From Chitinophagaceae bacterium (lineage in GTDB: Bacteria > Bacteroidota > Bacteroidia > Chitinophagales > Chitinophagaceae), in NCBI GenBank assembly GCA_025449935.1, contig JANWIJ010000082.1, positions 1-64,000 of the forward strand: a DNA stretch of 64,000 bases, in the 5' to 3' direction. The translations under genes were made by a program, and so were the position numbers. Of this stretch, positions 1 through 64,000 are shown piece by piece (position 1 is the stretch's first letter; every line of letters starts with the position of its first letter). Under the pieces are notes generated by a model that saw nothing but the letters and a program-made list of their open reading frames with translations, made no database searches and was not told the DNA's origin.

Positions 1-1063
1 CTGGAAGTTTCCCTATGATAGTTTGTCGAAAAACAAAAAGATCAGCACTTATAATTTATTAAGTCACACGGCCGGTTTAGGCATTCACGGTTTCCCGGGT
101 TATAAAAGAACGGCTGCCATGCCCACTGTTCAGCAAATACTGGACGGCGAAAAACCGGCGAACACAAAAGCGGTTCATTCTTTATTTGAACCGGGCAAAG
201 AATTCAAATACTCAGGCGGAGGAACAACGATTTCCCAATTATTGCTTACAAGTATAACCGGGCGGAATTATACGGAATATATGCAGCAGGAAGTACTAAA
301 CCCATTAGGGATGACGAATAGTTCTTACCAGCAGCCACCGGCCGATACCACGAACCTGGCAACCGGCTATTATGAAAATGGAGAACCCGTTAAAGGAAAA
401 TTCCATGTTTATCCCGAGCAGGCAGCTGCCGGGTTATGGACTACACCAACAGACCTGGCAAAATACATTATTGAATGCCAGCTGACCCTGGAAGGGCGTT
501 CACAAAAAGTATTGTCTCCTGCCATGATGAAAAGAAGACTCACGCCTTATATTGATACAGCAGCTGCCCTCGGTGTATTTATTGACAACAGGAGTGGTAA
601 TAAGTTTTTTAACCACAACGGGGGCAACGAAGCTTTTCTCTGTACTTCTTATGGAAGCATGGAGGGTGGCAACGGTGTTGTGATTATGATCAACGGGCAG
701 AACTTCGGGGTGATTTCGGAATTACTCAACAGCGTGGCGGAAGTATATGGCTGGAAAGGTTTCTACAAGCCGGAATTCAGGAAATTGTTCAAGGTACCGG
801 CAGATACCTTGAAATTGTATACTGGCGACTACCTGCTGATGAAGGATACGCTGACCATAAAATTTTGCGGAACTGATCTTTGTATCCAGCAAAACAGGCA
901 ACCCGAACCCGGTTATAAAATGTTGTTCACGGAGCAAACCGCTTTTTCTATCCGGGAAGAACCCGGGGCCAATTTCAGGGTGATATTCAATGCGGCAGGA
1001 AAAGCAGAGGCACTGGAATTAAAACAGGGCGGCCAGATTATCCGGCTGCCTAAACTAAATTAA
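1..1063 (+). CDS. Serine hydrolase, beta-lactamase/PBP4* family (5' truncated)
   Basis: This is the C-terminal part of a serine hydrolase of the beta-lactamase-related family (class C/esterase-like fold). The reading frame is open to the left edge (frame 2), so the true start and the catalytic SxxK motif lie outside the window; the TTG at 23 is only an internal codon. What is visible fits the family: the LLSHTAGL segment that normally follows the SxxK helix, a YSGGG segment at the place of the YxN motif, and HNGG at the place of the third (H/K-x-G) motif. About 80 residues follow as a beta-rich tail, as in many Bacteroidota members. The substrate cannot be told. It ends 10 bp before the M28 peptidase, so the two may be co-transcribed. 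Confidence 0.85.
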   Translation, partial: WKFPYDSLSKNKKISTYNLLSHTAGLGIHGFPGYKRTAAMPTVQQILDGEKPANTKAVHSLFEPGKEFKYSGGGTTISQLLLTSITGRNYTEYMQQEVLNPLGMTNSSYQQPPADTTNLATGYYENGEPVKGKFHVYPEQAAAGLWTTPTDLAKYIIECQLTLEGRSQKVLSPAMMKRRLTPYIDTAAALGVFIDNRSGNKFFNHNGGNEAFLCTSYGSMEGGNGVVIMINGQNFGVISELLNSVAEVYGWKGFYKPEFRKLFKVPADTLKLYTGDYLLMKDTLTIKFCGTDLCIQQNRQPEPGYKMLFTEQTAFSIREEPGANFRVIFNAAGKAEALELKQGGQIIRLPKLN

Positions 1064-1073
1064 AATTTCTATC

Positions 1074-2636
1074 ATGAGAAAGCAGATCATTTTCTTTTCG
1101 TTCTTACTTGGGGGAATTATTCCGGCAACTGCACAAACAGATGCCACGGATAAAATAAAAAAAGAAGGCCTCGCCAATTCTAAGGTCATGGATATCGCCT
1201 TCCATCTTACCGATGTGAGCGGACCCCGCCTGACCAATTCACCGGGGTTCACCCGCGCGGCCAACTGGGCCAGGAATGAACTTACTAAAATGGGGTTAAC
1301 CAATGTAGCGCTTGAGCCCTGGGGCGATTTTGGCCAGGGTTGGGAACAGACACGTTGTTACCTCGCGGTGACTGCTCCTTATTATTTTCCCATAGTGGCC
1401 ATCCCACGGGCATGGACAGGCGGTACACCCGGCAAGAAAGCGATAACCGAAGAAGTTGTCCTGATCAGGGCCAAAGATTCAGCTGAACTATACCAGCAGT
1501 ATTCCGGTAAAATAAAAGGAAAGATCATCCTGCTTTATTCTCCCGATACATTGAAACCGTCTTTTGCAGCAGACGGCACAAGGTTCACGGACGAAGAACT
1601 GGAAAGAATGGCGAACTCAAAACCTGACACAACCCGCCGTCAACAAAATAGTTTAACTGCCGACCAATTAACGGCGATGCGGCAGCGCCAGGCCTTGCAA
1701 CGACATTTAACTGAATTCTATAAGAATGAAAAACCCGCCCTGGTACTCAGTATGAGCCGTGCCGGCAATGATGGCACCCTGTTCGTACAAAACGGTGGCA
1801 GCTATGCAAAAGATGCAGAAAATAATTATGGATACGTAATGGTTTCCAGCGATGATTATTTGCGGGTACAGCGGCTTGTTCTGGCGGGACAAAAAGTGGA
1901 AATGGAAGCAGATGTGAAAACAGCCTTTTATAACACTGACCTGAAAGGATATAATGTAGTAGCCGAAATTCCCGGCACCGACCCGGTACTGAAAGATGAA
2001 TGGGTGATTATCGGTGGACATCTTGACAGCTGGCAGGGCGCTACCGGTGCAACCGATAATGCCGCGGGCTGTGCGGTTATGATGGAAGCAGTAAGGATCA
2101 TCAAAGCTACCGGGCTGCAACCAAAACGAAGCATACGCATTTGTTTGTGGAGCGGTGAAGAACAGGGATTGCTGGGTTCCCGCGGTTATGTAAAGACTCA
2201 TTTTGCCGACCCGGCAGATATGGTGCTGAAACCGTCGCATGAAAAAGTTTCGGCTTATTATAACCTGGATAATGGAACGGGAAAGATCCGTGGCATTTAT
2301 TTACAGGGGAATAAAGACGCTGGTCCGATTTTTTCAAAATGGCTGGAACCATTTGCTGAAATGGGTGCCAAAACCGTAACCATCAATCATACAGGCGGCA
2401 CGGATCACCAGGCATTTGATGCGGTGGGTATACCCGGCTTCCAGTTTATCCAGGATGAGATTGAGTATGACACGCGGACCCATCATACCAATATGGATAC
2501 CTATGATCACCTTGTTCCGGCGGACCTGATGCAGGCTTCCACTATTATTGCCTCATTTGTATATAATACGGCACAGCAACAGGAAAAAATTCCGAGAAAA
2601 GCATTACCCAAACCAAGGGCGGCAAGGGGATTCTAA
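1074..2636 (+). CDS. M28 family zinc aminopeptidase, exported
   Basis: A secreted M28 metallopeptidase of 520 residues. Residues 1-21 form a signal peptide ending in ATAQ. An N-terminal segment with a probable PA-type insertion precedes the catalytic domain from about residue 290. The di-zinc site is visible: GGHLDSW (H and D near 316-318), the bridging Asp in GATDNAAG, the Glu pair in SGEEQG (about 360), Asp in NLDNGTG (about 398) and His in HHTNMD (about 472). Members remove N-terminal amino acids or dipeptides from peptides; the exact specificity cannot be read. It lies 10 bp behind the serine hydrolase and is followed by a strong intrinsic terminator, so it is probably the last gene of its transcript. 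Confidence 0.92.
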   Translation: MRKQIIFFSFLLGGIIPATAQTDATDKIKKEGLANSKVMDIAFHLTDVSGPRLTNSPGFTRAANWARNELTKMGLTNVALEPWGDFGQGWEQTRCYLAVTAPYYFPIVAIPRAWTGGTPGKKAITEEVVLIRAKDSAELYQQYSGKIKGKIILLYSPDTLKPSFAADGTRFTDEELERMANSKPDTTRRQQNSLTADQLTAMRQRQALQRHLTEFYKNEKPALVLSMSRAGNDGTLFVQNGGSYAKDAENNYGYVMVSSDDYLRVQRLVLAGQKVEMEADVKTAFYNTDLKGYNVVAEIPGTDPVLKDEWVIIGGHLDSWQGATGATDNAAGCAVMMEAVRIIKATGLQPKRSIRICLWSGEEQGLLGSRGYVKTHFADPADMVLKPSHEKVSAYYNLDNGTGKIRGIYLQGNKDAGPIFSKWLEPFAEMGAKTVTINHTGGTDHQAFDAVGIPGFQFIQDEIEYDTRTHHTNMDTYDHLVPADLMQASTIIASFVYNTAQQQEKIPRKALPKPRAARGF

Positions 2637-2657
2637 ATTGCCGTAACGATAATAAAG

Positions 2658-2687
2658 AAAGTTCAGCCGGCGGGTTGAACTTTTTTT
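2658..2687 (+). terminator. Intrinsic terminator after the M28 peptidase
   Basis: Arms at 2658-2668 (AAAGTTCAGCC) and 2673-2683 (GGTTGAACTTT) pair over 11 bp with one G-T wobble around a 4-nt loop, and run into seven T residues. It lies 21 bp after the stop codon of the M28 peptidase and faces the 3' end of the convergent DUF4386 gene. Confidence 0.85.
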
Positions 2688-2706
2688 ATTGTCAATGTTT
2701 TTGATC

Positions 2707-3402
2707 TTATGGTTTGTTAGAAAGCTGCAGGAATTTAATCCCGAGAATGACCAGCCAGATCAGCCAAAGCGTGCTGCCAACCAGGCCCGCCAAATCCCAA
2801 ACCGGGAAGCCGGGAATAACCGTCGAAAACAATTCGGCCTGTGCCAGCAGGTAAATAACTGCAGCCGCCATCCCCAGCCAGCTCACCCACTTTGAAAAAA
2901 CATTTAAGCGCAGAAAAGCATACGACATCATTATTGTCCATATGATTGTAAATAACTGGCCGATATGTTCCCCCAATAAAACGCCTCCGAACTGGTGCAC
3001 GGTTTTAAAAGAAATGATGGCAGCAGACTTTGCAGCCTCATCCCCGGAAATATAACTATTGACCAGCGTGGGCACGACAAATACCCAGCGCAGCAATGCA
3101 ATAATTTGAACAACACCGGAAATAACTCCAAACATGGTTACCCATTTAATAAAGCCAAGTCGTTGTTCGAATTTTTGGCCAATCAATATATAGGCGATTA
3201 GCAAGGGCAACCCCAACATCGCAAATGCCCACCAGGTCAGTATCAGTGAGCTGCCTCCATCACGGAACTTATTCAATATAACACCGGTATCCTGCCGTAA
3301 TATATCCGGGTATTCAAAGGTGGTTGCCAGGACAGCATAAGGAATAAATACCCCGATGGCCCCGGTGATCAGTAAAAGCCCGATGGTCTTTTCCTTTCTC
3401 AT
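2707..3402 (-). CDS. DUF4386 family integral membrane protein
   Basis: An integral membrane protein of about 231 residues with around six hydrophobic helices. The segment with YPDILRQ followed by a WWAFAML helix resembles DUF4386 proteins, whose function is unknown. The longest frame begins at 3423, but I prefer the Met at 3402 (MRKEKTIG). A TAACCTTG element (7 of 8 matches to the Bacteroidota -7 consensus) sits at 3428-3421 on the minus strand and overlaps the longer start. The gene is monocistronic, convergent with the M28 peptidase. No catalytic residues are recognisable. Confidence 0.75.
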   Translation of the reverse strand: MRKEKTIGLLLITGAIGVFIPYAVLATTFEYPDILRQDTGVILNKFRDGGSSLILTWWAFAMLGLPLLIAYILIGQKFEQRLGFIKWVTMFGVISGVVQIIALLRWVFVVPTLVNSYISGDEAAKSAAIISFKTVHQFGGVLLGEHIGQLFTIIWTIMMSYAFLRLNVFSKWVSWLGMAAAVIYLLAQAELFSTVIPGFPVWDLAGLVGSTLWLIWLVILGIKFLQLSNKP

Positions 3403-3517
3403 TGATTTGCAATTAAGCATCAAGGTTAAGCATTTTCCCTAAAACCGGGTACTATTGGCAAGAAAAGCGAAATATTTGCCGCGTCCGGGCGTTATCATTA
3501 CTACAAAATCCGAACCT

Positions 3518-4603
3518 GTGAAAAAACTAACCTTTTTCGCCTTATTCCTGTTGCCCATGGCCCTCACTGCGCAAAAATCGGTGGACCTTGACCGTTTCCG
3601 TTTTTCTGTGCAATACCGGTCCCTTCCCAAAATGAAAATTGACAGCACCTACCGCACTTATCACGTCGAGGTGGAAGGCACGCGGCTGATGCAGTCCTTT
3701 CTCCAAAATATGTCTCCTGAAAAATCAGTACTGCTCGAAGGTTGGCGAAAATTGCCACAGGATGGACACCTTGCTGTAAGAATAAGATTGGGAGACCTTA
3801 TCCCGGAATCGGTATCTGTAAAAGAACGAATTGAAACGATCAAGAACAGGAATGGACAGGTTACAGGTACAAGAATATATTACCGCCAGGAAGTGATTTA
3901 TACTTTTGATGCTTCTGCCAGCATATCGGATTATAAAGGAATGCATGTAATGGACCAGGAACTGGCCGACCGGGGATACAAACAGGTTTACCAGAGCCCT
4001 GAATTTGCTATCAGGGGAATTGCCGAAGGCTATTTCGTCCTAAACTCATTGGCGGTTACCAAAGAGCTATACCAGGACTGTGTGAACCGGTCGGTGCGTT
4101 ATCTGAGTGAACGCATCACAGATAATTTTGGTTTTAGTGAAGAAACGGCGAATGATTTCATGTGGATCGTTGACAGCCGCAAGCACCCGGAATATTCCGC
4201 CCACCGGCAGGCTTTTCAACAAATGAATGAGGTATTGTTCAATATGAGCGCCAGTACCCCCATCGAAGGGGCCAGGGAACAGTTAAAACCCGTAATTGAT
4301 TATTTTGAAAAAATTAAAAAGAAATATACTTCTACCAGTAAGCATGACCGTAAAATAAGGTATGCCAGTTATTTTAACCTCGCCGTACTATACTATTACC
4401 TCGACGATCCCCAGGCGATGATGAAAGAAGCCAATGGCCTGGCCCTAAATGATTTTGACGCAAGGGATGCAAAAGGCTTTGAGGCAACTGCTACCTGGCT
4501 AAAAAATCTTTTTCAGCAAACCAATATCTATACCCGCCATTTCCAGGTCAATACGGCTGCCTTTAAAGGACCTTTCGAAAAAGAGGATGTAACGGTAAAG
4601 TAG
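3518..4603 (+). CDS. Exported protein of unknown function
   Basis: A 361-residue protein that I do not recognise. The frame can be extended to a TTG at 3455, but the GTG at 3518 gives a clean signal peptide (VKKLTFFALFLLPMALTAQ), so I prefer it. The mature part is mixed alpha/beta, with a beta-rich first half containing a YRQEVIYTFDASASI segment, and a helical second half with a YYYLDDPQAMMKEA stretch that could be a TPR-like helix pair. No Cys-rich or catalytic motif is visible. The gene stands alone and converges on the next gene with a gap of only 20 bp. Probably periplasmic. Confidence 0.75.
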   Translation: MKKLTFFALFLLPMALTAQKSVDLDRFRFSVQYRSLPKMKIDSTYRTYHVEVEGTRLMQSFLQNMSPEKSVLLEGWRKLPQDGHLAVRIRLGDLIPESVSVKERIETIKNRNGQVTGTRIYYRQEVIYTFDASASISDYKGMHVMDQELADRGYKQVYQSPEFAIRGIAEGYFVLNSLAVTKELYQDCVNRSVRYLSERITDNFGFSEETANDFMWIVDSRKHPEYSAHRQAFQQMNEVLFNMSASTPIEGAREQLKPVIDYFEKIKKKYTSTSKHDRKIRYASYFNLAVLYYYLDDPQAMMKEANGLALNDFDARDAKGFEATATWLKNLFQQTNIYTRHFQVNTAAFKGPFEKEDVTVK

Positions 4604-4623
4604 GTTTAATCACAATGCACACA

Positions 4624-5148
4624 CTATTCTGCCTTTGTTAATGTCATTTCCCAGTTCCATTCCCATGTTTTGCCCTTATCAGCTGAAAATGCCTGTGACC
4701 ACCTGGGTTGGAGGGGGTTTGATGCCTCCCATTGGTAAAGCATCACAATCTCCTTTCCATCAAATAAATCATTGGCGTAAAACTTTCCTACCCCGTTTTC
4801 AAAAGAACCTGTAACCGGGTGTTCATCCATGGTGCCCCCGTTACTATCCATCCAGTAAATAGTCCATAACCTGGTTTCCCGGTTGAAGAGCCTGACGGCC
4901 ATTCCTTCAAAAGGCCTGCCTTCAAAACTGGCATAATAATTTTCAACATTCCCGATACCCGTCAATGTTTTCCGCATATGAAGAAATGCTTCAAACTCAC
5001 TCCATTCATTCTTGTTAGCCAGTCTGACTTTTAATTTACGGTTATGAACCTTCCATTTCCCCTCCAAAAAATCAAAATCATTTGGCGAAGATGTGTGCGA
5101 GGGCAATACTTCTAAAGCGGGTCCTGTATTCAGCCTTGATTGTTCCAT
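4624..5148 (-). CDS. DUF1579-like protein of unknown function
   Basis: A soluble protein of 174 residues from the preferred start. The segment FDFLEGKWKVHNRKL followed by several aromatic strands (WTIYWMD, MLYQWEA, WEWNWEM) resembles small lipocalin-like proteins of the DUF1579 type. No signal peptide is present, so it is probably cytoplasmic. The frame extends to 5181, but a perfect TAGCTTTG -7 element at 5170-5163 overlaps the extra codons, and the Met at 5148 (MEQSRLNT) lies just behind it. Function unknown; the family assignment comes from fold pattern rather than a decisive motif. Confidence 0.7.
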   Translation of the reverse strand: MEQSRLNTGPALEVLPSHTSSPNDFDFLEGKWKVHNRKLKVRLANKNEWSEFEAFLHMRKTLTGIGNVENYYASFEGRPFEGMAVRLFNRETRLWTIYWMDSNGGTMDEHPVTGSFENGVGKFYANDLFDGKEIVMLYQWEASNPLQPRWSQAFSADKGKTWEWNWEMTLTKAE

Positions 5149-5162
5149 TATACTTATTTCAC

Positions 5163-5170
5163 CAAAGCTA
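5163..5170 (-). promoter_or_regulatory. -7 promoter element for the DUF1579-like gene
   Basis: TAGCTTTG on the minus strand matches TAnnTTTG exactly. The start codon at 5148 would leave a leader of about 10 nt. No clear -33 TTTG is seen at 19 bp. Confidence 0.5.
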
Positions 5171-5272
5171 GAAGCCTTCACTGACAGCCCTATGGCAGTG
5201 GGTTTTATTATTTGAAAAATTTATTATTGCTCCCCGGACGGTTGATTGAGACTTAAAAGAACAGAACTATCC

Positions 5273-5280
5273 TACTTTTG
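5273..5280 (+). promoter_or_regulatory. -7 promoter element for the DEAD-box helicase
   Basis: TACTTTTG is an exact TAnnTTTG match ending only 5 nt before the ATG at 5286, so the transcript would be almost or completely leaderless. A -33 element is not clear. Confidence 0.5.
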
Positions 5281-5285
5281 CATTT

Positions 5286-6611
5286 ATGTCCACCAAAAAA
5301 GTATCTACAGAACAGATATTAGCCAAATTAAAGATCGATACCCTTAACGACATGCAGTTGGCTTCGGCGTCAGCAGTTGCCCAACACAATAACCTGTTGC
5401 TTCTTTCCGCTACCGGATCGGGCAAAACGTTAGCCTACCTGTTACCATTGGTCAAATTATTAAACCCGGCAAATCCCAACACTCAGGCGATTATCATCGT
5501 CCCGTCCCGGGAACTGGCACTGCAGATCGAATCGGTATTTAAAAGCCTGGGAACCGAATTTAAAGTAACCTGCTGCTATGGGGGCCACCTGCGGGAAACA
5601 GAAGAAAATAACCTGAAACAACCTCCTGCCTTATTAATTGGAACACCGGGCAGGCTGGCCGATCATATCCGGAGGCAAAATATTACAACCAGCAGTATTG
5701 AAACACTGGTATTGGATGAATTTGACAAATCGCTGGAGTTGGGTTTCGAAACGGACATGTCTTTTATTATTGGTTCGCTGAAATCAATTACAAAAAGAAT
5801 ATTGACGTCGGCCACGGAAGCCGTAAACATCCCGGCCTTCATCGGTATGGATGAAACCGTTAAACTTAATTTTTTAAGCAATACAGCGGAAGACAGCAGG
5901 CTTACTGTTAAAACACTGGTAAGTGACGGAAAAGACAAATTAGATACCCTTTTCCGGCTGCTCTGTATGTTGGGCAACCGGTCAACGATTGTGTTTTGCA
6001 ATCACCGGGAATCAGTAGAGCGTACCAGCAACTGGCTAAAAGAAAAAGATATTGTTACTGTATTTTATCATGGCGCGTTAGAACAACCGGAAAGAGATGC
6101 AGCCCTGTGTAAATTCAGGAACGGTACGGCGAATGTATTAGTCACCACCGACCTCGCTTCGAGGGGACTTGATATAACCAATATCCGTTACATTATTCAT
6201 TATCATTTGCCCGGCAGCGAAGACATTTTTACGCACCGCAATGGAAGAACAGCCCGCATGGACGCCAGCGGTACGGCTATTGTTATTTTATCACCCGAAG
6301 AAACATTACCCGGTTATATTGATGCCGGCACGGAAAAAATAATATTACCCGAAACGAGCATCCTCCCCGAAAAACCGGCCTGGTCTACGTTGTTTGTCGC
6401 CGCCGGGAAAAAAGATAAAGTAAATAAGATTGATATCGTTGGGTTCCTGTCCAATAAAGGCCGGTTGAAAAAAGAGGATATTGGCCTGGTTGAAGTAAAA
6501 GATTTTTTTTCTTTTGCCGCCGTGAGGAAAAATAAGATCAGTGAAATGCTGCGTCTTATCAAGGACCAGAAAATAAAAAACAAGAAAGTAAAGATAGTCG
6601 TAGCGAAATAG
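5286..6611 (+). CDS. dbpA: DEAD-box RNA helicase with DbpA-type RNA-binding tail
   Basis: An ATP-dependent RNA helicase of 441 residues. The RecA-like domain 1 has ATGSGKT (motif I, about 42-48), PSRELALQ (Ia), GTPGRL (Ib), the motif II variant DEFD (about 144-147) and SAT (III). Domain 2 has VTTDLASRGLDI (V) and HRNGRTAR (VI, about 317-324). The last 65 residues, from KVNKIDIVGFL on, look like the DbpA/CsdA RNA-binding domain, which in E. coli DbpA targets 23S rRNA helix 92 during 50S assembly. The DEFD in place of DEAD keeps both acidic residues and should be active. Monocistronic, with a promoter directly at the start codon. Confidence 0.85.
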   Translation: MSTKKVSTEQILAKLKIDTLNDMQLASASAVAQHNNLLLLSATGSGKTLAYLLPLVKLLNPANPNTQAIIIVPSRELALQIESVFKSLGTEFKVTCCYGGHLRETEENNLKQPPALLIGTPGRLADHIRRQNITTSSIETLVLDEFDKSLELGFETDMSFIIGSLKSITKRILTSATEAVNIPAFIGMDETVKLNFLSNTAEDSRLTVKTLVSDGKDKLDTLFRLLCMLGNRSTIVFCNHRESVERTSNWLKEKDIVTVFYHGALEQPERDAALCKFRNGTANVLVTTDLASRGLDITNIRYIIHYHLPGSEDIFTHRNGRTARMDASGTAIVILSPEETLPGYIDAGTEKIILPETSILPEKPAWSTLFVAAGKKDKVNKIDIVGFLSNKGRLKKEDIGLVEVKDFFSFAAVRKNKISEMLRLIKDQKIKNKKVKIVVAK

Positions 6612-6620
6612 TGTCAGCGC

Positions 6621-6634
6621 AGTTTATATAAACT
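6621..6634. repeat. Perfect 14-bp palindrome between convergent genes
   Basis: AGTTTATATAAACT is a perfect palindrome in the 34-bp gap between the helicase and mazG. It has no T-tract on either side, so it is not a standard terminator. Confidence 0.6.
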
Positions 6635-6645
6635 ATAGATTGGTT

Positions 6646-6912
6646 TTATTTGGCCGGGAATTTCCGGGGATTATCCAGGTATTCAGCAATAACCTCTTCC
6701 ATGTCTGTTTCCATCAGGTTGGCCAGCGTTAATAACCACATCAGCACATCTCCAAACTCCTCTTTGGCATTTTGTTTATCCCCGCGGGCAATTGCTGCGG
6801 AGAGTTCACCCACTTCTTCATGGAACCATAAAGCGGTGTGATAAAGGCCCCGATTACTATCCGTTTCAAAATACCTTTCTTTCACGATTTTTTGCAGGGC
6901 CGATATTTCCAT
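6646..6912 (-). CDS. MazG-like nucleotide pyrophosphohydrolase
   Basis: A single-domain all-alpha NTP pyrophosphohydrolase of the MazG superfamily, 88 residues. The metal-binding pattern is complete: HEEVGEL in helix 2 (ExxE) and KEEFGDVLMW in helix 3 (ExxD). Such short forms hydrolyse nucleoside triphosphates to monophosphates, often aberrant or house-cleaning substrates; the exact nucleotide is not predictable. It is encoded between the helicase (convergent) and the rRNA methyltransferase (upstream on the same strand), separated from the latter by about 110 bp with a heptamer array. Confidence 0.88.
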   Translation of the reverse strand: MEISALQKIVKERYFETDSNRGLYHTALWFHEEVGELSAAIARGDKQNAKEEFGDVLMWLLTLANLMETDMEEVIAEYLDNPRKFPAK

Positions 6913-6982
6913 CTTACTGAGTTTAAAGTAAAGATCCGGAGGATTTTATTTCCACCTACAAATATCATATTTCCCGGGTCTC

Positions 6983-7022
6983 AACCTTAAACATTAAACT
7001 TTAAACCTTAAACCTTAAACCC
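6983..7022. repeat. Degenerate heptamer array (TTAAACC type)
   Basis: About five to six units of TTAAACC/TTAAACA-type words. The array runs up to and into the stop codon (7022-7024) of the minus-strand methyltransferase gene. Confidence 0.75.
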
Positions 7023-8188
7023 TAGACCTTCTCCCGGCTCCCGCTGTATAATTCATACTCCAGCAAACGGCAATCAATGGTGCTGGTATAAAATTCGATC
7101 CGTCGTTTTGCTTTTAACCCAATTTTTTTAGCGAGCTCCAGGTTGCCGGTAAACACATAGCCAAAATAGCCCCCGCAACGCTGCTTCATAAAATCACCGA
7201 TCCGGCTGTAGGTCAGCTCCAGCTCTTTCACATCACCCAACCGTTCACCGTATTCCGGGTTCACATAAAAAATACCCGGATCTCCTGCAGGAATTTCAGT
7301 GGCAGCGAAGTCACAAACAGAAAAATCCACCAGGCTGGCCACTCCTGCGGCTACTGCATTCTTTTTTGCATTGCCGATTGCCCTGGCACTATAGTCGGTG
7401 GCAATGATACGGAGACCCGGCACCTCGGTAATCTGTTCCTCCAGCCTGGCATCTTCTTTTAAATAAACAACCTCATCATATCCCTGGAGGTGCATAAAAG
7501 CAAAATTGGTTCTGAATAATCCAGGCCGCCTGTTGGTGGCGATCATTGCTGCTTCAATGGCCACCGTTCCCGACCCACACATCGGGTTTACAAACGGGGA
7601 TTTCCTGTTCCACCGGGTGGCATAGATTGTTGCCGCGGCCAATGCTTCCAGCATGGGCGCCTGGCCCGGTATTTTTCGATATCCATGCCGGCCAAGCGAA
7701 TCACCGGAAGTATCGATAAATATTTCAGCATGCTCATTTTTCCAGAAGAGGTTGATAACGGCACCGGTCAGTTCCGATCCTGTTGAAGGACGTGTACCCC
7801 TTTTCTCCCGCAAACGATCCACGATAGCATCTTTTACCCGCAGGTTGGCAAACATGCTGTTATTAATGGTCGGATTATTTACATTGCTGGTTATAGAGAA
7901 ATAGCCGGGGTCAGGTAAAATATTTTCCCAGGGGTAGTCAACAAGACCTTTATAAATAGCATCCGCATTGACCGCTTCAAATTGTTTGAGGCTATACAGC
8001 ACCTGGCTGGCACAACGAAGGTTCAGGTTCAGCCTGATGCAATCGTTAATAGTGCCGGAAAGTCGTACACCTGTTATAAAAGTTTCCACGACGGTAAATC
8101 CAAGTTCTTTTACTTCCTTTTCCAGCCAGGGAGAAAGTCGTTTGGGACAGGTTATAATAATAACGCCTTTGTCAGAAAATAAATTCAT
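7022..8188 (-). CDS. THUMP-domain rRNA (guanine-N2-)-methyltransferase, RlmL-N type
   Basis: A class I SAM-dependent RNA methyltransferase of 388 residues. Residues about 45-155 form the THUMP RNA-binding domain. The Rossmann part follows with the SAM-binding NPMCGSGTVAIEAA (about 200-213) and the catalytic motif near 309, which reads NPEYGERLG where NPPYGxR is usual. Related E. coli RlmL methylates G2445 of 23S rRNA; specificity here is inferred. The substitution of the second Pro by Glu lies next to the target-base pocket. It is the only gene on its transcript as far as can be seen. Confidence 0.85.
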   Translation of the reverse strand: MNLFSDKGVIIITCPKRLSPWLEKEVKELGFTVVETFITGVRLSGTINDCIRLNLNLRCASQVLYSLKQFEAVNADAIYKGLVDYPWENILPDPGYFSITSNVNNPTINNSMFANLRVKDAIVDRLREKRGTRPSTGSELTGAVINLFWKNEHAEIFIDTSGDSLGRHGYRKIPGQAPMLEALAAATIYATRWNRKSPFVNPMCGSGTVAIEAAMIATNRRPGLFRTNFAFMHLQGYDEVVYLKEDARLEEQITEVPGLRIIATDYSARAIGNAKKNAVAAGVASLVDFSVCDFAATEIPAGDPGIFYVNPEYGERLGDVKELELTYSRIGDFMKQRCGGYFGYVFTGNLELAKKIGLKAKRRIEFYTSTIDCRLLEYELYSGSREKV

Positions 8189-8397
8189 TAAACGCTAAGA
8201 TAAATCCTTCCGCAACGATGGTAGTTATAAGTTTACAGAAAGGAAAATATTCCCTCCCCACTCCATGCTGAAACAACCCCCGGTAAACCGGGAACAAATA
8301 CCCGGTTCATCCCGTCATTACCATTTGTTGTGCGGAAACATCAGTATTCTTTTGTTTTGACGGCAGGGTTCCGAAATGATGAGTTTCCCAAACTTCG

Positions 8398-8426
8398 TTT
8401 GCATTCACCCCGCACCATTATCTTTG
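8398..8426 (+). promoter_or_regulatory. Promoter of the acyl-CoA carboxylase gene
   Basis: TTTG at 8398-8401 and TATCTTTG at 8419-8426 form a Bacteroidota -33/-7 pair with a 17-bp spacer. It lies inside an upstream extension of the reading frame (ATG at 8376), which argues for the later ATG at 8445 as the true start. Confidence 0.65.
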
Positions 8427-8444
8427 CCTTCTAACGAAAAGTTT

Positions 8445-10070
8445 ATGAATCTTGAATTCAATAAGAACGAAGACTTACTAAGGCAATCGCTGGGTGAGAT
8501 GCACCGGCGGCTGGAAAAAATAGCGGAAGGCGGCGGTAAAAAAGCATTGGACAAACAGCGCGAAAAAAATAAACTCACGCCGCGTGAGCGCATCACATAC
8601 CTGATCGACAACGATAAACCCTTTATTGAGATCGGCGCTTTTGCGGGTTATGAAATGTATACTGAACAGGGCGGTTGCCCGGCGGGTGGCACGGTAGCCG
8701 GTGTTGGTTATGTAAGCGGCAGGCAATGCGTGATACTGGCCAATGACCAGACAGTAAAAGCCGGGGCCTGGTTCCCTATTACCGGTAAGAAGAATTTGCG
8801 CATGCAGGAGATTGCCATGGAAAATCATTTGCCTGTTATTTATTTAGTGGACAGCGCCGGTGTTTTTTTACCGATGCAGGATGAGATTTTCCCCGACAAA
8901 GAGCATTTTGGCCGCATCTTCCGCAACAATGCCGTCATGAGCGGTATGGGTATTACCCAGATTGCCGCGGTGATGGGACCCTGCGTTGCCGGAGGTGCTT
9001 ACCTGCCCATCATGAGTGATGAAACCCTGATGGTGGAAGGCAATGGTTCGATCTATCTCGCCGGGCCTTACCTGGTAAAAGCTGCGATCGGTGAAGACAT
9101 CGATAATGAAACCCTCGGTGGCGCCGTAACACATACTGAGATTTCGGGGATTGCCGATTATAAATTCAGCACCGAGCAGGAATGCATGGATCATATCAAA
9201 AAAATGTTTTCGATGCTGGGCCAGAAACCTAAAGCCGGTTTTGACAGGATAGCCCCGGTAGCTCCACAAAAGAATGCGGAGGAACTATATGGCCTCTTCC
9301 CGGCAGACGGCAAGCCTTATGACATACTGGAGGTTATCGAACGGATCGTTGATGATTCAGCGTTTGAACAGTTCAAGCAGGATTATGGAAAAACAATTGT
9401 CTGCGGCTATGGCCGAGTTGATGGATGGGCAGTAGGTATTGTGGCCAACCAGCGAAAGATCGTCAAGAGCAAGAAAGGTGAGATGCAGATGGGTGGTGTT
9501 ATTTATAATGACAGCGCCGACAAAGCAGCCCGGTTTATCCTGAACTGTAATCAGAAAAAAATACCGCTGCTGTTCCTGCAGGATGTTACCGGTTTTATGG
9601 TGGGCAGCCGGAGTGAACATGCAGGGATCATTAAAGACGGAGCCAAAATGGTAAATGCCGTGGCGAACTCGGTAGTACCCAAAATCACAATCATCATTGG
9701 CAACTCCTACGGCGCCGGCAACTATGCCATGTGCGGTAAAGCCTATGACCCCCGCTTTATTTATGCATGGCCCACCGCGAAGATCGCGGTAATGGGTGGT
9801 GATGCAGCGGCAAAAACACTTTTGCAGATCGAAGTGGCTTCCTTAAAAGCAAGAGGTTCAGTCATCACAGCGGAAGCAGAAGAAAAACTGCTGAGCACCA
9901 TCAAAGACAGGTATGATAAACAGACCTCCCCGTATTATGCGGCAGCCAGGATGTGGGTGGACGCGATCATTGACCCGGTAGAAACAAGAAAAGTGATTTC
10001 GGAAGGCATCGCCGCGGCTAATTGCAACCCGGAGACAGGTGATCTTAAAACGGGGGTGTTCCAGGTATAG
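8445..10070 (+). CDS. Acyl-CoA carboxylase, carboxyltransferase (beta) subunit
   Basis: A biotin-dependent carboxyltransferase subunit of 541 residues, of the propionyl-, methylcrotonyl- or geranyl-CoA carboxylase type. Both crotonase-like halves are present: N-terminal with GGCPAGGTVAGVGYVSG, VDSAGVFLPMQ and GPCVAGGAYLP; C-terminal with LFLQDVTGFMVG and GNSYGAGNYAMCG. The AWPTAKIAVMGG motif is typical of this family and the overall resemblance is closest to methylcrotonoyl-CoA carboxylase beta chains (leucine breakdown), which is inference. The biotin-carrying alpha subunit is not encoded nearby. The start at 8445 was chosen because the promoter lies between it and the earlier ATG. Confidence 0.9.
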   Translation: MNLEFNKNEDLLRQSLGEMHRRLEKIAEGGGKKALDKQREKNKLTPRERITYLIDNDKPFIEIGAFAGYEMYTEQGGCPAGGTVAGVGYVSGRQCVILANDQTVKAGAWFPITGKKNLRMQEIAMENHLPVIYLVDSAGVFLPMQDEIFPDKEHFGRIFRNNAVMSGMGITQIAAVMGPCVAGGAYLPIMSDETLMVEGNGSIYLAGPYLVKAAIGEDIDNETLGGAVTHTEISGIADYKFSTEQECMDHIKKMFSMLGQKPKAGFDRIAPVAPQKNAEELYGLFPADGKPYDILEVIERIVDDSAFEQFKQDYGKTIVCGYGRVDGWAVGIVANQRKIVKSKKGEMQMGGVIYNDSADKAARFILNCNQKKIPLLFLQDVTGFMVGSRSEHAGIIKDGAKMVNAVANSVVPKITIIIGNSYGAGNYAMCGKAYDPRFIYAWPTAKIAVMGGDAAAKTLLQIEVASLKARGSVITAEAEEKLLSTIKDRYDKQTSPYYAAARMWVDAIIDPVETRKVISEGIAAANCNPETGDLKTGVFQV

Positions 10071-10073
10071 GGT

Positions 10074-10213
10074 AAAGGTTTAAGGTTTAAAGTTTCAGGT
10101 TTGAAGTATCAAGCACTTTAGTCCTTACTTCATTTCCAGTTAGGTTTTGCCTATCATCTTATGCCAACCTTAAACATTAAACATTAAACTTTAAACACTA
10201 AACATTAAACCTT
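10074..10213. repeat. Inverted pair of heptamer arrays (GGTTTAA / TTAAACC)
   Basis: The left arm (10074-10105) is built of AGGTTTA-type words and starts 4 nt after the stop codon of the carboxylase gene. The right arm (10166-10213) is built of TTAAACA/TTAAACC words. The arms are complementary and flank about 60 bp, so the RNA could fold into a long imperfect hairpin between this gene and rnhA. Confidence 0.7.
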
Positions 10214-10223
10214 CCACTTACAA

Positions 10224-10697
10224 GTGTCTAACGCAGTAACAATATATACAGACGGCTCATCAAGAGGAAATCCCGGCCCCGGGGGATATGGTGTGATTCT
10301 CATGAGTGGTACCCACCGCAAAGAATTATCACAGGGGTATAAGCTCACCACTAATAACCGGATGGAACTGATGGCCGTGATCGCCGGTCTGAAGGCATTG
10401 AAGAAAGCCGGAATGGATGTTACTATTTATTCAGACAGCCAGTACGTCGTAAAAGCCTGGCAGGAAGGATGGCTGAAGAACTGGATCAAAACAAATTTTA
10501 AAGGCGGGAAAAAGAATCCTGACCTTTGGACTGCATTTTATGAACTCTCCCACAAACACCACATCAAATTCAAATGGGTGAGAGGACATGCGGATAATGC
10601 ATTTAATAACCGGTGCGATGAACTGGCCACGGCAGCGGCAGACGGGCATCATCACCAACAGCTGCATGATGAAGGTTATGAAGGAACGGCCAGTTAA
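10224..10697 (+). CDS. rnhA: Ribonuclease HI
   Basis: RNase HI of 157 residues, which cuts the RNA strand of RNA/DNA hybrids. All catalytic residues are present and close to the E. coli numbering: D10 (TDGS), E48 (MELM), D71 (SDSQY), H122 (GHAD) and D132 (CDELA). The start is a GTG at 10224; no earlier usable codon exists in frame, and the upstream region is the repeat array. The C-terminal tail is His-rich (GHHHQQLH), common but not conserved. The next gene starts 17 bp downstream, so the two are probably co-transcribed. Confidence 0.95.
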   Translation: MSNAVTIYTDGSSRGNPGPGGYGVILMSGTHRKELSQGYKLTTNNRMELMAVIAGLKALKKAGMDVTIYSDSQYVVKAWQEGWLKNWIKTNFKGGKKNPDLWTAFYELSHKHHIKFKWVRGHADNAFNNRCDELATAAADGHHHQQLHDEGYEGTAS

Positions 10698-10714
10698 TAA
10701 TAAAAAAATGAATC

Positions 10715-11362
10715 TTGGATAAGCATTCACTTTGTTCCTGGAGCGGTGGTAAGGACAGTTGCTTTGCGCTGATGCAGGCGATACAGCAGGGCTATACTCC
10801 AAAAGTGTTGCTCAATGTCCTGAATGAAGAAGGAAAGATTTCCCGTTCCCATGGCATCCCCTCCTCTATCCTCGTGGCACAGGCGGCAGCTGCCGGTTTA
10901 CCGGTGTATGCGATCAGCAGTTCCTGGGAAGAGTATGAAAAACATTTTACCGCAGCACTGGTTAAACTTAAAGAAGAATATACCCTTACGCATGCCATAT
11001 TCGGCGATATTGACCTGCAGGAGCACCGCGATTGGGAAGAAAAAGTGACGGCCGTGGCCGGGTTGATAGCCGTACTCCCTTTGTGGAAACAGGACAGGAA
11101 ACAACTCGTACTGCAAATGCTGGAAGCAGGGATGGAAATGATGATCGTCAGTTGCAATGAAATATTGGGAGAAAATTTCATTGGCCGGCTTATCACCACA
11201 GCGCTGGTAGATGAATTAGAAGCCATGGGCATTGATCCCTGTGGCGAGAACGGCGAGTATCATACCCTGGTGCTCGACTGTCCTTTGTTTGTGGACAGGA
11301 TCAATGTTTCTGTAATTGACAAAATGAATCATGGGAATTATTGGTTCGCAAAACTTCTTTAA
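10715..11362 (+). CDS. Dph6-like PP-loop ATP pyrophosphatase
   Basis: A 215-residue member of the adenine-nucleotide alpha-hydrolase (PP-loop) group related to diphthine-ammonia ligase Dph6 and archaeal MJ0570. The PP-loop SGGKDS is at residues 10-15, followed by the family segments SRSHGIP, AIFGDIDLQEHRDW and GENGEYHTLVLDCP. In eukaryotes the relatives finish diphthamide, but bacteria lack that modification, so the substrate is unknown; an ATP-dependent amidation or ligation is likely. The start is TTG at 10715, since an in-frame TGA lies directly upstream. Confidence 0.85.
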   Translation: MDKHSLCSWSGGKDSCFALMQAIQQGYTPKVLLNVLNEEGKISRSHGIPSSILVAQAAAAGLPVYAISSSWEEYEKHFTAALVKLKEEYTLTHAIFGDIDLQEHRDWEEKVTAVAGLIAVLPLWKQDRKQLVLQMLEAGMEMMIVSCNEILGENFIGRLITTALVDELEAMGIDPCGENGEYHTLVLDCPLFVDRINVSVIDKMNHGNYWFAKLL

Positions 11363-11452
11363 CCCATCCTCAACTCACTTCATCAAGCTCCCTTCTTTCT
11401 TTTTATGGAGAGGGCAATAACTTCCTGGTGAAAAAATTTAAAGCGAGAGAAG

Positions 11453-11486
11453 GTTAAAATAAAAACCCACCTGTTTGGGAGGTGGG
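11453..11486 (-). terminator. Intrinsic terminator for the DUF6580 gene
   Basis: Read on the minus strand, a perfect 7-bp stem (CCCACCT at 11466-11472 with AGGTGGG at 11480-11486) is followed by TTTTTATTTTAA. It lies 24 bp after the stop codon of the minus-strand gene. Confidence 0.85.
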
Positions 11487-11509
11487 CTGAATATAATTAA
11501 ATTAATAGT

Positions 11510-12076
11510 TTACGCTAAAGTAAGTACTGCTCTTTTCCTGGTCAGGAAATTGTAACCAAGCAGGATAACCGGGAGGAAAGCTACTGTAGCGATCAGTGCG
11601 TTTCTATAAAAAGGCAGACCGTTTGCATAGCATTTCATTAACCCGCTGAAATCTTTGGTATAAACAACATGTTCTCCCATCCACACAGCAAAATTGGAAA
11701 GCAGGAAGAAAACGGTAGGGGCTCCAACAGCACCCAGCAGCAAACTGGGATAGTTCCTTCCTTTCAGCGCCCAGCCAACCAGGGTGGCGGACATCAGTAT
11801 CAGGTAGTTCTTCCATTGACCACTGTAGAAACCGGCATAGGGAAATAATCCGTTGGTATATAAAATATCTATCACCACATCGCTGATAAACAAGGCCAAT
11901 AATGGTAACAGGAAGGACATATCCCTTTGCTTGATGATAAACCCGGAGAACAAAGCGATAGCGATGACTGGTGAAAAGCCGGACCAGTCCAGGTCAGGTC
12001 CAAAAAAGTATTTGCAGGCAGCAGCCAGCGCCACCAGCACCAATGTAAAAATGATTAACCGTCCGTTGATCTTCAT
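11510..12076 (-). CDS. DUF6580 family membrane protein
   Basis: An integral membrane protein of 188 residues with about five to six hydrophobic helices. The pattern FSPVIAIALFSG near 35-46, LFISDVVIDILY near 61-72 and the NYPSLLLGAVGAPTVFFLLSNFAVW region are typical of DUF6580, described as putative transport proteins related to ECF-type substrate-binding (S) components. No partner ATPase is encoded nearby. A TATTTTTG promoter element lies about 39 bp upstream and a good terminator follows, so it is monocistronic. Confidence 0.82.
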   Translation of the reverse strand: MKINGRLIIFTLVLVALAAACKYFFGPDLDWSGFSPVIAIALFSGFIIKQRDMSFLLPLLALFISDVVIDILYTNGLFPYAGFYSGQWKNYLILMSATLVGWALKGRNYPSLLLGAVGAPTVFFLLSNFAVWMGEHVVYTKDFSGLMKCYANGLPFYRNALIATVAFLPVILLGYNFLTRKRAVLTLA

Positions 12077-12114
12077 AACTTATAGTTGAACAAAAAAATG
12101 AATTAGTGTGGCTG

Positions 12115-12122
12115 CAAAAATA
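12115..12122 (-). promoter_or_regulatory. -7 promoter element for the DUF6580 gene
   Basis: TATTTTTG on the minus strand, an exact TAnnTTTG match; leader of about 30-35 nt to the ATG at 12076. Confidence 0.5.
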
Positions 12123-12153
12123 AATGAATTGGATCAATTGGACGGCCTTAATA

Positions 12154-13323
12154 TCAACCCCTGTGAACTGGCACGGAAGCCCGGAAAACAGTGGCATTGG
12201 AAACCGCCTCGAGGTTCAGGGTCTTACCGGGTAAAACAAGCGCCGATGGTAGTCCTGCCTTCAGTTCCAGGGTTTCACCAGGGCAGCTCAGTTCAACTGT
12301 TCCCCCGGTAACCAGGATGATCTCCGCACTCACGGGGCTAAACGAAGCAACCTGTTTATCAGCAAGAACAAAAACACTTAACCGGAAATCAGGAACCGGC
12401 GTTTTATATCCCAAGCCTGTCCCATTGATCTCTTCTGCATGCAGTATGTCCGGGAATGTAGGTTCGCATTTTACATGCTTGAGTAATTCCTTTACATCAA
12501 TATGTTTAGTGGTGAGTCCGCCCCGCAATACATTGTCAGAGTTCGCCATGATTTCCACATTCTGTCCTTCCAGGTAGGCATGAGGTACACCGGCTGCCTG
12601 GAAAATACCCTCCCCCTTTTCCAGGTAAACGAGATTAAAAAGATAAATAGAAAAAATCCCCCTGTCAATATTACTCCCGCCAAAAGTTTTCATTGCCCTG
12701 GCTACCCAGAAGTCTTCATCATTTTTATCGGGATGGATTTCCGGCGGCACAGCTGCAAGGTTTTCCTTCAGGGGCATTAATAACCGGTTCACTTCTTCCT
12801 GTGGCATTTCCATCACATATTTATATAGACCTGCATACCCCGATTGGTTAAATATGGGTAACAACTCCCGCAGTTCGGCAACATTCAGCAGGGTATATAT
12901 TAATTCCTCCGGTGGTTTAAAGCCATGGAGCAACCAGAAATCACTGAGGGCCACCATCAGCTCCGGTTTGTGGTTATCATCCTTGTAATTCCGCTGCGGC
13001 GAATCCAGGGCTATGCCGGCTGCATTTTCCCGGGCAAATTCTTTCCCGGCAGTTTCCTTCGACGGATGCACCTGGATGGAGAGCATATCTTTTACATCCA
13101 GCACTTTTAATAAATAAGGGAGCCCGCTAACATATTCTGTTAATGCCGCGGTGTTCCCGCCGGGCAATTCCACCCGGGAAATACCCAGTGAATGCGTTCC
13201 CAACCAGTATTCGGCAAACGGAAGATTTTCCCGGTTGGGTGTTTGGAGCAAGGCCGGGATAAAAGACGTTCCACCCCAATCGTAATGTTTGACTGTTCCC
13301 TGTAACCGGTAAATGCCTGCCAT
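12154..13323 (-). CDS. manA: Mannose-6-phosphate isomerase, class I
   Basis: A type I phosphomannose isomerase of 389 residues that interconverts fructose 6-phosphate and mannose 6-phosphate. Family hallmarks: N-terminal KHYDWGG; the zinc-binding segments IQVHPSK (Gln and His), NHKPELMVAL (Glu) and GVPHAYLEGQNVEIMANSDN (His), the last also carrying the family signature; then NVLRGGLTTKHID. The C-terminal cupin-like domain is complete. It probably supplies GDP-mannose or lets the cell use mannose. It is divergent from yraN with 41 bp between the start codons; a TATCTTTA element at 13360-13353 may serve as its -7. Confidence 0.95.
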   Translation of the reverse strand: MAGIYRLQGTVKHYDWGGTSFIPALLQTPNRENLPFAEYWLGTHSLGISRVELPGGNTAALTEYVSGLPYLLKVLDVKDMLSIQVHPSKETAGKEFARENAAGIALDSPQRNYKDDNHKPELMVALSDFWLLHGFKPPEELIYTLLNVAELRELLPIFNQSGYAGLYKYVMEMPQEEVNRLLMPLKENLAAVPPEIHPDKNDEDFWVARAMKTFGGSNIDRGIFSIYLFNLVYLEKGEGIFQAAGVPHAYLEGQNVEIMANSDNVLRGGLTTKHIDVKELLKHVKCEPTFPDILHAEEINGTGLGYKTPVPDFRLSVFVLADKQVASFSPVSAEIILVTGGTVELSCPGETLELKAGLPSALVLPGKTLNLEAVSNATVFRASVPVHRG

Positions 13324-13364
13324 GAAATAAAATTTCTTTTTATAACTTGAAGTAAAGATAATGC

Positions 13365-13721
13365 ATGGCCTCGCATAATGATACCGGGAAAAATGGCGAA
13401 GAGCTGGCGGCGAAATGGCTGGAAGAAAAAGGATATACCCTGCTGAACCGTAACTGGCGGTATTCCCATTATGAAATTGATATTGTAGCCCGTAAAGATA
13501 AATTTATCTGTTTCGTGGAAGTAAAGGCAAGGAACTTTTCACCATTTGGCTATCCCGAAGACAGTGTAACGAAACGAAAATTTAAAAATTTACAAAAAGC
13601 TGCAGATGAGTATTTGTTTCAGAACCCCGGACATCCCTGGATACAATACCATATTTTATCTATTACACTGCACCCCGACAAGGACCCCGAGTATTTTTTG
13701 ATGGAGGATGTTTTTTTATAA
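13365..13721 (+). CDS. YraN family (UPF0102) nuclease-fold protein
   Basis: A 118-residue UPF0102 protein with a restriction-endonuclease-like core: GEELAAKWLEEKGY, NRNWRY, EIDIVARK and FVEVKAR give the E-D-ExK arrangement of this fold. Family members are widespread and often lie near rnhB or DNA-processing genes; the activity is not established. The ATG at 13365 is used; the ATG four bases earlier is in another frame. Divergent from manA. Confidence 0.9.
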   Translation: MASHNDTGKNGEELAAKWLEEKGYTLLNRNWRYSHYEIDIVARKDKFICFVEVKARNFSPFGYPEDSVTKRKFKNLQKAADEYLFQNPGHPWIQYHILSITLHPDKDPEYFLMEDVFL

Positions 13722-13794
13722 GGCCAAATCCTTCGGTTGCCCGGTAGTGGAATCCAAATAGCGCTGTTTATTTTTCACAACCTTCTCCCCACCC

Positions 13795-13870
13795 GCTACT
13801 CCCTTCTCTCTACTCCCTTCTCTCTACTCTCTACTCCCTACTCCCTACTCCCTACTCCCTACTCCCTACT
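13795..13870. repeat. Heptamer tandem array (ACTCCCT), reaching into a stop codon
   Basis: A pyrimidine-only array. The first half is degenerate (TCTCTACTCCCT variants); the second half (from about 13834) has five near-perfect ACTCCCT units. It covers the stop codon (13866-13868) of the minus-strand YkgJ-type gene, so the repeat itself supplies that TAG. Confidence 0.85.
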
Positions 13871-14372
13871 TAACAGCCATCATCATTTTTTCAACAATCC
13901 TGTAGGTAGCCGGGCAATATTCCACATTCTGCTTATGAACATGGGCATAATCTTTCATCTTTTTGGGAAGATGCGGGAAGCCGGCACAATCGGCGGGTCT
14001 TATCTCGTAAATGGAGCATTTGTTATCTGACAGGTTCAGGAACTGGCAGGGTTCTTTTTTATTCATCCAGTCACCCGTACCTCTTTCTTTGTAAAGCCAT
14101 TTCTGTTTAAACTCATCAGTTGTTTGACCGAAGTGCGCGGAGATCCTTTTAATATCTCCCGGGGTAAATGTCGGCGTCATGGTTTTGCAGCAATTAGCAC
14201 AGCTAAGGCAGTCAACTTCGCCCCAAACCTCTTTTTCAAGCCTGGCGGTTAATTGTTCTATGCCCCTGGGAGCTTTTTTTTCGAGTTTTGTAAGAAACCT
14301 GCGAAAACTACTTTTCTTCAGCCGGACCTTTTTCCTGAATGAACGGATGTTAATGGGTTGCATTTCAATCAT
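13866..14372 (-). CDS. YkgJ family cysteine-cluster protein
   Basis: A 168-residue protein with the zinc- or iron-chelating Cys cluster of the YkgJ family. The pattern is complete: CLSCANCC, then EPCQFL, NKCSIYEIRPADC with following GFPH, and a late Cys (EYCPAT). The family is annotated as a putative Fe-S or zinc-binding protein with unproven function. The basic N-terminus (about 20 residues rich in Lys and Arg) could bind nucleic acid, which is only inference. The stop codon lies within a heptamer array, so array length changes could alter the C-terminus. Confidence 0.85.
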   Translation of the reverse strand: MIEMQPINIRSFRKKVRLKKSSFRRFLTKLEKKAPRGIEQLTARLEKEVWGEVDCLSCANCCKTMTPTFTPGDIKRISAHFGQTTDEFKQKWLYKERGTGDWMNKKEPCQFLNLSDNKCSIYEIRPADCAGFPHLPKKMKDYAHVHKQNVEYCPATYRIVEKMMMAVK

Positions 14373-14444
14373 GGGCCGAAGATACAGATTGAATTGCTAC
14401 CGGAACACGGGAAAAGAATTTTCGGACTAAACTATTTCAATAGT

Positions 14445-14452
14445 TATTTTTG
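14445..14452 (+). promoter_or_regulatory. -7 promoter element for the lipoprotein gene
   Basis: TATTTTTG, an exact TAnnTTTG match, 21 bp before the ATG at 14474. It excludes the upstream TTG at 14450 as start. Confidence 0.5.
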
Positions 14453-14473
14453 TTACAATATCAAACCAAAAAT

Positions 14474-15133
14474 ATGAGAACATTATTCACCGCTTGTGTT
14501 GCCGCAACCGCTGTTATTTTATTTTATGCCTGCAAGTCATCCACGTCCCAACAACCGGCAACATTCTGCGATACCGCCTGTAACAATGATACGATCCGTT
14601 TTAAGGGTGACAACCCGGACAAATCCTTTGTTATGATCACCATGGCGGACTGTGAACCGGATTCCATAACCTGGGGAAACCAGAAGATGGACAATTACCG
14701 CCAGCTGCAATTTGCTGAACTGGCAGGAAAATATGTCCGGATCAATAAGAGTTATATGCGTGCCTATATCCATGAGAACAGTTATGCCTGGCTTATATTT
14801 ACCGAATGCATCAATGGCCAGGGATACATAATCAAAATGCCATTCAACGATAAGGAAAATATCTTCCGCAAGAACAGCGCCTTTAATTCCATGGACCCCA
14901 AATATAAAGTGCATGAATCGCTGGTTGCCTACACAGACCGGGGAAATATTTTCGTGGAAGAGATGGCTACCGGTAAAAAAGCCATGATGACCTTTGGCGC
15001 GCAGACCGACCTGGAATACGATGCCATGCATGAAACCGTAGAGTCGGTCCAGATAACTCCTACCCGGATTTGGGCAAAAGTGAAAATTGGCAAGGACTGG
15101 AAAGAAATGGAAAAAGAAATCAAACTTGAGTAG
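14474..15133 (+). CDS. Lipoprotein of unknown function
   Basis: A 219-residue lipoprotein. The signal peptide MRTLFTACVAATAVILFYAC ends with the lipobox FYAC before KSS. I do not recognise the mature domain. It is beta-rich, with two cysteine pairs (FCDTACN near the N-terminus, then ADCEP and TECING) that could form disulfides in the periplasm. The frame extends to a TTG at 14450, but a promoter element overlaps that position, so the ATG at 14474 is preferred. xerD follows after 37 bp and may share the transcript. Confidence 0.8.
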   Translation: MRTLFTACVAATAVILFYACKSSTSQQPATFCDTACNNDTIRFKGDNPDKSFVMITMADCEPDSITWGNQKMDNYRQLQFAELAGKYVRINKSYMRAYIHENSYAWLIFTECINGQGYIIKMPFNDKENIFRKNSAFNSMDPKYKVHESLVAYTDRGNIFVEEMATGKKAMMTFGAQTDLEYDAMHETVESVQITPTRIWAKVKIGKDWKEMEKEIKLE

Positions 15134-15170
15134 CTGAAAGGACTTTGGAACTTTAAACTTAACTCTTTCC

Positions 15171-16073
15171 ATGTGGGAGCCCTATAAAAAAGGATTCAGA
15201 AGTTACCTGCAGCTCGAAAAATCTTTATCGGACAATTCGGTACAGGCCTACATGCGGGATATAGAATTGCTCACACAATTCCTGCTGGAAAAAAAAACGC
15301 TGCCCGCTCCTTCAGAAATTTCCTTAAAGATCCTGCAGTCATTTATCAAACATCTTGCGGAACTGGGAATGACTGCTTCGTCACAGGCAAGAATTATTTC
15401 CGGTCTCCGGGCTTTTTATAAATACTGCCTGCTGGAAAATATTTCCCCCGCTGACCCCACCGTATTGCTTGAAGCACCCAAGCTTAAAAGATCCCTGCCG
15501 GATGTGCTGAGCTTTGACGAGATAGAAAGCATCATCTCCCAGGTTGACCTCAGCAAACCGGAAGGAGGAAGAAATAAAGCGATCCTGGAAACGATGTACA
15601 GCTGCGGACTGCGGGTGAGTGAAGTGGTCAATCTTAAGATATCCCACCTCTACCTGGACGCGGGGTTTATCCGGGTTGTGGGCAAAGGAGATAAAGAACG
15701 ATTAGTGCCGGTGGGCAGCAGTGCGGTAAAATATATCACTATTTACAAAAAAAATATCCGGGTTCATACACAGGTTCAAAAAGGGAATGAGGATTTTCTT
15801 TTCGTGAACAGGCGTGGCACCAGGTTATCGAGGGTGATGATATTTTACATCATCAAGGAAATGGCCCTGAAAGCGGGCATAAAGAAAATCGTTTCGCCGC
15901 ACACGTTCCGTCATTCCTTTGCTACCCACCTGGTAGAAGGAGGAGCGGACCTGCGCGCCGTGCAGGAAATGCTGGGACATGTAAGCATCACTACCACGGA
16001 GATCTATACACACCTGGACCGCGAGTTTCTCAGGAAGACATTGGAAAATTTCCATCCTGCATTTAAAGGATAA
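15171..16073 (+). CDS. xerD: Site-specific tyrosine recombinase XerD
   Basis: A tyrosine recombinase of 300 residues that, with XerC or alone, resolves chromosome dimers at dif near the terminus. The SAM-like N-terminal core-binding domain (about 1-95) precedes the catalytic domain. All six active residues are seen: R148, K172, H244, R247, H270 and nucleophile Y279, matching the E. coli XerD numbering exactly. Nothing around it suggests an integron or a mobile element, so it is the housekeeping enzyme. Whether a second Xer protein exists cannot be told from this window. Confidence 0.93.
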   Translation: MWEPYKKGFRSYLQLEKSLSDNSVQAYMRDIELLTQFLLEKKTLPAPSEISLKILQSFIKHLAELGMTASSQARIISGLRAFYKYCLLENISPADPTVLLEAPKLKRSLPDVLSFDEIESIISQVDLSKPEGGRNKAILETMYSCGLRVSEVVNLKISHLYLDAGFIRVVGKGDKERLVPVGSSAVKYITIYKKNIRVHTQVQKGNEDFLFVNRRGTRLSRVMIFYIIKEMALKAGIKKIVSPHTFRHSFATHLVEGGADLRAVQEMLGHVSITTTEIYTHLDREFLRKTLENFHPAFKG

Positions 16074-16101
16074 TTCAACATTATAAGTCTGCCCGGGGCC
16101 T

Positions 16102-17244
16102 TTACTCTATAATAATTTTCGCTGTTAATTTCCTTCCTGATCGTTTATTCGTTAAGACCAGGAAATAACTGCCGGCAGCAAGGGGTGGCATATCTATATT
16201 CAGCAATCGTGCTGCGGCATCGATCCATATTTCTTTAAAATGTACAGACTGGCCACCCGGGTTCAACAATTGAAACAAATAGTATCCTTCTTCTTTTTGA
16301 CTTAATTCAATATTGATATTAGCACCGGTTGTAACCGGGTTTGGATAGACAAGTATTCTGCCTGGTTCACTTGTCGCGGTTTCGGGTATTATTCTGGTGT
16401 CTTCCTTTTTTGCCTGTTTTTTAACGATCTCCCCCTGGATCATACTGACTGTTCCTGTCTGCCAACTGCAATTGCTATTCATGGCCTGCCGGGAAGTCAA
16501 TACCACTTCAGGCAATAGAATACCTGACCTTAAATTGATCAATAATTCAGAGTCCACGGCATCCTCCCGGTTTACCTGCACGCCTGTTTTTTCGAAACCT
16601 GCGGAGGAAACCTGCAATACACTATCACCCGACAAGGATGAAACCGGGATACTGAAATTTCCAAGTTCATCAGCCATTACCCGGAACCCTTTTTTTCCTG
16701 TTTCAATAGATGCAAATGGTATAGCTTCCCCGTTTTCATCGACAACTCGTCCTTTGATGCTTGTTTTGTAAACAACTGGTTTTACAGCGACGGTATCGCA
16801 AACTTTCTTATCCTGCTTTTCATCCTTTGCAGGTATGATGGTGGTGGGCAGTATCATGCCCAGTGTCCGCATCTCGTTGGTCGCCGGAACCCGGATAGTA
16901 TCTTTTTCCGTTGGCCTGGCAATTTTTCCAATTTTTTGAGTTTGCCCCGCTGCTTTTGAAATAAATAAGGCAGGCAAAGCGATCTGGAAAAAATATTTCA
17001 GCCAGGGGATTCTTTTCCTTGAAATTTCCAGGTCCCTCTCCAGCTGATCTGTCATAAAACGGCCGCAAACGGAACCTGTAGATGGCTTTTTGAAGAACTG
17101 GGCAACTTCCCTGTCGCTCATGTTGCTGAAATCAATGACCTGCTTCTGGCAGGAGCCGCAGAATTTCCCCTTCTGAACGGGGCTCATGTTATCCCAGTTT
17201 TCATGACATGGTATGGGGATCGAGAGTTGAATTTTTTTACTCAT
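16102..17244 (-). CDS. CxxC/transmembrane protein with CarboxypepD_reg-like domain and T9SS type A sorting domain
   Basis: A 380-residue protein with unusual layout. Residues 1-75 form a Cys-containing domain (C13, C29, C32, C60; segments PCHENWDNMSP and KFCGSCQKQVIDF) that looks like a small metal-binding module. A hydrophobic helix at about 82-100 ends in KAAGQTQ, like the end of a signal peptide. Then come a linker, a CarboxypepD_reg-like Ig-type domain (about 168-245) and, from ILVYPNP on, an 80-residue type A C-terminal sorting domain of the type IX secretion system. By established knowledge such tails direct proteins over the outer membrane. With no standard N-terminal signal peptide, export must rely on the internal helix. 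Partner and function unknown. Confidence 0.8.
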   Translation of the reverse strand: MSKKIQLSIPIPCHENWDNMSPVQKGKFCGSCQKQVIDFSNMSDREVAQFFKKPSTGSVCGRFMTDQLERDLEISRKRIPWLKYFFQIALPALFISKAAGQTQKIGKIARPTEKDTIRVPATNEMRTLGMILPTTIIPAKDEKQDKKVCDTVAVKPVVYKTSIKGRVVDENGEAIPFASIETGKKGFRVMADELGNFSIPVSSLSGDSVLQVSSAGFEKTGVQVNREDAVDSELLINLRSGILLPEVVLTSRQAMNSNCSWQTGTVSMIQGEIVKKQAKKEDTRIIPETATSEPGRILVYPNPVTTGANINIELSQKEEGYYLFQLLNPGGQSVHFKEIWIDAAARLLNIDMPPLAAGSYFLVLTNKRSGRKLTAKIIIE

Positions 17245-17423
17245 ATTAGGTAGTTATTGAACTAATACTTTCCCTGATGCAGCCACCCGGCCGTTTTCAT
17301 AAACCAATTGAATAATATATACCACGGCGGTTCAGCATGGTGAAACAGGGACCGGACACAAACCGGGGAAAAGGGGAAATAATATTTTCATACCCCTGGT
17401 TGTATTATCATTCCGATCAAAGA

Positions 17424-17445
17424 ACCTGTCTGCGGCCAGGCAGGT
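17424..17445. repeat. Palindromic repeat ACCTGYCTG-CGGC-CAGGCAGGT
   Basis: Arms of 9 bp with one wobble around CGGC. It belongs to a GCCTGC/GCAGGC family with further members at 18833-18846 and 24171-24180. Confidence 0.65.
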
Positions 17446-17451
17446 GGCCAT

Positions 17452-17479
17452 CAAAAAGGGGCTGGTAGAAACCAGCCCC
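17452..17479 (-). terminator. Intrinsic terminator for the QW-repeat gene
   Basis: On the minus strand a 9-bp stem (GGGGCTGGT with ACCAGCCCC) and short loop are followed by TTTTTGA. It lies 35 bp behind the stop codon. The rest of the 269-bp gap (17245-17513) shows only the palindromic repeat at 17424. Confidence 0.85.
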
Positions 17480-17513
17480 GTATCACTAACCGGCTGTTAA
17501 ATGATTAGCCATT

Positions 17514-18875
17514 TCACTTCGGATGCTGCTGCATCGAAAATTGCATATCGTTATGTATGGAAAGTATCAGTATACAGGTAGCTGTACAGAAAACGGGGCT
17601 CGTAATACAATGGTGCCCATTCCAGCTTCCATCCTGGTTCTGGATATTCACCAGTTTACCGGACATCATATCATACCATTTTTTCCACTCATTCGCCCCC
17701 TGCATCAGCATACTTTCCCCCGTCATCAGGAAACTCATAAACTCCTCACCCCCGTTATTCCCAAATCCCTGCATGACATCATCCCTTACCGCCTGTGCCT
17801 GTGATGCCTGGTTGATGGAATAAGCTGTATAGAGTTCTTTGGCGTCGTTCGTTTCTACCCCCGATGCCCGCAGGTTATCTTCCGTTACTTTATCATCTTT
17901 TATTTTTCCTTCCCTCTTTGCTTTCTCCACAATATTTTTTGCTCTTTTTGATTCTTTGGCGCTGGCCCTGGTTGTACTTGACAAACCATAAAGCATCACT
18001 CCCGCAGCCTTGCCGGTTTCTACGGAGTTGGTTTTTACATCAAAATTCCTGTTCTGGTAGGCATAACCCCTGACCAGTACTGCGGAATCAACACGCCTGC
18101 CTACATCACCGGCACTTTCCAGCGCGTTATTCGCTAAGGCAGACTGCAATACCGGGGCCCATCCCCCATCTTTCCAGCTACCATCGGCGTCCTGTCCCTG
18201 CTGGATTCTTGCAACACATTTATCCAGCGCTTTTTCAATTCTCTTTTTTAGTTGCTCATCGCTGATCTCGTACCGGAGCATATTAGTAAAAAACTGTGCA
18301 GTCAGTATGACATCAATGTTTCTGCCGAGTTTGGTTTGCGGTTGTGTATTGCTGAGTGTAGTGAGGTAAGGTTGTTTCGCGGGGCACTCTTCTACAACTT
18401 TTAATAAATAGTCAAGTGACTTCTTTAAATTTTTTGAATAGTTGCCTTTTTGCAACGTATTATCTGTTCTCAGCAGCGACATCGCCACCAGGGAAGTGGT
18501 AGCCGGGTCGCTTTGTACGGCATGAGGATCTCTCACTCCCTGTTTGTAATGACTTCCTGCTCCCCATCCTCCATCGTCGCCCTGTGCTTTGCCGATCCAT
18601 TCCAGTCCTTTCTTTACAGCGGCATCAACTTTTTCCGGTGTTTTAAAGGAGCTGATCATTTTTCCTTCCTGGCTGGTATCAATCCCCAGGATTGTTTTCA
18701 TGATACAGACGTGGTTCACATTGGAATTGTTACAACAGCCGAGAACCTTCTTTCCAGGGCTGTCTTTGTAAATTGAGGTGGTTGCCAGCAGCCCCGCAAC
18801 GGCCAGCGCCGAAACTGACAGCAATACACCGCGCCTGCCCGCAGGCAGATTTCGTTTTACCGATAAAAATTTCAT
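17514..18875 (-). CDS. Prenyltransferase/squalene-cyclase-like QW-repeat protein
   Basis: A 453-residue protein with alpha/alpha-barrel repeats of the terpene cyclase or prenyltransferase type. Three QW-like motifs are visible: QGDDGGWG (about 98-105), DADGSW and QNQDGSW near the C-terminus. The cyclase DxDD and DCTAE motifs are missing, so it is probably not a triterpene cyclase. A membrane anchor or signal segment lies at about 17-35 and is followed by GCCNNSNVNHVC, a possible metal or disulfide site. Its neighbour is a VWA protein on the same strand. A palindromic repeat element inside the first 50 bp encodes NLPAGRRG. A surface or periplasmic scaffold is possible; function unknown. Confidence 0.75.
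   Translation of the reverse strand: MKFLSVKRNLPAGRRGVLLSVSALAVAGLLATTSIYKDSPGKKVLGCCNNSNVNHVCIMKTILGIDTSQEGKMISSFKTPEKVDAAVKKGLEWIGKAQGDDGGWGAGSHYKQGVRDPHAVQSDPATTSLVAMSLLRTDNTLQKGNYSKNLKKSLDYLLKVVEECPAKQPYLTTLSNTQPQTKLGRNIDVILTAQFFTNMLRYEISDEQLKKRIEKALDKCVARIQQGQDADGSWKDGGWAPVLQSALANNALESAGDVGRRVDSAVLVRGYAYQNRNFDVKTNSVETGKAAGVMLYGLSSTTRASAKESKRAKNIVEKAKREGKIKDDKVTEDNLRASGVETNDAKELYTAYSINQASQAQAVRDDVMQGFGNNGGEEFMSFLMTGESMLMQGANEWKKWYDMMSGKLVNIQNQDGSWNGHHCITSPVFCTATCILILSIHNDMQFSMQQHPK
18833..18846. repeat. GCCTGC-CC-GCAGGC palindrome inside a coding region
   Basis: Perfect 6-bp arms around CC. It lies in the 5' coding part of the QW-repeat gene and encodes the LPAGRR stretch just before the hydrophobic segment. 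Confidence 0.65.
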
Positions 18876-18929
18876 GGCATTTGTTTTTTTGGTTAAAAAA
18901 GAATTGCCAGCCGGAGTGAGCCGAATTTG

Positions 18930-19046
18930 GTTTATAGTTTTATTGTTTATCGTTTGTGGCTATCGTAAATTTAGATTTAGTGTCATTTGAAACTGCACTG
19001 TTTTATAGAGCTAAAAACCAGAATCCAACAACCACAAACTATAAAC
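18930..19046. repeat. Inverted repeat pair between the VWA and QW-repeat genes
   Basis: GTTTATCGTTTGTGGC at 18945-18960 pairs with ACCACAAACTATAAAC at 19031-19046 (14 of 16 positions), with a further partial copy at 18930-18941. The right arm ends directly at the stop codon (19047) of the VWA gene. The 70 bp between the arms show nothing else. Confidence 0.7.
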
Positions 19047-21011
19047 TCATTTTTTATTCCTGCCCACGGGCATTGAGCCCACTTCTTCTTCATCAGAATC
19101 TGCATCATCTTTTGGTTCAGCCTTACCCTTCGCGCGCATTTGCGCACTTACGACCAGCCTGACAAATTCAGCCCGGTACCCTTCATCATCGGGGCCCTTG
19201 GCTTTACGGGCAAGACTTAGTACATTATCAAAAGAAGCACCTGATTTGAATTCGGAATCGCGGAGCAACATTCCGAACTGGGCAACCGATGCTGCAAATC
19301 GGAAGTTCTCCGATGTTTTTGCAATAGCGACATGGTTGTCTTTAACAGGATGTTCAATTAGTTTGCTTATTTCCCCGTCAGGTGCTTTGTAGCGAAATTT
19401 CACTGTCAGGATTTCATCTGTGTGCGGGGATTTGCTGAGCGGGCTGATATTTTCCTGGTATCTTAATGAATCAACACTCTTGAGGAATTCGCTCTTTACG
19501 CCCACTGGAATTACTTCATACAATGCGGTCACGGTATGACCACTCCCCAGTTCCCCGGCATCTTTTTTATCATCATTAAAATCTTCTTTGGCCAGCATAC
19601 GGTTCTCGTAACCGATGAGGCGGTAGCCCTGCACTTTAGCCGGGTTGAACTCAACCTGCAGCTTTACGTCTTTCGCAATTGTGAACAAAGTGCCTCCAAA
19701 TTCATTTACCAAAACTTTTTTAGCCTCCATAATGCCATCAATGTATGCATGGTTGCCATTCCCTTTATCGGCCAGCTTCTGCATCTTGCTATCCTTGTAA
19801 TTACCCATTCCATAACCCAGGACGGTCAGGAACACACCGCTTTTTCGTTCACTTTCAATCAGTCTTTCCATCGCGTCATCACTGCTTTCGCCAACGTTAA
19901 AATCGCCATCCGTGCAAAGAATGACCCGGTTATTGCCATTCTTTAAAAAATTCTCGCGGGCCGTTTTATACGCGAGTTTGATTCCGGCCCCGCCAGCTGT
20001 TGAACCACCCGCTTCCAGGTTGTCAATCGCTTCTTTAATTTTTGTTTTATTCAACCCGTTGGTTGGTGATAATACCAACCCCGCTGCCCCTGCATATACG
20101 ACAATAGAAACTTTATCCTGCTCCCGGAGCTGGTCAACCAGCATTTTCATAGAGGCTTTTACCAGCCCGATTCTTTCAGCGCCCTGCATGGAACCGGATA
20201 CATCAATTAAGAAAACAAGGTTTGAGGCGGGTAAATTTTCGGTTGGTATTTTTTTGCCCTGTAAGCCGATCAGCACCAGCTTGTGATCTTTGTTCCAGGG
20301 AGCATCTGAAATTTCCGTGTTGATGGAAAAAGGATCATCCCCGGATGGTTGTGGATACTCGTACTTAAAGTAATTTACCATTTCCTCAATCCTTACCGCC
20401 CCTGCAGGAGGTAATTGACCCTGGTTCAGGAATCGACGGACATTACTGTAGGAAGCAGCATCCACGTCTATTGAAAAAGTGGAAAGAGGGTTATCATTGA
20501 CTTTTAGGAATTTATTTTCGGCAATATGATCATAGCCTTCGGTGTTATGATCTTCCCGGTCATCCATGTCGCGGTAAAAATTCATGGACCTGTCCGGAGA
20601 CGGGGAAATATAACCCGACGGGCTGTTCATACCCCGAACTCTTAATGCAGAAGCTCCATCTGCTTTCATCTTCTTCATCGCATATCCTGTAACCACGACC
20701 TCCTGGGCGGATCCTGATGCGGGCTTCATGGTAACATTGATGATTAACCTTCCTTCAATTTTTATTTCTGCCGTCTCATATCCTACCGCAGAAAAAACCA
20801 GTGTCCCGGATGATTTGGGAACCGTGATCCGGTACACACCTTTGGCATCAGCCGTGGTGCCCTGCATAGTACCCCTCAATACGATGCTGGCCGAAGGGAC
20901 CGGGCTTCCTTTTTCGTCTGTTATTGTGCCGGAGACCGTATGTGAATGAACAGGCCGGAATGCCAGGCCAAATAAAATGACCGGCACGAGCAGGAGCAGG
21001 AAACGTTTCAT
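19047..21011 (-). CDS. VWA domain protein (YfbK type) with CarboxypepD_reg-like N-terminus
   Basis: A 654-residue exported protein. Signal peptide about 1-22. Residues about 24-98 form a CarboxypepD_reg-like domain (SGTITDEKGSPVPSAS), followed by EVVVTGYAMKK, the same link that joins this domain to the plug in SusC-type receptors; here no receptor follows. A YfbK/Bap-type N-terminal region with STFSIDVDAASYSNVRRFL leads into the VWA domain with an intact MIDAS (D270, S272, S274 in DVSGSMQG) and then a C-terminal DUF3520-like region. VWA domains bind protein ligands through a metal. It is divergent from an ECF sigma gene with 82 bp between, so the two may be linked in regulation. Confidence 0.85.
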   Translation of the reverse strand: MKRFLLLLVPVILFGLAFRPVHSHTVSGTITDEKGSPVPSASIVLRGTMQGTTADAKGVYRITVPKSSGTLVFSAVGYETAEIKIEGRLIINVTMKPASGSAQEVVVTGYAMKKMKADGASALRVRGMNSPSGYISPSPDRSMNFYRDMDDREDHNTEGYDHIAENKFLKVNDNPLSTFSIDVDAASYSNVRRFLNQGQLPPAGAVRIEEMVNYFKYEYPQPSGDDPFSINTEISDAPWNKDHKLVLIGLQGKKIPTENLPASNLVFLIDVSGSMQGAERIGLVKASMKMLVDQLREQDKVSIVVYAGAAGLVLSPTNGLNKTKIKEAIDNLEAGGSTAGGAGIKLAYKTARENFLKNGNNRVILCTDGDFNVGESSDDAMERLIESERKSGVFLTVLGYGMGNYKDSKMQKLADKGNGNHAYIDGIMEAKKVLVNEFGGTLFTIAKDVKLQVEFNPAKVQGYRLIGYENRMLAKEDFNDDKKDAGELGSGHTVTALYEVIPVGVKSEFLKSVDSLRYQENISPLSKSPHTDEILTVKFRYKAPDGEISKLIEHPVKDNHVAIAKTSENFRFAASVAQFGMLLRDSEFKSGASFDNVLSLARKAKGPDDEGYRAEFVRLVVSAQMRAKGKAEPKDDADSDEEEVGSMPVGRNKK

Positions 21012-21024
21012 AAAATGTATTTAG

Positions 21025-21069
21025 ATACCCGGATGCGGGTATTTTAGCAATTGCATAAGCATGCATAAG
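21025..21069. promoter_or_regulatory. Inverted and direct repeats in the VWA/sigma divergent region
   Basis: An inverted repeat ATACCCG-GATG-CGGGTAT at 21025-21042 is followed by two GCATAAG copies at 21053 and 21063, 10 bp (one helical turn) apart. They lie between the divergent starts and could be sites for a regulator of either gene. A TAATTTTA element at 21082-21089 may be the -7 of the sigma gene. Confidence 0.4.
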
Positions 21070-21093
21070 TTTTTTATTTGCTAATTTTAGCCG

Positions 21094-21687
21094 TTGGCCT
21101 TTATTAAAAACATATCCCACACCGCCCTAACCGATAAAGAGCTGGTATTCCTGTATAAAGAATCGGGTGATATGACCGTCCTTGGAGAGCTTTACCAGCG
21201 GTACATGGACCTTGTCTATGGGGTATGTCTCAAGTATTATAAAGAACCTGAATCTGCCAAGGACAGTGTGATGCTGATTTTTGAAGAACTGGTATCAAAA
21301 TTGAAAAAACATGAGGTGGACAATTTCAGGGGCTGGCTGCACCAGCTGGCGAAAAACCATTGCCTGATGCAGCTGCGGACACCCCGGAACATGAAAACGG
21401 TTGAGTTTAAGACTGAACTTGTGCAATCGGAAGAAAATGTGCATCTGAACGGAGTGCTGGAAAAAGAGGAGAATTTCAAAAAACTGGAATACTGCCTCGG
21501 TACACTGACCCGGGAACAACGGGAAGCTGTAAAACTGTTTTACCTGGAGGCAAAATGCTATAATGAGATTGTTGAAATAACCGGGCAGGAATGGAACCAG
21601 GTGAGAAGTTTGATACAGAACGGAAGAAGGAACCTGAAGATATGTATGGAGAGATCCGAAGTCAGGAGCCGTGGCTCGGAAGCCTGA
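21094..21687 (+). CDS. ECF-type RNA polymerase sigma factor
   Basis: A sigma-70 family protein of 197 residues. Region 2 (about 25-90) has YQRYMDLVYGVCLKYYKEPESAKDSV, and region 4 (about 135-185) has LTREQREAVKLFYLE and a helix-turn-helix ending in VRSLIQNGRRNLKI. There is no region 3 or 1.1, as in ECF factors. The start is a TTG at 21094; an in-frame stop at 21088 excludes anything earlier. A membrane protein with a cytoplasmic helical domain follows after 97 bp and is a likely partner. Targets cannot be predicted, but the divergent VWA gene is a candidate. Confidence 0.85.
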   Translation: MAFIKNISHTALTDKELVFLYKESGDMTVLGELYQRYMDLVYGVCLKYYKEPESAKDSVMLIFEELVSKLKKHEVDNFRGWLHQLAKNHCLMQLRTPRNMKTVEFKTELVQSEENVHLNGVLEKEENFKKLEYCLGTLTREQREAVKLFYLEAKCYNEIVEITGQEWNQVRSLIQNGRRNLKICMERSEVRSRGSEA

Positions 21688-21784
21688 GCAAGAAATAAGC
21701 CCGGGGGGCCAGGTTCAAAAATTGTGAACTTTGAAAGATGATTATTTATAAAACAAACTAAATATTCCCTGCAGGGTTGGGGTC

Positions 21785-23194
21785 ATGGCAACAGATAATA
21801 ACATAAAGAAATATACCGCCGCTGATATAGAAAAATATCACCAGCGCCAGCTATCCGCAAAAGAAATGCATGAGCTGGAAAAAGCGGCCCTTGATGATCC
21901 CTTCCTGGCCGATGCGCTGGAGGGTTACAACAACCCGGGCGTGAATCTGGCCGATGATATGGCTGTCCTCAATAAGAGACTCCAGGAAAGAACGGAACAG
22001 GCAAAAATAATTTCTCTTAAAAAAGGCGGGCGCAGTTTTTTCCCTTTTCTGCGGGTAGCCGCCATGATCGTTGTCCTGGCAGGGGCAGGTTACCTCGTTT
22101 TCCAGTTTGGCTTTAATAAGAAAGAAGACAGCATTGCCCAAACTGAGCCTTTTAAAAAAGCTGAAATAAAAACAACTGATAGTATTGTTTCCACAACCGG
22201 GGAGGTCGACCAGGTTACAGCAAAAAACGCCCCTGAACCAACGAAAGGAGAACCGGCTAAGGCAATTAATACTGGAAAACAACCTGCTGAAATCCACCGT
22301 GAAATCAAGGACGAAACAACGCTTTCAGCAGGAAAAGCAAATGCTGATATGGAGGCCGGCATCAACAAAACAAACCCGGTGGTCAATGCTCCTGCAGAAA
22401 AACAGGAAGAAATTGCCAGGGCTTCAGCAGATGATAAATTTAAAAAACAACAGGCAAAAGAAGCTCCAGCCAAAACAGTGGAGGGTTACACGGACATCAG
22501 CGATAAAGATGCAGCAGAAAAGAAAATGAGGCAGGTCACTGCTACCGGCAATACCCGCGATATAACATCCAGCCGTAAAGCAGACAACCAGCCGTATCGC
22601 AACCAGGTAACCAATACCTTCCGTGGCCGGGTAACAGATGGATCTAATATTGGAGTACCATTTGCCAATGTGACCAATATCCAGGATAATGCGGGAACTT
22701 ATACCGATGCCAATGGCTTTTTCAATTTTACATCGCCCGATACGGTGTTAAATGTGCAGGTGCGTTCTATTGGTTTTGAAAACAATGTTTCCCAGCTGAG
22801 AAACGATGTTGCGAACAACCAGGTGATATTACGCGATGACCGGAGCTTGAATGAAATGGTAATCAGTAATAGCCGGCCAAATGCAGAAGCCCGTTCCCGC
22901 AATGTTACAAATACACTGGAAGAGCCCGAACCTGCCGATGGCTGGGCCAACTATGATGCTTACCTGGCTAATAACCTGAATATTCCGCAGGACTATAAAA
23001 CAAAACCGGTAAACAATCCTTCTGTGGAAATTTCCTTTGAGGTTGATAAAAACGGCGAACCCACCAATATCCGGATTGAAAGATCGCTTTGCAAAAAGTG
23101 TGATAAAGAAGCGATCCGCCTGGTCAAAGAAGGGCCAAAGTGGAAACCCAACGCCAATAAGAAAGGAAGGACGACCGTTACCATTAATTTCTGA
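21785..23194 (+). CDS. Membrane protein with anti-sigma-like N-terminus, CarboxypepD_reg-like domain and TonB C-terminal domain
   Basis: A 469-residue single-pass membrane protein. The cytoplasmic N-terminus (TAADIEKYHQRQLSAKEM, then a conserved DDPFLADALEGY) is typical of Bacteroidota proteins encoded after ECF sigma genes. One membrane helix spans about 86-108. A long Ala/Lys/Glu-rich periplasmic linker leads to a CarboxypepD_reg-like domain (about 278-355) and a TonB C-terminal domain (about 390-469) with VEISFEVDKNGEPTNIRIERS and a CKKC pair. By inference it holds the sigma factor at the membrane and senses or pulls on an outer-membrane partner. It does not have a FecR domain. Confidence 0.82.
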   Translation: MATDNNIKKYTAADIEKYHQRQLSAKEMHELEKAALDDPFLADALEGYNNPGVNLADDMAVLNKRLQERTEQAKIISLKKGGRSFFPFLRVAAMIVVLAGAGYLVFQFGFNKKEDSIAQTEPFKKAEIKTTDSIVSTTGEVDQVTAKNAPEPTKGEPAKAINTGKQPAEIHREIKDETTLSAGKANADMEAGINKTNPVVNAPAEKQEEIARASADDKFKKQQAKEAPAKTVEGYTDISDKDAAEKKMRQVTATGNTRDITSSRKADNQPYRNQVTNTFRGRVTDGSNIGVPFANVTNIQDNAGTYTDANGFFNFTSPDTVLNVQVRSIGFENNVSQLRNDVANNQVILRDDRSLNEMVISNSRPNAEARSRNVTNTLEEPEPADGWANYDAYLANNLNIPQDYKTKPVNNPSVEISFEVDKNGEPTNIRIERSLCKKCDKEAIRLVKEGPKWKPNANKKGRTTVTINF

Positions 23195-23288
23195 TGCTTC
23201 AACCAGCCATGAATGATGACTGGTATCCGGCCCGGCGCCACACTTTCCGCCTTCTAATTCATTCCTGCCATTCTTTTTCCCTTTCCCT

Positions 23289-23296
23289 TACCTTTG
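23289..23296 (+). promoter_or_regulatory. -7 promoter element for the DUF2911 gene
   Basis: TACCTTTG, exact TAnnTTTG match, 21 bp before the ATG at 23318. No convincing -33 element. Confidence 0.5.
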
Positions 23297-23317
23297 CCTC
23301 TCTAAAAATTTGCTTGT

Positions 23318-24154
23318 ATGAAAAAATTATTTATCAGTGCTATTGCGCTATTCTCTTTATTTTCCGCTGGTGCCCAATCCTTAACTACACCACAGCCCAG
23401 CCCAACTCAAACTATTAAACAAAATTTTGGTCTTTCTTCCATTGAACTTTCCTATTCCCGCCCCGGTATGAAAGGAAGGAAAATATTTGGAGACCTGGTT
23501 CCTTTTGGAAATGTCTGGCGCACCGGTGCCAACCAGGCTACCACGCTAACCTTTGCGGACGATGTAACTATCGGCGGCACTAAAGTAAAAGCAGGGAAAT
23601 ATGGATTGCTGAGCATCCCAGATAAAAATAACTGGACGCTTATCATCAGCAAACAACTGGATGTAACCAGCCCTGCTGGTTATAAACAAGACCAGGATGT
23701 GGTGAGGGTGGATGCAAAACCCATGAAAATGGATGATAACATGGAAACCTTTACGATGCAGTTTGCCAATGTAAAACCGAATGCCTGCGAATTGCACCTG
23801 ATGTGGGAAAACACAGCGGTTTCATTACCCATCACTACAGACGTGGAAACCAAAGTAATGGGACAGATCGACCAGTTGATGAATAAGGACAATAAACCTT
23901 ATTTTAATGCCGCGATGTATTACCTGGAAACCGGCAAAGACCTGAACCAGGCACTCGCGTGGTTTGATAAAGCGGTGGAATTAAACCCCTCTGCTTTCTG
24001 GATCCATCACCAGCGGGCGAATGCGCTGGCAAAACTGGGCAAGAAAGAAGAAGCTAAGAAAGCAGCAGAAAAATCAAAAGAGCTGGCTACTACTGCCAAG
24101 AACGATGACTATGTAAAACTGAATGAAAAACTCCTGGCAGAACTGAAAAAATAA
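23318..24154 (+). CDS. DUF2911 domain protein with TPR-like tail
   Basis: An exported protein of 278 residues. Signal peptide about 1-19 (LFSAGAQ). The DUF2911 domain covers about 35-175 with the family pattern IELSYSRPGMKGRKIFG, VPFGNVWRTGANQATTL and GKYGLLSIP. The last 90 residues carry TPR-type helices (NAAMYYLETGKDLNQALAWFDKAVEL). DUF2911 proteins are common in Bacteroidota and of unknown role. Own promoter and terminator, so monocistronic. Confidence 0.88.
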   Translation: MKKLFISAIALFSLFSAGAQSLTTPQPSPTQTIKQNFGLSSIELSYSRPGMKGRKIFGDLVPFGNVWRTGANQATTLTFADDVTIGGTKVKAGKYGLLSIPDKNNWTLIISKQLDVTSPAGYKQDQDVVRVDAKPMKMDDNMETFTMQFANVKPNACELHLMWENTAVSLPITTDVETKVMGQIDQLMNKDNKPYFNAAMYYLETGKDLNQALAWFDKAVELNPSAFWIHHQRANALAKLGKKEEAKKAAEKSKELATTAKNDDYVKLNEKLLAELKK

Positions 24155-24170
24155 AACTTCCGGCTCTCCT

Positions 24171-24180
24171 GCCTGCAGGC
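24171..24180. repeat. GCCTGCAGGC palindrome
   Basis: A perfect 10-bp palindrome 16 bp after the stop codon of the DUF2911 gene, third member of the GCCTGC/GCAGGC family in the window. Confidence 0.5.
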
Positions 24181-24208
24181 CGAAGGCCCTAAATCACAAA
24201 AAAATTTC

Positions 24209-24238
24209 AAAGCTCCTTATACCGGGAGCTTTTTTTTG
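24209..24238 (+). terminator. Intrinsic terminator, overlapping the end of the convergent symporter gene
   Basis: AAAGCTCC at 24209-24216 pairs with GGAGCTTT at 24225-24232 and runs into T residues. It serves the plus-strand DUF2911 gene, while its right part encodes the last residues and stop codon (24217-24219) of the minus-strand symporter. Confidence 0.8.
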
Positions 24239-25953
24239 TGTGCAAATGTGTTGAGCAAAATGGAAAAAATGATCACCCCAAAAGCGCCGATCGGGTTCAG
24301 CCAGAGGAATCCCATCTTTATATAACCTGTTTTGGTCAGGATAAAGACTGTCAGCACCAATAGCTCCGCAAGTATAGCCGCCCAAAAAACCACGTGGCCG
24401 CTCCGTATTTTTTTTAGGCAAAAAGCCACCAGGAATACGCCCAGGATCACCCCGTAGAATAAAGAACCCAATACATTCACCGCTTCGATAAGGCTGTTAC
24501 CGATGTTATAAGTAAACATGGCTACCACGATGCAAAAAATGCCCCATGCCAGTGTATACCATTTTGATAAGCGGTATTCATCTTCCCCGCTTTCTTTGTT
24601 TTTGGTAAACCGGCGGTGAAAATCAATCATGGTACAGGATGCCAGTGAGTTGATCGCGGCTGCAATACTGCCCCAGGAGGCCAGGAAAATTATCGCTATC
24701 AGCAACCCGACAAGCCCCACCGGTAAATTATCAACTACGAAACGAAGAAAAATATAGTTGGTGTCATTACCATCCCCTCCCACTTCCTTATTATTCAGCC
24801 AGGTCTTAACCTTCGCCCGCAAACCATCCGCCTCTTTTTGTAATAAACGTAACGCTGCCAGGTTCTTTTCAGCCAGGTTTTTATCATTTGCATCTGACGC
24901 GCTGATATAATTAACCACTGCCTGTTTCTTATGCAAAACGATATTGTCATACTGCTCCTGCACCAGCCTGAAAGAATCTTTATAAACAGCGGATTGCTCC
25001 AATTTTTTCACCTGCACGTCGTTAAAAAATATCGGGGCATTATTAAACTGGTAAAAGGTAAACACCAGTGCCCCGATCAGCAGGATGGCAAACTGCATCG
25101 GAACTTTCACAAGCCCGTTCATTAATAATCCAAGCCGGCTTTCCTTTAATGATTTGGCTGTCAGGTAGCGCCCCACTTGTGACTGATCCGTACCGAAATA
25201 AGAAAGGGCGAGGAAAAAACCCCCGATCAAACCGCTCAATAAATTATACTGATCACTCCAGTTGAATTTCCCGTTTTCAAACCCGGTGGTTATAACATTT
25301 AATTTGCCCAGTTTACCGCTCACCTGCAGGGCATCGCCGAAACTTACATTTGCCGGGAGCATGTTCACCACCATATAAGCTGCCAGGAACATACCGGTAA
25401 AAATGATGATGAGTTGCAGCTGTTGCGTGTAGGCAACTGCTTTTGCCCCGCCGCTCATGGTGTAAATGATCAGCAGCCCGCCCATCAGTATATTGGTATA
25501 GTAAATATTCCAGCCAAACAGCGACGAAAGTATGATCGAGGGTGCAAATACACTGATACCTGTTGACAATCCCCGCTGCAAAAGAAAAAGAAACGAGGTT
25601 AATGTTCTTGTTTTGTTGTCAAAACGCCCTTCCAGGTATTCGTAAGCAGTATAAACTTTTAACCTGCTGAAAATTGGAACGAAGAAAATACAAATAACAA
25701 CCATGGCAAGTGGAAGTCCAAAATAATATTGTACAAAGCGCATCCCGTCTGTGTACGCCTGACCCGGGGCTGATAAAAAAGTAATTGCACTTGCCTGTGT
25801 ACCCATAATGCTTAATAACACCAGGCCCCATGGCAGGCTGCGGTTGGATAAAAAATACCCGTCCAGGTTATGGGATGTACGGCTTTTATACAAGCCATAA
25901 GTAATAATGGCCAGCAGCGTTCCTACCAATACGATCCAATCCAGCTGGCTCAT
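24217..25953 (-). CDS. Sodium:solute symporter (SSS family)
   Basis: An SSS-family transporter of 578 residues with about 13 membrane helices. The N-terminus with LDGYFLSNRSLPWGLVLLSIMGTQASAITFLSAPG carries the typical sodium-site region of helix 1, and YEYLEGRFDNKTRTL is the conserved loop after helix 2. A charged helical insert of about 90 residues (about 310-395, from VQVKKLEQ to NKEVGGDG) interrupts the membrane part and is longer than usual. Substrate unknown; relatives carry sugars, sialic acid, proline or similar. The start overlaps the stop of a small membrane protein gene by 4 bp, and upstream genes include a PIG-L deacetylase, which suggests an amino-sugar or conjugate substrate (inference). 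Confidence 0.88.
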   Translation of the reverse strand: MSQLDWIVLVGTLLAIITYGLYKSRTSHNLDGYFLSNRSLPWGLVLLSIMGTQASAITFLSAPGQAYTDGMRFVQYYFGLPLAMVVICIFFVPIFSRLKVYTAYEYLEGRFDNKTRTLTSFLFLLQRGLSTGISVFAPSIILSSLFGWNIYYTNILMGGLLIIYTMSGGAKAVAYTQQLQLIIIFTGMFLAAYMVVNMLPANVSFGDALQVSGKLGKLNVITTGFENGKFNWSDQYNLLSGLIGGFFLALSYFGTDQSQVGRYLTAKSLKESRLGLLMNGLVKVPMQFAILLIGALVFTFYQFNNAPIFFNDVQVKKLEQSAVYKDSFRLVQEQYDNIVLHKKQAVVNYISASDANDKNLAEKNLAALRLLQKEADGLRAKVKTWLNNKEVGGDGNDTNYIFLRFVVDNLPVGLVGLLIAIIFLASWGSIAAAINSLASCTMIDFHRRFTKNKESGEDEYRLSKWYTLAWGIFCIVVAMFTYNIGNSLIEAVNVLGSLFYGVILGVFLVAFCLKKIRSGHVVFWAAILAELLVLTVFILTKTGYIKMGFLWLNPIGAFGVIIFSILLNTFAHKKKLPV

Positions 25954-26075
25954 TCAAAATATTTGGTAAAAAAATAAAATAATAAAATCAGCACTGCCAG
26001 GAAAAGTATAACAAACAGATACCAGCTCTGCCAGGTCTTGAAAAAAGGGGGTTTATCGTTACCTGTTGTTTGCAT
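25950..26075 (-). CDS. Small single-helix membrane protein (41 aa)
   Basis: A 41-residue protein from the Met at 26075 (MQTTGNDKPP). One membrane helix covers about residues 15-36 (WYLFVILFLAVLILLFYFF). The frame extends upstream to 26135, but that would overlap the preceding small gene by 56 bp. Its stop overlaps the symporter start (ATGA), which strongly suggests translational coupling and an accessory role for the symporter, similar in position to small subunits of other SSS and solute transport systems. I do not recognise a family. Confidence 0.65.
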   Translation of the reverse strand: MQTTGNDKPPFFKTWQSWYLFVILFLAVLILLFYFFTKYFE

Positions 26076-26079
26076 TTGA

Positions 26080-26256
26080 TCATCGCCTGTTTGTCCGGAG
26101 CCAGCCCGTAAATACAATAATGAAACCCAGTACAAGGCCTACTAAAATACCAATCCTGACTTTCTTTATCAAAATACCAATCACCAGTCCAATAATGATG
26201 GAAAAAATAAAAGCCATCTCGCCTCTCCGGATGCTGGGTTTTCGTTCTTCAGCCAT
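26080..26256 (-). CDS. Small two-helix membrane protein (58 aa)
   Basis: A 58-residue protein starting MAEERKPSIRRGEM, with two hydrophobic helices (about 15-30 and 35-52) split by the basic turn IKKVRIG. It lies in the gap between the PIG-L gene (26 bp upstream) and the 41-residue gene (4 bp downstream), all on the minus strand, so it fits an operon. The reading frame, the tight spacing and the clear membrane pattern support it as real. Function unknown. Confidence 0.7.
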   Translation of the reverse strand: MAEERKPSIRRGEMAFIFSIIIGLVIGILIKKVRIGILVGLVLGFIIVFTGWLRTNRR

Positions 26257-26282
26257 TTTTTCAGGAAAATTATATTAAGCGG

Positions 26283-28787
26283 TTAAAATCCCTTCTTTTT
26301 ATTGAGGGCAATAATATTTGCCAGCAGACGGTAAGCACCCGGCACCCCCGCAGGTAATTCCCGGAAGAAAACAATGCCGGTATACGTAAAATATCCTTTT
26401 CCATGCCGGGCAACAATAAGACTTCCCTCATCTGGTTTCTCGCCGGGGTCATTCATAGACAGAATAGCTTCAAATTTTTCCTTGTTCCAGTTGGAGGCAT
26501 GGTAAATACTCCTTTCCTGAATCCAGCCCTTAAAATCATCCGGTGTTATTTTATTGGGGAAATTCAGGACCGCGTGCTCAGGTATTAAAAACGTCACCGG
26601 TGCATTTTCGTCGGTGATCCGGGTGCGTGAAATATCAAAATTATAAGGGCTGATTTTTGCCTTTACCGGGCCGATATTACTGCTGGTGTTATACTGCACA
26701 ATAAGATTTCCCCCTTCGTTTACATACTTCATCAGCTTATCATAATGCCTGTTCATCCATTCATTGGTGTTGTAAGCTCTTACGCCGGTTATGATGGCAT
26801 CAAACTGGGCGAGGTTATTCCGGGTCAGTTCCTTGTCGGTCAGCAATGTCACTTCATACCCCATTTGCTCCAGCACCCCCGGGACTTTGTCGCCCGCACC
26901 GACAATGTAACCGATCTTCTTATTGTATACCTCCAGGTCCAGCTTCTTGTTGGTCACGGTAGCGATGGTAAAATAATTGATATAAGGTATATGGTCATAT
27001 TTTACTTCCTTCATTCCCAGGTGATATAAATCCTTTCGCCCATTATTGGCGTCCACCGCAAAATAATAATCGTTGTCCCTGTTTGCCACTATCTTATAAG
27101 TAACAGGTACCAGCTTGTTTTTATCTTCAAATGAAAACTTGTCGGGTGAATACTCCACTTTCACCTGGTCCGGCTGATCTTTTCCCACACCGGAAATGAA
27201 TGTCTGGAATCCTTTCTTTTTTCCCGTCAGGTTCAACAGACCGTTGAATGTATTATCCCCTTTTGATATTTTAATGTTTTCATCCGGTGAAACCAGCACA
27301 GGTGGCAATACGACGAGGGGCTCATAAAGTTCACCTCTTACCGGATCTGTAAATTTATACTTCACCGGTCTTGAAAAGGTAAACGTCTCTCCGAATATCT
27401 TAACACTGACAGCTGCCTGGAAAGAAGGCTGTACATCGGGCTGACCGATGAGCAACTGGTCATTGACATTGAAATAACCTTCCTCCATTTTATTGGCCAG
27501 CCAGTAAGGTTGTGTAATGGGTTTTGAAGGCGGGACCAGGAATGTTTTCGAGAAATTAATATTTCTGTTCTTTTCCATGATTTTTGAAAAGCTGGAATCA
27601 AAATCATCTACCCGGACTTTTTGTAAAACCGCATCGGTCCCTAACCGGTTATTCAAAGAAAAACTGATCCGCACCGAATCTGTCTGCACGGCAAATTGTT
27701 CAGCCGTGGTCGCATCCAGAAACAAGCCGCTGCATTGAGCGATCAACTGGTGCACTTCTTTTAATTTTTGATCCTTCCAGTTAGCTGCCGGCAAACTGCC
27801 GATCTTTTTATACAATTGAACCAGGCCTTCCACCGATTTTTCAGGATGCAACAGGTCAAAGGAGGCAGCAATACCGCTGATCATTTTTTCTATCGCTTCA
27901 CCGCCCTGGATTTTTCTCCAGGTAATGTCAACCCCATCCACGAGGTCGCTTACCGGCTGATCACCTTTTGTGGCTTTAAAATACTCGAGTTGTTCGCCGC
28001 GGGAGGCCGGCACACCGAATCCCTGGCTTTTGTGCTGGCTGCGGCTTTCAGCAGCTATCTCGCCATAACTTTTTCCCAGCAGTGGATTATAACCTCCCAC
28101 GTCAATCTTTAGCTGGTCGTCACGGGTTGTATTGGTGCCACCAAAATTGAAGGTGTTCCACAACACTCTTTTAGCCTGCCATACTGAAACATATTTTAAT
28201 TGTTCGGGAAAACGATTCGGGTTAGCCGCGGCAGCAAATGCTTCGTTGGCCAAAATGGCTGAGCCGGTGTGGTGTCCATGCCCGCCCTCCCCTGTTTCGG
28301 GGAACCTTGTGACAATTACATCGGGTTGAAATTTCCGGATTACCCAGACTACATCGCTTAATATTTTTTCTTTATCCCACTTTGTAAACGTTTCTTCCGG
28401 TGTTTTGGAATAGCCGAAGTCGTAGGCTCTTGTAAAAAATTGTTCACCACCATCCATTCTGCGGGCGGCCAGTAATTCCTGCGTGCGGATCAATCCCAGT
28501 TCAATACCCTGTTCTTCACCGATCAGGTTTTGGCCGCCATCTCCCCGGGTCATGGATAAATAACCGGTACGGAACATCCTGTCTTTGGAGAGGTAAGTGA
28601 TCAGTCTTGTATTTTCATCATCGGGATGAGCGGCCACATACAATACAGAACCCAGTACATTCAGTTTGCGGATGGCCAGGTACATATCGGCCGAGGTCCA
28701 GCTTTGTGGTGCCTGTCCCCGGGCATCTCCCAAAAAAACGATCGGGGAAAACAGGCAGGCAACCAGGTAACTTTTAATTTTCTTCAT
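26283..28787 (-). CDS. PIG-L family deacetylase, large exported form
   Basis: An 834-residue exported protein. Signal peptide about 1-24. The PIG-L/LmbE zinc deacetylase domain (about 45-260) has AHPDDENT (H54, D56, D57) and GGHGHHTGS, the third metal site. The family removes acetyl groups from N-acetylglucosamine groups (GlcNAc-PI, mycothiol and bacillithiol precursors, or conjugates). About 450 residues of beta-rich domains follow, then a class I GATase/ThuA-like domain (about 640-760, from KIGYIVGAGDKVPG). This large form is known in Bacteroidota but its substrate is not. It leads a probable operon with two small membrane proteins and the SSS symporter. Confidence 0.85.
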   Translation of the reverse strand: MKKIKSYLVACLFSPIVFLGDARGQAPQSWTSADMYLAIRKLNVLGSVLYVAAHPDDENTRLITYLSKDRMFRTGYLSMTRGDGGQNLIGEEQGIELGLIRTQELLAARRMDGGEQFFTRAYDFGYSKTPEETFTKWDKEKILSDVVWVIRKFQPDVIVTRFPETGEGGHGHHTGSAILANEAFAAAANPNRFPEQLKYVSVWQAKRVLWNTFNFGGTNTTRDDQLKIDVGGYNPLLGKSYGEIAAESRSQHKSQGFGVPASRGEQLEYFKATKGDQPVSDLVDGVDITWRKIQGGEAIEKMISGIAASFDLLHPEKSVEGLVQLYKKIGSLPAANWKDQKLKEVHQLIAQCSGLFLDATTAEQFAVQTDSVRISFSLNNRLGTDAVLQKVRVDDFDSSFSKIMEKNRNINFSKTFLVPPSKPITQPYWLANKMEEGYFNVNDQLLIGQPDVQPSFQAAVSVKIFGETFTFSRPVKYKFTDPVRGELYEPLVVLPPVLVSPDENIKISKGDNTFNGLLNLTGKKKGFQTFISGVGKDQPDQVKVEYSPDKFSFEDKNKLVPVTYKIVANRDNDYYFAVDANNGRKDLYHLGMKEVKYDHIPYINYFTIATVTNKKLDLEVYNKKIGYIVGAGDKVPGVLEQMGYEVTLLTDKELTRNNLAQFDAIITGVRAYNTNEWMNRHYDKLMKYVNEGGNLIVQYNTSSNIGPVKAKISPYNFDISRTRITDENAPVTFLIPEHAVLNFPNKITPDDFKGWIQERSIYHASNWNKEKFEAILSMNDPGEKPDEGSLIVARHGKGYFTYTGIVFFRELPAGVPGAYRLLANIIALNKKKGF

Positions 28788-28861
28788 GCGGCATCTTTGT
28801 GGTCGCTAAAATAGAAATAGCTGTTATAATCATTTGATAAAATAGATAAGCGGCATCACGT

Positions 28862-31402
28862 TTACCGCAACTGGAATTTTAGTTTATTTCCTACCATAAA
28901 AACGGCATTACAAAACAACAACTTGCCATTTTCCCAGAAACTCCGGAACAAAACGTTATCCGCCATATAGACCACGTGCCCGCTCCCGTATTCCTGTACC
29001 CCGAAAAGCAAACCGTCTTTCATTTTCTCTTTTACTTTACTCCCCGTAAAACCGGCCAGGTAATTATCTTTCTTAATAAACCCTACGTTCCATCCATCTT
29101 TTAAAAATTCATACACGTTATTATCCTGCCTCAGTGTATAATAAATGTCATTGTAACCAAAAGCCAGGGGATGCGAGTTGTCAAGTTCCACTTTATAAAC
29201 GGCACCGGGAATAAAATCCGGTAATGCATCCCTTTCGCGGTCACCATATTTTTTCAGCAGCGAATAATCACTGTCCTTCTTGTCATCCTTTTTATCGTCT
29301 TTCTTATCGTCCGCGCCCTTCAGCTTAATTCCCCAGTCATTCCTGGAAAGCTGGGTTACCCCACCTTCCAGTGCAATTAATTTTCCACCCCCGGTTACCC
29401 AATTCTTTAACTGTTCCTGTACAGTCTTTTCATTCAGCACTGCCGCATAATTATCAGGAATGATAATTACTGAATAAGCGCTCCAGTCCACCCGCTTTAT
29501 TTCATTTACATTGATCAGTGATACAGGATACCCCAGCTGCTGGTCAAAGAAATGCCATATTTCACCGGCAGCATTAGAGCCAACCCCTTCGCCCGTCAGT
29601 AATGCAATGACCGGTTTGTTGATAAATTTTACATCGGGTGATCCAAAGTCGCCCCCATTGTCCATGAAACCACTTTCGACTGCCACCGGTTGAATGTTAA
29701 ACCGCATGGCTGCCTCATTTAATATATTGTGAACCTTTTCATTCCCCTTCTTTAAAACAATGAGGGTGCCTTTATCAAATTTTTTCGCTTTATAGATAAA
29801 ATCTTTTTCGGCAAACCTGAGTTTTACATCTTTTTCAATCAGGTACACCAGTAAGCGGGCGGCATCAAAACTTTTGTAAGGAACAAGATAGCCATACGAG
29901 TCATTGACAGGCGTGATGGCTTCCGTGCGGGCACCCGAACCCTGGATGTCTATTTTATCTTTCAACGCATAAGCATCCACACCATAGGCAAAAGGGATGG
30001 ACCATGCGGTGATGTCATAGGTGGCGGAATCACTTAATTTACTGACCGGCTCCAGCAATACCTGCGCCATCCTGGAACGGGGCTGGAAGGCGCTAATGGC
30101 AACCGTGTATGATTTTAACGCAACCGGCTGTTCCTTCATACTGCCGTAGTGCAATCCTTTCAGTCCTTCCCGGGTAATGGTACCATATTCAATGCCATTC
30201 TGGTCAAGTACCTGCTGCACAGCTTTTATTTTATTGGCTTCATTCGAAGTCAGTATAAAAGTTTTATAGGTACTGCCCGCGGCATTTACACTTTCATTAA
30301 AATATTTTCTGAATTCCTTTACAACCCGGGCTGCATTGGCCGAAGTAATTTCAATGGTAGACAAGGCGGTGGTGGTATGATGCGCCGCGCGGTCAACAAG
30401 AGTCAGGAGTTCCCCGTCTTCGGTTATTACGGCCAGGCCACCGCGGCTGTGACCACCCTGTTCATAAGTCATACCGATTGAACCATTATAGGTAGGATAT
30501 GTATCGCCATAGCTGGGGTAAAAAAGATCAAACCGTTCCTTGGTAAAATACAGCCAGCCGTTTGCATCAAAATATTTTGCGTTGTTTCTGCCGATAGTAG
30601 TTTGAAATTCCCGCTGCCAGGGTGTGATCACTTCATGAAATGGTTCTGCCGCCGGTGCGAAATAATACGGTGAATTATAACCCTGTTCATGAAAATCAAC
30701 ATGGACATGTGGCATCCACTGGTTATATACTTTTATCCGCTGGCGGGATTCAACCTGTGTTTGCCAGGCCCAGTCACGGTTCAGGTCAAAATTATAATGA
30801 TTGGTTCTGCCGCCGGGCCAGGGTTCGCTGTGCTCCCGCGATGCGGGGTTAGCATTACTGTTCTTCCCGGCCACCGAGTTAAACCAGTTCACATAACGGT
30901 CACGGCCGTCCGGGTTCAGGCAGGGATCAATAATGATCACTGAATTCTTTAACCACTCTTTTGTTTTCGCATTGGCAGGATTCAGCAATTCATAGGCGGT
31001 ACTCATGGCTGCTTCGGAAGAAGAAGGTTCATTACCATGTACATTAAAACTTAGCCACACAATAGCCGGGGAGCCATCTTCCAGCGCGGCCATCTTGTCC
31101 CGGCTAAGGTTGGCCAGCCGCAGGTTATTCACCCGGATTGCATCGAGCCGTTGCAGGTTATCTGCCGAAGCAATAAACGCGAGCAGCAGGGGCCTGCCTT
31201 CATTGGTTTCGCCATAAGCCTCAAGCTTCATCAGGGAAGTTGCATTGGCGGCCAGGTGATTAAAATAGTTTACGATCTTCCAATGGGGTGTATAACGGGT
31301 CCCGATCTTATAACCGAGAAATTCTTCCGGTGATTTTAACTGGGCGCCTGCAGAAAATAACGTTGCGGTAAAAAAAAGGAAAAATAATATTTTCCGGATC
31401 AT
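28862..31402 (-). CDS. M14 family zinc carboxypeptidase, exported
   Basis: An 846-residue exported metallopeptidase. Signal peptide about 1-20 (LFSAGAQ). The M14 catalytic domain (about 35-370) has the zinc site HGNE (H122, E125) and a second His in HVHVDFHEQG, plus NPDGRDRYVNW and FDLNRDW, typical of carboxypeptidase A-like enzymes. The C-terminal half holds a GATase-like Rossmann domain (KPVIALLTGEGVGSNAAGE), as in the neighbouring PIG-L protein, and a Lys/Asp-rich loop (DDKKDDKKDDKK). It cleaves C-terminal residues of peptides or peptidoglycan-type substrates. It lies 74 bp upstream of the PIG-L gene on the same strand. Confidence 0.87.
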   Translation of the reverse strand: MIRKILFFLFFTATLFSAGAQLKSPEEFLGYKIGTRYTPHWKIVNYFNHLAANATSLMKLEAYGETNEGRPLLLAFIASADNLQRLDAIRVNNLRLANLSRDKMAALEDGSPAIVWLSFNVHGNEPSSSEAAMSTAYELLNPANAKTKEWLKNSVIIIDPCLNPDGRDRYVNWFNSVAGKNSNANPASREHSEPWPGGRTNHYNFDLNRDWAWQTQVESRQRIKVYNQWMPHVHVDFHEQGYNSPYYFAPAAEPFHEVITPWQREFQTTIGRNNAKYFDANGWLYFTKERFDLFYPSYGDTYPTYNGSIGMTYEQGGHSRGGLAVITEDGELLTLVDRAAHHTTTALSTIEITSANAARVVKEFRKYFNESVNAAGSTYKTFILTSNEANKIKAVQQVLDQNGIEYGTITREGLKGLHYGSMKEQPVALKSYTVAISAFQPRSRMAQVLLEPVSKLSDSATYDITAWSIPFAYGVDAYALKDKIDIQGSGARTEAITPVNDSYGYLVPYKSFDAARLLVYLIEKDVKLRFAEKDFIYKAKKFDKGTLIVLKKGNEKVHNILNEAAMRFNIQPVAVESGFMDNGGDFGSPDVKFINKPVIALLTGEGVGSNAAGEIWHFFDQQLGYPVSLINVNEIKRVDWSAYSVIIIPDNYAAVLNEKTVQEQLKNWVTGGGKLIALEGGVTQLSRNDWGIKLKGADDKKDDKKDDKKDSDYSLLKKYGDRERDALPDFIPGAVYKVELDNSHPLAFGYNDIYYTLRQDNNVYEFLKDGWNVGFIKKDNYLAGFTGSKVKEKMKDGLLFGVQEYGSGHVVYMADNVLFRSFWENGKLLFCNAVFMVGNKLKFQLR

Positions 31403-31514
31403 GGGCTGGTAATTTAGTCCGGCAAGTTAAGAAAGGACTTACTATTTAGCTGCGTTTTTCCTTACAAGGCAATTCCGTTGATTTATGTAGTTTTAAACCC
31501 CTTAAGCAAGGAAC

Positions 31515-33239
31515 ATGCAAAAAAAACTGTTACTGTCTTTTATTTTCCCGGTCCTTTTGTTTTCCTGTAACAGTACCAGGAAAAACGCTAATAGACCTGT
31601 ATCCATTAATCCTTACCAGTACACTATTCAAAAAAGGGTGACAGCGGCGAACGGTGCAGTAGTTTCTGCTCATGCATTGGCCAGTAAAACGGGCGTAAAC
31701 ATCCTGAAAAAAGGAGGGAATGCATTTGATGCCGCCATTGCCACGCAATTCGCATTGGCCGTTGTATACCCGAATGCCGGCAACCTGGGGGGTGGCGGAT
31801 TTTTGGTTGGAAGACGCAGTAATGGCGAATTGATTGCTATTGATTACCGCGAAAAAGCCCCGGGTAATGCTCACCGGGATATGTATGTTGAAGCGGATGG
31901 AACAGCCCGGACAGATAAGAGCCAGGATGGGCATTTGGCAAGCGGGGTTCCGGGAACGGTTTCCGGTTTATTTGAATCAATGAAATATGCAAAACTCCCG
32001 GTAAAAGATCTTATACAACCAGCTATTGACCTCGCTGAAAAAGGGTTTGCAATCAGCGAACGGGAAGCAAAAGCATTAAATAGCCTCCAGGATGAACTGA
32101 AACGATACAACAGCATGATGCCGGCGTTTGTAAAAACCCTGCCCTGGAAAACCGGTGACACGCTGGTCCAAACCGACCTGGCTAACAGCTTAAAAAGAAT
32201 ACGGGACCGGGGCGCCGCCGGTTTTTACGAAGGTGAAACGGCCAGGCTGATCGTGGAAGAAATGAAAAGAGGCGGCGGTATCATCAGTTATGATGACCTG
32301 AAGAACTACAAAGCAAAGCTGCGTGCACCACATACATTTTATTATAAAGGTTACCAGGTTGTCGGTATGCCCATGCCCAGCAGCGGTGGAGTCTTACTCC
32401 ACCAGATGATGAAGATGATTGAAGAAAGAAATATTGCTTCGATGGGCTTTCATTCATTACAGGCCGTGCAGTTAATGACGGAAGTACAAAAAAGGGCCTT
32501 TGCCGACCGCGGTGAATACATGGGCGATGCCGACCATTACAAAGTGCCGGTTGACTTGATCACCAGCGAAGTCTACCTCCGGGATAAAATGAAGAACTAT
32601 GTTCCCGGGAAGGCGACACCTGGGACCGAGATAAAACCAGGTTTTTTGCAGCGTACAGAAAGTGAAGAAACCACCCACCTGAGTGTGATCGATAAGGAAG
32701 GGAATGCCGTGGCAGTTACCACTACTCTTAATAATTCTTATGGAAGCCGCACCGTAGTAGGCGGAGGCGGTTTTTTCCTGAATGACGAAATGGATGATTT
32801 CAGTATCAAACCCGGTGTGCCTAATATGTATGGCGCTATCGGCGGCGAGGCCAATTCAATAAAACCAGGAAAAAGAATGCTGAGTTCCATGACACCTACG
32901 CTGGTGTTAAAGGACAATAAGCCTTACCTGGTTGTCGGCACGCCCGGTGGGACTACCATTCCTACGCAAATATTCCAGACGCTGGTAAATATTCTTGAAT
33001 TTAATATGAGTACAACAGACGCCGTATACAAGCCAAAGTTTCATCACCAGTGGGTGCCCGATACCTTGCAGGTAGAAAAAGGATTCCCGCAACCTGTCTG
33101 GAAGGGACTGGAAAAAATGGGTTATATCCTGCACCAGCGAAGCGGAATCGGCCGGACTGAAATCATTAAAATATTGCCGGACGGGAAATTTGAAGCAGTG
33201 GCAGATACCCGGGGGGATGACGCGGCCGAAGGATACTGA
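31515..33239 (+). CDS. ggt: Gamma-glutamyltransferase, lipoprotein form
   Basis: A gamma-glutamyltranspeptidase of 574 residues, which splits or transfers gamma-glutamyl groups of glutathione and similar peptides. The precursor cleaves itself before the catalytic Thr, here T386 in EETTHLSV; the small subunit then has NSYGS, LNDEMDDFSIKPGVPN and MLSSMTPTLV. The N-terminus MQKKLLLSFIFPVLLFSC is a lipoprotein signal (lipobox LFSC), so the enzyme is membrane-anchored in the periplasm or at the surface. It is divergent from the M14 peptidase with 112 bp between and could salvage glutamyl peptides. Confidence 0.93.
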   Translation: MQKKLLLSFIFPVLLFSCNSTRKNANRPVSINPYQYTIQKRVTAANGAVVSAHALASKTGVNILKKGGNAFDAAIATQFALAVVYPNAGNLGGGGFLVGRRSNGELIAIDYREKAPGNAHRDMYVEADGTARTDKSQDGHLASGVPGTVSGLFESMKYAKLPVKDLIQPAIDLAEKGFAISEREAKALNSLQDELKRYNSMMPAFVKTLPWKTGDTLVQTDLANSLKRIRDRGAAGFYEGETARLIVEEMKRGGGIISYDDLKNYKAKLRAPHTFYYKGYQVVGMPMPSSGGVLLHQMMKMIEERNIASMGFHSLQAVQLMTEVQKRAFADRGEYMGDADHYKVPVDLITSEVYLRDKMKNYVPGKATPGTEIKPGFLQRTESEETTHLSVIDKEGNAVAVTTTLNNSYGSRTVVGGGGFFLNDEMDDFSIKPGVPNMYGAIGGEANSIKPGKRMLSSMTPTLVLKDNKPYLVVGTPGGTTIPTQIFQTLVNILEFNMSTTDAVYKPKFHHQWVPDTLQVEKGFPQPVWKGLEKMGYILHQRSGIGRTEIIKILPDGKFEAVADTRGDDAAEGY

Positions 33240-33270
33240 ATCATACTAAAACCAATAAATAAATTTTACG

Positions 33271-33822
33271 ATGTCTTCAACTGGAAAAGATTTTCTCGAA
33301 ACCGCCATCCGCCGGCTGAAATATTATAAAGAACTTGGCGATAAGACCTTTGCCCAACTGGACGAAGTTGACTTTTATTACCAGCCCAACGCGGCATCCA
33401 ACAGTATTTCGGTCATCATCCGGCATCTGCATGGCAATATGCTGAGCCGCTGGACAAATTTCCTGATGGAAGATGGCGAAAAAGAATGGCGCCGGCGGGA
33501 TGATGAATTTGAAGTGCATTCCTGCAGCAAAGAACAATTACTGGAGCTTTGGGAAAAAGGCTGGGATTGTTTTTTACAGGCCCTGGAACCGCTGAAAAAG
33601 AAAGATCTGAAAAAAACAATCTATATACGCCAGGAAGCACTGACTGTTGTTGATGCCATCAACCGGCAATTGGCACATTACCCTTATCATATTGGCCAGA
33701 TTATCTACATAGCCCGGATGATCAAAAATGAAGACTGGAAAAATTTATCCATCCCGAAAGGACAATCACAGGATTATAACAGCAATACGGGCATAAAAGA
33801 TCCTGCCCGGAAGTTTGGCTGA
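33271..33822 (+). CDS. DUF1572 family protein (DinB-like)
   Basis: A 183-residue four-helix protein of the DinB superfamily, DUF1572 type. Family features are the start DFLETAIRRLKYYKELGDK, NSISVIIRHLHGNM (first His), and AHYPYHIGQIIYIARM with the second and third His that would hold a metal. Some relatives are metal-dependent thiol transferases for small thiols; for DUF1572 the role is not established. Only 31 bp behind ggt, so probably in one transcript. Confidence 0.85.
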   Translation: MSSTGKDFLETAIRRLKYYKELGDKTFAQLDEVDFYYQPNAASNSISVIIRHLHGNMLSRWTNFLMEDGEKEWRRRDDEFEVHSCSKEQLLELWEKGWDCFLQALEPLKKKDLKKTIYIRQEALTVVDAINRQLAHYPYHIGQIIYIARMIKNEDWKNLSIPKGQSQDYNSNTGIKDPARKFG

Positions 33823-33873
33823 ACACATCCCCCCTAAATCTCCTGAAAGAGCTCGTCCGGTAATCCGGTTGTG

Positions 33874-33904
33874 TTGGCTTTACCAGATATAATGTCTATT
33901 TTTG
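33874..33904 (+). promoter_or_regulatory. Promoter of the outer-membrane barrel gene
   Basis: TTG at 33874-33876 and TATTTTTG at 33897-33904 with 20 bp between. It gives an unusually long leader of about 100 nt before the ATG at 34007. Confidence 0.5.
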
Positions 33905-34006
33905 CCGGCTACCTTATCCAGCCTCTCCCGGTACGGGTCTGGTATAATCCTTTCTGAAAAGCACTGGTTATTCAGCCATCTGACTTCAAGAAATTAAATT
34001 CTGAAA

Positions 34007-34681
34007 ATGAAAAGGTTTTATTTGTCCGTCTTTACCCTCCTATTTGCATTTATGGCCAGCAGCCAGGTCCAGTTCGGCATTTTTGCCGGCCCCCAGGCAA
34101 CTGCCACCCGCTATACTATCCTGAACGAGAAACAAAAGAATGATTTTAAGTATGGATTCCAGGCCGGGCTTAATTTGAAAGTCCCCTTTGATGGCAACCT
34201 GTATTTTGCACCTGCGGCATTTTACAGCATGAAGGGATATAAAGTCACGTTTACGCAGTACCTGTTTCCACCCGATGTAAATGCGAAGGATAATAACACG
34301 ACCATCCATACGTTCGAACTCGCTGCCCTGCTCCAGTACGACCTGGGTAATGGTCCCTCCACTTTTTTTATTAAAGCAGGCCCCTCCCTGGATTTCCAGT
34401 TATTCGGGAAAGAAAAATTTAACCTGATGAACGGTGGCTCCGTCAGCAGGAATATGAAATTCAGTTATGGTGACTATGGTCATTACTCTGCCAATATGCT
34501 GGCGCAGGTTGGTTATGAAACCAGCAGTGGCTTTATGCTTTTTGCCCAATACACCCATGGCATGGCCAGCCTGAACAATGCCGATGGCGGTCCAAAAATC
34601 CGTCACCGCGCCTATGGTATCTCCATTGGCAAATACCTGAACAGGAAGAAGATCGTCCTAGACACAAAAAACAGGGAATAG
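34007..34681 (+). CDS. Outer-membrane beta-barrel protein (PorT-like/OmpW-like size)
   Basis: A 224-residue exported protein. Signal peptide about 1-19 (FMASSQVQF). The mature part alternates hydrophobic and polar residues with regular turns (YGFQAGLNLKVPF, LYFAPAAFYSMKGYKV, FIKAGPSLDFQLFG), as in the outer-membrane beta-barrel domain common in Bacteroidota (porin_2/PorT type). It is too small for a porin trimer and probably forms an 8-strand barrel. It has its own promoter and no clear partner. Confidence 0.75.
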   Translation: MKRFYLSVFTLLFAFMASSQVQFGIFAGPQATATRYTILNEKQKNDFKYGFQAGLNLKVPFDGNLYFAPAAFYSMKGYKVTFTQYLFPPDVNAKDNNTTIHTFELAALLQYDLGNGPSTFFIKAGPSLDFQLFGKEKFNLMNGGSVSRNMKFSYGDYGHYSANMLAQVGYETSSGFMLFAQYTHGMASLNNADGGPKIRHRAYGISIGKYLNRKKIVLDTKNRE

Positions 34682-34806
34682 GGTTCCGGATATTGGTACA
34701 CCAACTGGTGACCGGCCGGGTTATGTATCTTAACGATTTCACTCTATATTGTGTGTTATCCGGGAAAAACCAGCCCAAACTATATTACTAACAACAGCCC
34801 GACAGC

Positions 34807-36243
34807 ATGCTTTTTAATTCAATTGGTTTCGCGATATTCTTACCCATTGTTTTCCTTCTTTATTGGTTCGTGACCAGGAAAAACCTCCGGCTGCAAAACA
34901 TATTATTACTGGTTGCCAGTTATTTCTTTTATGCCTGCTGGGACTGGCGGTTCTTGTTCCTGCTTATTTTCTCTACGGCCCTGGATTATTATACCGGCAT
35001 AAAAATGTCGGAAGCAAAAACCCAGAAACTGAAAAAGTTTTGGCTGTGGCTCAGTATTTCGATCAACCTGGGCTTTCTTGGCTTTTTTAAATACTATAAT
35101 TTCTTCATCGAATCTTTTGCAGCGGCATTATCAAATGTCGGGCTTCACACAGATCCGTGGACATTACAGGTAATCCTGCCGGTGGGAATTTCGTTTTACA
35201 CGTTTCATGGGTTGTCCTATGTCCTGGACATTTATCAAAACAGGATAAAACCAGAAAGGAATATTGTTGAATACTCTGTATTCGTTAGTTTTTTCCCACT
35301 TCTCGTAGCCGGCCCGATAGAAAGAGCTACCCATCTTTTACCACAGATAAAGAAGCAAAGAATATTTGATTATTCAAAAGCCGTGGATGGGTTGCGCCAG
35401 ATACTGTGGGGTCTTTTTAAAAAGGTGGTGATAGCAGATAATTGTGCGGAGATCGCCAACACGATATTTAATAATTCAGCGGACTACGGGGGAAGTACGC
35501 TGGCACTTGGCGTCATCTTTTTTGCTTTCCAGATTTACTGCGACTTCTCCGGCTATTCGGATATTGCGTTGGGAACCGCGCGGCTTTTCGGTATTGAACT
35601 GCTCAGAAATTTCGCTTTTCCCTATTTCTCCAGGGATATTGCAGAATTCTGGAGACGCTGGCATATTTCACTGTCCACCTGGTTCAGGGATTACCTGTAC
35701 ATACCGCTTGGCGGCAGTAAAGGAGGCACCTGGATGCGTGCCCGTAATATATTCATCATCTTTATTGTAAGCGGTTTCTGGCATGGAGCCAACTGGACCT
35801 TTATCATCTGGGGATTCCTGAATGCATTGTACATGATGCCTTCTATTCTGTCCAAAACCAACCGCAATCACCTGGATACGGTGGCGCAGGGAAGAATGCT
35901 CCCTTCTTTAAAAGAAGTTATGTGGATGGGAATTACGTTTGGCCTCGCCTGTTTTGCCTGGATTTTTTTCCGCGCGGAAAGTGTAGGACACGCTTTTGCC
36001 TATATATCGGAAATGTTTTCCAGCTCCCTGTTTACCGTTCCCAGTATAAGACCCAAGATGCTGATCGTGCTGGTGATACTGTTCTTAATCATTGAGTGGC
36101 TGGGCCGGGAACAGCAATATGCAATCGCTAAACTTGGATTGACATGGCCCAAACCCGTAAGATGGGCCGCCTATTATATCATTGTATTAGCAATTTTCAT
36201 TTTTGGCGGAAGCCAGCAGGAGTTTATTTATTTTCAGTTTTGA
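34807..36243 (+). CDS. MBOAT family O-acyltransferase (AlgI-like)
   Basis: A membrane-bound O-acyltransferase of 478 residues with about 11 membrane helices. The family features are FNSIGFAIFLPIVFLLYW at the start, PVGISFYTFHGLSYVLD, the conserved FRDYLYIPLGGSKGG loop and the catalytic His in SGFWHGANWTFIIWG (about residue 327). AlgI-like members move acetyl groups across the membrane to modify alginate, peptidoglycan, teichoic acids or other glycans. The next gene follows after 2 bp and encodes an SGNH-like partner, so the two form an acylation module. The glycan target is unknown. Confidence 0.92.
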   Translation: MLFNSIGFAIFLPIVFLLYWFVTRKNLRLQNILLLVASYFFYACWDWRFLFLLIFSTALDYYTGIKMSEAKTQKLKKFWLWLSISINLGFLGFFKYYNFFIESFAAALSNVGLHTDPWTLQVILPVGISFYTFHGLSYVLDIYQNRIKPERNIVEYSVFVSFFPLLVAGPIERATHLLPQIKKQRIFDYSKAVDGLRQILWGLFKKVVIADNCAEIANTIFNNSADYGGSTLALGVIFFAFQIYCDFSGYSDIALGTARLFGIELLRNFAFPYFSRDIAEFWRRWHISLSTWFRDYLYIPLGGSKGGTWMRARNIFIIFIVSGFWHGANWTFIIWGFLNALYMMPSILSKTNRNHLDTVAQGRMLPSLKEVMWMGITFGLACFAWIFFRAESVGHAFAYISEMFSSSLFTVPSIRPKMLIVLVILFLIIEWLGREQQYAIAKLGLTWPKPVRWAAYYIIVLAIFIFGGSQQEFIYFQF

Positions 36244-36245
36244 TT

Positions 36246-37169
36246 ATGAAGAAGTTTTTAAAATGGTCAATTATTTTCCTCCTGCCGGTTTTGCTGACAG
36301 GTATATGCTATGAAATCCTGCTGCGGAAGATTCCAAATGATTACCGTTATAAAAAAGAGTACCTGGATAAAAATGCAAGGAAGATACAGGCGCTGTTCCT
36401 GGGAAGTTCGCATACTTACTATGGCATCAATCCTGCATACAGTTCCGTTCCCGGTTTCAATGCAGGCTATGTTTTTCAATCACTGGATTATGACCTCGCC
36501 ATTCTCCGTAAATATGAACAGGCGTGGGACAGTTTGAAATACATTGTTGTACCTGTTGATTATTTTTCGTTGTATTCCCGGCTTGGAACAGGTCTTGAAG
36601 CCTGGCGGGTGAAAAATTATAACCTTTACTGGGATATGGATATGAGCCGGAATATCGTTGAGCATTCGGAGGTCCTGACCAATTCCCTGAATGCAAATGC
36701 GACAAGATTTACCGGTTTTTACCTGAAGAAAAATTCATTTATTACCAGTTCCGCCCTGGGCTGGGGGACCGGCTACGATTCGACCCGGGAGTTGATGATT
36801 TCCGGCAAGTCAGCCGCCGAAAGACACCTGGCAAAGAATGATAAATATTTCAATGAGAATGTGGCGATATTAAAGTCGATCATTGAGTTTGCAAAAGCAA
36901 AGAATATCAAGGTGGTATTAATCACCTCCCCTGCCTATCGCTCTTACGTGGACAACCTGGACAAACAGCAACTAGGCCGTACTACCCAAACAGCCAGCGC
37001 CATTGCCGCAGATTATAACAATACCGTCTACTTTAACCATTTATCCGACAGCAGTTTCGCGGAAAGTGATTTTTATGATGGAGATCACCTGAATAATGCC
37101 GGGGCAAAAAAGTATACACTAAAACTGGACAGCCTGATCAGGACAGCAGAAAAAAATGGATCTTTCTGA
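36246..37169 (+). CDS. SGNH/DltD-like partner of the MBOAT acyltransferase
   Basis: A 307-residue protein anchored by an N-terminal helix (about 5-22). It has the SGNH-type nucleophile block as FLGSSHTYYGINP (S54 or S55) and the C-terminal Asp-His block DGDHLNNAG (D278 or D280, H281), in the arrangement of DltD, AlgJ/AlgX and PatB-like proteins that take the acyl group from an MBOAT protein and place it on a glycan. The Met at 36246 is chosen: it lies 2 bp after the MBOAT stop and begins a proper membrane anchor. The longer frame from 36144 overlaps the MBOAT gene. Confidence 0.82.
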   Translation: MKKFLKWSIIFLLPVLLTGICYEILLRKIPNDYRYKKEYLDKNARKIQALFLGSSHTYYGINPAYSSVPGFNAGYVFQSLDYDLAILRKYEQAWDSLKYIVVPVDYFSLYSRLGTGLEAWRVKNYNLYWDMDMSRNIVEHSEVLTNSLNANATRFTGFYLKKNSFITSSALGWGTGYDSTRELMISGKSAAERHLAKNDKYFNENVAILKSIIEFAKAKNIKVVLITSPAYRSYVDNLDKQQLGRTTQTASAIAADYNNTVYFNHLSDSSFAESDFYDGDHLNNAGAKKYTLKLDSLIRTAEKNGSF

Positions 37170-37203
37170 ACAGGTTCCTGTAGCACCGGTTTGTTAAGAT
37201 GTT

Positions 37204-38244
37204 TTACTCCTTATAAATTTTAACCGATTTCTCTCCTGTATTTTTAATGAACCCCCTGTACATGCCTTCCGTGCAAAATGGCATGGCAATATTCCCGTCT
37301 TTGTCCACAGCAATTAAACCACCATCACCTCCCAGGGATGGCAATTTTTTCATCACCAATTCATTTGCCGCATCTATTAATTTCATTTTCCCAAATTCCA
37401 TCATATCACTGATGCTTTTGGCCAATACCAGGCGGATATAAAATTCACCCCACCCCGTACCGCTAAACGCAGCTGTTTTATTATTGGCATAAGTTCCTGC
37501 ACCGATGATGGGGGCGTCCCCCACCCTCCCGAATTTTTTATTCGTCATACCGCCGGTGCTGGTGGCTGCTGCTAAGTTGCCGTGCCGGTCCAGTGCAACA
37601 GCGCCAACAGTACCATATTTATCATCGCGGTTTTCCGGTTGCTTCAGGGAAGAATGCCTGTTGCCGGAATCTTTTAGCTGCAACAATGAATCCTGTTGTT
37701 TTGCTTTTTGCAAATCTTTCCACCTGTTCTCCGTATAGAAATAGGAAGGATCAACGATTTCCAGTCCCTGTTGCATGGCGAAGTTCTCCGCGCCCTTTCC
37801 GGTCATCATTACATGGGGGCTTTTTTCCATAACTGCCCTCGCCGCTGTCACCGGGTTTTTGATCGTTGTAACGCCGGCCACTGACCCGGCAGCCAGGGTT
37901 TTTCCATCCATGATGGCTGCATCGAGTTCATTTTTTCCTTCATTCGTGAATACTGCACCTTTGCCGGCATTAAAGAGTGGATTGTCCTCCATGCTCCGAA
38001 CACAGGCCTCTACAGCATCCAGGGCCGTTCCACCATTTTTTAGAATTTCATTCCCGGTTTGCAATGCCTTATCGAGGGCATCCATATAGGCTTTTTCCCG
38101 TTCCGGGGTCATCTGGTTTTTCAATATAGTACCCGCACCCCCGTGAATAACCAGCACAAACTTGTTATTAAGGTTCCCGGTGACCGGCTGCGCAAAACTT
38201 TTGTTAAGAAGGAAAAGTGAAAATATGATGAACAGCTTTTTCAT
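37204..38244 (-). CDS. Isoaspartyl peptidase/L-asparaginase (Ntn hydrolase)
   Basis: A plant-type asparaginase of 346 residues from the Met at 38244. The signal peptide MKKLFIIFSLFLLNKSFAQ exports it. The precursor should cleave itself before the catalytic Thr212 in KYGTVGAVALD; STGGMTNKKFGRVGDAPIIGAG and GTGWGEFYIR form the substrate site. The enzymes split isoaspartyl peptides, asparagine or N4-glycosyl-asparagine. The frame extends to 38262, but the shorter form gives a standard signal peptide. It is divergent from tamB. Confidence 0.92.
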   Translation of the reverse strand: MKKLFIIFSLFLLNKSFAQPVTGNLNNKFVLVIHGGAGTILKNQMTPEREKAYMDALDKALQTGNEILKNGGTALDAVEACVRSMEDNPLFNAGKGAVFTNEGKNELDAAIMDGKTLAAGSVAGVTTIKNPVTAARAVMEKSPHVMMTGKGAENFAMQQGLEIVDPSYFYTENRWKDLQKAKQQDSLLQLKDSGNRHSSLKQPENRDDKYGTVGAVALDRHGNLAAATSTGGMTNKKFGRVGDAPIIGAGTYANNKTAAFSGTGWGEFYIRLVLAKSISDMMEFGKMKLIDAANELVMKKLPSLGGDGGLIAVDKDGNIAMPFCTEGMYRGFIKNTGEKSVKIYKE

Positions 38245-38341
38245 GTCAGGAATTTGGGGCAAATTACCGATTAAAGTTTTTGCCCGGCGCTCGGGAAAGC
38301 CCGTGAATCCCCGGAGAATCCCCTAACAACTTGGTACTGAA

Positions 38342-38372
38342 TTTGCCTGAAGCTTATGATTACCTACTTTTA
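38342..38372 (+). promoter_or_regulatory. Promoter of tamB
   Basis: TTTG at 38342-38345 and TACTTTTA at 38365-38372 (7 of 8 matches) with exactly 19 bp between, the Bacteroidota spacing. It would start transcription about 15 nt before the proposed CTG start codon at 38391. Confidence 0.6.
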
Positions 38373-38390
38373 CAATTCAAATAGCTGATC

Positions 38391-41300
38391 CTGAAGCGGT
38401 TTAAAAAAATACTAAAGTGGTTCTTCCTGTCCCTGCTGCTGCTTATTGCGGCGCTTTATATTTTTATTCAAACTCCTTTTGGTCAAAACTGGGCAGCCAG
38501 GCAGGTTACTAAACGCCTGTCCCGTGATCTACAGACGAAAATTTCCATCAACCACGTTAATTTTTCCTTATTCAATAACATGCACCTCGAAGGGGTGATC
38601 ATAGAAGACCGCAAAGGTGACACACTTTTATATGCCGGGGATGTTAAGGTCCGGATCACGGACTGGTTCTTTTTCAAGAAAGAAGCGGTCTTAAAGTATA
38701 TCAGCCTGGAAAATGCCGTCGTCAAGTTCCAGCGATCTGATTCGCTCTGGCAACACCAGTTTTTCCTGGACTATTTTACTTCTCCCGCTACGGGCAAAAA
38801 AAAGAAAAAAGCCGGCATACAGTTTAACCTGAAGAAAGTGGAACTGAAGAATGTGATCTTCATTAAGAAAGATGCGTGGCTCGGAAGCGATATGACAGCA
38901 AAAGTCTCCCTGCTGGACCTGGATGCAAACAATATTAACCTCGCCGGTAACACCTACGAGATTAATTCGCTGTTGTTGCAGGAACCTGTCATTTTAATGA
39001 GAACATATGCAGGGTTGAAGCCCCGGGATACATCAACCGTTGCGGATGATGGATTAACCAGGTCATACAGCTGGAACCGTGCGCAATCCATTTTTAAGAT
39101 CGCCAATCTCAAAATTATCAACGGCACGTTCAGTACGAATAAAGAAACCGGCCGCCAGCCATATGATTATTTCGACGGGCAGCATTTGTTTGCCACAGAG
39201 ATCAATGGCGAACTCAGCAATTCAACCTTTATCGGGGATACTGTTTTTTCAAAAATTAAATTATCCGCCAAAGAGCGAAGTGGGTTTGAACTAAAAAAAC
39301 TGACCGCCGATCTCAGGATGACCCCCCAGGGCATGGCGTTTACGGGAATGGATCTTGTTACCAACCGGAGCACCTTGCGTAATTTCTTTATGATGTCATA
39401 TGATGACATGAATGATATGGGTGATTTTATTCACAAAGTAAGAATGACGGCGCTCTTTGAAGATTCTTACGTGGACAGTGATGATATCGCTTTTTTTGCT
39501 CCCGCGCTTAAAACATGGAAAAAGAAAATTACGCTGCAGGGAAAAGTAAGGGGTACGGTAGATGACCTCGTGGGTCGTGACCTGCTGATACAGGCCGGCA
39601 ACAGCACAGTACTGAACGGCGATATTACGATGACCGGCCTCCCGGATATTAATAAAACATTTATTGACTTTAAAGCAAATGTCTTCCGGACAACCTATGC
39701 CGATGCAGTAACCTTCATACCGGCGATGCGCAGGGTAACCAGCCCCGATCTTAGAAAGCTGCAGTATGTCAGTTTCAGGGGAAGTTTTACCGGCTTTATC
39801 CGGGACTTTGTAACATTCGGCACCATTCAAACCAACCTGGGCACGGTCAGGTCAGACCTGAATATGAAACTTTCGCGGGGACAGGAACCGGCTTATTCCG
39901 GGTCTATTTCCACCGATAATTTCAGGCTCGGGGAATTTTTGGGAGATAAAAATATTGGCGCTATTTCCATGACCGGCACCGTTAAAGGAAGAGGATTTAA
40001 TGAGAAAACGCGTAATACCCTGCTCGATGGAACCATTCGTTTTGTGGATTATAAAGATTACCGGTATAATAATATTCTTGTAAAGGGAACATTGAATAAG
40101 AAATTATTTGAAGGAGTTGCTTCTATCCGGGATGAGAATGCAGACCTTGACCTGAATGGTGTTATTGATTTTAACAGCAAAACACCCCGGTTTGACCTGG
40201 TAGCGAATGTCAATAGTGCCAACCTGAAAAACCTTAAACTGACCAGTGACAGCATTGAATTCAAAGGAAGATTTAATTTCAACTTTACCAGCAGCAGTAT
40301 TGATGATTTTTTGGGTACCGCCCGGATTACCGACGCAGAGATAACCAGGAATGGGCAGCGTCTTCCTTTTGATTCACTGGTGGTTGTTTCATCCTTATCT
40401 GACAGCGGCAGGATCCTGACAGCTGTTTCTAACGAATTCAATGCCCAGTTTACCGGAAATTTCAACCTGGCCGGTTTGCCGGATGGCATTACCTACCTGC
40501 TTAATAAATACTACCCCGCCTATGTCAAAGCGCCACGAAATTATCCCGAAAGCCAGGCATTTAATTTCAAAATAACCACCCAGTATGTGGATGAATACCT
40601 GAAACTGGTTGATTCCAGTTTATCAGGATTTAATTTCAGCACCCTGTCGGGTAATATTGACCTGGCAAATAATAAATTAAACTTTACGGCTGATGTGCCG
40701 CAGTTCAAGTACCGCCAGTATGATTTCAATAATGTAAATGTAGTGGCCAACGGCATCGGCAACAACCTCCTGGTAAAAGGCAGTGCCTATAATATCAGGA
40801 TCAATGACAGCCTGAATATTCCCATGGCTTTTTTTACGGTTGATGCACGAAATGATTCATCCAGGGTCAGCATTACTTCGGGCGCCAACCGAACGGTGGA
40901 TACTGCCAATCTGAATGCACTTGTATTAACCTATCACGACGGTGTCAAGATCGATTTTGATCCGTCAACGTTTACGATCAGCGGCAAACTCTGGACGATT
41001 GATGAAAGCGGGGAGCTGGAATTCCGTACCAATACGCCGGCCAGTGGCCAGTTAGTATTAAGAAGCGGCGAGCAACGGATTACCCTTAAGACAGAGCCGA
41101 CGAAAACCGGGGGACGGTGGAATGATCTCAAAGTTGAACTGGCCAAAGTGAATGTCGGGGATTTCTCTCCTTTCTTTATGCCCAAAAACCGGGTGGAGGG
41201 GCTTGTTTCGGCCCATATAGTGGTAGAGGATCCTACTAATAAGCTGCGGATTACTTCCGATGATATACAAACAGAGTTCCTGAGACTTGACAATGACTCG

Positions 41301-43229
41301 CTGGGAGAAGTTAAAGCGTCCCTTGTTTATGATAACAGCTCGGGCGAACTGACTGTAAAAGGCAAAACCCTGAACCAGGATAATTACCTGGATTTTGATG
41401 CACATCTTTTTTTGCGTGATAAACAAAAAGCGAAGGATAATCTGATCACGTTAAAGACCAGGAATTTCCAGATCACGATGCTGGAGCGTTTCCTGGGCAA
41501 TTTATTTTCTGACATGCAGGGCTTTCTTACCGGTGATATCACCATTGCCGGCGAATTCCAAAACCTGAGTGTAACGGGGAAGGGCAGGCTAAAAGACGCG
41601 GGGTTGAAAGTGAATTTCACCCAATGCTTCTACCGTATTGCCGATACGGATATTGAACTCACCCCGCAGGAAATTAATTTAGATGGCATTGTATTAACCG
41701 ATACAGCAACGGGTAATCCAATTTATATTGTCGGCGGTATTGAGCACCAGTCTTTCAAAAAAATGTTTTATAACCTTGACATCACCACGCGCAAGCCCAA
41801 TACAACGGATGAGGCCCATAACAAGCCGGTCCTGCTGGTAAATACAACGTACAGGGACAATAAACAGTTTTATGGTTATGTCAAAGGAACAGGTTCGCTA
41901 TCCCTGCTGGGTCCGCAGGAAAATATGTATATGAAGATTGATGCCATCGCCTCTGAAACGGACAGCAGCTATATCACCCTTCCCCCGTCTGTCAGCCGTG
42001 AATCCGGCTACGCCGATTTTCTTATTGAAAGAAAATATGGACGTGAAATGACTGAAAGCGACCTGAACTTAAATTCAACAAATGTTACTTATGATGTGGA
42101 TGTAACGGCCAACCCGATGGTGAATGTGAAAGTGGTGCTTGACGAGCTGACCGGTGATGAAATAAAAGGAAAAGGTTCCGGCACCCTGAATATCCGCTCT
42201 GGCACCTCGGAAGCCTTATCGCTGCGGGGCCGCTTTGATATCCTGGAAGGCAGTTATCTTTTTACTTTCCAGTCATTTTTTAAAAAACCATTTGTCTTAA
42301 AAGAAGGGGCGGAAAACTATATCGAATGGAACGGCGACCCTTATGATGCTAATATAAAATTTGAAGCCTCTTACAAGGCAGAGAGGGTAAGCTTTGCTCC
42401 GCTGGCCAACTCATTGAACCTAAATACCGGCATCAGCAATGCCCGTGGCGATGTGTATGTAATCGCCAAACTGTCTGACAAACTATTCAAACCAAAAATA
42501 AATTTCTCCCTCGACTTCCCGAACAGCAGTGTAGCCATCAGTGACCCCGAACTGGCCCTGGTGATACAGCAGATGCAAAAAAATGAAAACGAGCTGAACC
42601 GCCAGGTTACTTACCTGATTGTGTTCAATAGTTTTGCCCCCAGCGAGCTGGCAGGGAATTACTCAGGTACCGGTCTTGGCCTGAATACCATTTCCGGGAT
42701 ATTTCTGAATGTCATCAGCGACCAGATCAACAAAATACTGGGCAACCTGCTTAAAGATGATAAATACACCATCAGCCTGAACACGTCGCTGTATAACAGG
42801 AACATCATTGATCCCAATAATAAAACAGCATTGAACCTCGGAAGCAATGTGAATTTTTCCATCGGCCGGTCTTTCTTCAATAACCGTTTTATTATTTCTA
42901 CGGGTGTCGGGTTTGATGCACCGCTGCAACAGCAATCGAACAATATCCAGCAGAGCCTGCAATTATTACCGGATGTAACACTGGAATGGCTGATCAATCC
43001 AAGCGGAACGCTGCGGGCTTCTTTTTTCTACAGGGAGAATGCGGATTACCTGACCGTAACCAACAATACCCAACCCGGCAAAGCCAAAAGGATTGGGGCA
43101 AGTGTTTCTTACAAAAGAGATTTTGACAAGCTCAGTGATATCTTCAGGAAGAAGAAAAAACCACAGCCGGTACCGGCCGAACCAAAACCTGAAATCGTTA
43201 AGCAGGAAGAGGTGAAAGGACAGGACTAA
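38391..43229 (+). CDS. tamB: Translocation/assembly module TamB, probable CTG start
   Basis: A very large TamB/AsmA-like protein that spans the periplasm and is thought to move lipids or help outer-membrane assembly. The first ATG (38580) would remove the membrane anchor. In the same frame, upstream codons from CTG at 38391 encode LKRFKKILKWFF plus a hydrophobic helix and the GQNWAARQVTKRLS segment typical of TamB starts; a stop (TAG, 38382) lies just before, and no ATG, GTG or TTG is available. From CTG the protein has about 1612 residues. The middle is a long beta-helical repeat region, and the last 400 residues form the TamB domain with VVLDELTGDEIKGKGSGTL and ending in a low-complexity Pro/Lys/Glu tail. 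Confidence 0.9.
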   Translation: MKRFKKILKWFFLSLLLLIAALYIFIQTPFGQNWAARQVTKRLSRDLQTKISINHVNFSLFNNMHLEGVIIEDRKGDTLLYAGDVKVRITDWFFFKKEAVLKYISLENAVVKFQRSDSLWQHQFFLDYFTSPATGKKKKKAGIQFNLKKVELKNVIFIKKDAWLGSDMTAKVSLLDLDANNINLAGNTYEINSLLLQEPVILMRTYAGLKPRDTSTVADDGLTRSYSWNRAQSIFKIANLKIINGTFSTNKETGRQPYDYFDGQHLFATEINGELSNSTFIGDTVFSKIKLSAKERSGFELKKLTADLRMTPQGMAFTGMDLVTNRSTLRNFFMMSYDDMNDMGDFIHKVRMTALFEDSYVDSDDIAFFAPALKTWKKKITLQGKVRGTVDDLVGRDLLIQAGNSTVLNGDITMTGLPDINKTFIDFKANVFRTTYADAVTFIPAMRRVTSPDLRKLQYVSFRGSFTGFIRDFVTFGTIQTNLGTVRSDLNMKLSRGQEPAYSGSISTDNFRLGEFLGDKNIGAISMTGTVKGRGFNEKTRNTLLDGTIRFVDYKDYRYNNILVKGTLNKKLFEGVASIRDENADLDLNGVIDFNSKTPRFDLVANVNSANLKNLKLTSDSIEFKGRFNFNFTSSSIDDFLGTARITDAEITRNGQRLPFDSLVVVSSLSDSGRILTAVSNEFNAQFTGNFNLAGLPDGITYLLNKYYPAYVKAPRNYPESQAFNFKITTQYVDEYLKLVDSSLSGFNFSTLSGNIDLANNKLNFTADVPQFKYRQYDFNNVNVVANGIGNNLLVKGSAYNIRINDSLNIPMAFFTVDARNDSSRVSITSGANRTVDTANLNALVLTYHDGVKIDFDPSTFTISGKLWTIDESGELEFRTNTPASGQLVLRSGEQRITLKTEPTKTGGRWNDLKVELAKVNVGDFSPFFMPKNRVEGLVSAHIVVEDPTNKLRITSDDIQTEFLRLDNDSLGEVKASLVYDNSSGELTVKGKTLNQDNYLDFDAHLFLRDKQKAKDNLITLKTRNFQITMLERFLGNLFSDMQGFLTGDITIAGEFQNLSVTGKGRLKDAGLKVNFTQCFYRIADTDIELTPQEINLDGIVLTDTATGNPIYIVGGIEHQSFKKMFYNLDITTRKPNTTDEAHNKPVLLVNTTYRDNKQFYGYVKGTGSLSLLGPQENMYMKIDAIASETDSSYITLPPSVSRESGYADFLIERKYGREMTESDLNLNSTNVTYDVDVTANPMVNVKVVLDELTGDEIKGKGSGTLNIRSGTSEALSLRGRFDILEGSYLFTFQSFFKKPFVLKEGAENYIEWNGDPYDANIKFEASYKAERVSFAPLANSLNLNTGISNARGDVYVIAKLSDKLFKPKINFSLDFPNSSVAISDPELALVIQQMQKNENELNRQVTYLIVFNSFAPSELAGNYSGTGLGLNTISGIFLNVISDQINKILGNLLKDDKYTISLNTSLYNRNIIDPNNKTALNLGSNVNFSIGRSFFNNRFIISTGVGFDAPLQQQSNNIQQSLQLLPDVTLEWLINPSGTLRASFFYRENADYLTVTNNTQPGKAKRIGASVSYKRDFDKLSDIFRKKKKPQPVPAEPKPEIVKQEEVKGQD

Positions 43230-43254
43230 CACGTGGGGCAGTCTGCGCTCCAGG

Positions 43255-43290
43255 GGTCAATGGTCAATGGTCAATAGTGAATAGTGAATG
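43255..43290. repeat. Heptamer array GGTCAAT x3, AGTGAAT x2
   Basis: Five consecutive 7-bp units, three GGTCAAT and two AGTGAAT, 25 bp after the tamB stop codon and in the gap before the end of ribBA. Confidence 0.8.
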
Positions 43291-43331
43291 ATAATAAGGG
43301 GGAAAAAAGAAAATCGAAATGTTCCTGGTTT

Positions 43332-44537
43332 TTATTCTTTGTCCATGATCTCGTGTCCCAGTTTATCCCTTTTGGTCTGCAGGTATTTTTCATTATGCTC
43401 ATTCGCATCTACTTCAATCGGGATGTTTTCCACGATTTCCAGTCCATAACCAATAAGCCCCACTCTTTTCTTCGGGTTGTTGGTAATGAGCCTTAGTTTG
43501 GTAATTCCGAGATGGCGAAGCATTTGAGCGCCGAGGCCATAATCCCGCTGATCCATCTGGAAGCCAAGGTGCAGGTTTGCCTCCACGGTATCCATTCCCT
43601 GTTCCTGCAGGCGATAGGCTTTTAATTTATTTAGCAAGCCGATCCCCCTGCCTTCCTGGTTCATGTATAAGATGGCGCCCTTTCCTTCCGATTCAACCAT
43701 TTTCATTGATCTGTGCAATTGCTCGCCGCAATCACATCTTAAAGAGCCGAGTATATCACCGGTAAAACAGGATGAGTGAACCCTTACCATAATGGGGTCG
43801 TCTTTTTGCCAGGTTCCTTTTAGCAAAGCAAGGTGTTCGTTATTCGAATTTCTTTCCTTAAAAGCCACCAGTTGAAATGTCCCATACTTCGTTGGCATGT
43901 CCACCCGGACTATCTCTTCAATCAGGGAATCACTTTTTATCCGGTACTCGATCAGGTCTTTTATGGAAACAATCTTGAAATCAAATTTTCTGGCTACTTC
44001 GATGAGTTCGGGCAGGCGGGCCATAGATCCGTCCTCGTTCATAATTTCAACCAAAACACCGCCCGGATCAAAACCGGCAAGCCTGGCCAGGTCAACGGCG
44101 GCTTCGGTATGGCCTGCCCTGCGGAGCACCCCTCCCTTTTTGGCCCGGAGTGGAAAAATATGACCCGGGCGTCCCAGGTCGGCCGAAGTCGTAAATGGAT
44201 TTATTAATGCCTGCACCGTTCGGGCCCGGTCCTGGGCAGAAATGCCTGTGGTACAGCCATGGCCCAGCAGATCTACCGAGACTGTAAAAGCTGTTTCATG
44301 GAGGGCTGTATTGTTATTTACCATCAGTTCCAGCCCCAGTTCATCACACCTTTCCTCGGGAAGGGCGGCACAAATAAGACCCCGGCCATGCTTGCTCATG
44401 AAATTGATGACCTCCGGTGTTACGTTGGCCGCCGCAGTCACAAAGTCCCCCTCGTTCTCCCGGTCCTCATCGTCGGCAACCACAACCAATTTTCCCCGTT
44501 TAATATCTTGTATGGCGCTGTCTATTGAATCAAACAT
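43332..44537 (-). CDS. ribBA: Bifunctional DHBP synthase/GTP cyclohydrolase II
   Basis: A two-domain riboflavin enzyme of 401 residues from the Met at 44537. The N-terminal 3,4-dihydroxy-2-butanone-4-phosphate synthase part has [23 protein letters not shown] and [11 protein letters not shown]. The GTP cyclohydrolase II part (from about 205) has the zinc ligands in [20 protein letters not shown] and EGRGIGL. Both reactions feed riboflavin synthesis. The frame extends to 44564, but a TATTTTTG -7 element at 44559-44552 overlaps the extension. No other rib genes are close and no FMN riboswitch is seen. Confidence 0.96.
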
Positions 44538-44551
44538 TTTAGTTCTTTTGG

Positions 44552-44559
44552 CAAAAATA
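44552..44559 (-). promoter_or_regulatory. -7 promoter element of ribBA
   Basis: TATTTTTG on the minus strand (exact TAnnTTTG); a TTG lies about 18 bp further upstream at 44580-44578. Leader of about 10 nt to the ATG at 44537. Confidence 0.5.
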
Positions 44560-44717
44560 AACAAAGAATCGGGGGTACAAGTATGTGAGTTGCCGGGGGA
44601 TAAAATACATTAAAAAAAAAACGATCTAACGCATTAAATTCCAGTACCGGTTTGTTAATATTTGCCTATATTTAATTGGGGAATATTCCCTTTCTTTGCA
44701 TCCGAAAACCTAACTAT

Positions 44718-47700
44718 ATGCTTAAGAGAATTGTATTTCTTTTTGCCCTGGCCATTATTACCGGCCCGTTGTTATTTGCCCAAATAACTACCTCTTCCAT
44801 AAGTGGCAACGTAAAAAGCACGACTGATGATGCACTGGTTGGTGCGACGGTTGTAGCCACTCACCTGCCTTCCGGCACAAAATATACTACGGTGTCCCGG
44901 TCAGGTGGTGTTATCAGGATTGAGAATATGAGACCGGGTGGTCCCTATCTCATTGAAGTGAGTTTTGTGGGTCATGACCCCGAGAAACTGGAAAATATTT
45001 ACCTGCAACTGGCTGAGACCTTTGTCCTTAATTCTTTCCTGAAGAAAACAGAAGCCACGCTGGAAACTGTTGTGTTAACCACCGGGAGAAGAAATTCCAT
45101 CCTTAATGCAAACAGGACTGGCGCGGTTACCAATATCGGTCTTCGCCAGATTACACAGTCACCCACCATTAACAGGAGTATCAATGATCTTACCCGTGCT
45201 ACCCCGCAATCAAATGGTGCTTCAGTGGGCGGTGGTAACTACCGGCAAAATAATTTTACCGTTGATGGTGCTGATTTCAATAATAGTTTTGGCATCGGTA
45301 ACAACCTCCCCGCCAACGGTGCTCCTATTTCCCTGGATGCCCTTGACGAGATCTCTGTAAATATTACCCCTTATGATATTCGCCAGTCTGGTTTTATCGG
45401 CAGCGCTATCAATGCGGTGACCCGCTCCGGAACAAATACGTTCAGCGGTTCTGTGTATACCTATTTCAGGAATGAAAAACACCGGGGTGACAAGGTGGAA
45501 AAAACAACATTTATCCGGCCCAAAGAAGAATATAAGCAACATGGTGTACGCCTGGGCGGCCCGATCATCCGGAATAAATTATTTTTCTTTTTCAATTATG
45601 AAAAAGAGACCCAGCCCAAAACCATCCAGACCAGATTTGCTGCCACTCCCGGCGCACCTTTTGGAAGTTCAGACAACATAGCCAGGCCAACTGCCGATTC
45701 CCTGAATGCTATCAGCCAGTATCTCCTGAATACCTACGGATATGAAACCGGCCCCTACGACAATTATACGCCCAATATTGAAAGGACAAAATATATGGCC
45801 AGGCTCGACTGGAATATTAATCAGCGACACAGGTTCAATGTTCGTTACAGCCAGGTAGAAGGTGGTGAACCCAACCCGCCAAGTACCTCAACTACCGGTG
45901 CAGGGTATACTTATCCGGCAGGCCTTACCAGGACCAATAACAATTCACTCTGGTTCAAGAATTCTAATTATTTCCAGGGAGCTAATTTTTACTCCTTCTC
46001 TGCCGAACTGAACTCTAATTTCGGGAGAGTAGCAAATACATTGCGCGGAACCTTCACCTACCAGAATGACTCCCGTACTTCCGAAAGCACGGTGTTCCCG
46101 TTTGTGGATATCCTGAGTTCAACCTCAATATCAGCCCCGGCTCCGTATACTTCTTTCGGATATGAGCCCTTCAGCTTCGGCAACCTGCGTAAAGTAAAAA
46201 TGTATTCTGTTGTTGACAATATTACCTGGACAACAAAGAAGCACAGCTGGACAGCCGGCGCCCAGGTTGACCTGAGCGAAACCATCAACGGTTTCCAGCG
46301 TTTTGCGACAAGTCACTATGTATATAATACCTGGAATGATTTTATCACGAATCAAAAACCAAGAGATTTCGCTTACACGTATTCTCTTTCAAAAGATTTT
46401 GCACCGGCATTTTCTGCTTTCAAATTTGTACAGGTTTCTGCCTATATCCAGGATGAAATCGCGATTAACAGGAATTTCAGGCTGACGCTGGGTTTAAGAG
46501 TGGATCAACCTTCTTATCCCGATGTACCGCAAATATTAACTCACCCGCTGGTGTTGGGCTTGACATTTGCAAACGGGCGCCAGATCAATACAGGCAATCT
46601 TCCTTCAAAACGTTTGATGTGGTCACCCCGCTTAGGATTTAACTGGGATATCTATGGAGACCGCTCCCTGCAGTTCCGTGGTGGAACAGGCCTCTTCACC
46701 GGTAAGATTCCATTTGTGTGGATTGTAAGCCAGTCAGGCGACAACGGAATGTTACAGATAACCCAGGCATTTAACGGCCAGGCCAATACTCCTGGTGTTT
46801 TCAATCCTGATCCCCGCGCCTATTATCCTGCAGCCGTACCGATCGCCGGTACTGTAGTTCCAAGTGCTATCACAGCCATGGACCAGGATTTTAAGAACCC
46901 ACAATCCTGGAAGTCAAGCCTTGCCATGGACACCAGGTTGCCCTGGGGCATTATTGCCACCGTAGAAGCCATCTTTAATAAAGATTTTTACACAGCATAT
47001 TTTGAAAATGTCAACCTCGTAACGCCACAGGCGCTGAATGTAGCAGGGTACCCGGACAACAGGGCCATTTACCCTGTGAGTAATACACAAAAATATATCA
47101 ACCCATTAACCGGGGCCGGACTTCCCAGCCCAACAGGTACATCAGCATTCAATGCAATAGTTATCAAGAATGGTACCCGGGGATATTATTTCTCCCTGAC
47201 TGCTAAATTTGAGAAGCCTTTCAGCAAAGGATTCAATGCGTCAATAGCTTATACAAAATCAATGGCGGGTAACCTGTTTGACGGTAATGGCGACCAGCCC
47301 CTTTCTGCATGGCAGGGCGTACAAACTGTAAACGGCGCCAATTATCCTGTGATGGGATATGCAGATTATGTAACTCCTGACAGGGTGGTTGGTTTCCTTT
47401 CTTACCGCAAAGAATATTTCAAGCATCTTGCCACATCGATCGGCGTTTTTTATAATGGTGGTATCGCAGGCAGGTATTCTTACACCTATGGAGCCGATTT
47501 CAACCGGGATGGACAGAATAACAATGACCTGATCTATATTCCAACTGCCACGGAAGTGCAGCAAATGCAGTTTGTGTCACAAACACTGAATGGGGTGGTT
47601 TATGACCAGGCAGCACAGCGGACTTTGTTCGAATCCTATATCGGCCAGGATAAATACCTCAGAAAACACCGGGGCCAGTATGCTGAAAGAAATGGAGCAC

Positions 47701-48029
47701 AGTTCCCATGGCGCAACCAGGTGGACGTTAAACTGATGCAGGACCTTTTTGTAAACATTGGAAAAACAAAGAATACCCTCCAGTTTACCCTTGATATTTT
47801 CAACGCCGGCAACCTCATCAATCCAAGCTGGGGTAAGTTTAAAATAGCCAATGCAGCGTCTATCCTGGTGCCCACTAACCCTACTGCATTAGTTGCAGGC
47901 GGCACGGTGGTTCCCCAGTTCAGGCTGGCTGCTGACCAGGGCAATATCATCACCCGCACTTTCCGCGATAACGTAAGTGTTGGTTCTACCTATTCTATCC
48001 AGTTTGGTTTAAGATATATCTTCAACTAA
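44718..48029 (+). CDS. TonB-dependent receptor, Oar type
   Basis: An outer-membrane receptor of 1103 residues. Signal peptide about 1-22 (GPLLFAQ) from the Met at 44718; the frame extends to 44676 without benefit. A CarboxypepD_reg-like domain (about 24-105) is followed by the plug (about 115-245) with NNFTVDGADFNNSFG and AINAVTRSGTNTFSGSVY, the Oar signature, and a large 22-strand barrel. There is no SusD gene nearby, so it is not a SusCD pair. Oar-like receptors are known in Myxococcus (cell adhesion, development) and as protease secretion or uptake components in Bacteroidota; the ligand here is unknown. Confidence 0.9.
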   Translation: MLKRIVFLFALAIITGPLLFAQITTSSISGNVKSTTDDALVGATVVATHLPSGTKYTTVSRSGGVIRIENMRPGGPYLIEVSFVGHDPEKLENIYLQLAETFVLNSFLKKTEATLETVVLTTGRRNSILNANRTGAVTNIGLRQITQSPTINRSINDLTRATPQSNGASVGGGNYRQNNFTVDGADFNNSFGIGNNLPANGAPISLDALDEISVNITPYDIRQSGFIGSAINAVTRSGTNTFSGSVYTYFRNEKHRGDKVEKTTFIRPKEEYKQHGVRLGGPIIRNKLFFFFNYEKETQPKTIQTRFAATPGAPFGSSDNIARPTADSLNAISQYLLNTYGYETGPYDNYTPNIERTKYMARLDWNINQRHRFNVRYSQVEGGEPNPPSTSTTGAGYTYPAGLTRTNNNSLWFKNSNYFQGANFYSFSAELNSNFGRVANTLRGTFTYQNDSRTSESTVFPFVDILSSTSISAPAPYTSFGYEPFSFGNLRKVKMYSVVDNITWTTKKHSWTAGAQVDLSETINGFQRFATSHYVYNTWNDFITNQKPRDFAYTYSLSKDFAPAFSAFKFVQVSAYIQDEIAINRNFRLTLGLRVDQPSYPDVPQILTHPLVLGLTFANGRQINTGNLPSKRLMWSPRLGFNWDIYGDRSLQFRGGTGLFTGKIPFVWIVSQSGDNGMLQITQAFNGQANTPGVFNPDPRAYYPAAVPIAGTVVPSAITAMDQDFKNPQSWKSSLAMDTRLPWGIIATVEAIFNKDFYTAYFENVNLVTPQALNVAGYPDNRAIYPVSNTQKYINPLTGAGLPSPTGTSAFNAIVIKNGTRGYYFSLTAKFEKPFSKGFNASIAYTKSMAGNLFDGNGDQPLSAWQGVQTVNGANYPVMGYADYVTPDRVVGFLSYRKEYFKHLATSIGVFYNGGIAGRYSYTYGADFNRDGQNNNDLIYIPTATEVQQMQFVSQTLNGVVYDQAAQRTLFESYIGQDKYLRKHRGQYAERNGAQFPWRNQVDVKLMQDLFVNIGKTKNTLQFTLDIFNAGNLINPSWGKFKIANAASILVPTNPTALVAGGTVVPQFRLAADQGNIITRTFRDNVSVGSTYSIQFGLRYIFN

Positions 48030-48054
48030 GGAGGTCACATTCTATTAATAAAAA

Positions 48055-48089
48055 AATCCCGCGATGATCATCGTGGGATTTTTTTTTGG
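48055..48089 (+). terminator. Intrinsic terminator after the Oar-type receptor, likely bidirectional
   Basis: A 12-bp stem (48055-48066 with 48069-48080, one wobble) is followed by a run of T residues and preceded by a run of A residues, so it may also stop transcripts from the convergent esterase gene. Confidence 0.88.
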
Positions 48090-48125
48090 GAATAGTGACC
48101 CGCATCTTTGTCCCCCGCTTCCGTT

Positions 48126-48172
48126 CCCCACTAGCCTTCCCCCACTAGCCTTCCCCCACTAGCCACTCCCCA
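48126..48172. repeat. Tandem array, 14-bp period (CACTAGC + CTTCCCC)
   Basis: Three CACTAGC words alternate with CTTCCCC or CACTCCC, so the period is two heptamers. The array ends 1 bp before the stop codon (48174-48176) of the minus-strand esterase gene. Confidence 0.8.
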
Positions 48173-48173
48173 T

Positions 48174-48986
48174 TTACTTCCCCCAACCCCATTTCAGGAA
48201 CACAGGCATTGCCCTTCCCCAGGTAAAAACATCATGATGCCCGTCAGGCATCTCGAGGTAATGTATATCTTTTGTTCCGTCATATCCCTTACGCTTCAGT
48301 TCGCTGATCAGGTCCTGTGTGTCGTCAATAGAATCAATGATCCCATTGTGGTTGCGGTCCTTCGTTTCATCCATATTACCGCACTGGAAAAAAAATTTCA
48401 ACCAGGGGGCATATTGCCCGCTCCTCACCTGCTGGTGCATGATGCGGTGAAGATCATCATCATATTCTGATTCCACCTGGTCTACGCTGCGCCACCATAA
48501 GGAAGCTGAGAACAGTCCCACCTTGGTAAATTCTCCGGGCCGGTTCCACACAATATCTAATGCACTTAATGCACCCAAAGAAAACCCGGCAAAGGCTTTT
48601 TCTTTGAAAGAAGACAGCCCATATTTTCCCCGGATAAAAGGCAGCAGTTCATCGAAAATAAATGAGGTATACAACCCGGCTTTGGCGCCCCGCCCTTTAA
48701 AATCTGGCTGGTGCTGGGTGCCGTATTCCATTTTACGTTCGACGCCGGCGTGAATGGCTACATATAGCAGGGGTTCAATGGCTTGTCCGGCGTATAATTT
48801 GTCCAGGATAGATTCAAAATGCATTTTCTTCATGTCCTGCCCATCATTGATAAGGAGGAGACTTATCGAAGAAGAGTCGGTCGCTGTGCGGGGCAGGAAA
48901 AAATCAACATGAACTTCCCGCTTCAGGTAAACAGATTTAATTATTTCATTTTCGGTCAGAATACCGGATTCATTTGCCATTTGCAT
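48174..48986 (-). CDS. Alpha/beta hydrolase, putative esterase (EstD/Fes type)
   Basis: A cytoplasmic esterase of 270 residues of the putative-esterase family (PF00756 type, as in enterochelin esterase and S-formylglutathione hydrolase). The nucleophile elbow GFSLG has S136; the C-terminal His lies in MPDGHHDVFTW, and an acidic partner is probably near the NHNGIIDSIDD loop. That loop (DRNHNGIIDSIDD) also looks like a calcium-binding motif. No signal peptide. Two start codons are possible (48986 or 48980); a TACTTTTG promoter element lies only 5 nt before the first. Substrate unknown. Confidence 0.82.
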   Translation of the reverse strand: MQMANESGILTENEIIKSVYLKREVHVDFFLPRTATDSSSISLLLINDGQDMKKMHFESILDKLYAGQAIEPLLYVAIHAGVERKMEYGTQHQPDFKGRGAKAGLYTSFIFDELLPFIRGKYGLSSFKEKAFAGFSLGALSALDIVWNRPGEFTKVGLFSASLWWRSVDQVESEYDDDLHRIMHQQVRSGQYAPWLKFFFQCGNMDETKDRNHNGIIDSIDDTQDLISELKRKGYDGTKDIHYLEMPDGHHDVFTWGRAMPVFLKWGWGK

Positions 48987-48991
48987 GGCGC

Positions 48992-48999
48992 CAAAAGTA
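48992..48999 (-). promoter_or_regulatory. -7 promoter element of the esterase gene
   Basis: TACTTTTG on the minus strand, exact TAnnTTTG, 5 nt from the ATG at 48986; a nearly leaderless transcript is expected. Confidence 0.5.
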
Positions 49000-49066
49000 A
49001 GAATTTGATAACAAATCCCCTTTCCGGGCTTTTATCTCAAAGAAGGTGCTAAAACACCTATCTTAA

Positions 49067-49098
49067 TTTGTTTATTTGATGGCTAAAAAATAAATTTG
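49067..49098 (+). promoter_or_regulatory. Promoter of the ATP-grasp/carboxylate-amine ligase genes
   Basis: TTTG at 49067-49070 and TAAATTTG at 49091-49098 (exact) with a 20-bp spacer. Leader of about 67 nt before the ATG at 49170. Confidence 0.65.
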
Positions 49099-49169
49099 GA
49101 AAAGCCGCACCAGCATATGGCATCATCCTGTCACGGCTCACCTATTAATCATTCAACAAAAAACTCTTT

Positions 49170-50123
49170 ATGAAGAAAATCGGAATTCTACACGGCAAGG
49201 AACGCACATTTCCTGAAGCATTTGTGGCAAGAGTAAACAGCAAAAAGGTTCCCGGTATTGTGGCCGAACCCGTGCGGATTGATAAAGCCATGCAGGGGGT
49301 GCATAGCGGTTATGCTGTTATTATTGACCGGATTTCACAGGATGTACCTTTTTACAGGACCTGGCTTAAGAATGCTGCCGTAACCGGAACCGCCGTCATC
49401 AACAATCCTTTCTGGTGGAGTGCCGATGATAAATATTTCAACAACTGCCTGATGACCAAAGTAGATGTACCGGTCCCCAAAACAGCCATCATTCCCTCGC
49501 GGGATTTGCCGGATGATACTACGGATGATTCGTTCAGTAACCTCGCTTTCCCGCTTGACTGGGATGCCATTTTTAAATATGTTGGATTCCCGGCTTATAT
49601 GAAACCATTTGCCGGTGGCGGGTGGAAACATGTATATAAATTAACCAGTTCGGAAGATTTTTTCAATAAACACAGCGAAACAGCACAGCTGGTCATGTTG
49701 TTGCAGGAAGAAATAGTGTTCACGGAATATTACCGTTGTTATTGCATCGGCGGCAAACATGTACGGATTATGTCTTATGAGCCGCGCAACCCGCACCATC
49801 TCCGTTATGTCGCTGATTTCAAACCCTCCCCCGAAAGGTTGAAACAAATGACAGATATCGTTCTGCGGATCAATAAATACCTCGGCTATGATTTCAACAC
49901 GGTCGAGTTAGCCGTCAGGGATGGTGTGCCTTATGCGATTGATTTTTGTAACCCTGCTCCTGATGCTGACAAGCCCAGCGTTGGTGAAGAGAATTTTGAA
50001 TGGGTGGTGGAAACCTCCGCTAATTATGCCATTGAAAAAGCCATGGAAAATAAGGAGGGTGCAGACAATCTTACCTGGGGAGAATATGTAAGAAGGGGCA
50101 GTAATAAAAGCCCGTTGGTATAA
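49170..50123 (+). CDS. RimK-like ATP-grasp ligase
   Basis: A 317-residue protein with the ATP-grasp fold of the RimK/glutathione-synthetase group. The N-terminal pre-ATP-grasp part (1-90) leads to AVINNPFWWSADDKYFNNCLM, the point where ATP-grasp enzymes hold the hinge; the central Lys-bearing strand is PAYMKPFAGGGWKHVY with its flexible Gly loop, then LQEEI (ATP clamp), and the C-terminal metal site is in AVRDGVPYAIDFCNPAPD (Asp and Asn). Such enzymes join a carboxylate to an amine through an acyl phosphate. It is followed by a GCS2-type ligase, so the two probably act on the same product. Substrate unknown. Confidence 0.82.
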   Translation: MKKIGILHGKERTFPEAFVARVNSKKVPGIVAEPVRIDKAMQGVHSGYAVIIDRISQDVPFYRTWLKNAAVTGTAVINNPFWWSADDKYFNNCLMTKVDVPVPKTAIIPSRDLPDDTTDDSFSNLAFPLDWDAIFKYVGFPAYMKPFAGGGWKHVYKLTSSEDFFNKHSETAQLVMLLQEEIVFTEYYRCYCIGGKHVRIMSYEPRNPHHLRYVADFKPSPERLKQMTDIVLRINKYLGYDFNTVELAVRDGVPYAIDFCNPAPDADKPSVGEENFEWVVETSANYAIEKAMENKEGADNLTWGEYVRRGSNKSPLV

Positions 50124-50125
50124 AT

Positions 50126-50232
50126 CGTTTGTAGTTTATTTTTTTAGTTTGAAGGCAGAGCAGTACTAAACCAGTAGGTCTCTTTCACCAATCGTAAATC
50201 AATTATAAACTACAAGCCAAAAACTTTAAACT
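50126..50232. repeat. Inverted repeat pair between the two ligase genes
   Basis: GTTTGTAGTTTA at 50127-50138 pairs with TAAACTACAAGC at 50206-50217 (11 of 12), and a second, weaker pair (AGTTTGAAGG with CCAAAAACTTTAAACT) lies just inside and outside. The left arm begins 2 nt after the stop codon of the ATP-grasp gene. Confidence 0.65.
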
Positions 50233-50237
50233 GACTT

Positions 50238-51347
50238 ATGATATTAAACTATAAGAGCTTTACACTCGGCGTGGAAGAAGAATACATGGTGCTGGATCCC
50301 AATACCTTTGAACTGAAAAGCCATGAACAGAAGATCGTACAGGAAGGACAAAAGGTGATCAAGGATAAGGTAAAAGCTGAAATGCACCAGGCAGTGGTGG
50401 AAGTGGGGACCGATATTTGTGCCGATATCGATGAGGCTTTTTCTGATGTGGCATCCCTGCGTAAAACGATCAGCGGTATAGCTACTGACCTGGGATTTGC
50501 CATGGGTGCATCCGGTACGCATCCCTTCAGTCACTGGGAAAGCCAGCTGATCACGGACCATATCCGCTACAGTGAGATTGTCAATGAACTGCAGGAAGCT
50601 GCCAGGAGTAACCTCATCTTCGGGCTTCACGTGCACGTGGGCATGGAGAACCGGGAAATGGCCAACCACATTGCGAACAGCACCCGTTATTTCCTGCCGC
50701 ATATTTTTGCATTGAGCACCAATTCCCCCTTCTGGGAAGGCAGGATGACGGGCTATAAATCTTTCCGGACCAAAGTATTTGATAAATTCCCCCGCACGGG
50801 AATTCCCGACGCTTTTGAAAGTATCGAAGCTTATGATAACTATGTAAAACTCCTGATCAAAACGAATTGCATTGACAATGCGAAAAAGATATGGTGGGAC
50901 CTGCGGGTGCATCCATTTTTTAATACAGTAGAGTTCCGTATCTGTGATATCCCGATGACCGTGGATGAAACAATTACCATTGCCGCATTGTTCCAGGCCA
51001 TTTGTGCACGGATTTATATGTTACGTTCCAAGAACCTGAACTTCATACAATATTCCAGAGCCTTGCTCAATGAGAATAAATGGAGGGCCAGCCGTTATGG
51101 CGTTGATGGTTACCTGATCGATTTCGGAAAAGAAGAAGAAGTGAACACCCGGGCATTGATCTATGAGCTGCTTGATTTCCTGGACCCGGTACTTGACCAT
51201 CTTGGCAGCCGCCACCGGGTAGCACACGTACATAAAATGCTGGAAAATGGCACGGGTGCCGACCGCCAGCTGGCTGTTTTTGAAAAATCAAGGAACCTGA
51301 GCGCCGTAGCAGAGTATATCCATAGCCAGTTCCTGGCGGGCGTGTAA
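50238..51347 (+). CDS. Carboxylate-amine ligase, GCS2 family (YbdK type)
   Basis: A 369-residue member of the glutamate-cysteine ligase family 2 with the start FTLGVEEEYMVLDP, the glutamate- and metal-binding Glu cluster, HQAVVEVGTD, GLHVHVGMENREMANHIANS and RVHPFFNTVEFRICDIPMT. E. coli YbdK has weak gamma-glutamylcysteine ligase activity, but the natural substrate of most members is not known. It follows an ATP-grasp ligase after 114 bp and is 17 to 53 bp from an ICMT-like gene. Together with the downstream amidotransferase it suggests synthesis of a gamma-glutamyl or related amide. Confidence 0.9.
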   Translation: MILNYKSFTLGVEEEYMVLDPNTFELKSHEQKIVQEGQKVIKDKVKAEMHQAVVEVGTDICADIDEAFSDVASLRKTISGIATDLGFAMGASGTHPFSHWESQLITDHIRYSEIVNELQEAARSNLIFGLHVHVGMENREMANHIANSTRYFLPHIFALSTNSPFWEGRMTGYKSFRTKVFDKFPRTGIPDAFESIEAYDNYVKLLIKTNCIDNAKKIWWDLRVHPFFNTVEFRICDIPMTVDETITIAALFQAICARIYMLRSKNLNFIQYSRALLNENKWRASRYGVDGYLIDFGKEEEVNTRALIYELLDFLDPVLDHLGSRHRVAHVHKMLENGTGADRQLAVFEKSRNLSAVAEYIHSQFLAGV

Positions 51348-51400
51348 GTGAGCGGATTATCTTTTTGAAAAGGATAGCCCCGCATCTACCAATCGTTGAA

Positions 51401-51886
51401 ATGAATCTTTATTTCAGGATATTCAGATCCATCATCTATGTTCCGTTGTTCATCTTTTTTTTTGGCTGGATAGCAGAGCGTGTTCGTATTTACGATCAAA
51501 AAATTGGTTGGGTCTTACCTGCGTGGGCTACCCTTCCCGGGATTTTACTGATGGCAGCAGGAGGCCTGCTTGTTTTAACTTGTGTAACTTTTTTTATTAT
51601 ACGCGGAAAGGGAACGCCTGCATTCTTTGATGCACCGACCGAATTTGTTGCAACCGGACCCTACCGCTATGTAAGGAACCCGATGTATATTGGAGGATTT
51701 ATTTTATTGATTGGATTTGGTTTGGTCCGTCATTCAATTTCCATTCTTATATTTTCAATCCTATACATGGTCTTATTTCATTTGTTTGTTGTTTATTATG
51801 AAGAACCCACGCTGGAAAAACAGTTTGGGAAAAGTTACCTGGACTATAAGAAAAAAACACACCGGTGGATACCAGGCTGGATATGA
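51401..51886 (+). CDS. Isoprenylcysteine carboxyl methyltransferase-like membrane protein
   Basis: A 161-residue integral membrane methyltransferase of the ICMT/PEMT group. About four membrane helices and the C-terminal SAM-binding signature are present: ATGPYRYVRNPMYIGGFILL followed by EEPTLEKQFGKSYLDYKKK. In bacteria these proteins methylate unknown small molecules, lipids or isoprenoid compounds. The Met at 51401 is chosen; the frame extends to a TTG at 51365, only 17 bp behind the ligase stop. The position suggests, but does not prove, a link to the ligase genes. Confidence 0.8.
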   Translation: MNLYFRIFRSIIYVPLFIFFFGWIAERVRIYDQKIGWVLPAWATLPGILLMAAGGLLVLTCVTFFIIRGKGTPAFFDAPTEFVATGPYRYVRNPMYIGGFILLIGFGLVRHSISILIFSILYMVLFHLFVVYYEEPTLEKQFGKSYLDYKKKTHRWIPGWI

Positions 51887-51927
51887 AAACCTGGTAGGCG
51901 AATACCCGCGCTACAGAACTTACACCA

Positions 51928-52962
51928 CTAGAATTTCCCCGCATCAACATCTTTAACAAACCCGATCACCCCATTCATAAAAACCTGCTGGTCATCCCAC
52001 ATGGCCAGGTGGCTACCGTTAGGGCAATAGAGATAGCGGCCTTTCTGCACCAGTTTGCTTTGTTCTTCCATCGCTTCAGGATCCATCGTATCATGCTTTG
52101 CGCCTATCATTAGCGTGGGCACCTTTATTTCTTTGAGCCGGTTCTTTATATCCCATGTAGCCAGTCTTCCGGCAATACCAAACTCGGAAGGTCCCTGCAT
52201 CATCGTATAGATCTCCGCATTTATATGCTTAAAGGAACGGTTAGCCGGTTCGGGCCATTCAGGAAGACGGCAAAGATGTTTTGCGTAAAAATTGGGTAAT
52301 AACAATTCCATGTAACGCGGATTGGTAAAATCTCCTTTGGCTTCCAGCGCCCGGATTTCTGCCAGCACAGGACTATCCATCTGTGGCGCCAGTACCTCGC
52401 TGGCATATTTGCCGTAGTCAGTGGCGCTGGCCATCATATTGGCGACGATCAGCCCCTTCATGTGCTGCTGGTATTTGAGCGCATATTCCATTGCCAGGAT
52501 TCCACCCCATGAATTACCAAGCAAATAAAAATTTGCTGCGTCAGCGCCAATGGCTTTTCGTACCTGCTCCACTTCTTCGACAAACCTTTCGGTGGTCCAC
52601 AGGCTGCTGTCCTTTGGCTGGTCGCTGTAATAGGAACCTAACTGGTCGTACTCATAAAACTCAAAGCCTTCTTTCGGGAAAAAGCTTTCAAAGCATTCCA
52701 TGTATTCATGCGTCATGGCAGGTCCGCCATGCAGCAACAATATTTTGATGCGGGGATTGTTGCCAAACCGCTTTGTCCATACCTTAAAATTGCCCACCGG
52801 TGTCTGGATGGGAATCATTTTAATACCGGCGGACTGTATCCCGGTGTCACCATAGTTATAATAATCTGAAAGATGGATATGACTCCCCGTATCCTGGCTG
52901 GATGGCTGGCTGCAGGAAAGGATAACCATCAATGCCACCGGCAAAAAAAGTAGGCGCTTCAT
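51928..52962 (-). CDS. Proline iminopeptidase-family hydrolase, lipoprotein
   Basis: An alpha/beta hydrolase of 344 residues of the peptidase S33 group. The N-terminus MKRLLFLPVALMVILSC is a lipoprotein signal (lipobox ILSC, C17). The oxyanion motif is LLLHGGPAMTHEY, the nucleophile S151 in GNSWGG, the Asp in GAKHDTMDPEA and the His in NGSHLAMW. Family members remove N-terminal proline or act on small amides and esters. It is convergent with the ICMT-like gene and divergent from the amidohydrolase, so it breaks the run of ligase genes on the other strand. Confidence 0.87.
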   Translation of the reverse strand: MKRLLFLPVALMVILSCSQPSSQDTGSHIHLSDYYNYGDTGIQSAGIKMIPIQTPVGNFKVWTKRFGNNPRIKILLLHGGPAMTHEYMECFESFFPKEGFEFYEYDQLGSYYSDQPKDSSLWTTERFVEEVEQVRKAIGADAANFYLLGNSWGGILAMEYALKYQQHMKGLIVANMMASATDYGKYASEVLAPQMDSPVLAEIRALEAKGDFTNPRYMELLLPNFYAKHLCRLPEWPEPANRSFKHINAEIYTMMQGPSEFGIAGRLATWDIKNRLKEIKVPTLMIGAKHDTMDPEAMEEQSKLVQKGRYLYCPNGSHLAMWDDQQVFMNGVIGFVKDVDAGKF

Positions 52963-53014
52963 AACAAGTGATTTTAGGTAAAAGGTAAATCATTAATTTC
53001 TGTATTTTCATCCG

Positions 53015-54676
53015 ATGAAAAAAATACACCTGCCGGCCGCCATAGTGTTTGGCATTTTTTTATGTTCCTGTTCCCGGAAAGAAAAAGTTGACCTGCTGGT
53101 ATTCAATGCCCGCATTTATACCGTAGACTCCTCTTTTTCCATCGCGGAAGCAATGGCGGTAAAAGACGGGAAGATTGTGGCAGTAGGTAAAACAGCTGAG
53201 CTGGAAGAAAAATATGACAGCCCGGAAAAACTGGATGCAGCGGGGAAATTCATTTATCCCGGTTTCATTGATGCGCATGCGCATTTTGTGGGTTATGGCA
53301 CCAGCCTGCAGCGGGTAAATTTAATGGGGACCGAAAGCTGGGAAGAAGCTATTGAGAGGGTAAAAGTTTTTGCCGCAGAAAACCTCCCTGCCGGGCAGGA
53401 TGGTAAAGAAGCCTGGATAACCGGCCGTGGCTGGGACCAGAATGACTGGGCAGTAAAAGATTTCCCAACCAATGAAAAATTAAGTGAGCTGTTTCCTGAC
53501 AGGCCGGTACTGCTGACCCGTGTGGATGGTCATGCTGCCGTTGCCAACCAGAAAGCGCTGGACATGGCAGGAATAAAAGCCGGTGATACTTTAACAGGCG
53601 GAGAGATTGAAGAAATGGAAGGAACACTAACCGGGATCCTGATCGACAATGCAGTTGATCTTGTTTCGGCAAAAATTCCTGACGCGACACAGGAGCAGTT
53701 TAAAAAGGCCCTCCAGGCTGCCGAAAAAAATTGTTTCGCCATGGGTTTAACTACTATCGATGATTGCGGCCTGAGTTATGTATCGGTTGATATGATCCGG
53801 GAATTACAGGCCAGCGGAGATCTGAAAATGCGATTGTACGTAATGCTCAGTGATGAAAAAACAAATTATGATTATGCGGACCGGAACGGGATCATCAAAA
53901 CGGACCGTTTGAATGTGAGAAGTTTTAAGGTGTACGGCGATGGCGCATTGGGTTCAAGGGGTGCCTGCTTACTACAGCCTTACAGCGATAAACCGGGGCT
54001 TTATGGTTTCCTGTTAAGCAACCCCAAGCACTTTGACTCAGTGGCCAATTATATTTCAAAAAAAGGCTGGCAGATGTGTACCCATGCAATCGGCGACAGT
54101 GGCAACCGCACTATGCTGAATATTTATGCCAGATATTTAAACGGGAGGAATGATCTGAGGTGGCGCATTGAGCATGCACAGGTGATCAATCCAAATGATT
54201 TTAATTTGTTTGGAATCAATTCTATTATACCATCCGTGCAACCCACGCATGCCACCTCGGATATGTACTGGGCCGGTGACCGGCTTGGTGCAGAAAGAGT
54301 GAAAGGAGCTTATGCTTTTAAACAGCTCCTGCAGCAAAATGGGTGGATTGCACTGGGAACTGATTTCCCCGTTGAAGACATTTCCACGTTCAAAACTTTT
54401 TTTGCCGCCGTTGTCAGAAAGGATGCCAAAAACTGGCCGGCAAATGGTTATCAAACAGAAAATGCCCTGACACGGGAAGAAGCACTAAGAGGAATGACCA
54501 TCTGGGCAGCCAGGTCCAATTTTGAAGAACACGAAAAAGGAAGCCTTGAAAAAGGGAAGTTTGCAGATTTTATCATCCTTGATAAAGACATTCTGCAGGC
54601 GGCGGAAAATGAGCTCCTGCAAACGATGGTACTGAAAACTTTTGTTGGGGGTGAAAAGGTTTACGAAAAAAAATAG
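53015..54676 (+). CDS. YtcJ-type amidohydrolase, lipoprotein
   Basis: A metal-dependent amidohydrolase of 553 residues (amidohydrolase 3 group). The N-terminus ends in a lipobox (FLCSC), so it is anchored outside the inner membrane. The metal site is complete in outline: HxH in GFIDAHAHF (H88, H90), CTHAIGD, RIEHAQV and the catalytic Asp in GTDFPVE. Relatives act on N-substituted formamides, acyl-amino acids or cyclic amides; the substrate is unknown. It is 110 bp upstream of the glutamine amidotransferase gene, which has its own promoter. Confidence 0.9.
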   Translation: MKKIHLPAAIVFGIFLCSCSRKEKVDLLVFNARIYTVDSSFSIAEAMAVKDGKIVAVGKTAELEEKYDSPEKLDAAGKFIYPGFIDAHAHFVGYGTSLQRVNLMGTESWEEAIERVKVFAAENLPAGQDGKEAWITGRGWDQNDWAVKDFPTNEKLSELFPDRPVLLTRVDGHAAVANQKALDMAGIKAGDTLTGGEIEEMEGTLTGILIDNAVDLVSAKIPDATQEQFKKALQAAEKNCFAMGLTTIDDCGLSYVSVDMIRELQASGDLKMRLYVMLSDEKTNYDYADRNGIIKTDRLNVRSFKVYGDGALGSRGACLLQPYSDKPGLYGFLLSNPKHFDSVANYISKKGWQMCTHAIGDSGNRTMLNIYARYLNGRNDLRWRIEHAQVINPNDFNLFGINSIIPSVQPTHATSDMYWAGDRLGAERVKGAYAFKQLLQQNGWIALGTDFPVEDISTFKTFFAAVVRKDAKNWPANGYQTENALTREEALRGMTIWAARSNFEEHEKGSLEKGKFADFIILDKDILQAAENELLQTMVLKTFVGGEKVYEKK

Positions 54677-54751
54677 AACCCGCATAATTAATAACGCTTA
54701 ATTTGAATCAATAGAACCCACAATTGTGCGTAATTCCACTACCCAACCGGC

Positions 54752-54782
54752 TGTGTAATGCATTATAAAATCATTATTTTTG
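54752..54782 (+). promoter_or_regulatory. Promoter of the amidotransferase operon
   Basis: TGTG at 54752-54755 and TATTTTTG at 54775-54782 with exactly 19 bp between. The ATG at 54787 lies 4 nt after the -7 element, so the transcript should be leaderless or nearly so. Confidence 0.6.
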
Positions 54783-54786
54783 TTGA

Positions 54787-55632
54787 ATGAGCTGGAATGA
54801 AAACAGGGCTGTAAAAGTAGCAATCCTCGATCTCTATGAAGGCAAAGCCAACCAGGGCATGCGCTGTATCCGTACCATCCTCCGCGAATGGGGTGAATCC
54901 AACCAGCTTGACCTGCATACAGTGGAATTTGATGTGAGATTGAAAAATGAACTGCCTGATGCTTCCTTTGATGTATATATTTCCAGCGGGGGACCCGGTG
55001 ATCCATTAGTGAGCCGTTTTGAGGATTGGGATATTGCCTGGTGCCGGTGGCTTGACAAAATGGAACGCTGGAATGCAAACCCTTCGAACATCCGGAAGAA
55101 GTACATTTTTTTTATCTGTCATTCCTTCCAGCTGGCCAGCCGTTATTTTAATGTGGGTTTGGTTTCCAAAAGAAAATCAACCGCCTTTGGTGTGTTCCCG
55201 GTTCATATGCTGGAGGGAGGTAAGGATGAACCTGTTTTTGATGCACTTCGTGATCCATTTTATGCCGTGGACAGCCGCGACTTCCAGGTTATTCAACCCA
55301 ACCACAACCTGCTGACGGAAATGGGTGCTAAAATTCTTTGTATTGAAAAAAGTCGTCCCCATGTGCCCTATGAACGGGCTATCATGGGTATCCGGTTCAA
55401 TGATCACATGATTGGTACACAGTTTCATCCCGAAGCCGATGCAAAAGGTATGAGCATGTACCTGCAGACAGCAGAAAAACGGCAAACGGTTATTGAAAGT
55501 CACGGCGAGGATAAACTTATCAGCATGCTGGAACATTTAAATGATCCTGACAAGATCATGTGGACCCAGGCCCATATACTCCCCAATTTCCTGAATAACG
55601 CGGTTGAACAATTACAGGAAGTAATGGTATAA
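54787..55632 (+). CDS. Class I glutamine amidotransferase
   Basis: A stand-alone class I (triad) glutamine amidotransferase of 281 residues, with SSGGPGDPL as oxyanion region, the nucleophile C111 in FFICHSFQLASRYF and the His-Glu pair H214, E216 in GTQFHPEAD. Such domains split glutamine and hand ammonia to a synthetase; free forms may instead hydrolyse gamma-glutamyl bonds. It starts a compact operon (gaps of 47, 17 and 2 bp) with an ATP-grasp-like gene, a cupin and a barrel protein, which suggests that the ATP-grasp-like protein is its synthetase partner. Its nucleophile block has CHSFQ rather than the usual CxGxQ. Confidence 0.87.
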   Translation: MSWNENRAVKVAILDLYEGKANQGMRCIRTILREWGESNQLDLHTVEFDVRLKNELPDASFDVYISSGGPGDPLVSRFEDWDIAWCRWLDKMERWNANPSNIRKKYIFFICHSFQLASRYFNVGLVSKRKSTAFGVFPVHMLEGGKDEPVFDALRDPFYAVDSRDFQVIQPNHNLLTEMGAKILCIEKSRPHVPYERAIMGIRFNDHMIGTQFHPEADAKGMSMYLQTAEKRQTVIESHGEDKLISMLEHLNDPDKIMWTQAHILPNFLNNAVEQLQEVMV

Positions 55633-55679
55633 GATTTTCTCCCTGTTTTGGTTCCCCGCCGGGCATTTGCTAACTTCCG

Positions 55680-56891
55680 TTGAAAACAGGCATTATGATA
55701 CCGGCCATCCGCAAAGCTTACAACAGCGCATTTACAACGGAAAAATATGAGGCCTTTTTAAAAGAACTTCACGCTGCACACCGGGATGCGCTTGACTTCC
55801 GTGTTGCAGAAACTCCCATCTTTGTTCCGAAGGATTTTACAGACAAAATGCTGGATGCCTGTGAAAGCATTATCAACATCATTGTCGACCCATCCTTCAA
55901 GGAACTTACCAAAAATGCGATTCCCCGGAACTGGCAGGTACCTGGTGAAAACGATCATACTCATTTTATTGCCTTTGACTTTGGTATTTGTATTAATGAC
56001 AGCGGCGGGTATGAGCCACAACTGATCGAAATGCAGGGGTTTCCTTCCCTGTTTGCCTATGAAGTATTGCTGGATGATGTATTCAGGCATCATTTCCCGG
56101 TGGCGGACAATTTTTCCTGTTACCTGGGTGATTATGACCGGGAAAGCTATATCCGGGCAATGAAAGATATCATTATAGCGGGCCATGACCCGGAAAATGT
56201 AATCCTGCTGGAAATATTCCCCAAAAAACAAAAAACAAGGATCGATTTTTTTTGTACGGAAGATTACCTGGGTATCAGGATGGTTTGCCTGACGGAGCTG
56301 ATAAGGGAAGGTAACAAACTGTTTTACCTGCTTGATGGCCAGAAGACTGCGGTGAAGAGAATTTACAACCGTGTCATCTTTGATGACCTGGAACAACAGA
56401 GTCCGGAAGTGCAGGAAAAAGGAAAAATTTTCTTTGAACCCCTGGAGGTGGAATGGTGCCCGCACCCAAACTGGTTTTACAGGATCAGCAAATACACGCT
56501 CCCGCTGATCCGGCATCCCTATGTGCCACAAACGTTTTATTTAAATGAAGTAAAACAAATACCCGCTGACCTCGAAAATTATGTATTAAAGCCGTTGTTC
56601 TCTTTCGCAGGGCAGGGCGTGGTCATTGACGTGACGCGGCAGGATATAGACAAAGTAAAAGACCCGGAAAACTGGATCCTGCAGCGGAAAGTAAAATATG
56701 CAGAAGTAATTAATACCCCGGATGTGCCGGCCAAGGCCGAGATAAGGCTATTCTATTTCTGGAAAGACGGTGAAGCGAGACCTGTCGCGACCAATAACCT
56801 GGGAAGGCTGAGCAAGGGAAAAATGATCGGTGTTCGTTATAACAAAGACAAAGAATGGGTGGGTGGAAGTTTTTGTTATTTTGAGAAATAA
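55680..56891 (+). CDS. Diverged ATP-grasp-like protein (circularly permuted or glutathionylspermidine-synthase-like)
   Basis: A 403-residue protein without a family I can name with certainty. Features of an ATP-grasp enzyme are visible: an acidic QLIEMQGFPSLFAYE segment that may bind metal or substrate, KRIYNRVIFDDLEQQ, the Lys and Gly loop in YVLKPLFSFAGQGVVID, the clamp WILQRKVKY, and AEIRLFYFWKDGEARP with the Glu and Arg. The order fits permuted ATP-grasp proteins related to glutathionylspermidine synthase. It lies between a glutamine amidotransferase and a cupin, so an ATP-driven amide or peptide formation is plausible. The alternative start at 55695 (ATG, third Met-like position) would remove only five residues. 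Confidence 0.68.
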   Translation: MKTGIMIPAIRKAYNSAFTTEKYEAFLKELHAAHRDALDFRVAETPIFVPKDFTDKMLDACESIINIIVDPSFKELTKNAIPRNWQVPGENDHTHFIAFDFGICINDSGGYEPQLIEMQGFPSLFAYEVLLDDVFRHHFPVADNFSCYLGDYDRESYIRAMKDIIIAGHDPENVILLEIFPKKQKTRIDFFCTEDYLGIRMVCLTELIREGNKLFYLLDGQKTAVKRIYNRVIFDDLEQQSPEVQEKGKIFFEPLEVEWCPHPNWFYRISKYTLPLIRHPYVPQTFYLNEVKQIPADLENYVLKPLFSFAGQGVVIDVTRQDIDKVKDPENWILQRKVKYAEVINTPDVPAKAEIRLFYFWKDGEARPVATNNLGRLSKGKMIGVRYNKDKEWVGGSFCYFEK

Positions 56892-56908
56892 TTTGAACCA
56901 ATTATTGT

Positions 56909-57223
56909 ATGCAACAAATTAAAAATATCAGTCCCAAAGAACTGGTACCCGGTATCACGGGATATTACGCCCATGCTAACAGCATGACCTTTGGTTATGT
57001 TGAATTAAGAGCGGGGAGCAGCATACCCACGCACCAGCATGTGCACGAACAGATCACTTATATTTTAGAGGGAGAGCTGGATATGGTGATCGGCGGCGAA
57101 GCTTGTTTACTGACAGCCGGTATGTATCATGTCATAACTTCCAATACGCCTCATTCAGCTATTGCGAAAACAGCCTGTAAGGTCATTGATGCCTTCAGCC
57201 CGGCACGGGACGATTATAAATAA
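56909..57223 (+). CDS. Cupin domain protein
   Basis: A single-domain cupin of 104 residues. Motif 1 reads THQHVHEQITYILEGE (H42, H44 and E47 as likely metal ligands) and motif 2 has NTPHSA with H82. The small size and the second motif fit metal-binding cupins with enzyme or sensor roles. Operon position (17 bp after the ATP-grasp-like gene, 2 bp before the barrel gene) suggests that it acts on or senses the product of these enzymes. Confidence 0.87.
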   Translation: MQQIKNISPKELVPGITGYYAHANSMTFGYVELRAGSSIPTHQHVHEQITYILEGELDMVIGGEACLLTAGMYHVITSNTPHSAIAKTACKVIDAFSPARDDYK

Positions 57224-57225
57224 TC

Positions 57226-58014
57226 ATGGGGATGATAAGACAGCTGCTTATTTTATTTTCCAGTTATGCCCACCTGGCAAGCTATGCACAGGCTGATAAC
57301 GAAATACAGGTTTACGCTTCGCCAACGATCCAGCATCAATGGACCATATTTGAATTGCATTCCAATTATACATTCAAGGGAAGTAAACTGCTCACCGTTC
57401 CCCGTTCAGCCAAATGGACCAATGAAACCCTGGAGATCACGCATGGTTTTGGAAAGAATTTTGAAATTGGCTTTTACACATTCACCGGGGTTGCACCCGG
57501 CGGCGGTTTTCAATATTTGGGCAACCAGGTAAGACCAAGGATCACGGTACCCGAGTCATGGAAATGGAATATGGGCGCCAGCCTTTCCCTCGAGTTCGGT
57601 TTTTTCAGGCCGGATGATACAAGCCAATTTTGCTGGCAGGGTGAACTTCGTCCTATCATAGATAAAACACTCAGGAACTGGTATTTTTCGTTTAACCCGA
57701 ATTTAGACTTTGTAATATCGGGGCCGGAAAAAGGGGTGGGTATATCGCCCCAGTTTAAGACCGTATATACAATCAATCAAAAACTGGGGTTGGGGATTGA
57801 ATATTATGGCAGCCTGGGTTCATTCAAAAGAGTATTACCGGGCAACCTGCAGGAACACCTGGCCGGCCCGGTGATCGACCTTTATCTTCATCCTATGTGG
57901 GAGATCAATGGTGGTTTTTTATTTGGTTTGACTGAAAATACAAACCAGCGGGTTCTCAAGCTGCTGTTGGGCAGGAGAATAGCCGGCAGGGCAAAAGAAA
58001 AAACTCAAAAATAG
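57226..58014 (+). CDS. Predicted outer-membrane barrel protein, unknown
   Basis: A 262-residue exported protein with a signal peptide of about 21 residues (HLASYAQ). The mature part has regularly spaced amphipathic strands rich in Trp, Tyr and Phe (NYTFKGSKLLTVP, FEIGFYTFTGVAPGGGFQYLG, MGASLSLEFGFF), as in outer-membrane barrels of Bacteroidota. It starts 2 bp after the cupin gene and so belongs to the operon; it could export or import the product. Its 3' end overlaps the end of the convergent porin gene by 10 bp. Confidence 0.72.
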   Translation: MGMIRQLLILFSSYAHLASYAQADNEIQVYASPTIQHQWTIFELHSNYTFKGSKLLTVPRSAKWTNETLEITHGFGKNFEIGFYTFTGVAPGGGFQYLGNQVRPRITVPESWKWNMGASLSLEFGFFRPDDTSQFCWQGELRPIIDKTLRNWYFSFNPNLDFVISGPEKGVGISPQFKTVYTINQKLGLGIEYYGSLGSFKRVLPGNLQEHLAGPVIDLYLHPMWEINGGFLFGLTENTNQRVLKLLLGRRIAGRAKEKTQK

Positions 58015-59234
58015 GTGGCGATACCAAATTGGAAACCCGCGAGCTTTGAAGCCGGATTTCCCAGGATATCTTTTTGCCAGTTGTACCGGTAGTTTAACCG
58101 CAGGACAGTTTGCGCTCCCGGCCTCCAGCTGATCGCCGGAACAAGGGAGAAAATATCATCAGCAATGTTGGACCCGGTAGCCGAAAATTTTCCTTTATTC
58201 CAGTCAACATACTCTAACCGCAGGGCAACATTGATCACTGATTTCTCAAATCCGAAAACCGGTTTTTTGAACACAGGCTGCACAAGATCAATAAAACCAC
58301 CCTGCTGTTTTTCCCCAAACTGTTCCGAATACGTATCAGGAACATCCACCTTAACCCAGGCCCATTCGCCATTGACAACCGTTTTTGTTTTTGAAACCGT
58401 TGTATTAAAGTCAATAGCAAAAACATTCACTCTTCTTTTTTTATCCAGCCGCAAACCATCTTCCTGGTATTTATTATACACCCCCCCCATATAAGAAAGA
58501 CCCAGTTCCCCTGCTTTATTATTTCTTAACGCTACTTTACCGGTGACAAGGGGACTGCCGTTAAAACTTTCTTCAAAGCGGTCGGGGTTTTCCTTGGTGG
58601 CCGGAAGAAAAGTTTTGTTCTCCCCATTGGCAATAACCCGGTCATCAAAACCATTGGTCAGGTAAACTTCATAAGCATATACCCAGTCCTTCCGGTATTG
58701 CTTCCCATAAAGGCCAAACCCGACATTACTGAAAGTGGCCGGTAACATTTGCGTAGCAGAAAGCGGCCGGTCAACAAATTCCCACTTTGGACCGTCATGG
58801 TTTTGATTAAACGCGCCTATAGGATTCATAACGATACCGCCGCGGAAATTCAAAAGGGGGTTAAATTCAATATCCACCGAAGCAAACTCAATATTGATTT
58901 CCTTGGTGCCGTCTTCAAACTCAATCTCGCTTAGAAACTTAATCCGGTTGGCGATGGAAGAAGAGACAAACAACGTGAGCCTTCTCATCTGGAACTGGTG
59001 ACCTTCTGTTACACCGTCCTGCTGCAGGTACTGGTAGTTGGCTTCCGCGTATCCGCCAAGTGCCACCGGCAACTTCCCAGCCTGGAGGAAAGGACGATTG
59101 TATACAGCATCCATATTCAATTGCGGCTTGCTGGTATCCTGCGGAATCCGCCGGAGCAACGAAGGATCAACCTGCGCAGTTACTGTAGAAGTAACCCAAC
59201 AAAAAAAGAAAATGAATAAGTATATTTTTTTCAT
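58005..59234 (-). CDS. Porin (phosphate-selective porin O/P type)
   Basis: A 409-residue outer-membrane porin. Signal peptide about 1-20 (VTSTVTAQ). The first strands (LPVALGGYAEANYQYLQ, HQFQMRRLTLFVSSSI, IKFLSEIEFEDG) and the C-terminal aromatic end (FGIATYF) fit the porin O/P and related families. It is the last gene of a three-gene unit: its start overlaps the Rieske gene stop by 4 bp. The pore probably serves substrates or metal for the two redox proteins (inference). Confidence 0.82.
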   Translation of the reverse strand: MKKIYLFIFFFCWVTSTVTAQVDPSLLRRIPQDTSKPQLNMDAVYNRPFLQAGKLPVALGGYAEANYQYLQQDGVTEGHQFQMRRLTLFVSSSIANRIKFLSEIEFEDGTKEINIEFASVDIEFNPLLNFRGGIVMNPIGAFNQNHDGPKWEFVDRPLSATQMLPATFSNVGFGLYGKQYRKDWVYAYEVYLTNGFDDRVIANGENKTFLPATKENPDRFEESFNGSPLVTGKVALRNNKAGELGLSYMGGVYNKYQEDGLRLDKKRRVNVFAIDFNTTVSKTKTVVNGEWAWVKVDVPDTYSEQFGEKQQGGFIDLVQPVFKKPVFGFEKSVINVALRLEYVDWNKGKFSATGSNIADDIFSLVPAISWRPGAQTVLRLNYRYNWQKDILGNPASKLAGFQFGIATYF

Positions 59235-59677
59235 ATAGCTCTGAGGTCAATAAATAATTGATTGCCGGCAACCGATACCGGGAAATTCCGGAGATTCCTG
59301 TCTGCCGGGCCCGTCTTTACCGTGCCTTTGCTATTAAACTCGCTGCCATGTGCGGTACATTGCAGGTAATCACCCGATACCTGTAATTCAGCACCCTGGT
59401 GCGTGCATTTCATCCACAAAGCTGAATACTCGTTTTCACTGAACCGGTATACACATACAGGATACTGCAAGGCTTCATTCCTGATAATAATAAATGGACG
59501 GTAGGCGGTTTTCCCCTGCTGCCTGGTCACGAATTCATTTATATCAATTGTCAATCCGTCTTTTCCCAGCGTACCACTGATATAACGGGTGGCTGTACAG
59601 GATGATAATACAGCCGTCACACCGGTTGCGGATAAACAGGCCGTGCAGCTGTTTCTTATAAACTTTCTTCTGTCCAT
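59231..59677 (-). CDS. Exported Rieske [2Fe-2S] protein
   Basis: A 148-residue Rieske protein. The cluster ligands are C91 and H93 in CTHQGAEL and C107 and H110 in CTAHGSEF. The start MDRRKFIRNSC is a twin-arginine type signal, and SSC at 25-27 can be a lipobox, so the folded protein is probably exported by Tat and anchored as a lipoprotein. It lies 2 bp after the di-haem gene and overlaps the porin start; the trio is translationally coupled. The protein should pass electrons in the periplasm or at the outer membrane. Confidence 0.9.
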   Translation of the reverse strand: MDRRKFIRNSCTACLSATGVTAVLSSCTATRYISGTLGKDGLTIDINEFVTRQQGKTAYRPFIIIRNEALQYPVCVYRFSENEYSALWMKCTHQGAELQVSGDYLQCTAHGSEFNSKGTVKTGPADRNLRNFPVSVAGNQLFIDLRAI

Positions 59678-59679
59678 TC

Positions 59680-60867
59680 TTAAAGTGATTCCAGGAATTT
59701 TATGAGCCGGGCTTTGTCAGCGGGTGCTAATTGCTGGAAATTATTTTTGCTCTGGGAGCCTTCTCCCGCATGCAGCGTGATGGCTTCTTCAATGCTCCTG
59801 GCCCGGCCGTCATGTAATAAAAAATATTGCCCACCCTGCGAATTTTTTGAAAGGCCCAATCCCCACAGGGCGGGTGTTTTCCATTCAGCGGTTGCAGCAG
59901 AACCTTCGGTGTACCCGTCATTCAACCCGGGTCCCATGTCGTGAAGCAACATATCAGTATAGGGAAAAAAGGTTCTATTGGATAATGCAGCAACCGGAGA
60001 GAATCCCGTAGTTAGCTGAGGGGTGTGGCAATTACCGCAGCCTGTATTTAAAAAGACCTGGCGCCCGCTTTGTATATCAGCGTCCTGCTGGTTTCGCTGA
60101 ACCGGAGGTTTCAGTGTCTTTAAATAGAATACGACATCATTTACTATTTGGGTAGATACTTCCGGGTCGATCGGCAAACCGCTATAAGTATCATTCGGTT
60201 CGAATACAGATGCAATACCAATATCCTGGTTATACGCATTGGCCGTTTGCTGTAACAAATCATAGGCAGCGGCTTTCTTTCCAAAACGGCCCATGTATTT
60301 TCCATTTTGAAGCACGGAAGCTGGTCTCGGAACAGCATAAACAGGAATACTAAGCCAGTTGGGACGACCTGATATTCCATCCCCGTTTATGTCATTTTCA
60401 TCGGATAACCCGGCTAGAACAGCATCCGGGACTGCATCTAATAAGCCGAGGCCGGTGTTGGCCGGCGGCATGAACTTAGCGAATGTGGCTCCTGCTGGTA
60501 TTTGTTCCGGTTGAAAACCGGGAATGGCCCGGTGCTGTAATTGAGGTCCGCCAAGGTGCAGAAACTGGTTTCCTGTAACATCAGTTTGTCCGAACCGGGT
60601 AAGCATGGTAAATGGATGTCCTTTCCCATCACCTGCATGGCAGCTCGCACAGGAAGTGGCCACAAATATTGGTCCCAGGCCATTGGCGGGTGTAAATACA
60701 TCATCGTTAAAAGCTATATCTCCCCGGAGGAAAACCAGGTTTTGTTCAGCTGTCAATCCTTCGATGGGTCCATCCAGGATTTCATCATCACCGGGGGCAC
60801 CCGGTAATAATTTCTGGCAGGCTACGATACCCGTTACCAGGAAAAAAATAATAAACAGTTTCTTCAT
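59680..60867 (-). CDS. Di-haem oxidoreductase (DHOR/COG3488), lipoprotein
   Basis: A 395-residue di-haem c-type protein of the putative-peroxidase (thiol oxidoreductase, DUF1111) family. Two haem sites are seen: CASCH (C73, C76, H77) and CGNCH (C277, C280, H281). The signal MKKLFIIFFLVTGIVAC gives a lipoprotein with C17. DENDINGDGISG resembles a calcium loop and is usual in this family. Members are related to MauG and cytochrome c peroxidases; the substrate is not known. It begins the Rieske/porin operon, behind a conspicuous dyad sequence and a TATATTTG promoter element. Confidence 0.9.
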   Translation of the reverse strand: MKKLFIIFFLVTGIVACQKLLPGAPGDDEILDGPIEGLTAEQNLVFLRGDIAFNDDVFTPANGLGPIFVATSCASCHAGDGKGHPFTMLTRFGQTDVTGNQFLHLGGPQLQHRAIPGFQPEQIPAGATFAKFMPPANTGLGLLDAVPDAVLAGLSDENDINGDGISGRPNWLSIPVYAVPRPASVLQNGKYMGRFGKKAAAYDLLQQTANAYNQDIGIASVFEPNDTYSGLPIDPEVSTQIVNDVVFYLKTLKPPVQRNQQDADIQSGRQVFLNTGCGNCHTPQLTTGFSPVAALSNRTFFPYTDMLLHDMGPGLNDGYTEGSAATAEWKTPALWGLGLSKNSQGGQYFLLHDGRARSIEEAITLHAGEGSQSKNNFQQLAPADKARLIKFLESL

Positions 60868-60879
60868 TATTCAGTTGTT

Positions 60880-60917
60880 CTAAATAAATTTTTAGTCTTG
60901 TCTAAAAATATATTTAG
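60880..60917 (-). promoter_or_regulatory. 38-bp dyad operator in front of the di-haem operon
   Basis: CTAAATAAATTTTTAG (60880-60895) and CTAAAAATATATTTAG (60902-60917) are inverted copies with one mismatch in 16 positions around TCTTGT. Each copy is itself an imperfect palindrome of CTAAA/TTTAG half-sites, giving four half-sites. It lies directly downstream of the -7 element, where a repressor would block transcription. The half-sites resemble boxes of DtxR/MntR-like metal regulators, but that is inference. Confidence 0.65.
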
Positions 60918-60918
60918 T

Positions 60919-60926
60919 CAAATATA
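60919..60926 (-). promoter_or_regulatory. -7 promoter element of the di-haem operon
   Basis: TATATTTG on the minus strand (exact TAnnTTTG), directly upstream of the dyad operator; leader of about 45-50 nt. No clear -33 element. Confidence 0.55.
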
Positions 60927-60967
60927 AGAACTTTTTCATTCCGGCGGGAAAAAATCAGCTTCAATTG

Positions 60968-63694
60968 TCAGTAGGTGATAGTTATACCAGCTCCTATACC
61001 CATATCGCTGTCATAATGCGTGGATAGGTTGAAATACTTGGTAAGAATATACCTGAAACCGGCCATATACTCTTTGTCTGTATTAATCATCCAATTAAAC
61101 CGCAGCCGGGGCGAGACAGGAATATCTTCCCTTGATAATTGAAACCTGATTTTCCCATTTCCATCCACCCGGGCATCTGCTACTACCTGCATAGGCAATG
61201 TGTAGGCCACCCCTGCGATTACAGTTTTCCGGTTGTTTTTATTACTGGGTTGACCAAACCAATTTGTTTCTTCACCTCCGAAAATATTTTTGGGCCCTCC
61301 TTCCATTTTATAATGATAATCAAACCCAATATAGGGGAACCACCATTGCATCCGGCCAAGATAACGTCCTGCCATTGTCTCACTTTCATACCCATGTTTA
61401 TCATGATATCCCACGTGCCATAGTGTACTCAATTTCCACCTGGTATTAGTCATCATGGCTTCCCCATCACTTCCATTGGTTTCAAGGCCAATTCTGCCCA
61501 TAACGTGAAACATCCGGTCATCCCTGAATAATATACGCTGTGCCTGCTTTGGGTCGGCAATATCAGGATTGGCTGGAGAATTTTCATACCGGAATACCCG
61601 GCCCATGCCGCTCATCATGTGATAAAGTATGTGGCAGTGAAAAAACCAGTCCCCGCTTTCCGTAGCAGCGAATTCAATGGTGTCCTTTTCCATAGGCATG
61701 ATGTCGATTATATTTTTAAGAGGGGCATACTCACCTTGCCCGTTCAGTACCCTGAAATCATGCCCGTGCAGGTGCATTGGATGACGCATCATGCTATTAT
61801 TGAAAATGATAATTCTTAAATTTTCTCCCTTCCTGATTAAAATCCTGTCGCTTTCAGAAACTGTTTTATTATCTAGTGTCCATACATAACGGTTCATGTT
61901 TCCTGTCAAATCAAATTTTAGTTCTTTTAATGGCCCGGCAGGTAAGGTTGTTTTTTCAGGGGCGCGCAACATCATGTAGTTTAAGGTAATAATATCAGGG
62001 GTTTCACTGGTCTTACTCATACCTGTCAAACCGTGGTCATCAGGCCCATGTATTTTGTGCATGTTATCGCCCTGCATCGTATCAGTATGGCCCGCCACAC
62101 CCCTTGATTTTTCTTCTCCTGTAATTTCCGGGTACATCACTGTGTTCATATCCATGACCTGGTTTTGCATTTTCATGCCATCCATGTCTATTATGTTACC
62201 CCTCATGTCCATCATGCCATTCATCATTTTCATGCCGGCAAAATATTTTAAACGGGGCAAAGGAGAAGCAGATTGTTTAATTCCTTTTCCAAGCCACAAC
62301 GACGCTGATTTTGTTCTGTCTTCTGAAGTCGCCAAAAATTCGAATGCGGCACTGTCGGTCGGCACGGTAAGAACTACATCGTAGGTTTCAGACACTGCAA
62401 TGATCAACCTGTCAACTTCGACTGGCTCCAAATCATTTCCATCGCTGGCTACCACCGTTATCTTGCCACCTGCCCAGGTAAGCCAGAAATAGGAAGAAGC
62501 ACCTGCATTAGCAATACGCAACCTGACCTTATCTCCACCCTTAAACTGAGGCTGTTCGAACTGGTTTTTCCCGTTAATCAGAAATTTATCATAATAGACA
62601 TCGCTTACATCCATAGCATTCATCCGTTTCCATTCATTGATCAATTTAGTTTTAAAACGCCCCTTTTTTATTGCTTCAGTATAACTTTGGGTACTTCCTT
62701 TTTGTATGGCAAACCAATCCGTAGCTGCATGAAGACTGCGGTGAACTTCTCCGGGTTTCATATCCGTCCATTCACTCAATATGACAGGAATGGTAACTAT
62801 ATCCCATTCTTCTCTCTTATTCATAATAAACGCACCATACATCCCGATCTGTTCCTGTAACTGTGTGTGGCTGTGATACCAGTGTGTGCCATGCTGGATA
62901 ATCGGGAATTTGTATAAATAAGTCGCGCCTGGCTTTATGGGCATCTGTGTCAGGCCAGGTACACCATCAAACCGGTTGGGTAAAAACAGTCCATGCCAGT
63001 GCAGCGATGTTTCCTCTCTTAATCTATTGTGTACATATATCTCTGCCGTGTCACCTTCCGTAAATGTTAAAGTCGGCATGGGAATTTGTCCATTTACTGC
63101 TATAGCTCTTTTTGATTTTCCTGAAAAATTCACCATCGTATCCGCTATGTATAAATCGTACCGAACGGTGCGTGGGGGGATTTTATTTACCGTGGTTTTG
63201 ATTGGACCCAGGTTTACCTTTGCCTTTTTTCTATTCTCCAGGACAGGATTGAGATCTCCACTATCGACCGGGTTCATGTTCAAGTCATCCGCCTTTGACT
63301 CTGGTTTTTCTTCTACCAATTTCATTCCGCACTTTGGACAATTGCCTGGTTTATCACTTTTTACTTCCGGGTGCATGGGGCAAGTGTAACCGACAGTATC
63401 TATTGGTTTATTTGGAAACACCTGCAGGCTGTCTTTTATATTGCTGCTGTCCTTACTGACTGCTTTTGGCGGTTTCGTATTCACGGGCGTTACCACGGGC
63501 TTTTTCTTAACAGCCGGTTTATTAACCGTCTTTGGTTTCTCCTTCACCAGTTTCATTCCACACTTGGGGCAATTTCCTGGTTTTGTGGCATGTATTTCAG
63601 GATGCATCGGACAGGTGTAGGTTACTGTTTGGGCAGGAACTGAGGACCAGGTTAACAATCCAATGACGACTAAAAACATTCTTAACGTTATCAT
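60968..63694 (-). CDS. Multicopper oxidase fusion: two heavy-metal-binding domains, CopA-like oxidase and CopB-like barrel
   Basis: A 908-residue copper-resistance protein with fused parts. Signal peptide about 1-22. Two heavy-metal-binding modules (about 26-52 and 102-129) each read YTCPMHPE, then NCPKCGMKLV. The multicopper oxidase part (about 165-705) has all copper motifs: HWHG (232-235), HWYHSH (271-276), HPMHLHGHD and HCHILYHMMSGM (from 686). Between cupredoxin domains 2 and 3 is a Met/His-rich stretch (about 20 Met). The last 180 residues form a beta-barrel like CopB. CopA oxidises Cu(I) and CopB is an outer-membrane protein; they are separate in Pseudomonas. Here one chain may tie the oxidase to the outer membrane. 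Confidence 0.9.
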   Translation of the reverse strand: MITLRMFLVVIGLLTWSSVPAQTVTYTCPMHPEIHATKPGNCPKCGMKLVKEKPKTVNKPAVKKKPVVTPVNTKPPKAVSKDSSNIKDSLQVFPNKPIDTVGYTCPMHPEVKSDKPGNCPKCGMKLVEEKPESKADDLNMNPVDSGDLNPVLENRKKAKVNLGPIKTTVNKIPPRTVRYDLYIADTMVNFSGKSKRAIAVNGQIPMPTLTFTEGDTAEIYVHNRLREETSLHWHGLFLPNRFDGVPGLTQMPIKPGATYLYKFPIIQHGTHWYHSHTQLQEQIGMYGAFIMNKREEWDIVTIPVILSEWTDMKPGEVHRSLHAATDWFAIQKGSTQSYTEAIKKGRFKTKLINEWKRMNAMDVSDVYYDKFLINGKNQFEQPQFKGGDKVRLRIANAGASSYFWLTWAGGKITVVASDGNDLEPVEVDRLIIAVSETYDVVLTVPTDSAAFEFLATSEDRTKSASLWLGKGIKQSASPLPRLKYFAGMKMMNGMMDMRGNIIDMDGMKMQNQVMDMNTVMYPEITGEEKSRGVAGHTDTMQGDNMHKIHGPDDHGLTGMSKTSETPDIITLNYMMLRAPEKTTLPAGPLKELKFDLTGNMNRYVWTLDNKTVSESDRILIRKGENLRIIIFNNSMMRHPMHLHGHDFRVLNGQGEYAPLKNIIDIMPMEKDTIEFAATESGDWFFHCHILYHMMSGMGRVFRYENSPANPDIADPKQAQRILFRDDRMFHVMGRIGLETNGSDGEAMMTNTRWKLSTLWHVGYHDKHGYESETMAGRYLGRMQWWFPYIGFDYHYKMEGGPKNIFGGEETNWFGQPSNKNNRKTVIAGVAYTLPMQVVADARVDGNGKIRFQLSREDIPVSPRLRFNWMINTDKEYMAGFRYILTKYFNLSTHYDSDMGIGAGITITY

Positions 63695-63789
63695 TTTCTC
63701 TTTTTTGTGCTGTACAGTAAACTTCCCACTGCGGTTGATGTGAGTTCACTGCCCGTGTTTTCTGTTCAGTCCTGCCGGGTAGACTGGCC

Positions 63790-64000
63790 CTACTCCTTCC
63801 CGGCAAGTTCAGTAAGTTCCATATTACATTTTGGACACCTATCACCTTTCTTCCCTGTTACTTCGGGGTGCATCGGGCAGGCGTACAATTTTTCAGGTGT
63901 GGCAACTTCTTCAGTTTTTGTTTTTGTTTCTGTTTCTTTTGCTTTTGTTTCCTTTGCCTTTTCCTTGTTTGAATTGCAGGCAGTTAATGCAACTGATAAT
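63790..64000 (-). CDS. Lipoprotein with C-terminal heavy-metal-binding domain (5' truncated)
   Basis: The last 69 residues of a minus-strand gene cut by the right edge. The visible part begins LSVALTAC, a lipobox, then a low-complexity linker of Lys, Glu, Thr and Ala (KEKAKETKAKETETKTKT), and ends with a metal-binding module LYACPMHPEVTGKKGD and RCPKCNMEL, the same type as the two in the multicopper oxidase. It lies 95 bp upstream of that gene, so the two are probably one copper operon that continues beyond the window. Confidence 0.82.
   Translation of the reverse strand, partial: LSVALTACNSNKEKAKETKAKETETKTKTEEVATPEKLYACPMHPEVTGKKGDRCPKCNMELTELAGKE

Follow-up and report, generated by a model that had tools for sequence, protein, structure and literature searches.

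The locus between positions 49170 and 57223 of the window (the whole 64,000-nucleotide stretch that was analysed) appears, on balance, to hold the genes of a conserved pathway whose product would be a small amide or peptide-like metabolite, two ATP-grasp ligases of different subfamilies, here named GraspA and GraspB, forming the core of the pathway. A joint pathway is well supported for GraspA, the carboxylate-amine ligase GCS2, the glutamine-amidotransferase-fold protein GAT and GraspB, together with the esterase Est1. Of the genes between these positions, roughly half are bystanders. In the preliminary description the entire neighbourhood had been read as one pathway; this stands for GraspA, GCS2, GAT and GraspB, which co-occur and cluster, and falls for the methyltransferase, which is not conserved, for the cupin, iminopeptidase and "barrel" genes, which are lineage-specific at most, and probably for the amidohydrolase, also lineage-specific at most. 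The enzyme set is apparently undescribed, and no description of this gene set was recognised in the titles and first parts of abstracts of the open-licence literature.

Genes of the locus

All open reading frames described earlier are present in the sequence at the coordinates given for them, and every gene from 49170 to 57223 lies on the plus strand except the hydrolase at 51928-52962, as had been stated. The two promoters proposed for the locus have no support beyond chance: the window contains 35 sites that fit the Bacteroidota-type pattern, a consensus with up to one mismatch allowed, where 32.6 would be expected at random. One such one-mismatch site lies at 54753-54782, directly upstream of the GAT start.

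GraspA (49170-50123, plus strand) had been called a RimK-like ligase, and an ATP-grasp fold of the RimK/LysX/Ddl type is supported by a confident AF2 model (pLDDT 89.3) with Foldseek matches to D-Ala ligase, ArgX, LysX and RimK at E values of about 1e-11 to 1e-12. The protein scored 25 bits with the RimK family model TIGR00768, below the cut-off of 143, and matched no Pfam family above its cut-off. The residues K145, E246, D258 and N261, which we take to be catalytic, are each kept in at least 97% of 91 sequences.

The suspected second, diverged ATP-grasp protein, GraspB (55680-56891, plus strand), gave an AF2 model with a pLDDT of 94.9, and Foldseek matched it to 8fbz (a glutathione synthetase; E 1.6e-14) and also to 3n6x and 7uk8. 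Its structural relatives by Foldseek are the human and yeast glutathione synthetases, the putative GspS 3n6x and YgiC, and a profile match to YgiC was obtained at E 0.0066. The fold predicted by the model is thus the ATP-grasp fold of the glutathione synthetase/glutathionylspermidine synthase/YgiC type, in agreement with the earlier suspicion. No Pfam or NCBIfam model matched the window protein at its cut-off; GSP_synth did not match it at E 0.1, which leaves it outside the curated GspS/YgiC models, and matched 23 of 74 GraspB members weakly, with a best E value of 0.00037. The true start of GraspB is probably the ATG at 55695; M6 is nearly invariant.

GCS2 (50238-51347, plus strand) was firmly confirmed as a carboxylate-amine ligase of the YbdK/PRK13515 type, with 194.8 bits for PF04107, 513 bits for PRK13515 (cut-off 371) and 287 for TIGR02050 (cut-off 176). 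It is separated by 3.4 kb, with unrelated genes in between, from the free class I GAT (54787-55632, plus strand), whose family assignment holds with 28.6 bits for PF00117 (cut-off 22.8) and an intact Cys111-His214-Glu216 triad. The three triad residues are invariant in 47 aligned sequences and present in at least 97% of 145, and the GGPG loop is invariant. Typical amidotransferases carry the nucleophile motif G-x-C-x-G. This motif was not found at the nucleophile elbow of GAT, which reads F-I-C-H-S-F in the window.

Conserved esterases had been overlooked in the preliminary description, one here and two elsewhere. The one here, Est1 (48174-48986, minus strand; PF00756, 80 bits), is divergent from GraspA and lies outside the interval given. 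An Est1 homologue is present in 21 of 120 GraspB loci, and in 27 of 28 cases it is on the strand opposite to GraspB. Strong Est1 matches (E 1e-50 or better) were found in 62 of 198 genomes of the order, and 61 of these are among the 78 with GraspB; a strong match to Est1 or Est2 occurs in 71 of the 78.

The remaining genes of the interval show no such conservation. The product of 51365-51886 (plus strand) is a methyltransferase as proposed, of a PEMT/ICMT-like kind: PEMT fits better (PF04191, 65 bits, over its cut-off) than ICMT (22.6 bits, cut-off 24). With a homologue in 1 of 120 GraspB loci, it was rejected as a pathway member. The proline-iminopeptidase-family hydrolase at 51928-52962 (minus strand; TIGR01250, 360 bits, cut-off 168) is an occasional neighbour, present in 17 of 120 loci, and was likewise rejected; by eye it carries a lipoprotein signal. 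The same kind of signal is seen by eye in the amidohydrolase at 53015-54676 (plus strand), for which the proposed YtcJ-type family proved correct (PF07969, Amidohydro_3, 297 bits). This protein is found in 30 of 120 loci and within 3 kb of GraspB in 3 of 75 loci of the order, and an amidohydrolase (29-34% identical) directly precedes GraspB in five distant loci. It is a lineage-specific companion at most and probably unrelated to the core, but because of these five loci it was not rejected as a member. The cupin at 56909-57223 (plus strand) was correctly assigned to its family (PF07883, 52.6 bits) and rejected as a member, with homologues in 27 of 120 loci and within 3 kb of GraspB in 3 of 75 loci of the order. 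The protein at 57226-58014 (plus strand), predicted to be exported, was rejected too (16 of 120 loci); it had no Pfam match at E 0.001 and none over the cut-off at E 10, so that the label "barrel" stays a reading of its sequence. Porin neighbours, the methyltransferase and the iminopeptidase are outside the pathway.

Conservation of the core genes

The core genes were found to occur together and to cluster in related genomes, as the joint pathway had implied. Among 198 genomes of the order, GraspB is present in 78, GraspA in 77, GAT in 77 and GCS2 in 51. GraspB is accompanied by GAT in 77 of its 78 genomes and by GraspA in 74, a shared presence that partly follows phylogeny, so that Fisher values for it overstate independence. 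In one family (f18), one and the same set of 24 genomes out of 36 holds GraspA, GAT and GraspB. Of 75 loci of the order, 53 have GAT no more than 3 kb from GraspB, 52 of them with both genes on one strand, and in 35 GraspA is at most 9 kb away from GraspB. The linkage of the core spans many families and classes. In a phylum sample of 40 loci, GraspA was linked in 21, GCS2 in 24, GAT in 16 and an M29 peptidase in 4. In some distant lineages (five genomes) GraspA and GraspB are both present and unlinked.

GraspB was found in 92 of 296 sampled genomes of the phylum and GraspA in 92 of 257. The genome searches were confined to the phylum, which makes "Bacteroidota" a limit of sampling; one contig scan covered close relatives. 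By named records, the carriers are mostly environmental Bacteroidota; they include Sediminibacterium, three loci of which contain both GAT and GraspB. A plasmid search for relatives of GraspA and GraspB gave no match.

Neither GCS2 nor a GAT/M29 hydrolase is universal among genomes with GraspB. GCS2 is absent from 28 of the 78 such genomes of the order. In four loci an M29 peptidase stands in the place of GAT, between GCS2 and GraspB, and GAT was not found in these four genomes; a fifth genome also has M29, with GAT not found. GraspB is kept without a GAT match in 20 of 24 examined phylum genomes, a count that is not a rate because 23 of them were picked for GAT being unseen beside GraspB, and 15 of the 24 lack both GAT and a close M29. 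Because an M29 peptidase occupies its slot in other genomes, the glutamine-dependent, amide-forming activity previously ascribed to GAT is doubtful.

A second variation concerns the other ligase. In 12 of 15 fetched GraspA loci from genomes without GraspB, the gene order is GraspA-CPG-GAT, where CPG is a permuted ATP-grasp protein different from GraspB, with a profile match to 3n6x at E 8e-8. Compared directly by profile, GraspB and CPG showed no significant similarity (probability 3.7), and their relation therefore rests on shared matches to 3n6x. Three further loci from genomes without GraspB, with GraspA 31-40% identical, show no other core genes.

Proposed pathway and alternatives

Beyond what was observed (folds and families, intact catalytic residues, co-occurrence, clustering and the GAT/M29 exchange), we infer an order of steps, their substrates, a hydrolytic role of GAT and a role of the esterases. 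GCS2, in the lineage of the window, would make a gamma-glutamyl or similar amide, a gamma-glutamyl product being probable. GraspB would convert a free carboxylate to an acyl phosphate and couple this with an amine or amino acid, in the way of glutathione synthetase, and GraspA would add another residue. The GAT-fold protein would then hydrolyse an amide or peptide bond, for trimming, deprotection or turnover, rather than supply ammonia. The PF00756 esterases might act on ester or thioester forms; the roles given to them are guesses. On the best reading, two or three ligases assemble a small amide or peptide, which a hydrolase of exchangeable kind then trims. The enzyme set, present as a group in many Bacteroidota, probably makes and trims a small compound of this sort that resembles glutathione. 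A more specific version is put forward tentatively: it is possible that a widespread, unnamed Bacteroidota pathway produces a pseudo-peptide resembling glutathione or glutathionylspermidine by two different ATP-grasp ligases, with either a GAT-fold hydrolase or an M29 metallopeptidase as the trimming enzyme and one or the other of two permuted ATP-grasp families providing the second ligase.

GAT and GraspB could instead form a two-subunit glutamine-dependent amide synthetase in the manner of CarA/CarB, in which ammonia freed from glutamine by GAT is coupled by GraspB to an acyl phosphate. This would fit the invariant triad and GGPG loop, the presence of GAT in 77 of 78 GraspB genomes of the order and its proximity to GraspB, at 3 kb or less in 53 of 75 loci. 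However, the M29 metallopeptidase in the GAT slot, the GraspB genomes without a GAT match (20 of 24, chosen as described above), the F-I-C-H-S sequence in place of G-x-C-x-G and the fact that the ligases closest to GraspB take amines instead of ammonia make such a synthetase unlikely. S-formylglutathione hydrolases are members of PF00756, and their membership, with GCS2 standing alongside a ligase of the glutathione synthetase fold, would suit a low-molecular-weight thiol (a glutathione analogue) whose S-acyl forms are the substrates of the esterases. We regard this as improbable. The bacillithiol family BshC was found in 180 of 198 genomes, including G000, with and without the cluster, so that no missing thiol is being replaced and a replacement of bacillithiol was rejected; moreover, no formylglutathione-hydrolase model was among the three matches of Est1 at E 0.001.

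It is quite improbable that the genes serve protein modification or peptide tagging, with GraspA, like RimK, attaching residues to a protein and a peptidase taking them off. RimK, LysX and ArgX are among the best structural matches of GraspA, and some loci have linked peptidases of unrelated folds (M29, and M17 in one), but 89 core regions yielded no conserved small open reading frame that could encode a carrier or ribosomal precursor, their 565 small frames containing only two pairs of similar ones (BLAST is weak on such short frames), and relatives of GraspB, among them YgiC and YjfC, work on small peptides. A tagging system of permuted ATP-grasp, alpha-E and NTN-peptidase proteins is said to have been described by Iyer in 2009; alpha-E and NTN-hydrolase genes were not recognised by eye among the 30 commonest neighbour families. 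Chance proximity or lineage-specific gene order accounts for the PEMT, iminopeptidase, cupin and "barrel" genes and probably for the amidohydrolase; as an account of the core it is refuted by co-occurrence and linkage across many families and classes, and for the locus as a whole it deserves virtually no credence.

If the proposed pathway is correct, a common metabolite of Bacteroidota is as yet unnamed, as about one third of sampled phylum genomes carry GraspB and a similar share GraspA. For deletion and metabolomics, the genes of the set are clear choices. The exchange of GAT for M29 would be a clean instance of one protein replacing a non-homologous one, and it would suggest that peptidases can be found among free GAT-fold proteins.

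Comparison with known systems

Carbamoyl-phosphate synthetase pairs a class I GAT with an ATP-grasp protein, and a class I GAT gene lies beside an ATP-grasp gene here as well; unlike in those pairs, GraspB is of the glutathione synthetase/GspS type and a peptidase takes the place of GAT in some genomes. Iyer and co-workers reportedly surveyed neighbourhoods of ATP-grasp peptide ligases in 2009, in which ATP-grasp ligases are linked to peptidases and other ligases, an arrangement also seen here. GraspB has the permuted ATP-grasp fold in common with glutathionylspermidine synthase, YgiC, YjfC and eukaryotic glutathione synthetase, and two of its conserved lysines align with YgiC. YgiC and YjfC are described as acting on small peptides (PMC12568646). 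GraspB differs from this group in being 10-14% identical over the 22 best structural alignments and in having GCS2, GraspA and GAT as neighbours, and no amidase domain was found in it by Pfam. Glutathione biosynthesis likewise combines a GCS2 ligase with a ligase of the glutathione synthetase fold in one gene set, whereas the present set has in addition a RimK-like ligase, an exchangeable GAT/M29 protein and esterases, and is missing GCS2 in 28 of 78 genomes.

Gene content of the cluster

All open reading frames named in the preliminary description were found in the window. Pfam and NCBIfam searches agreed with its family calls for the carboxylate-amine ligase (GCS2, 50238-51347, +), the Amidohydro_3 amidohydrolase (53015-54676), the class I glutamine amidotransferase (GAT, 54787-55632, +) and the cupin (56909-57223). 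The methyltransferase (51365-51886) is of the PEMT type, and the hydrolase at 51928-52962 (-) belongs to the proline-iminopeptidase family. GraspA (49170-50123, +) and GraspB (55680-56891, +), the two proposed ATP-grasp proteins, gave no Pfam match above cut-off. A PF00756 esterase identified by Pfam (Est1, 48174-48986, -) lies divergently just before GraspA, outside the interval originally proposed (49170-57223). Adjoining the cluster, 44676-48029 encodes a TonB-receptor-like outer-membrane protein (Oar-type by eye), which a neighbour family from 10 loci resembles, also by eye. Convergent to the cluster end are minus-strand genes (58005-60867) for porin-like, Rieske-like and diheme-cytochrome-like proteins, named by eye. 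The source assembly comprises 3.5 Mb in 118 contigs, and the closest named GraspB relative is found in a Chitinophagaceae MAG (82%).

Predicted structures and conserved residues

An AlphaFold model of GraspB, built on a 74-sequence alignment (A1), reached a mean pLDDT of 94.9. The first 22 Foldseek matches in the PDB, which are all those with E <= 0.001, share 10-14% identity and comprise eukaryotic glutathione and homoglutathione synthetases, synthetase-like proteins, the putative glutathionylspermidine synthase 3n6x, and E. coli YgiC and YjfC. The ATP-grasp fold suspected for this protein is thus borne out by the model. YgiC was also matched by the GraspB sequence profile (E 0.0066), and Lys-271 and Lys-304 of GraspB align with YgiC lysines. 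In PMC12568646, YgiC and YjfC are termed peptidylpolyamine synthetases and a "peptide-spermidine ligase activity" is credited to Pederick et al. 2023. The GraspA model (pLDDT 89.3) matched D-Ala ligases, ArgX, LysX and RimK. By these models, GraspA and GraspB are both ATP-grasp proteins, of different subfamilies.

GraspB residues Asp-100, Glu-117, Gln-119, Lys-271 and Lys-304 are invariant in 74 sequences; the first three are putative counterparts of the GspS magnesium ligands. In GraspA, Lys-145, Glu-246, Asp-258 and Asn-261 are each present in at least 97% of 91 sequences. GAT residues Cys-111, His-214 and Glu-216 are invariant in 47 aligned sequences and each present in at least 97% of 145, and Ser-136 and His-251 of Est1 occur in at least 97% of 29.

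Co-occurrence across genomes

At a threshold of E <= 0.001, GraspB was detected in 78, GraspA in 77, GAT in 77 and GCS2 in 51 of the 198 genomes of the order. GraspB and GAT occur jointly in 77, the sole exception (G046) holding a 267-base GraspB fragment. GraspA and GraspB occur jointly in 74; GraspB is found without GraspA in four genomes and GraspA without GraspB in three, two of the latter being weak matches (31-32% identity). GCS2 is accompanied by GraspB in 50 of 51 genomes, one of the 50 (G176) being just 31% identical. Strong esterase matches, counted to the exclusion of numerous weaker ones, place Est1 (E <= 1e-50) in 62 genomes, 61 with GraspB, and Est2 (E <= 1e-60), another PF00756 esterase, about 235 residues long, in 37, 36 with GraspB; one or the other is present in 71 of the 78 GraspB genomes. 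In the order, GraspA, GAT and GraspB are nearly always present together. Fisher values for co-occurrence (1e-25 to 1e-55) overstate the case because phylogeny is ignored, yet presence is mosaic inside families: in f18, GraspA, GAT and GraspB share the same 24 of 36 genomes, and in f1 the same 31 of 35 hold GraspB and GAT, with GraspA in 30. In the phylum sample, GraspB was present in 92 of 296 genomes and GraspA in 92 of 257.

Neighbourhood of GraspB

Around 120 GraspB loci, several ending at contig edges and some from genomes counted twice, the neighbours were GAT (90), amidohydrolase (30), cupin (27), GraspA (25), GCS2 (22) and Est1 (21), and more rarely iminopeptidase (17), the putative barrel protein encoded at 57226-58014 (16), porin (2) and PEMT (1). 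When neighbours were counted at fixed distances from GraspB (GAT within 3 kb, GraspA within 9 kb), the 80 loci of the named set, biased to close relatives, gave GAT 64, amidohydrolase 24, cupin 23, barrel 13, GCS2 12 and GraspA 9. By the same measure, the order sample of 75 loci with GraspB (77 fetched) yielded GAT 53, GraspA 35, GCS2 22, Est2 18, Est1 15, amidohydrolase 3, cupin 3 and barrel 1. As a rough estimate for a genome of 4 Mb, chance alone would place a given gene within 3 kb in about 0.2% of cases. The phylum sample (40 loci), counted likewise, showed GCS2 24, GraspA 21, GAT 16, Est2 13, Est1 5, amidohydrolase 5 and M29 peptidase 4.

The complete run elsewhere is Est1(-) Est2 GraspA GCS2 GAT GraspB (e.g. 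L192, L193, L197, L200, L215); the window's genome holds two Est2 relatives (32% and 26% identity), both off the window's contig. In L213, an M17 leucyl aminopeptidase (Pfam) is encoded two genes ahead of Est2-GraspA-GCS2-GAT-GraspB, and L214 has the same gene-length pattern. In five distant loci (L220, L223, L226, L229, L230), an Amidohydro_3 gene overlaps or directly precedes GraspB, with GraspA elsewhere in the genome. A contig deposited as Williamsia sp. (L107) carries a Chitinophagaceae-like GraspB (67%) and is perhaps a mislabelled or mixed MAG.

Variant loci

In four loci (L195, L196, L204, L217) a PF02073 (M29) peptidase lies between GCS2 and GraspB, and the window's GAT as query found no GAT in these genomes. 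In G393, an M29 relative (60%) is encoded apart from GraspB and GAT was not found. Fifteen of 24 GraspB genomes checked have neither GAT nor a close M29; of the 24, all but G000 were chosen because GAT is not beside GraspB.

Fifteen GraspA loci were fetched from genomes without detected GraspB. Twelve (L232-L241, L262, L263; GraspA 49-52% identical) have the order GraspA-CPG-GAT, CPG being a 450-residue permuted ATP-grasp protein; Est2 precedes in nine and Est3 (PF00756) follows in seven. No CPG, GAT, Est2 or Est3 was found at L242-L244 (GraspA 31-40% identical). CPG weakly matches CP_ATPgrasp models and its profile reaches 3n6x at E 8e-8; comparing its profile directly with that of GraspB gave no significant match.

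In L206 (7637-10240, +), from a genus of f48, GraspB and a sodium:solute symporter (PF00474, 126 bits) form a single reading frame. The frame is broken in a second member of the genus (L270), and in a genome of another f48 genus (L212) the two are separate adjoining genes. This fusion or adjacency could hint that the substrate is imported. In three f44 genomes (L245, L257, L258), GraspA is followed by a histidine/aromatic ammonia-lyase-like gene, Pfam-confirmed in L245 alone.

Proposed mechanism

On genomic evidence a joint pathway exists, probably for a peptide-like or amide metabolite, with a membership that differs from the one originally suggested. GCS2 and ATP-grasp enzymes form amide bonds via acyl phosphates, and GCS2, GraspA and GraspB would do so here. 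GAT would cleave an amide or peptide rather than donate ammonia, because a metallopeptidase replaces it in some loci. The same exchange speaks against GAT and GraspB forming an amide synthetase pair, an alternative that we consider unlikely but that gains support from the two almost never being found separately within the order. A replacement thiol as product is disfavoured because bacillithiol genes are present regardless; an additional thiol is not countered by that. No conserved small precursor open reading frame was found in 89 core regions. No description of the gene set was recognised in the open-licence literature searched, which does not include Iyer et al. 2009, the likeliest prior source. 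Relatives of GraspB attach an amino acid or polyamine to the carboxylate of a peptide.
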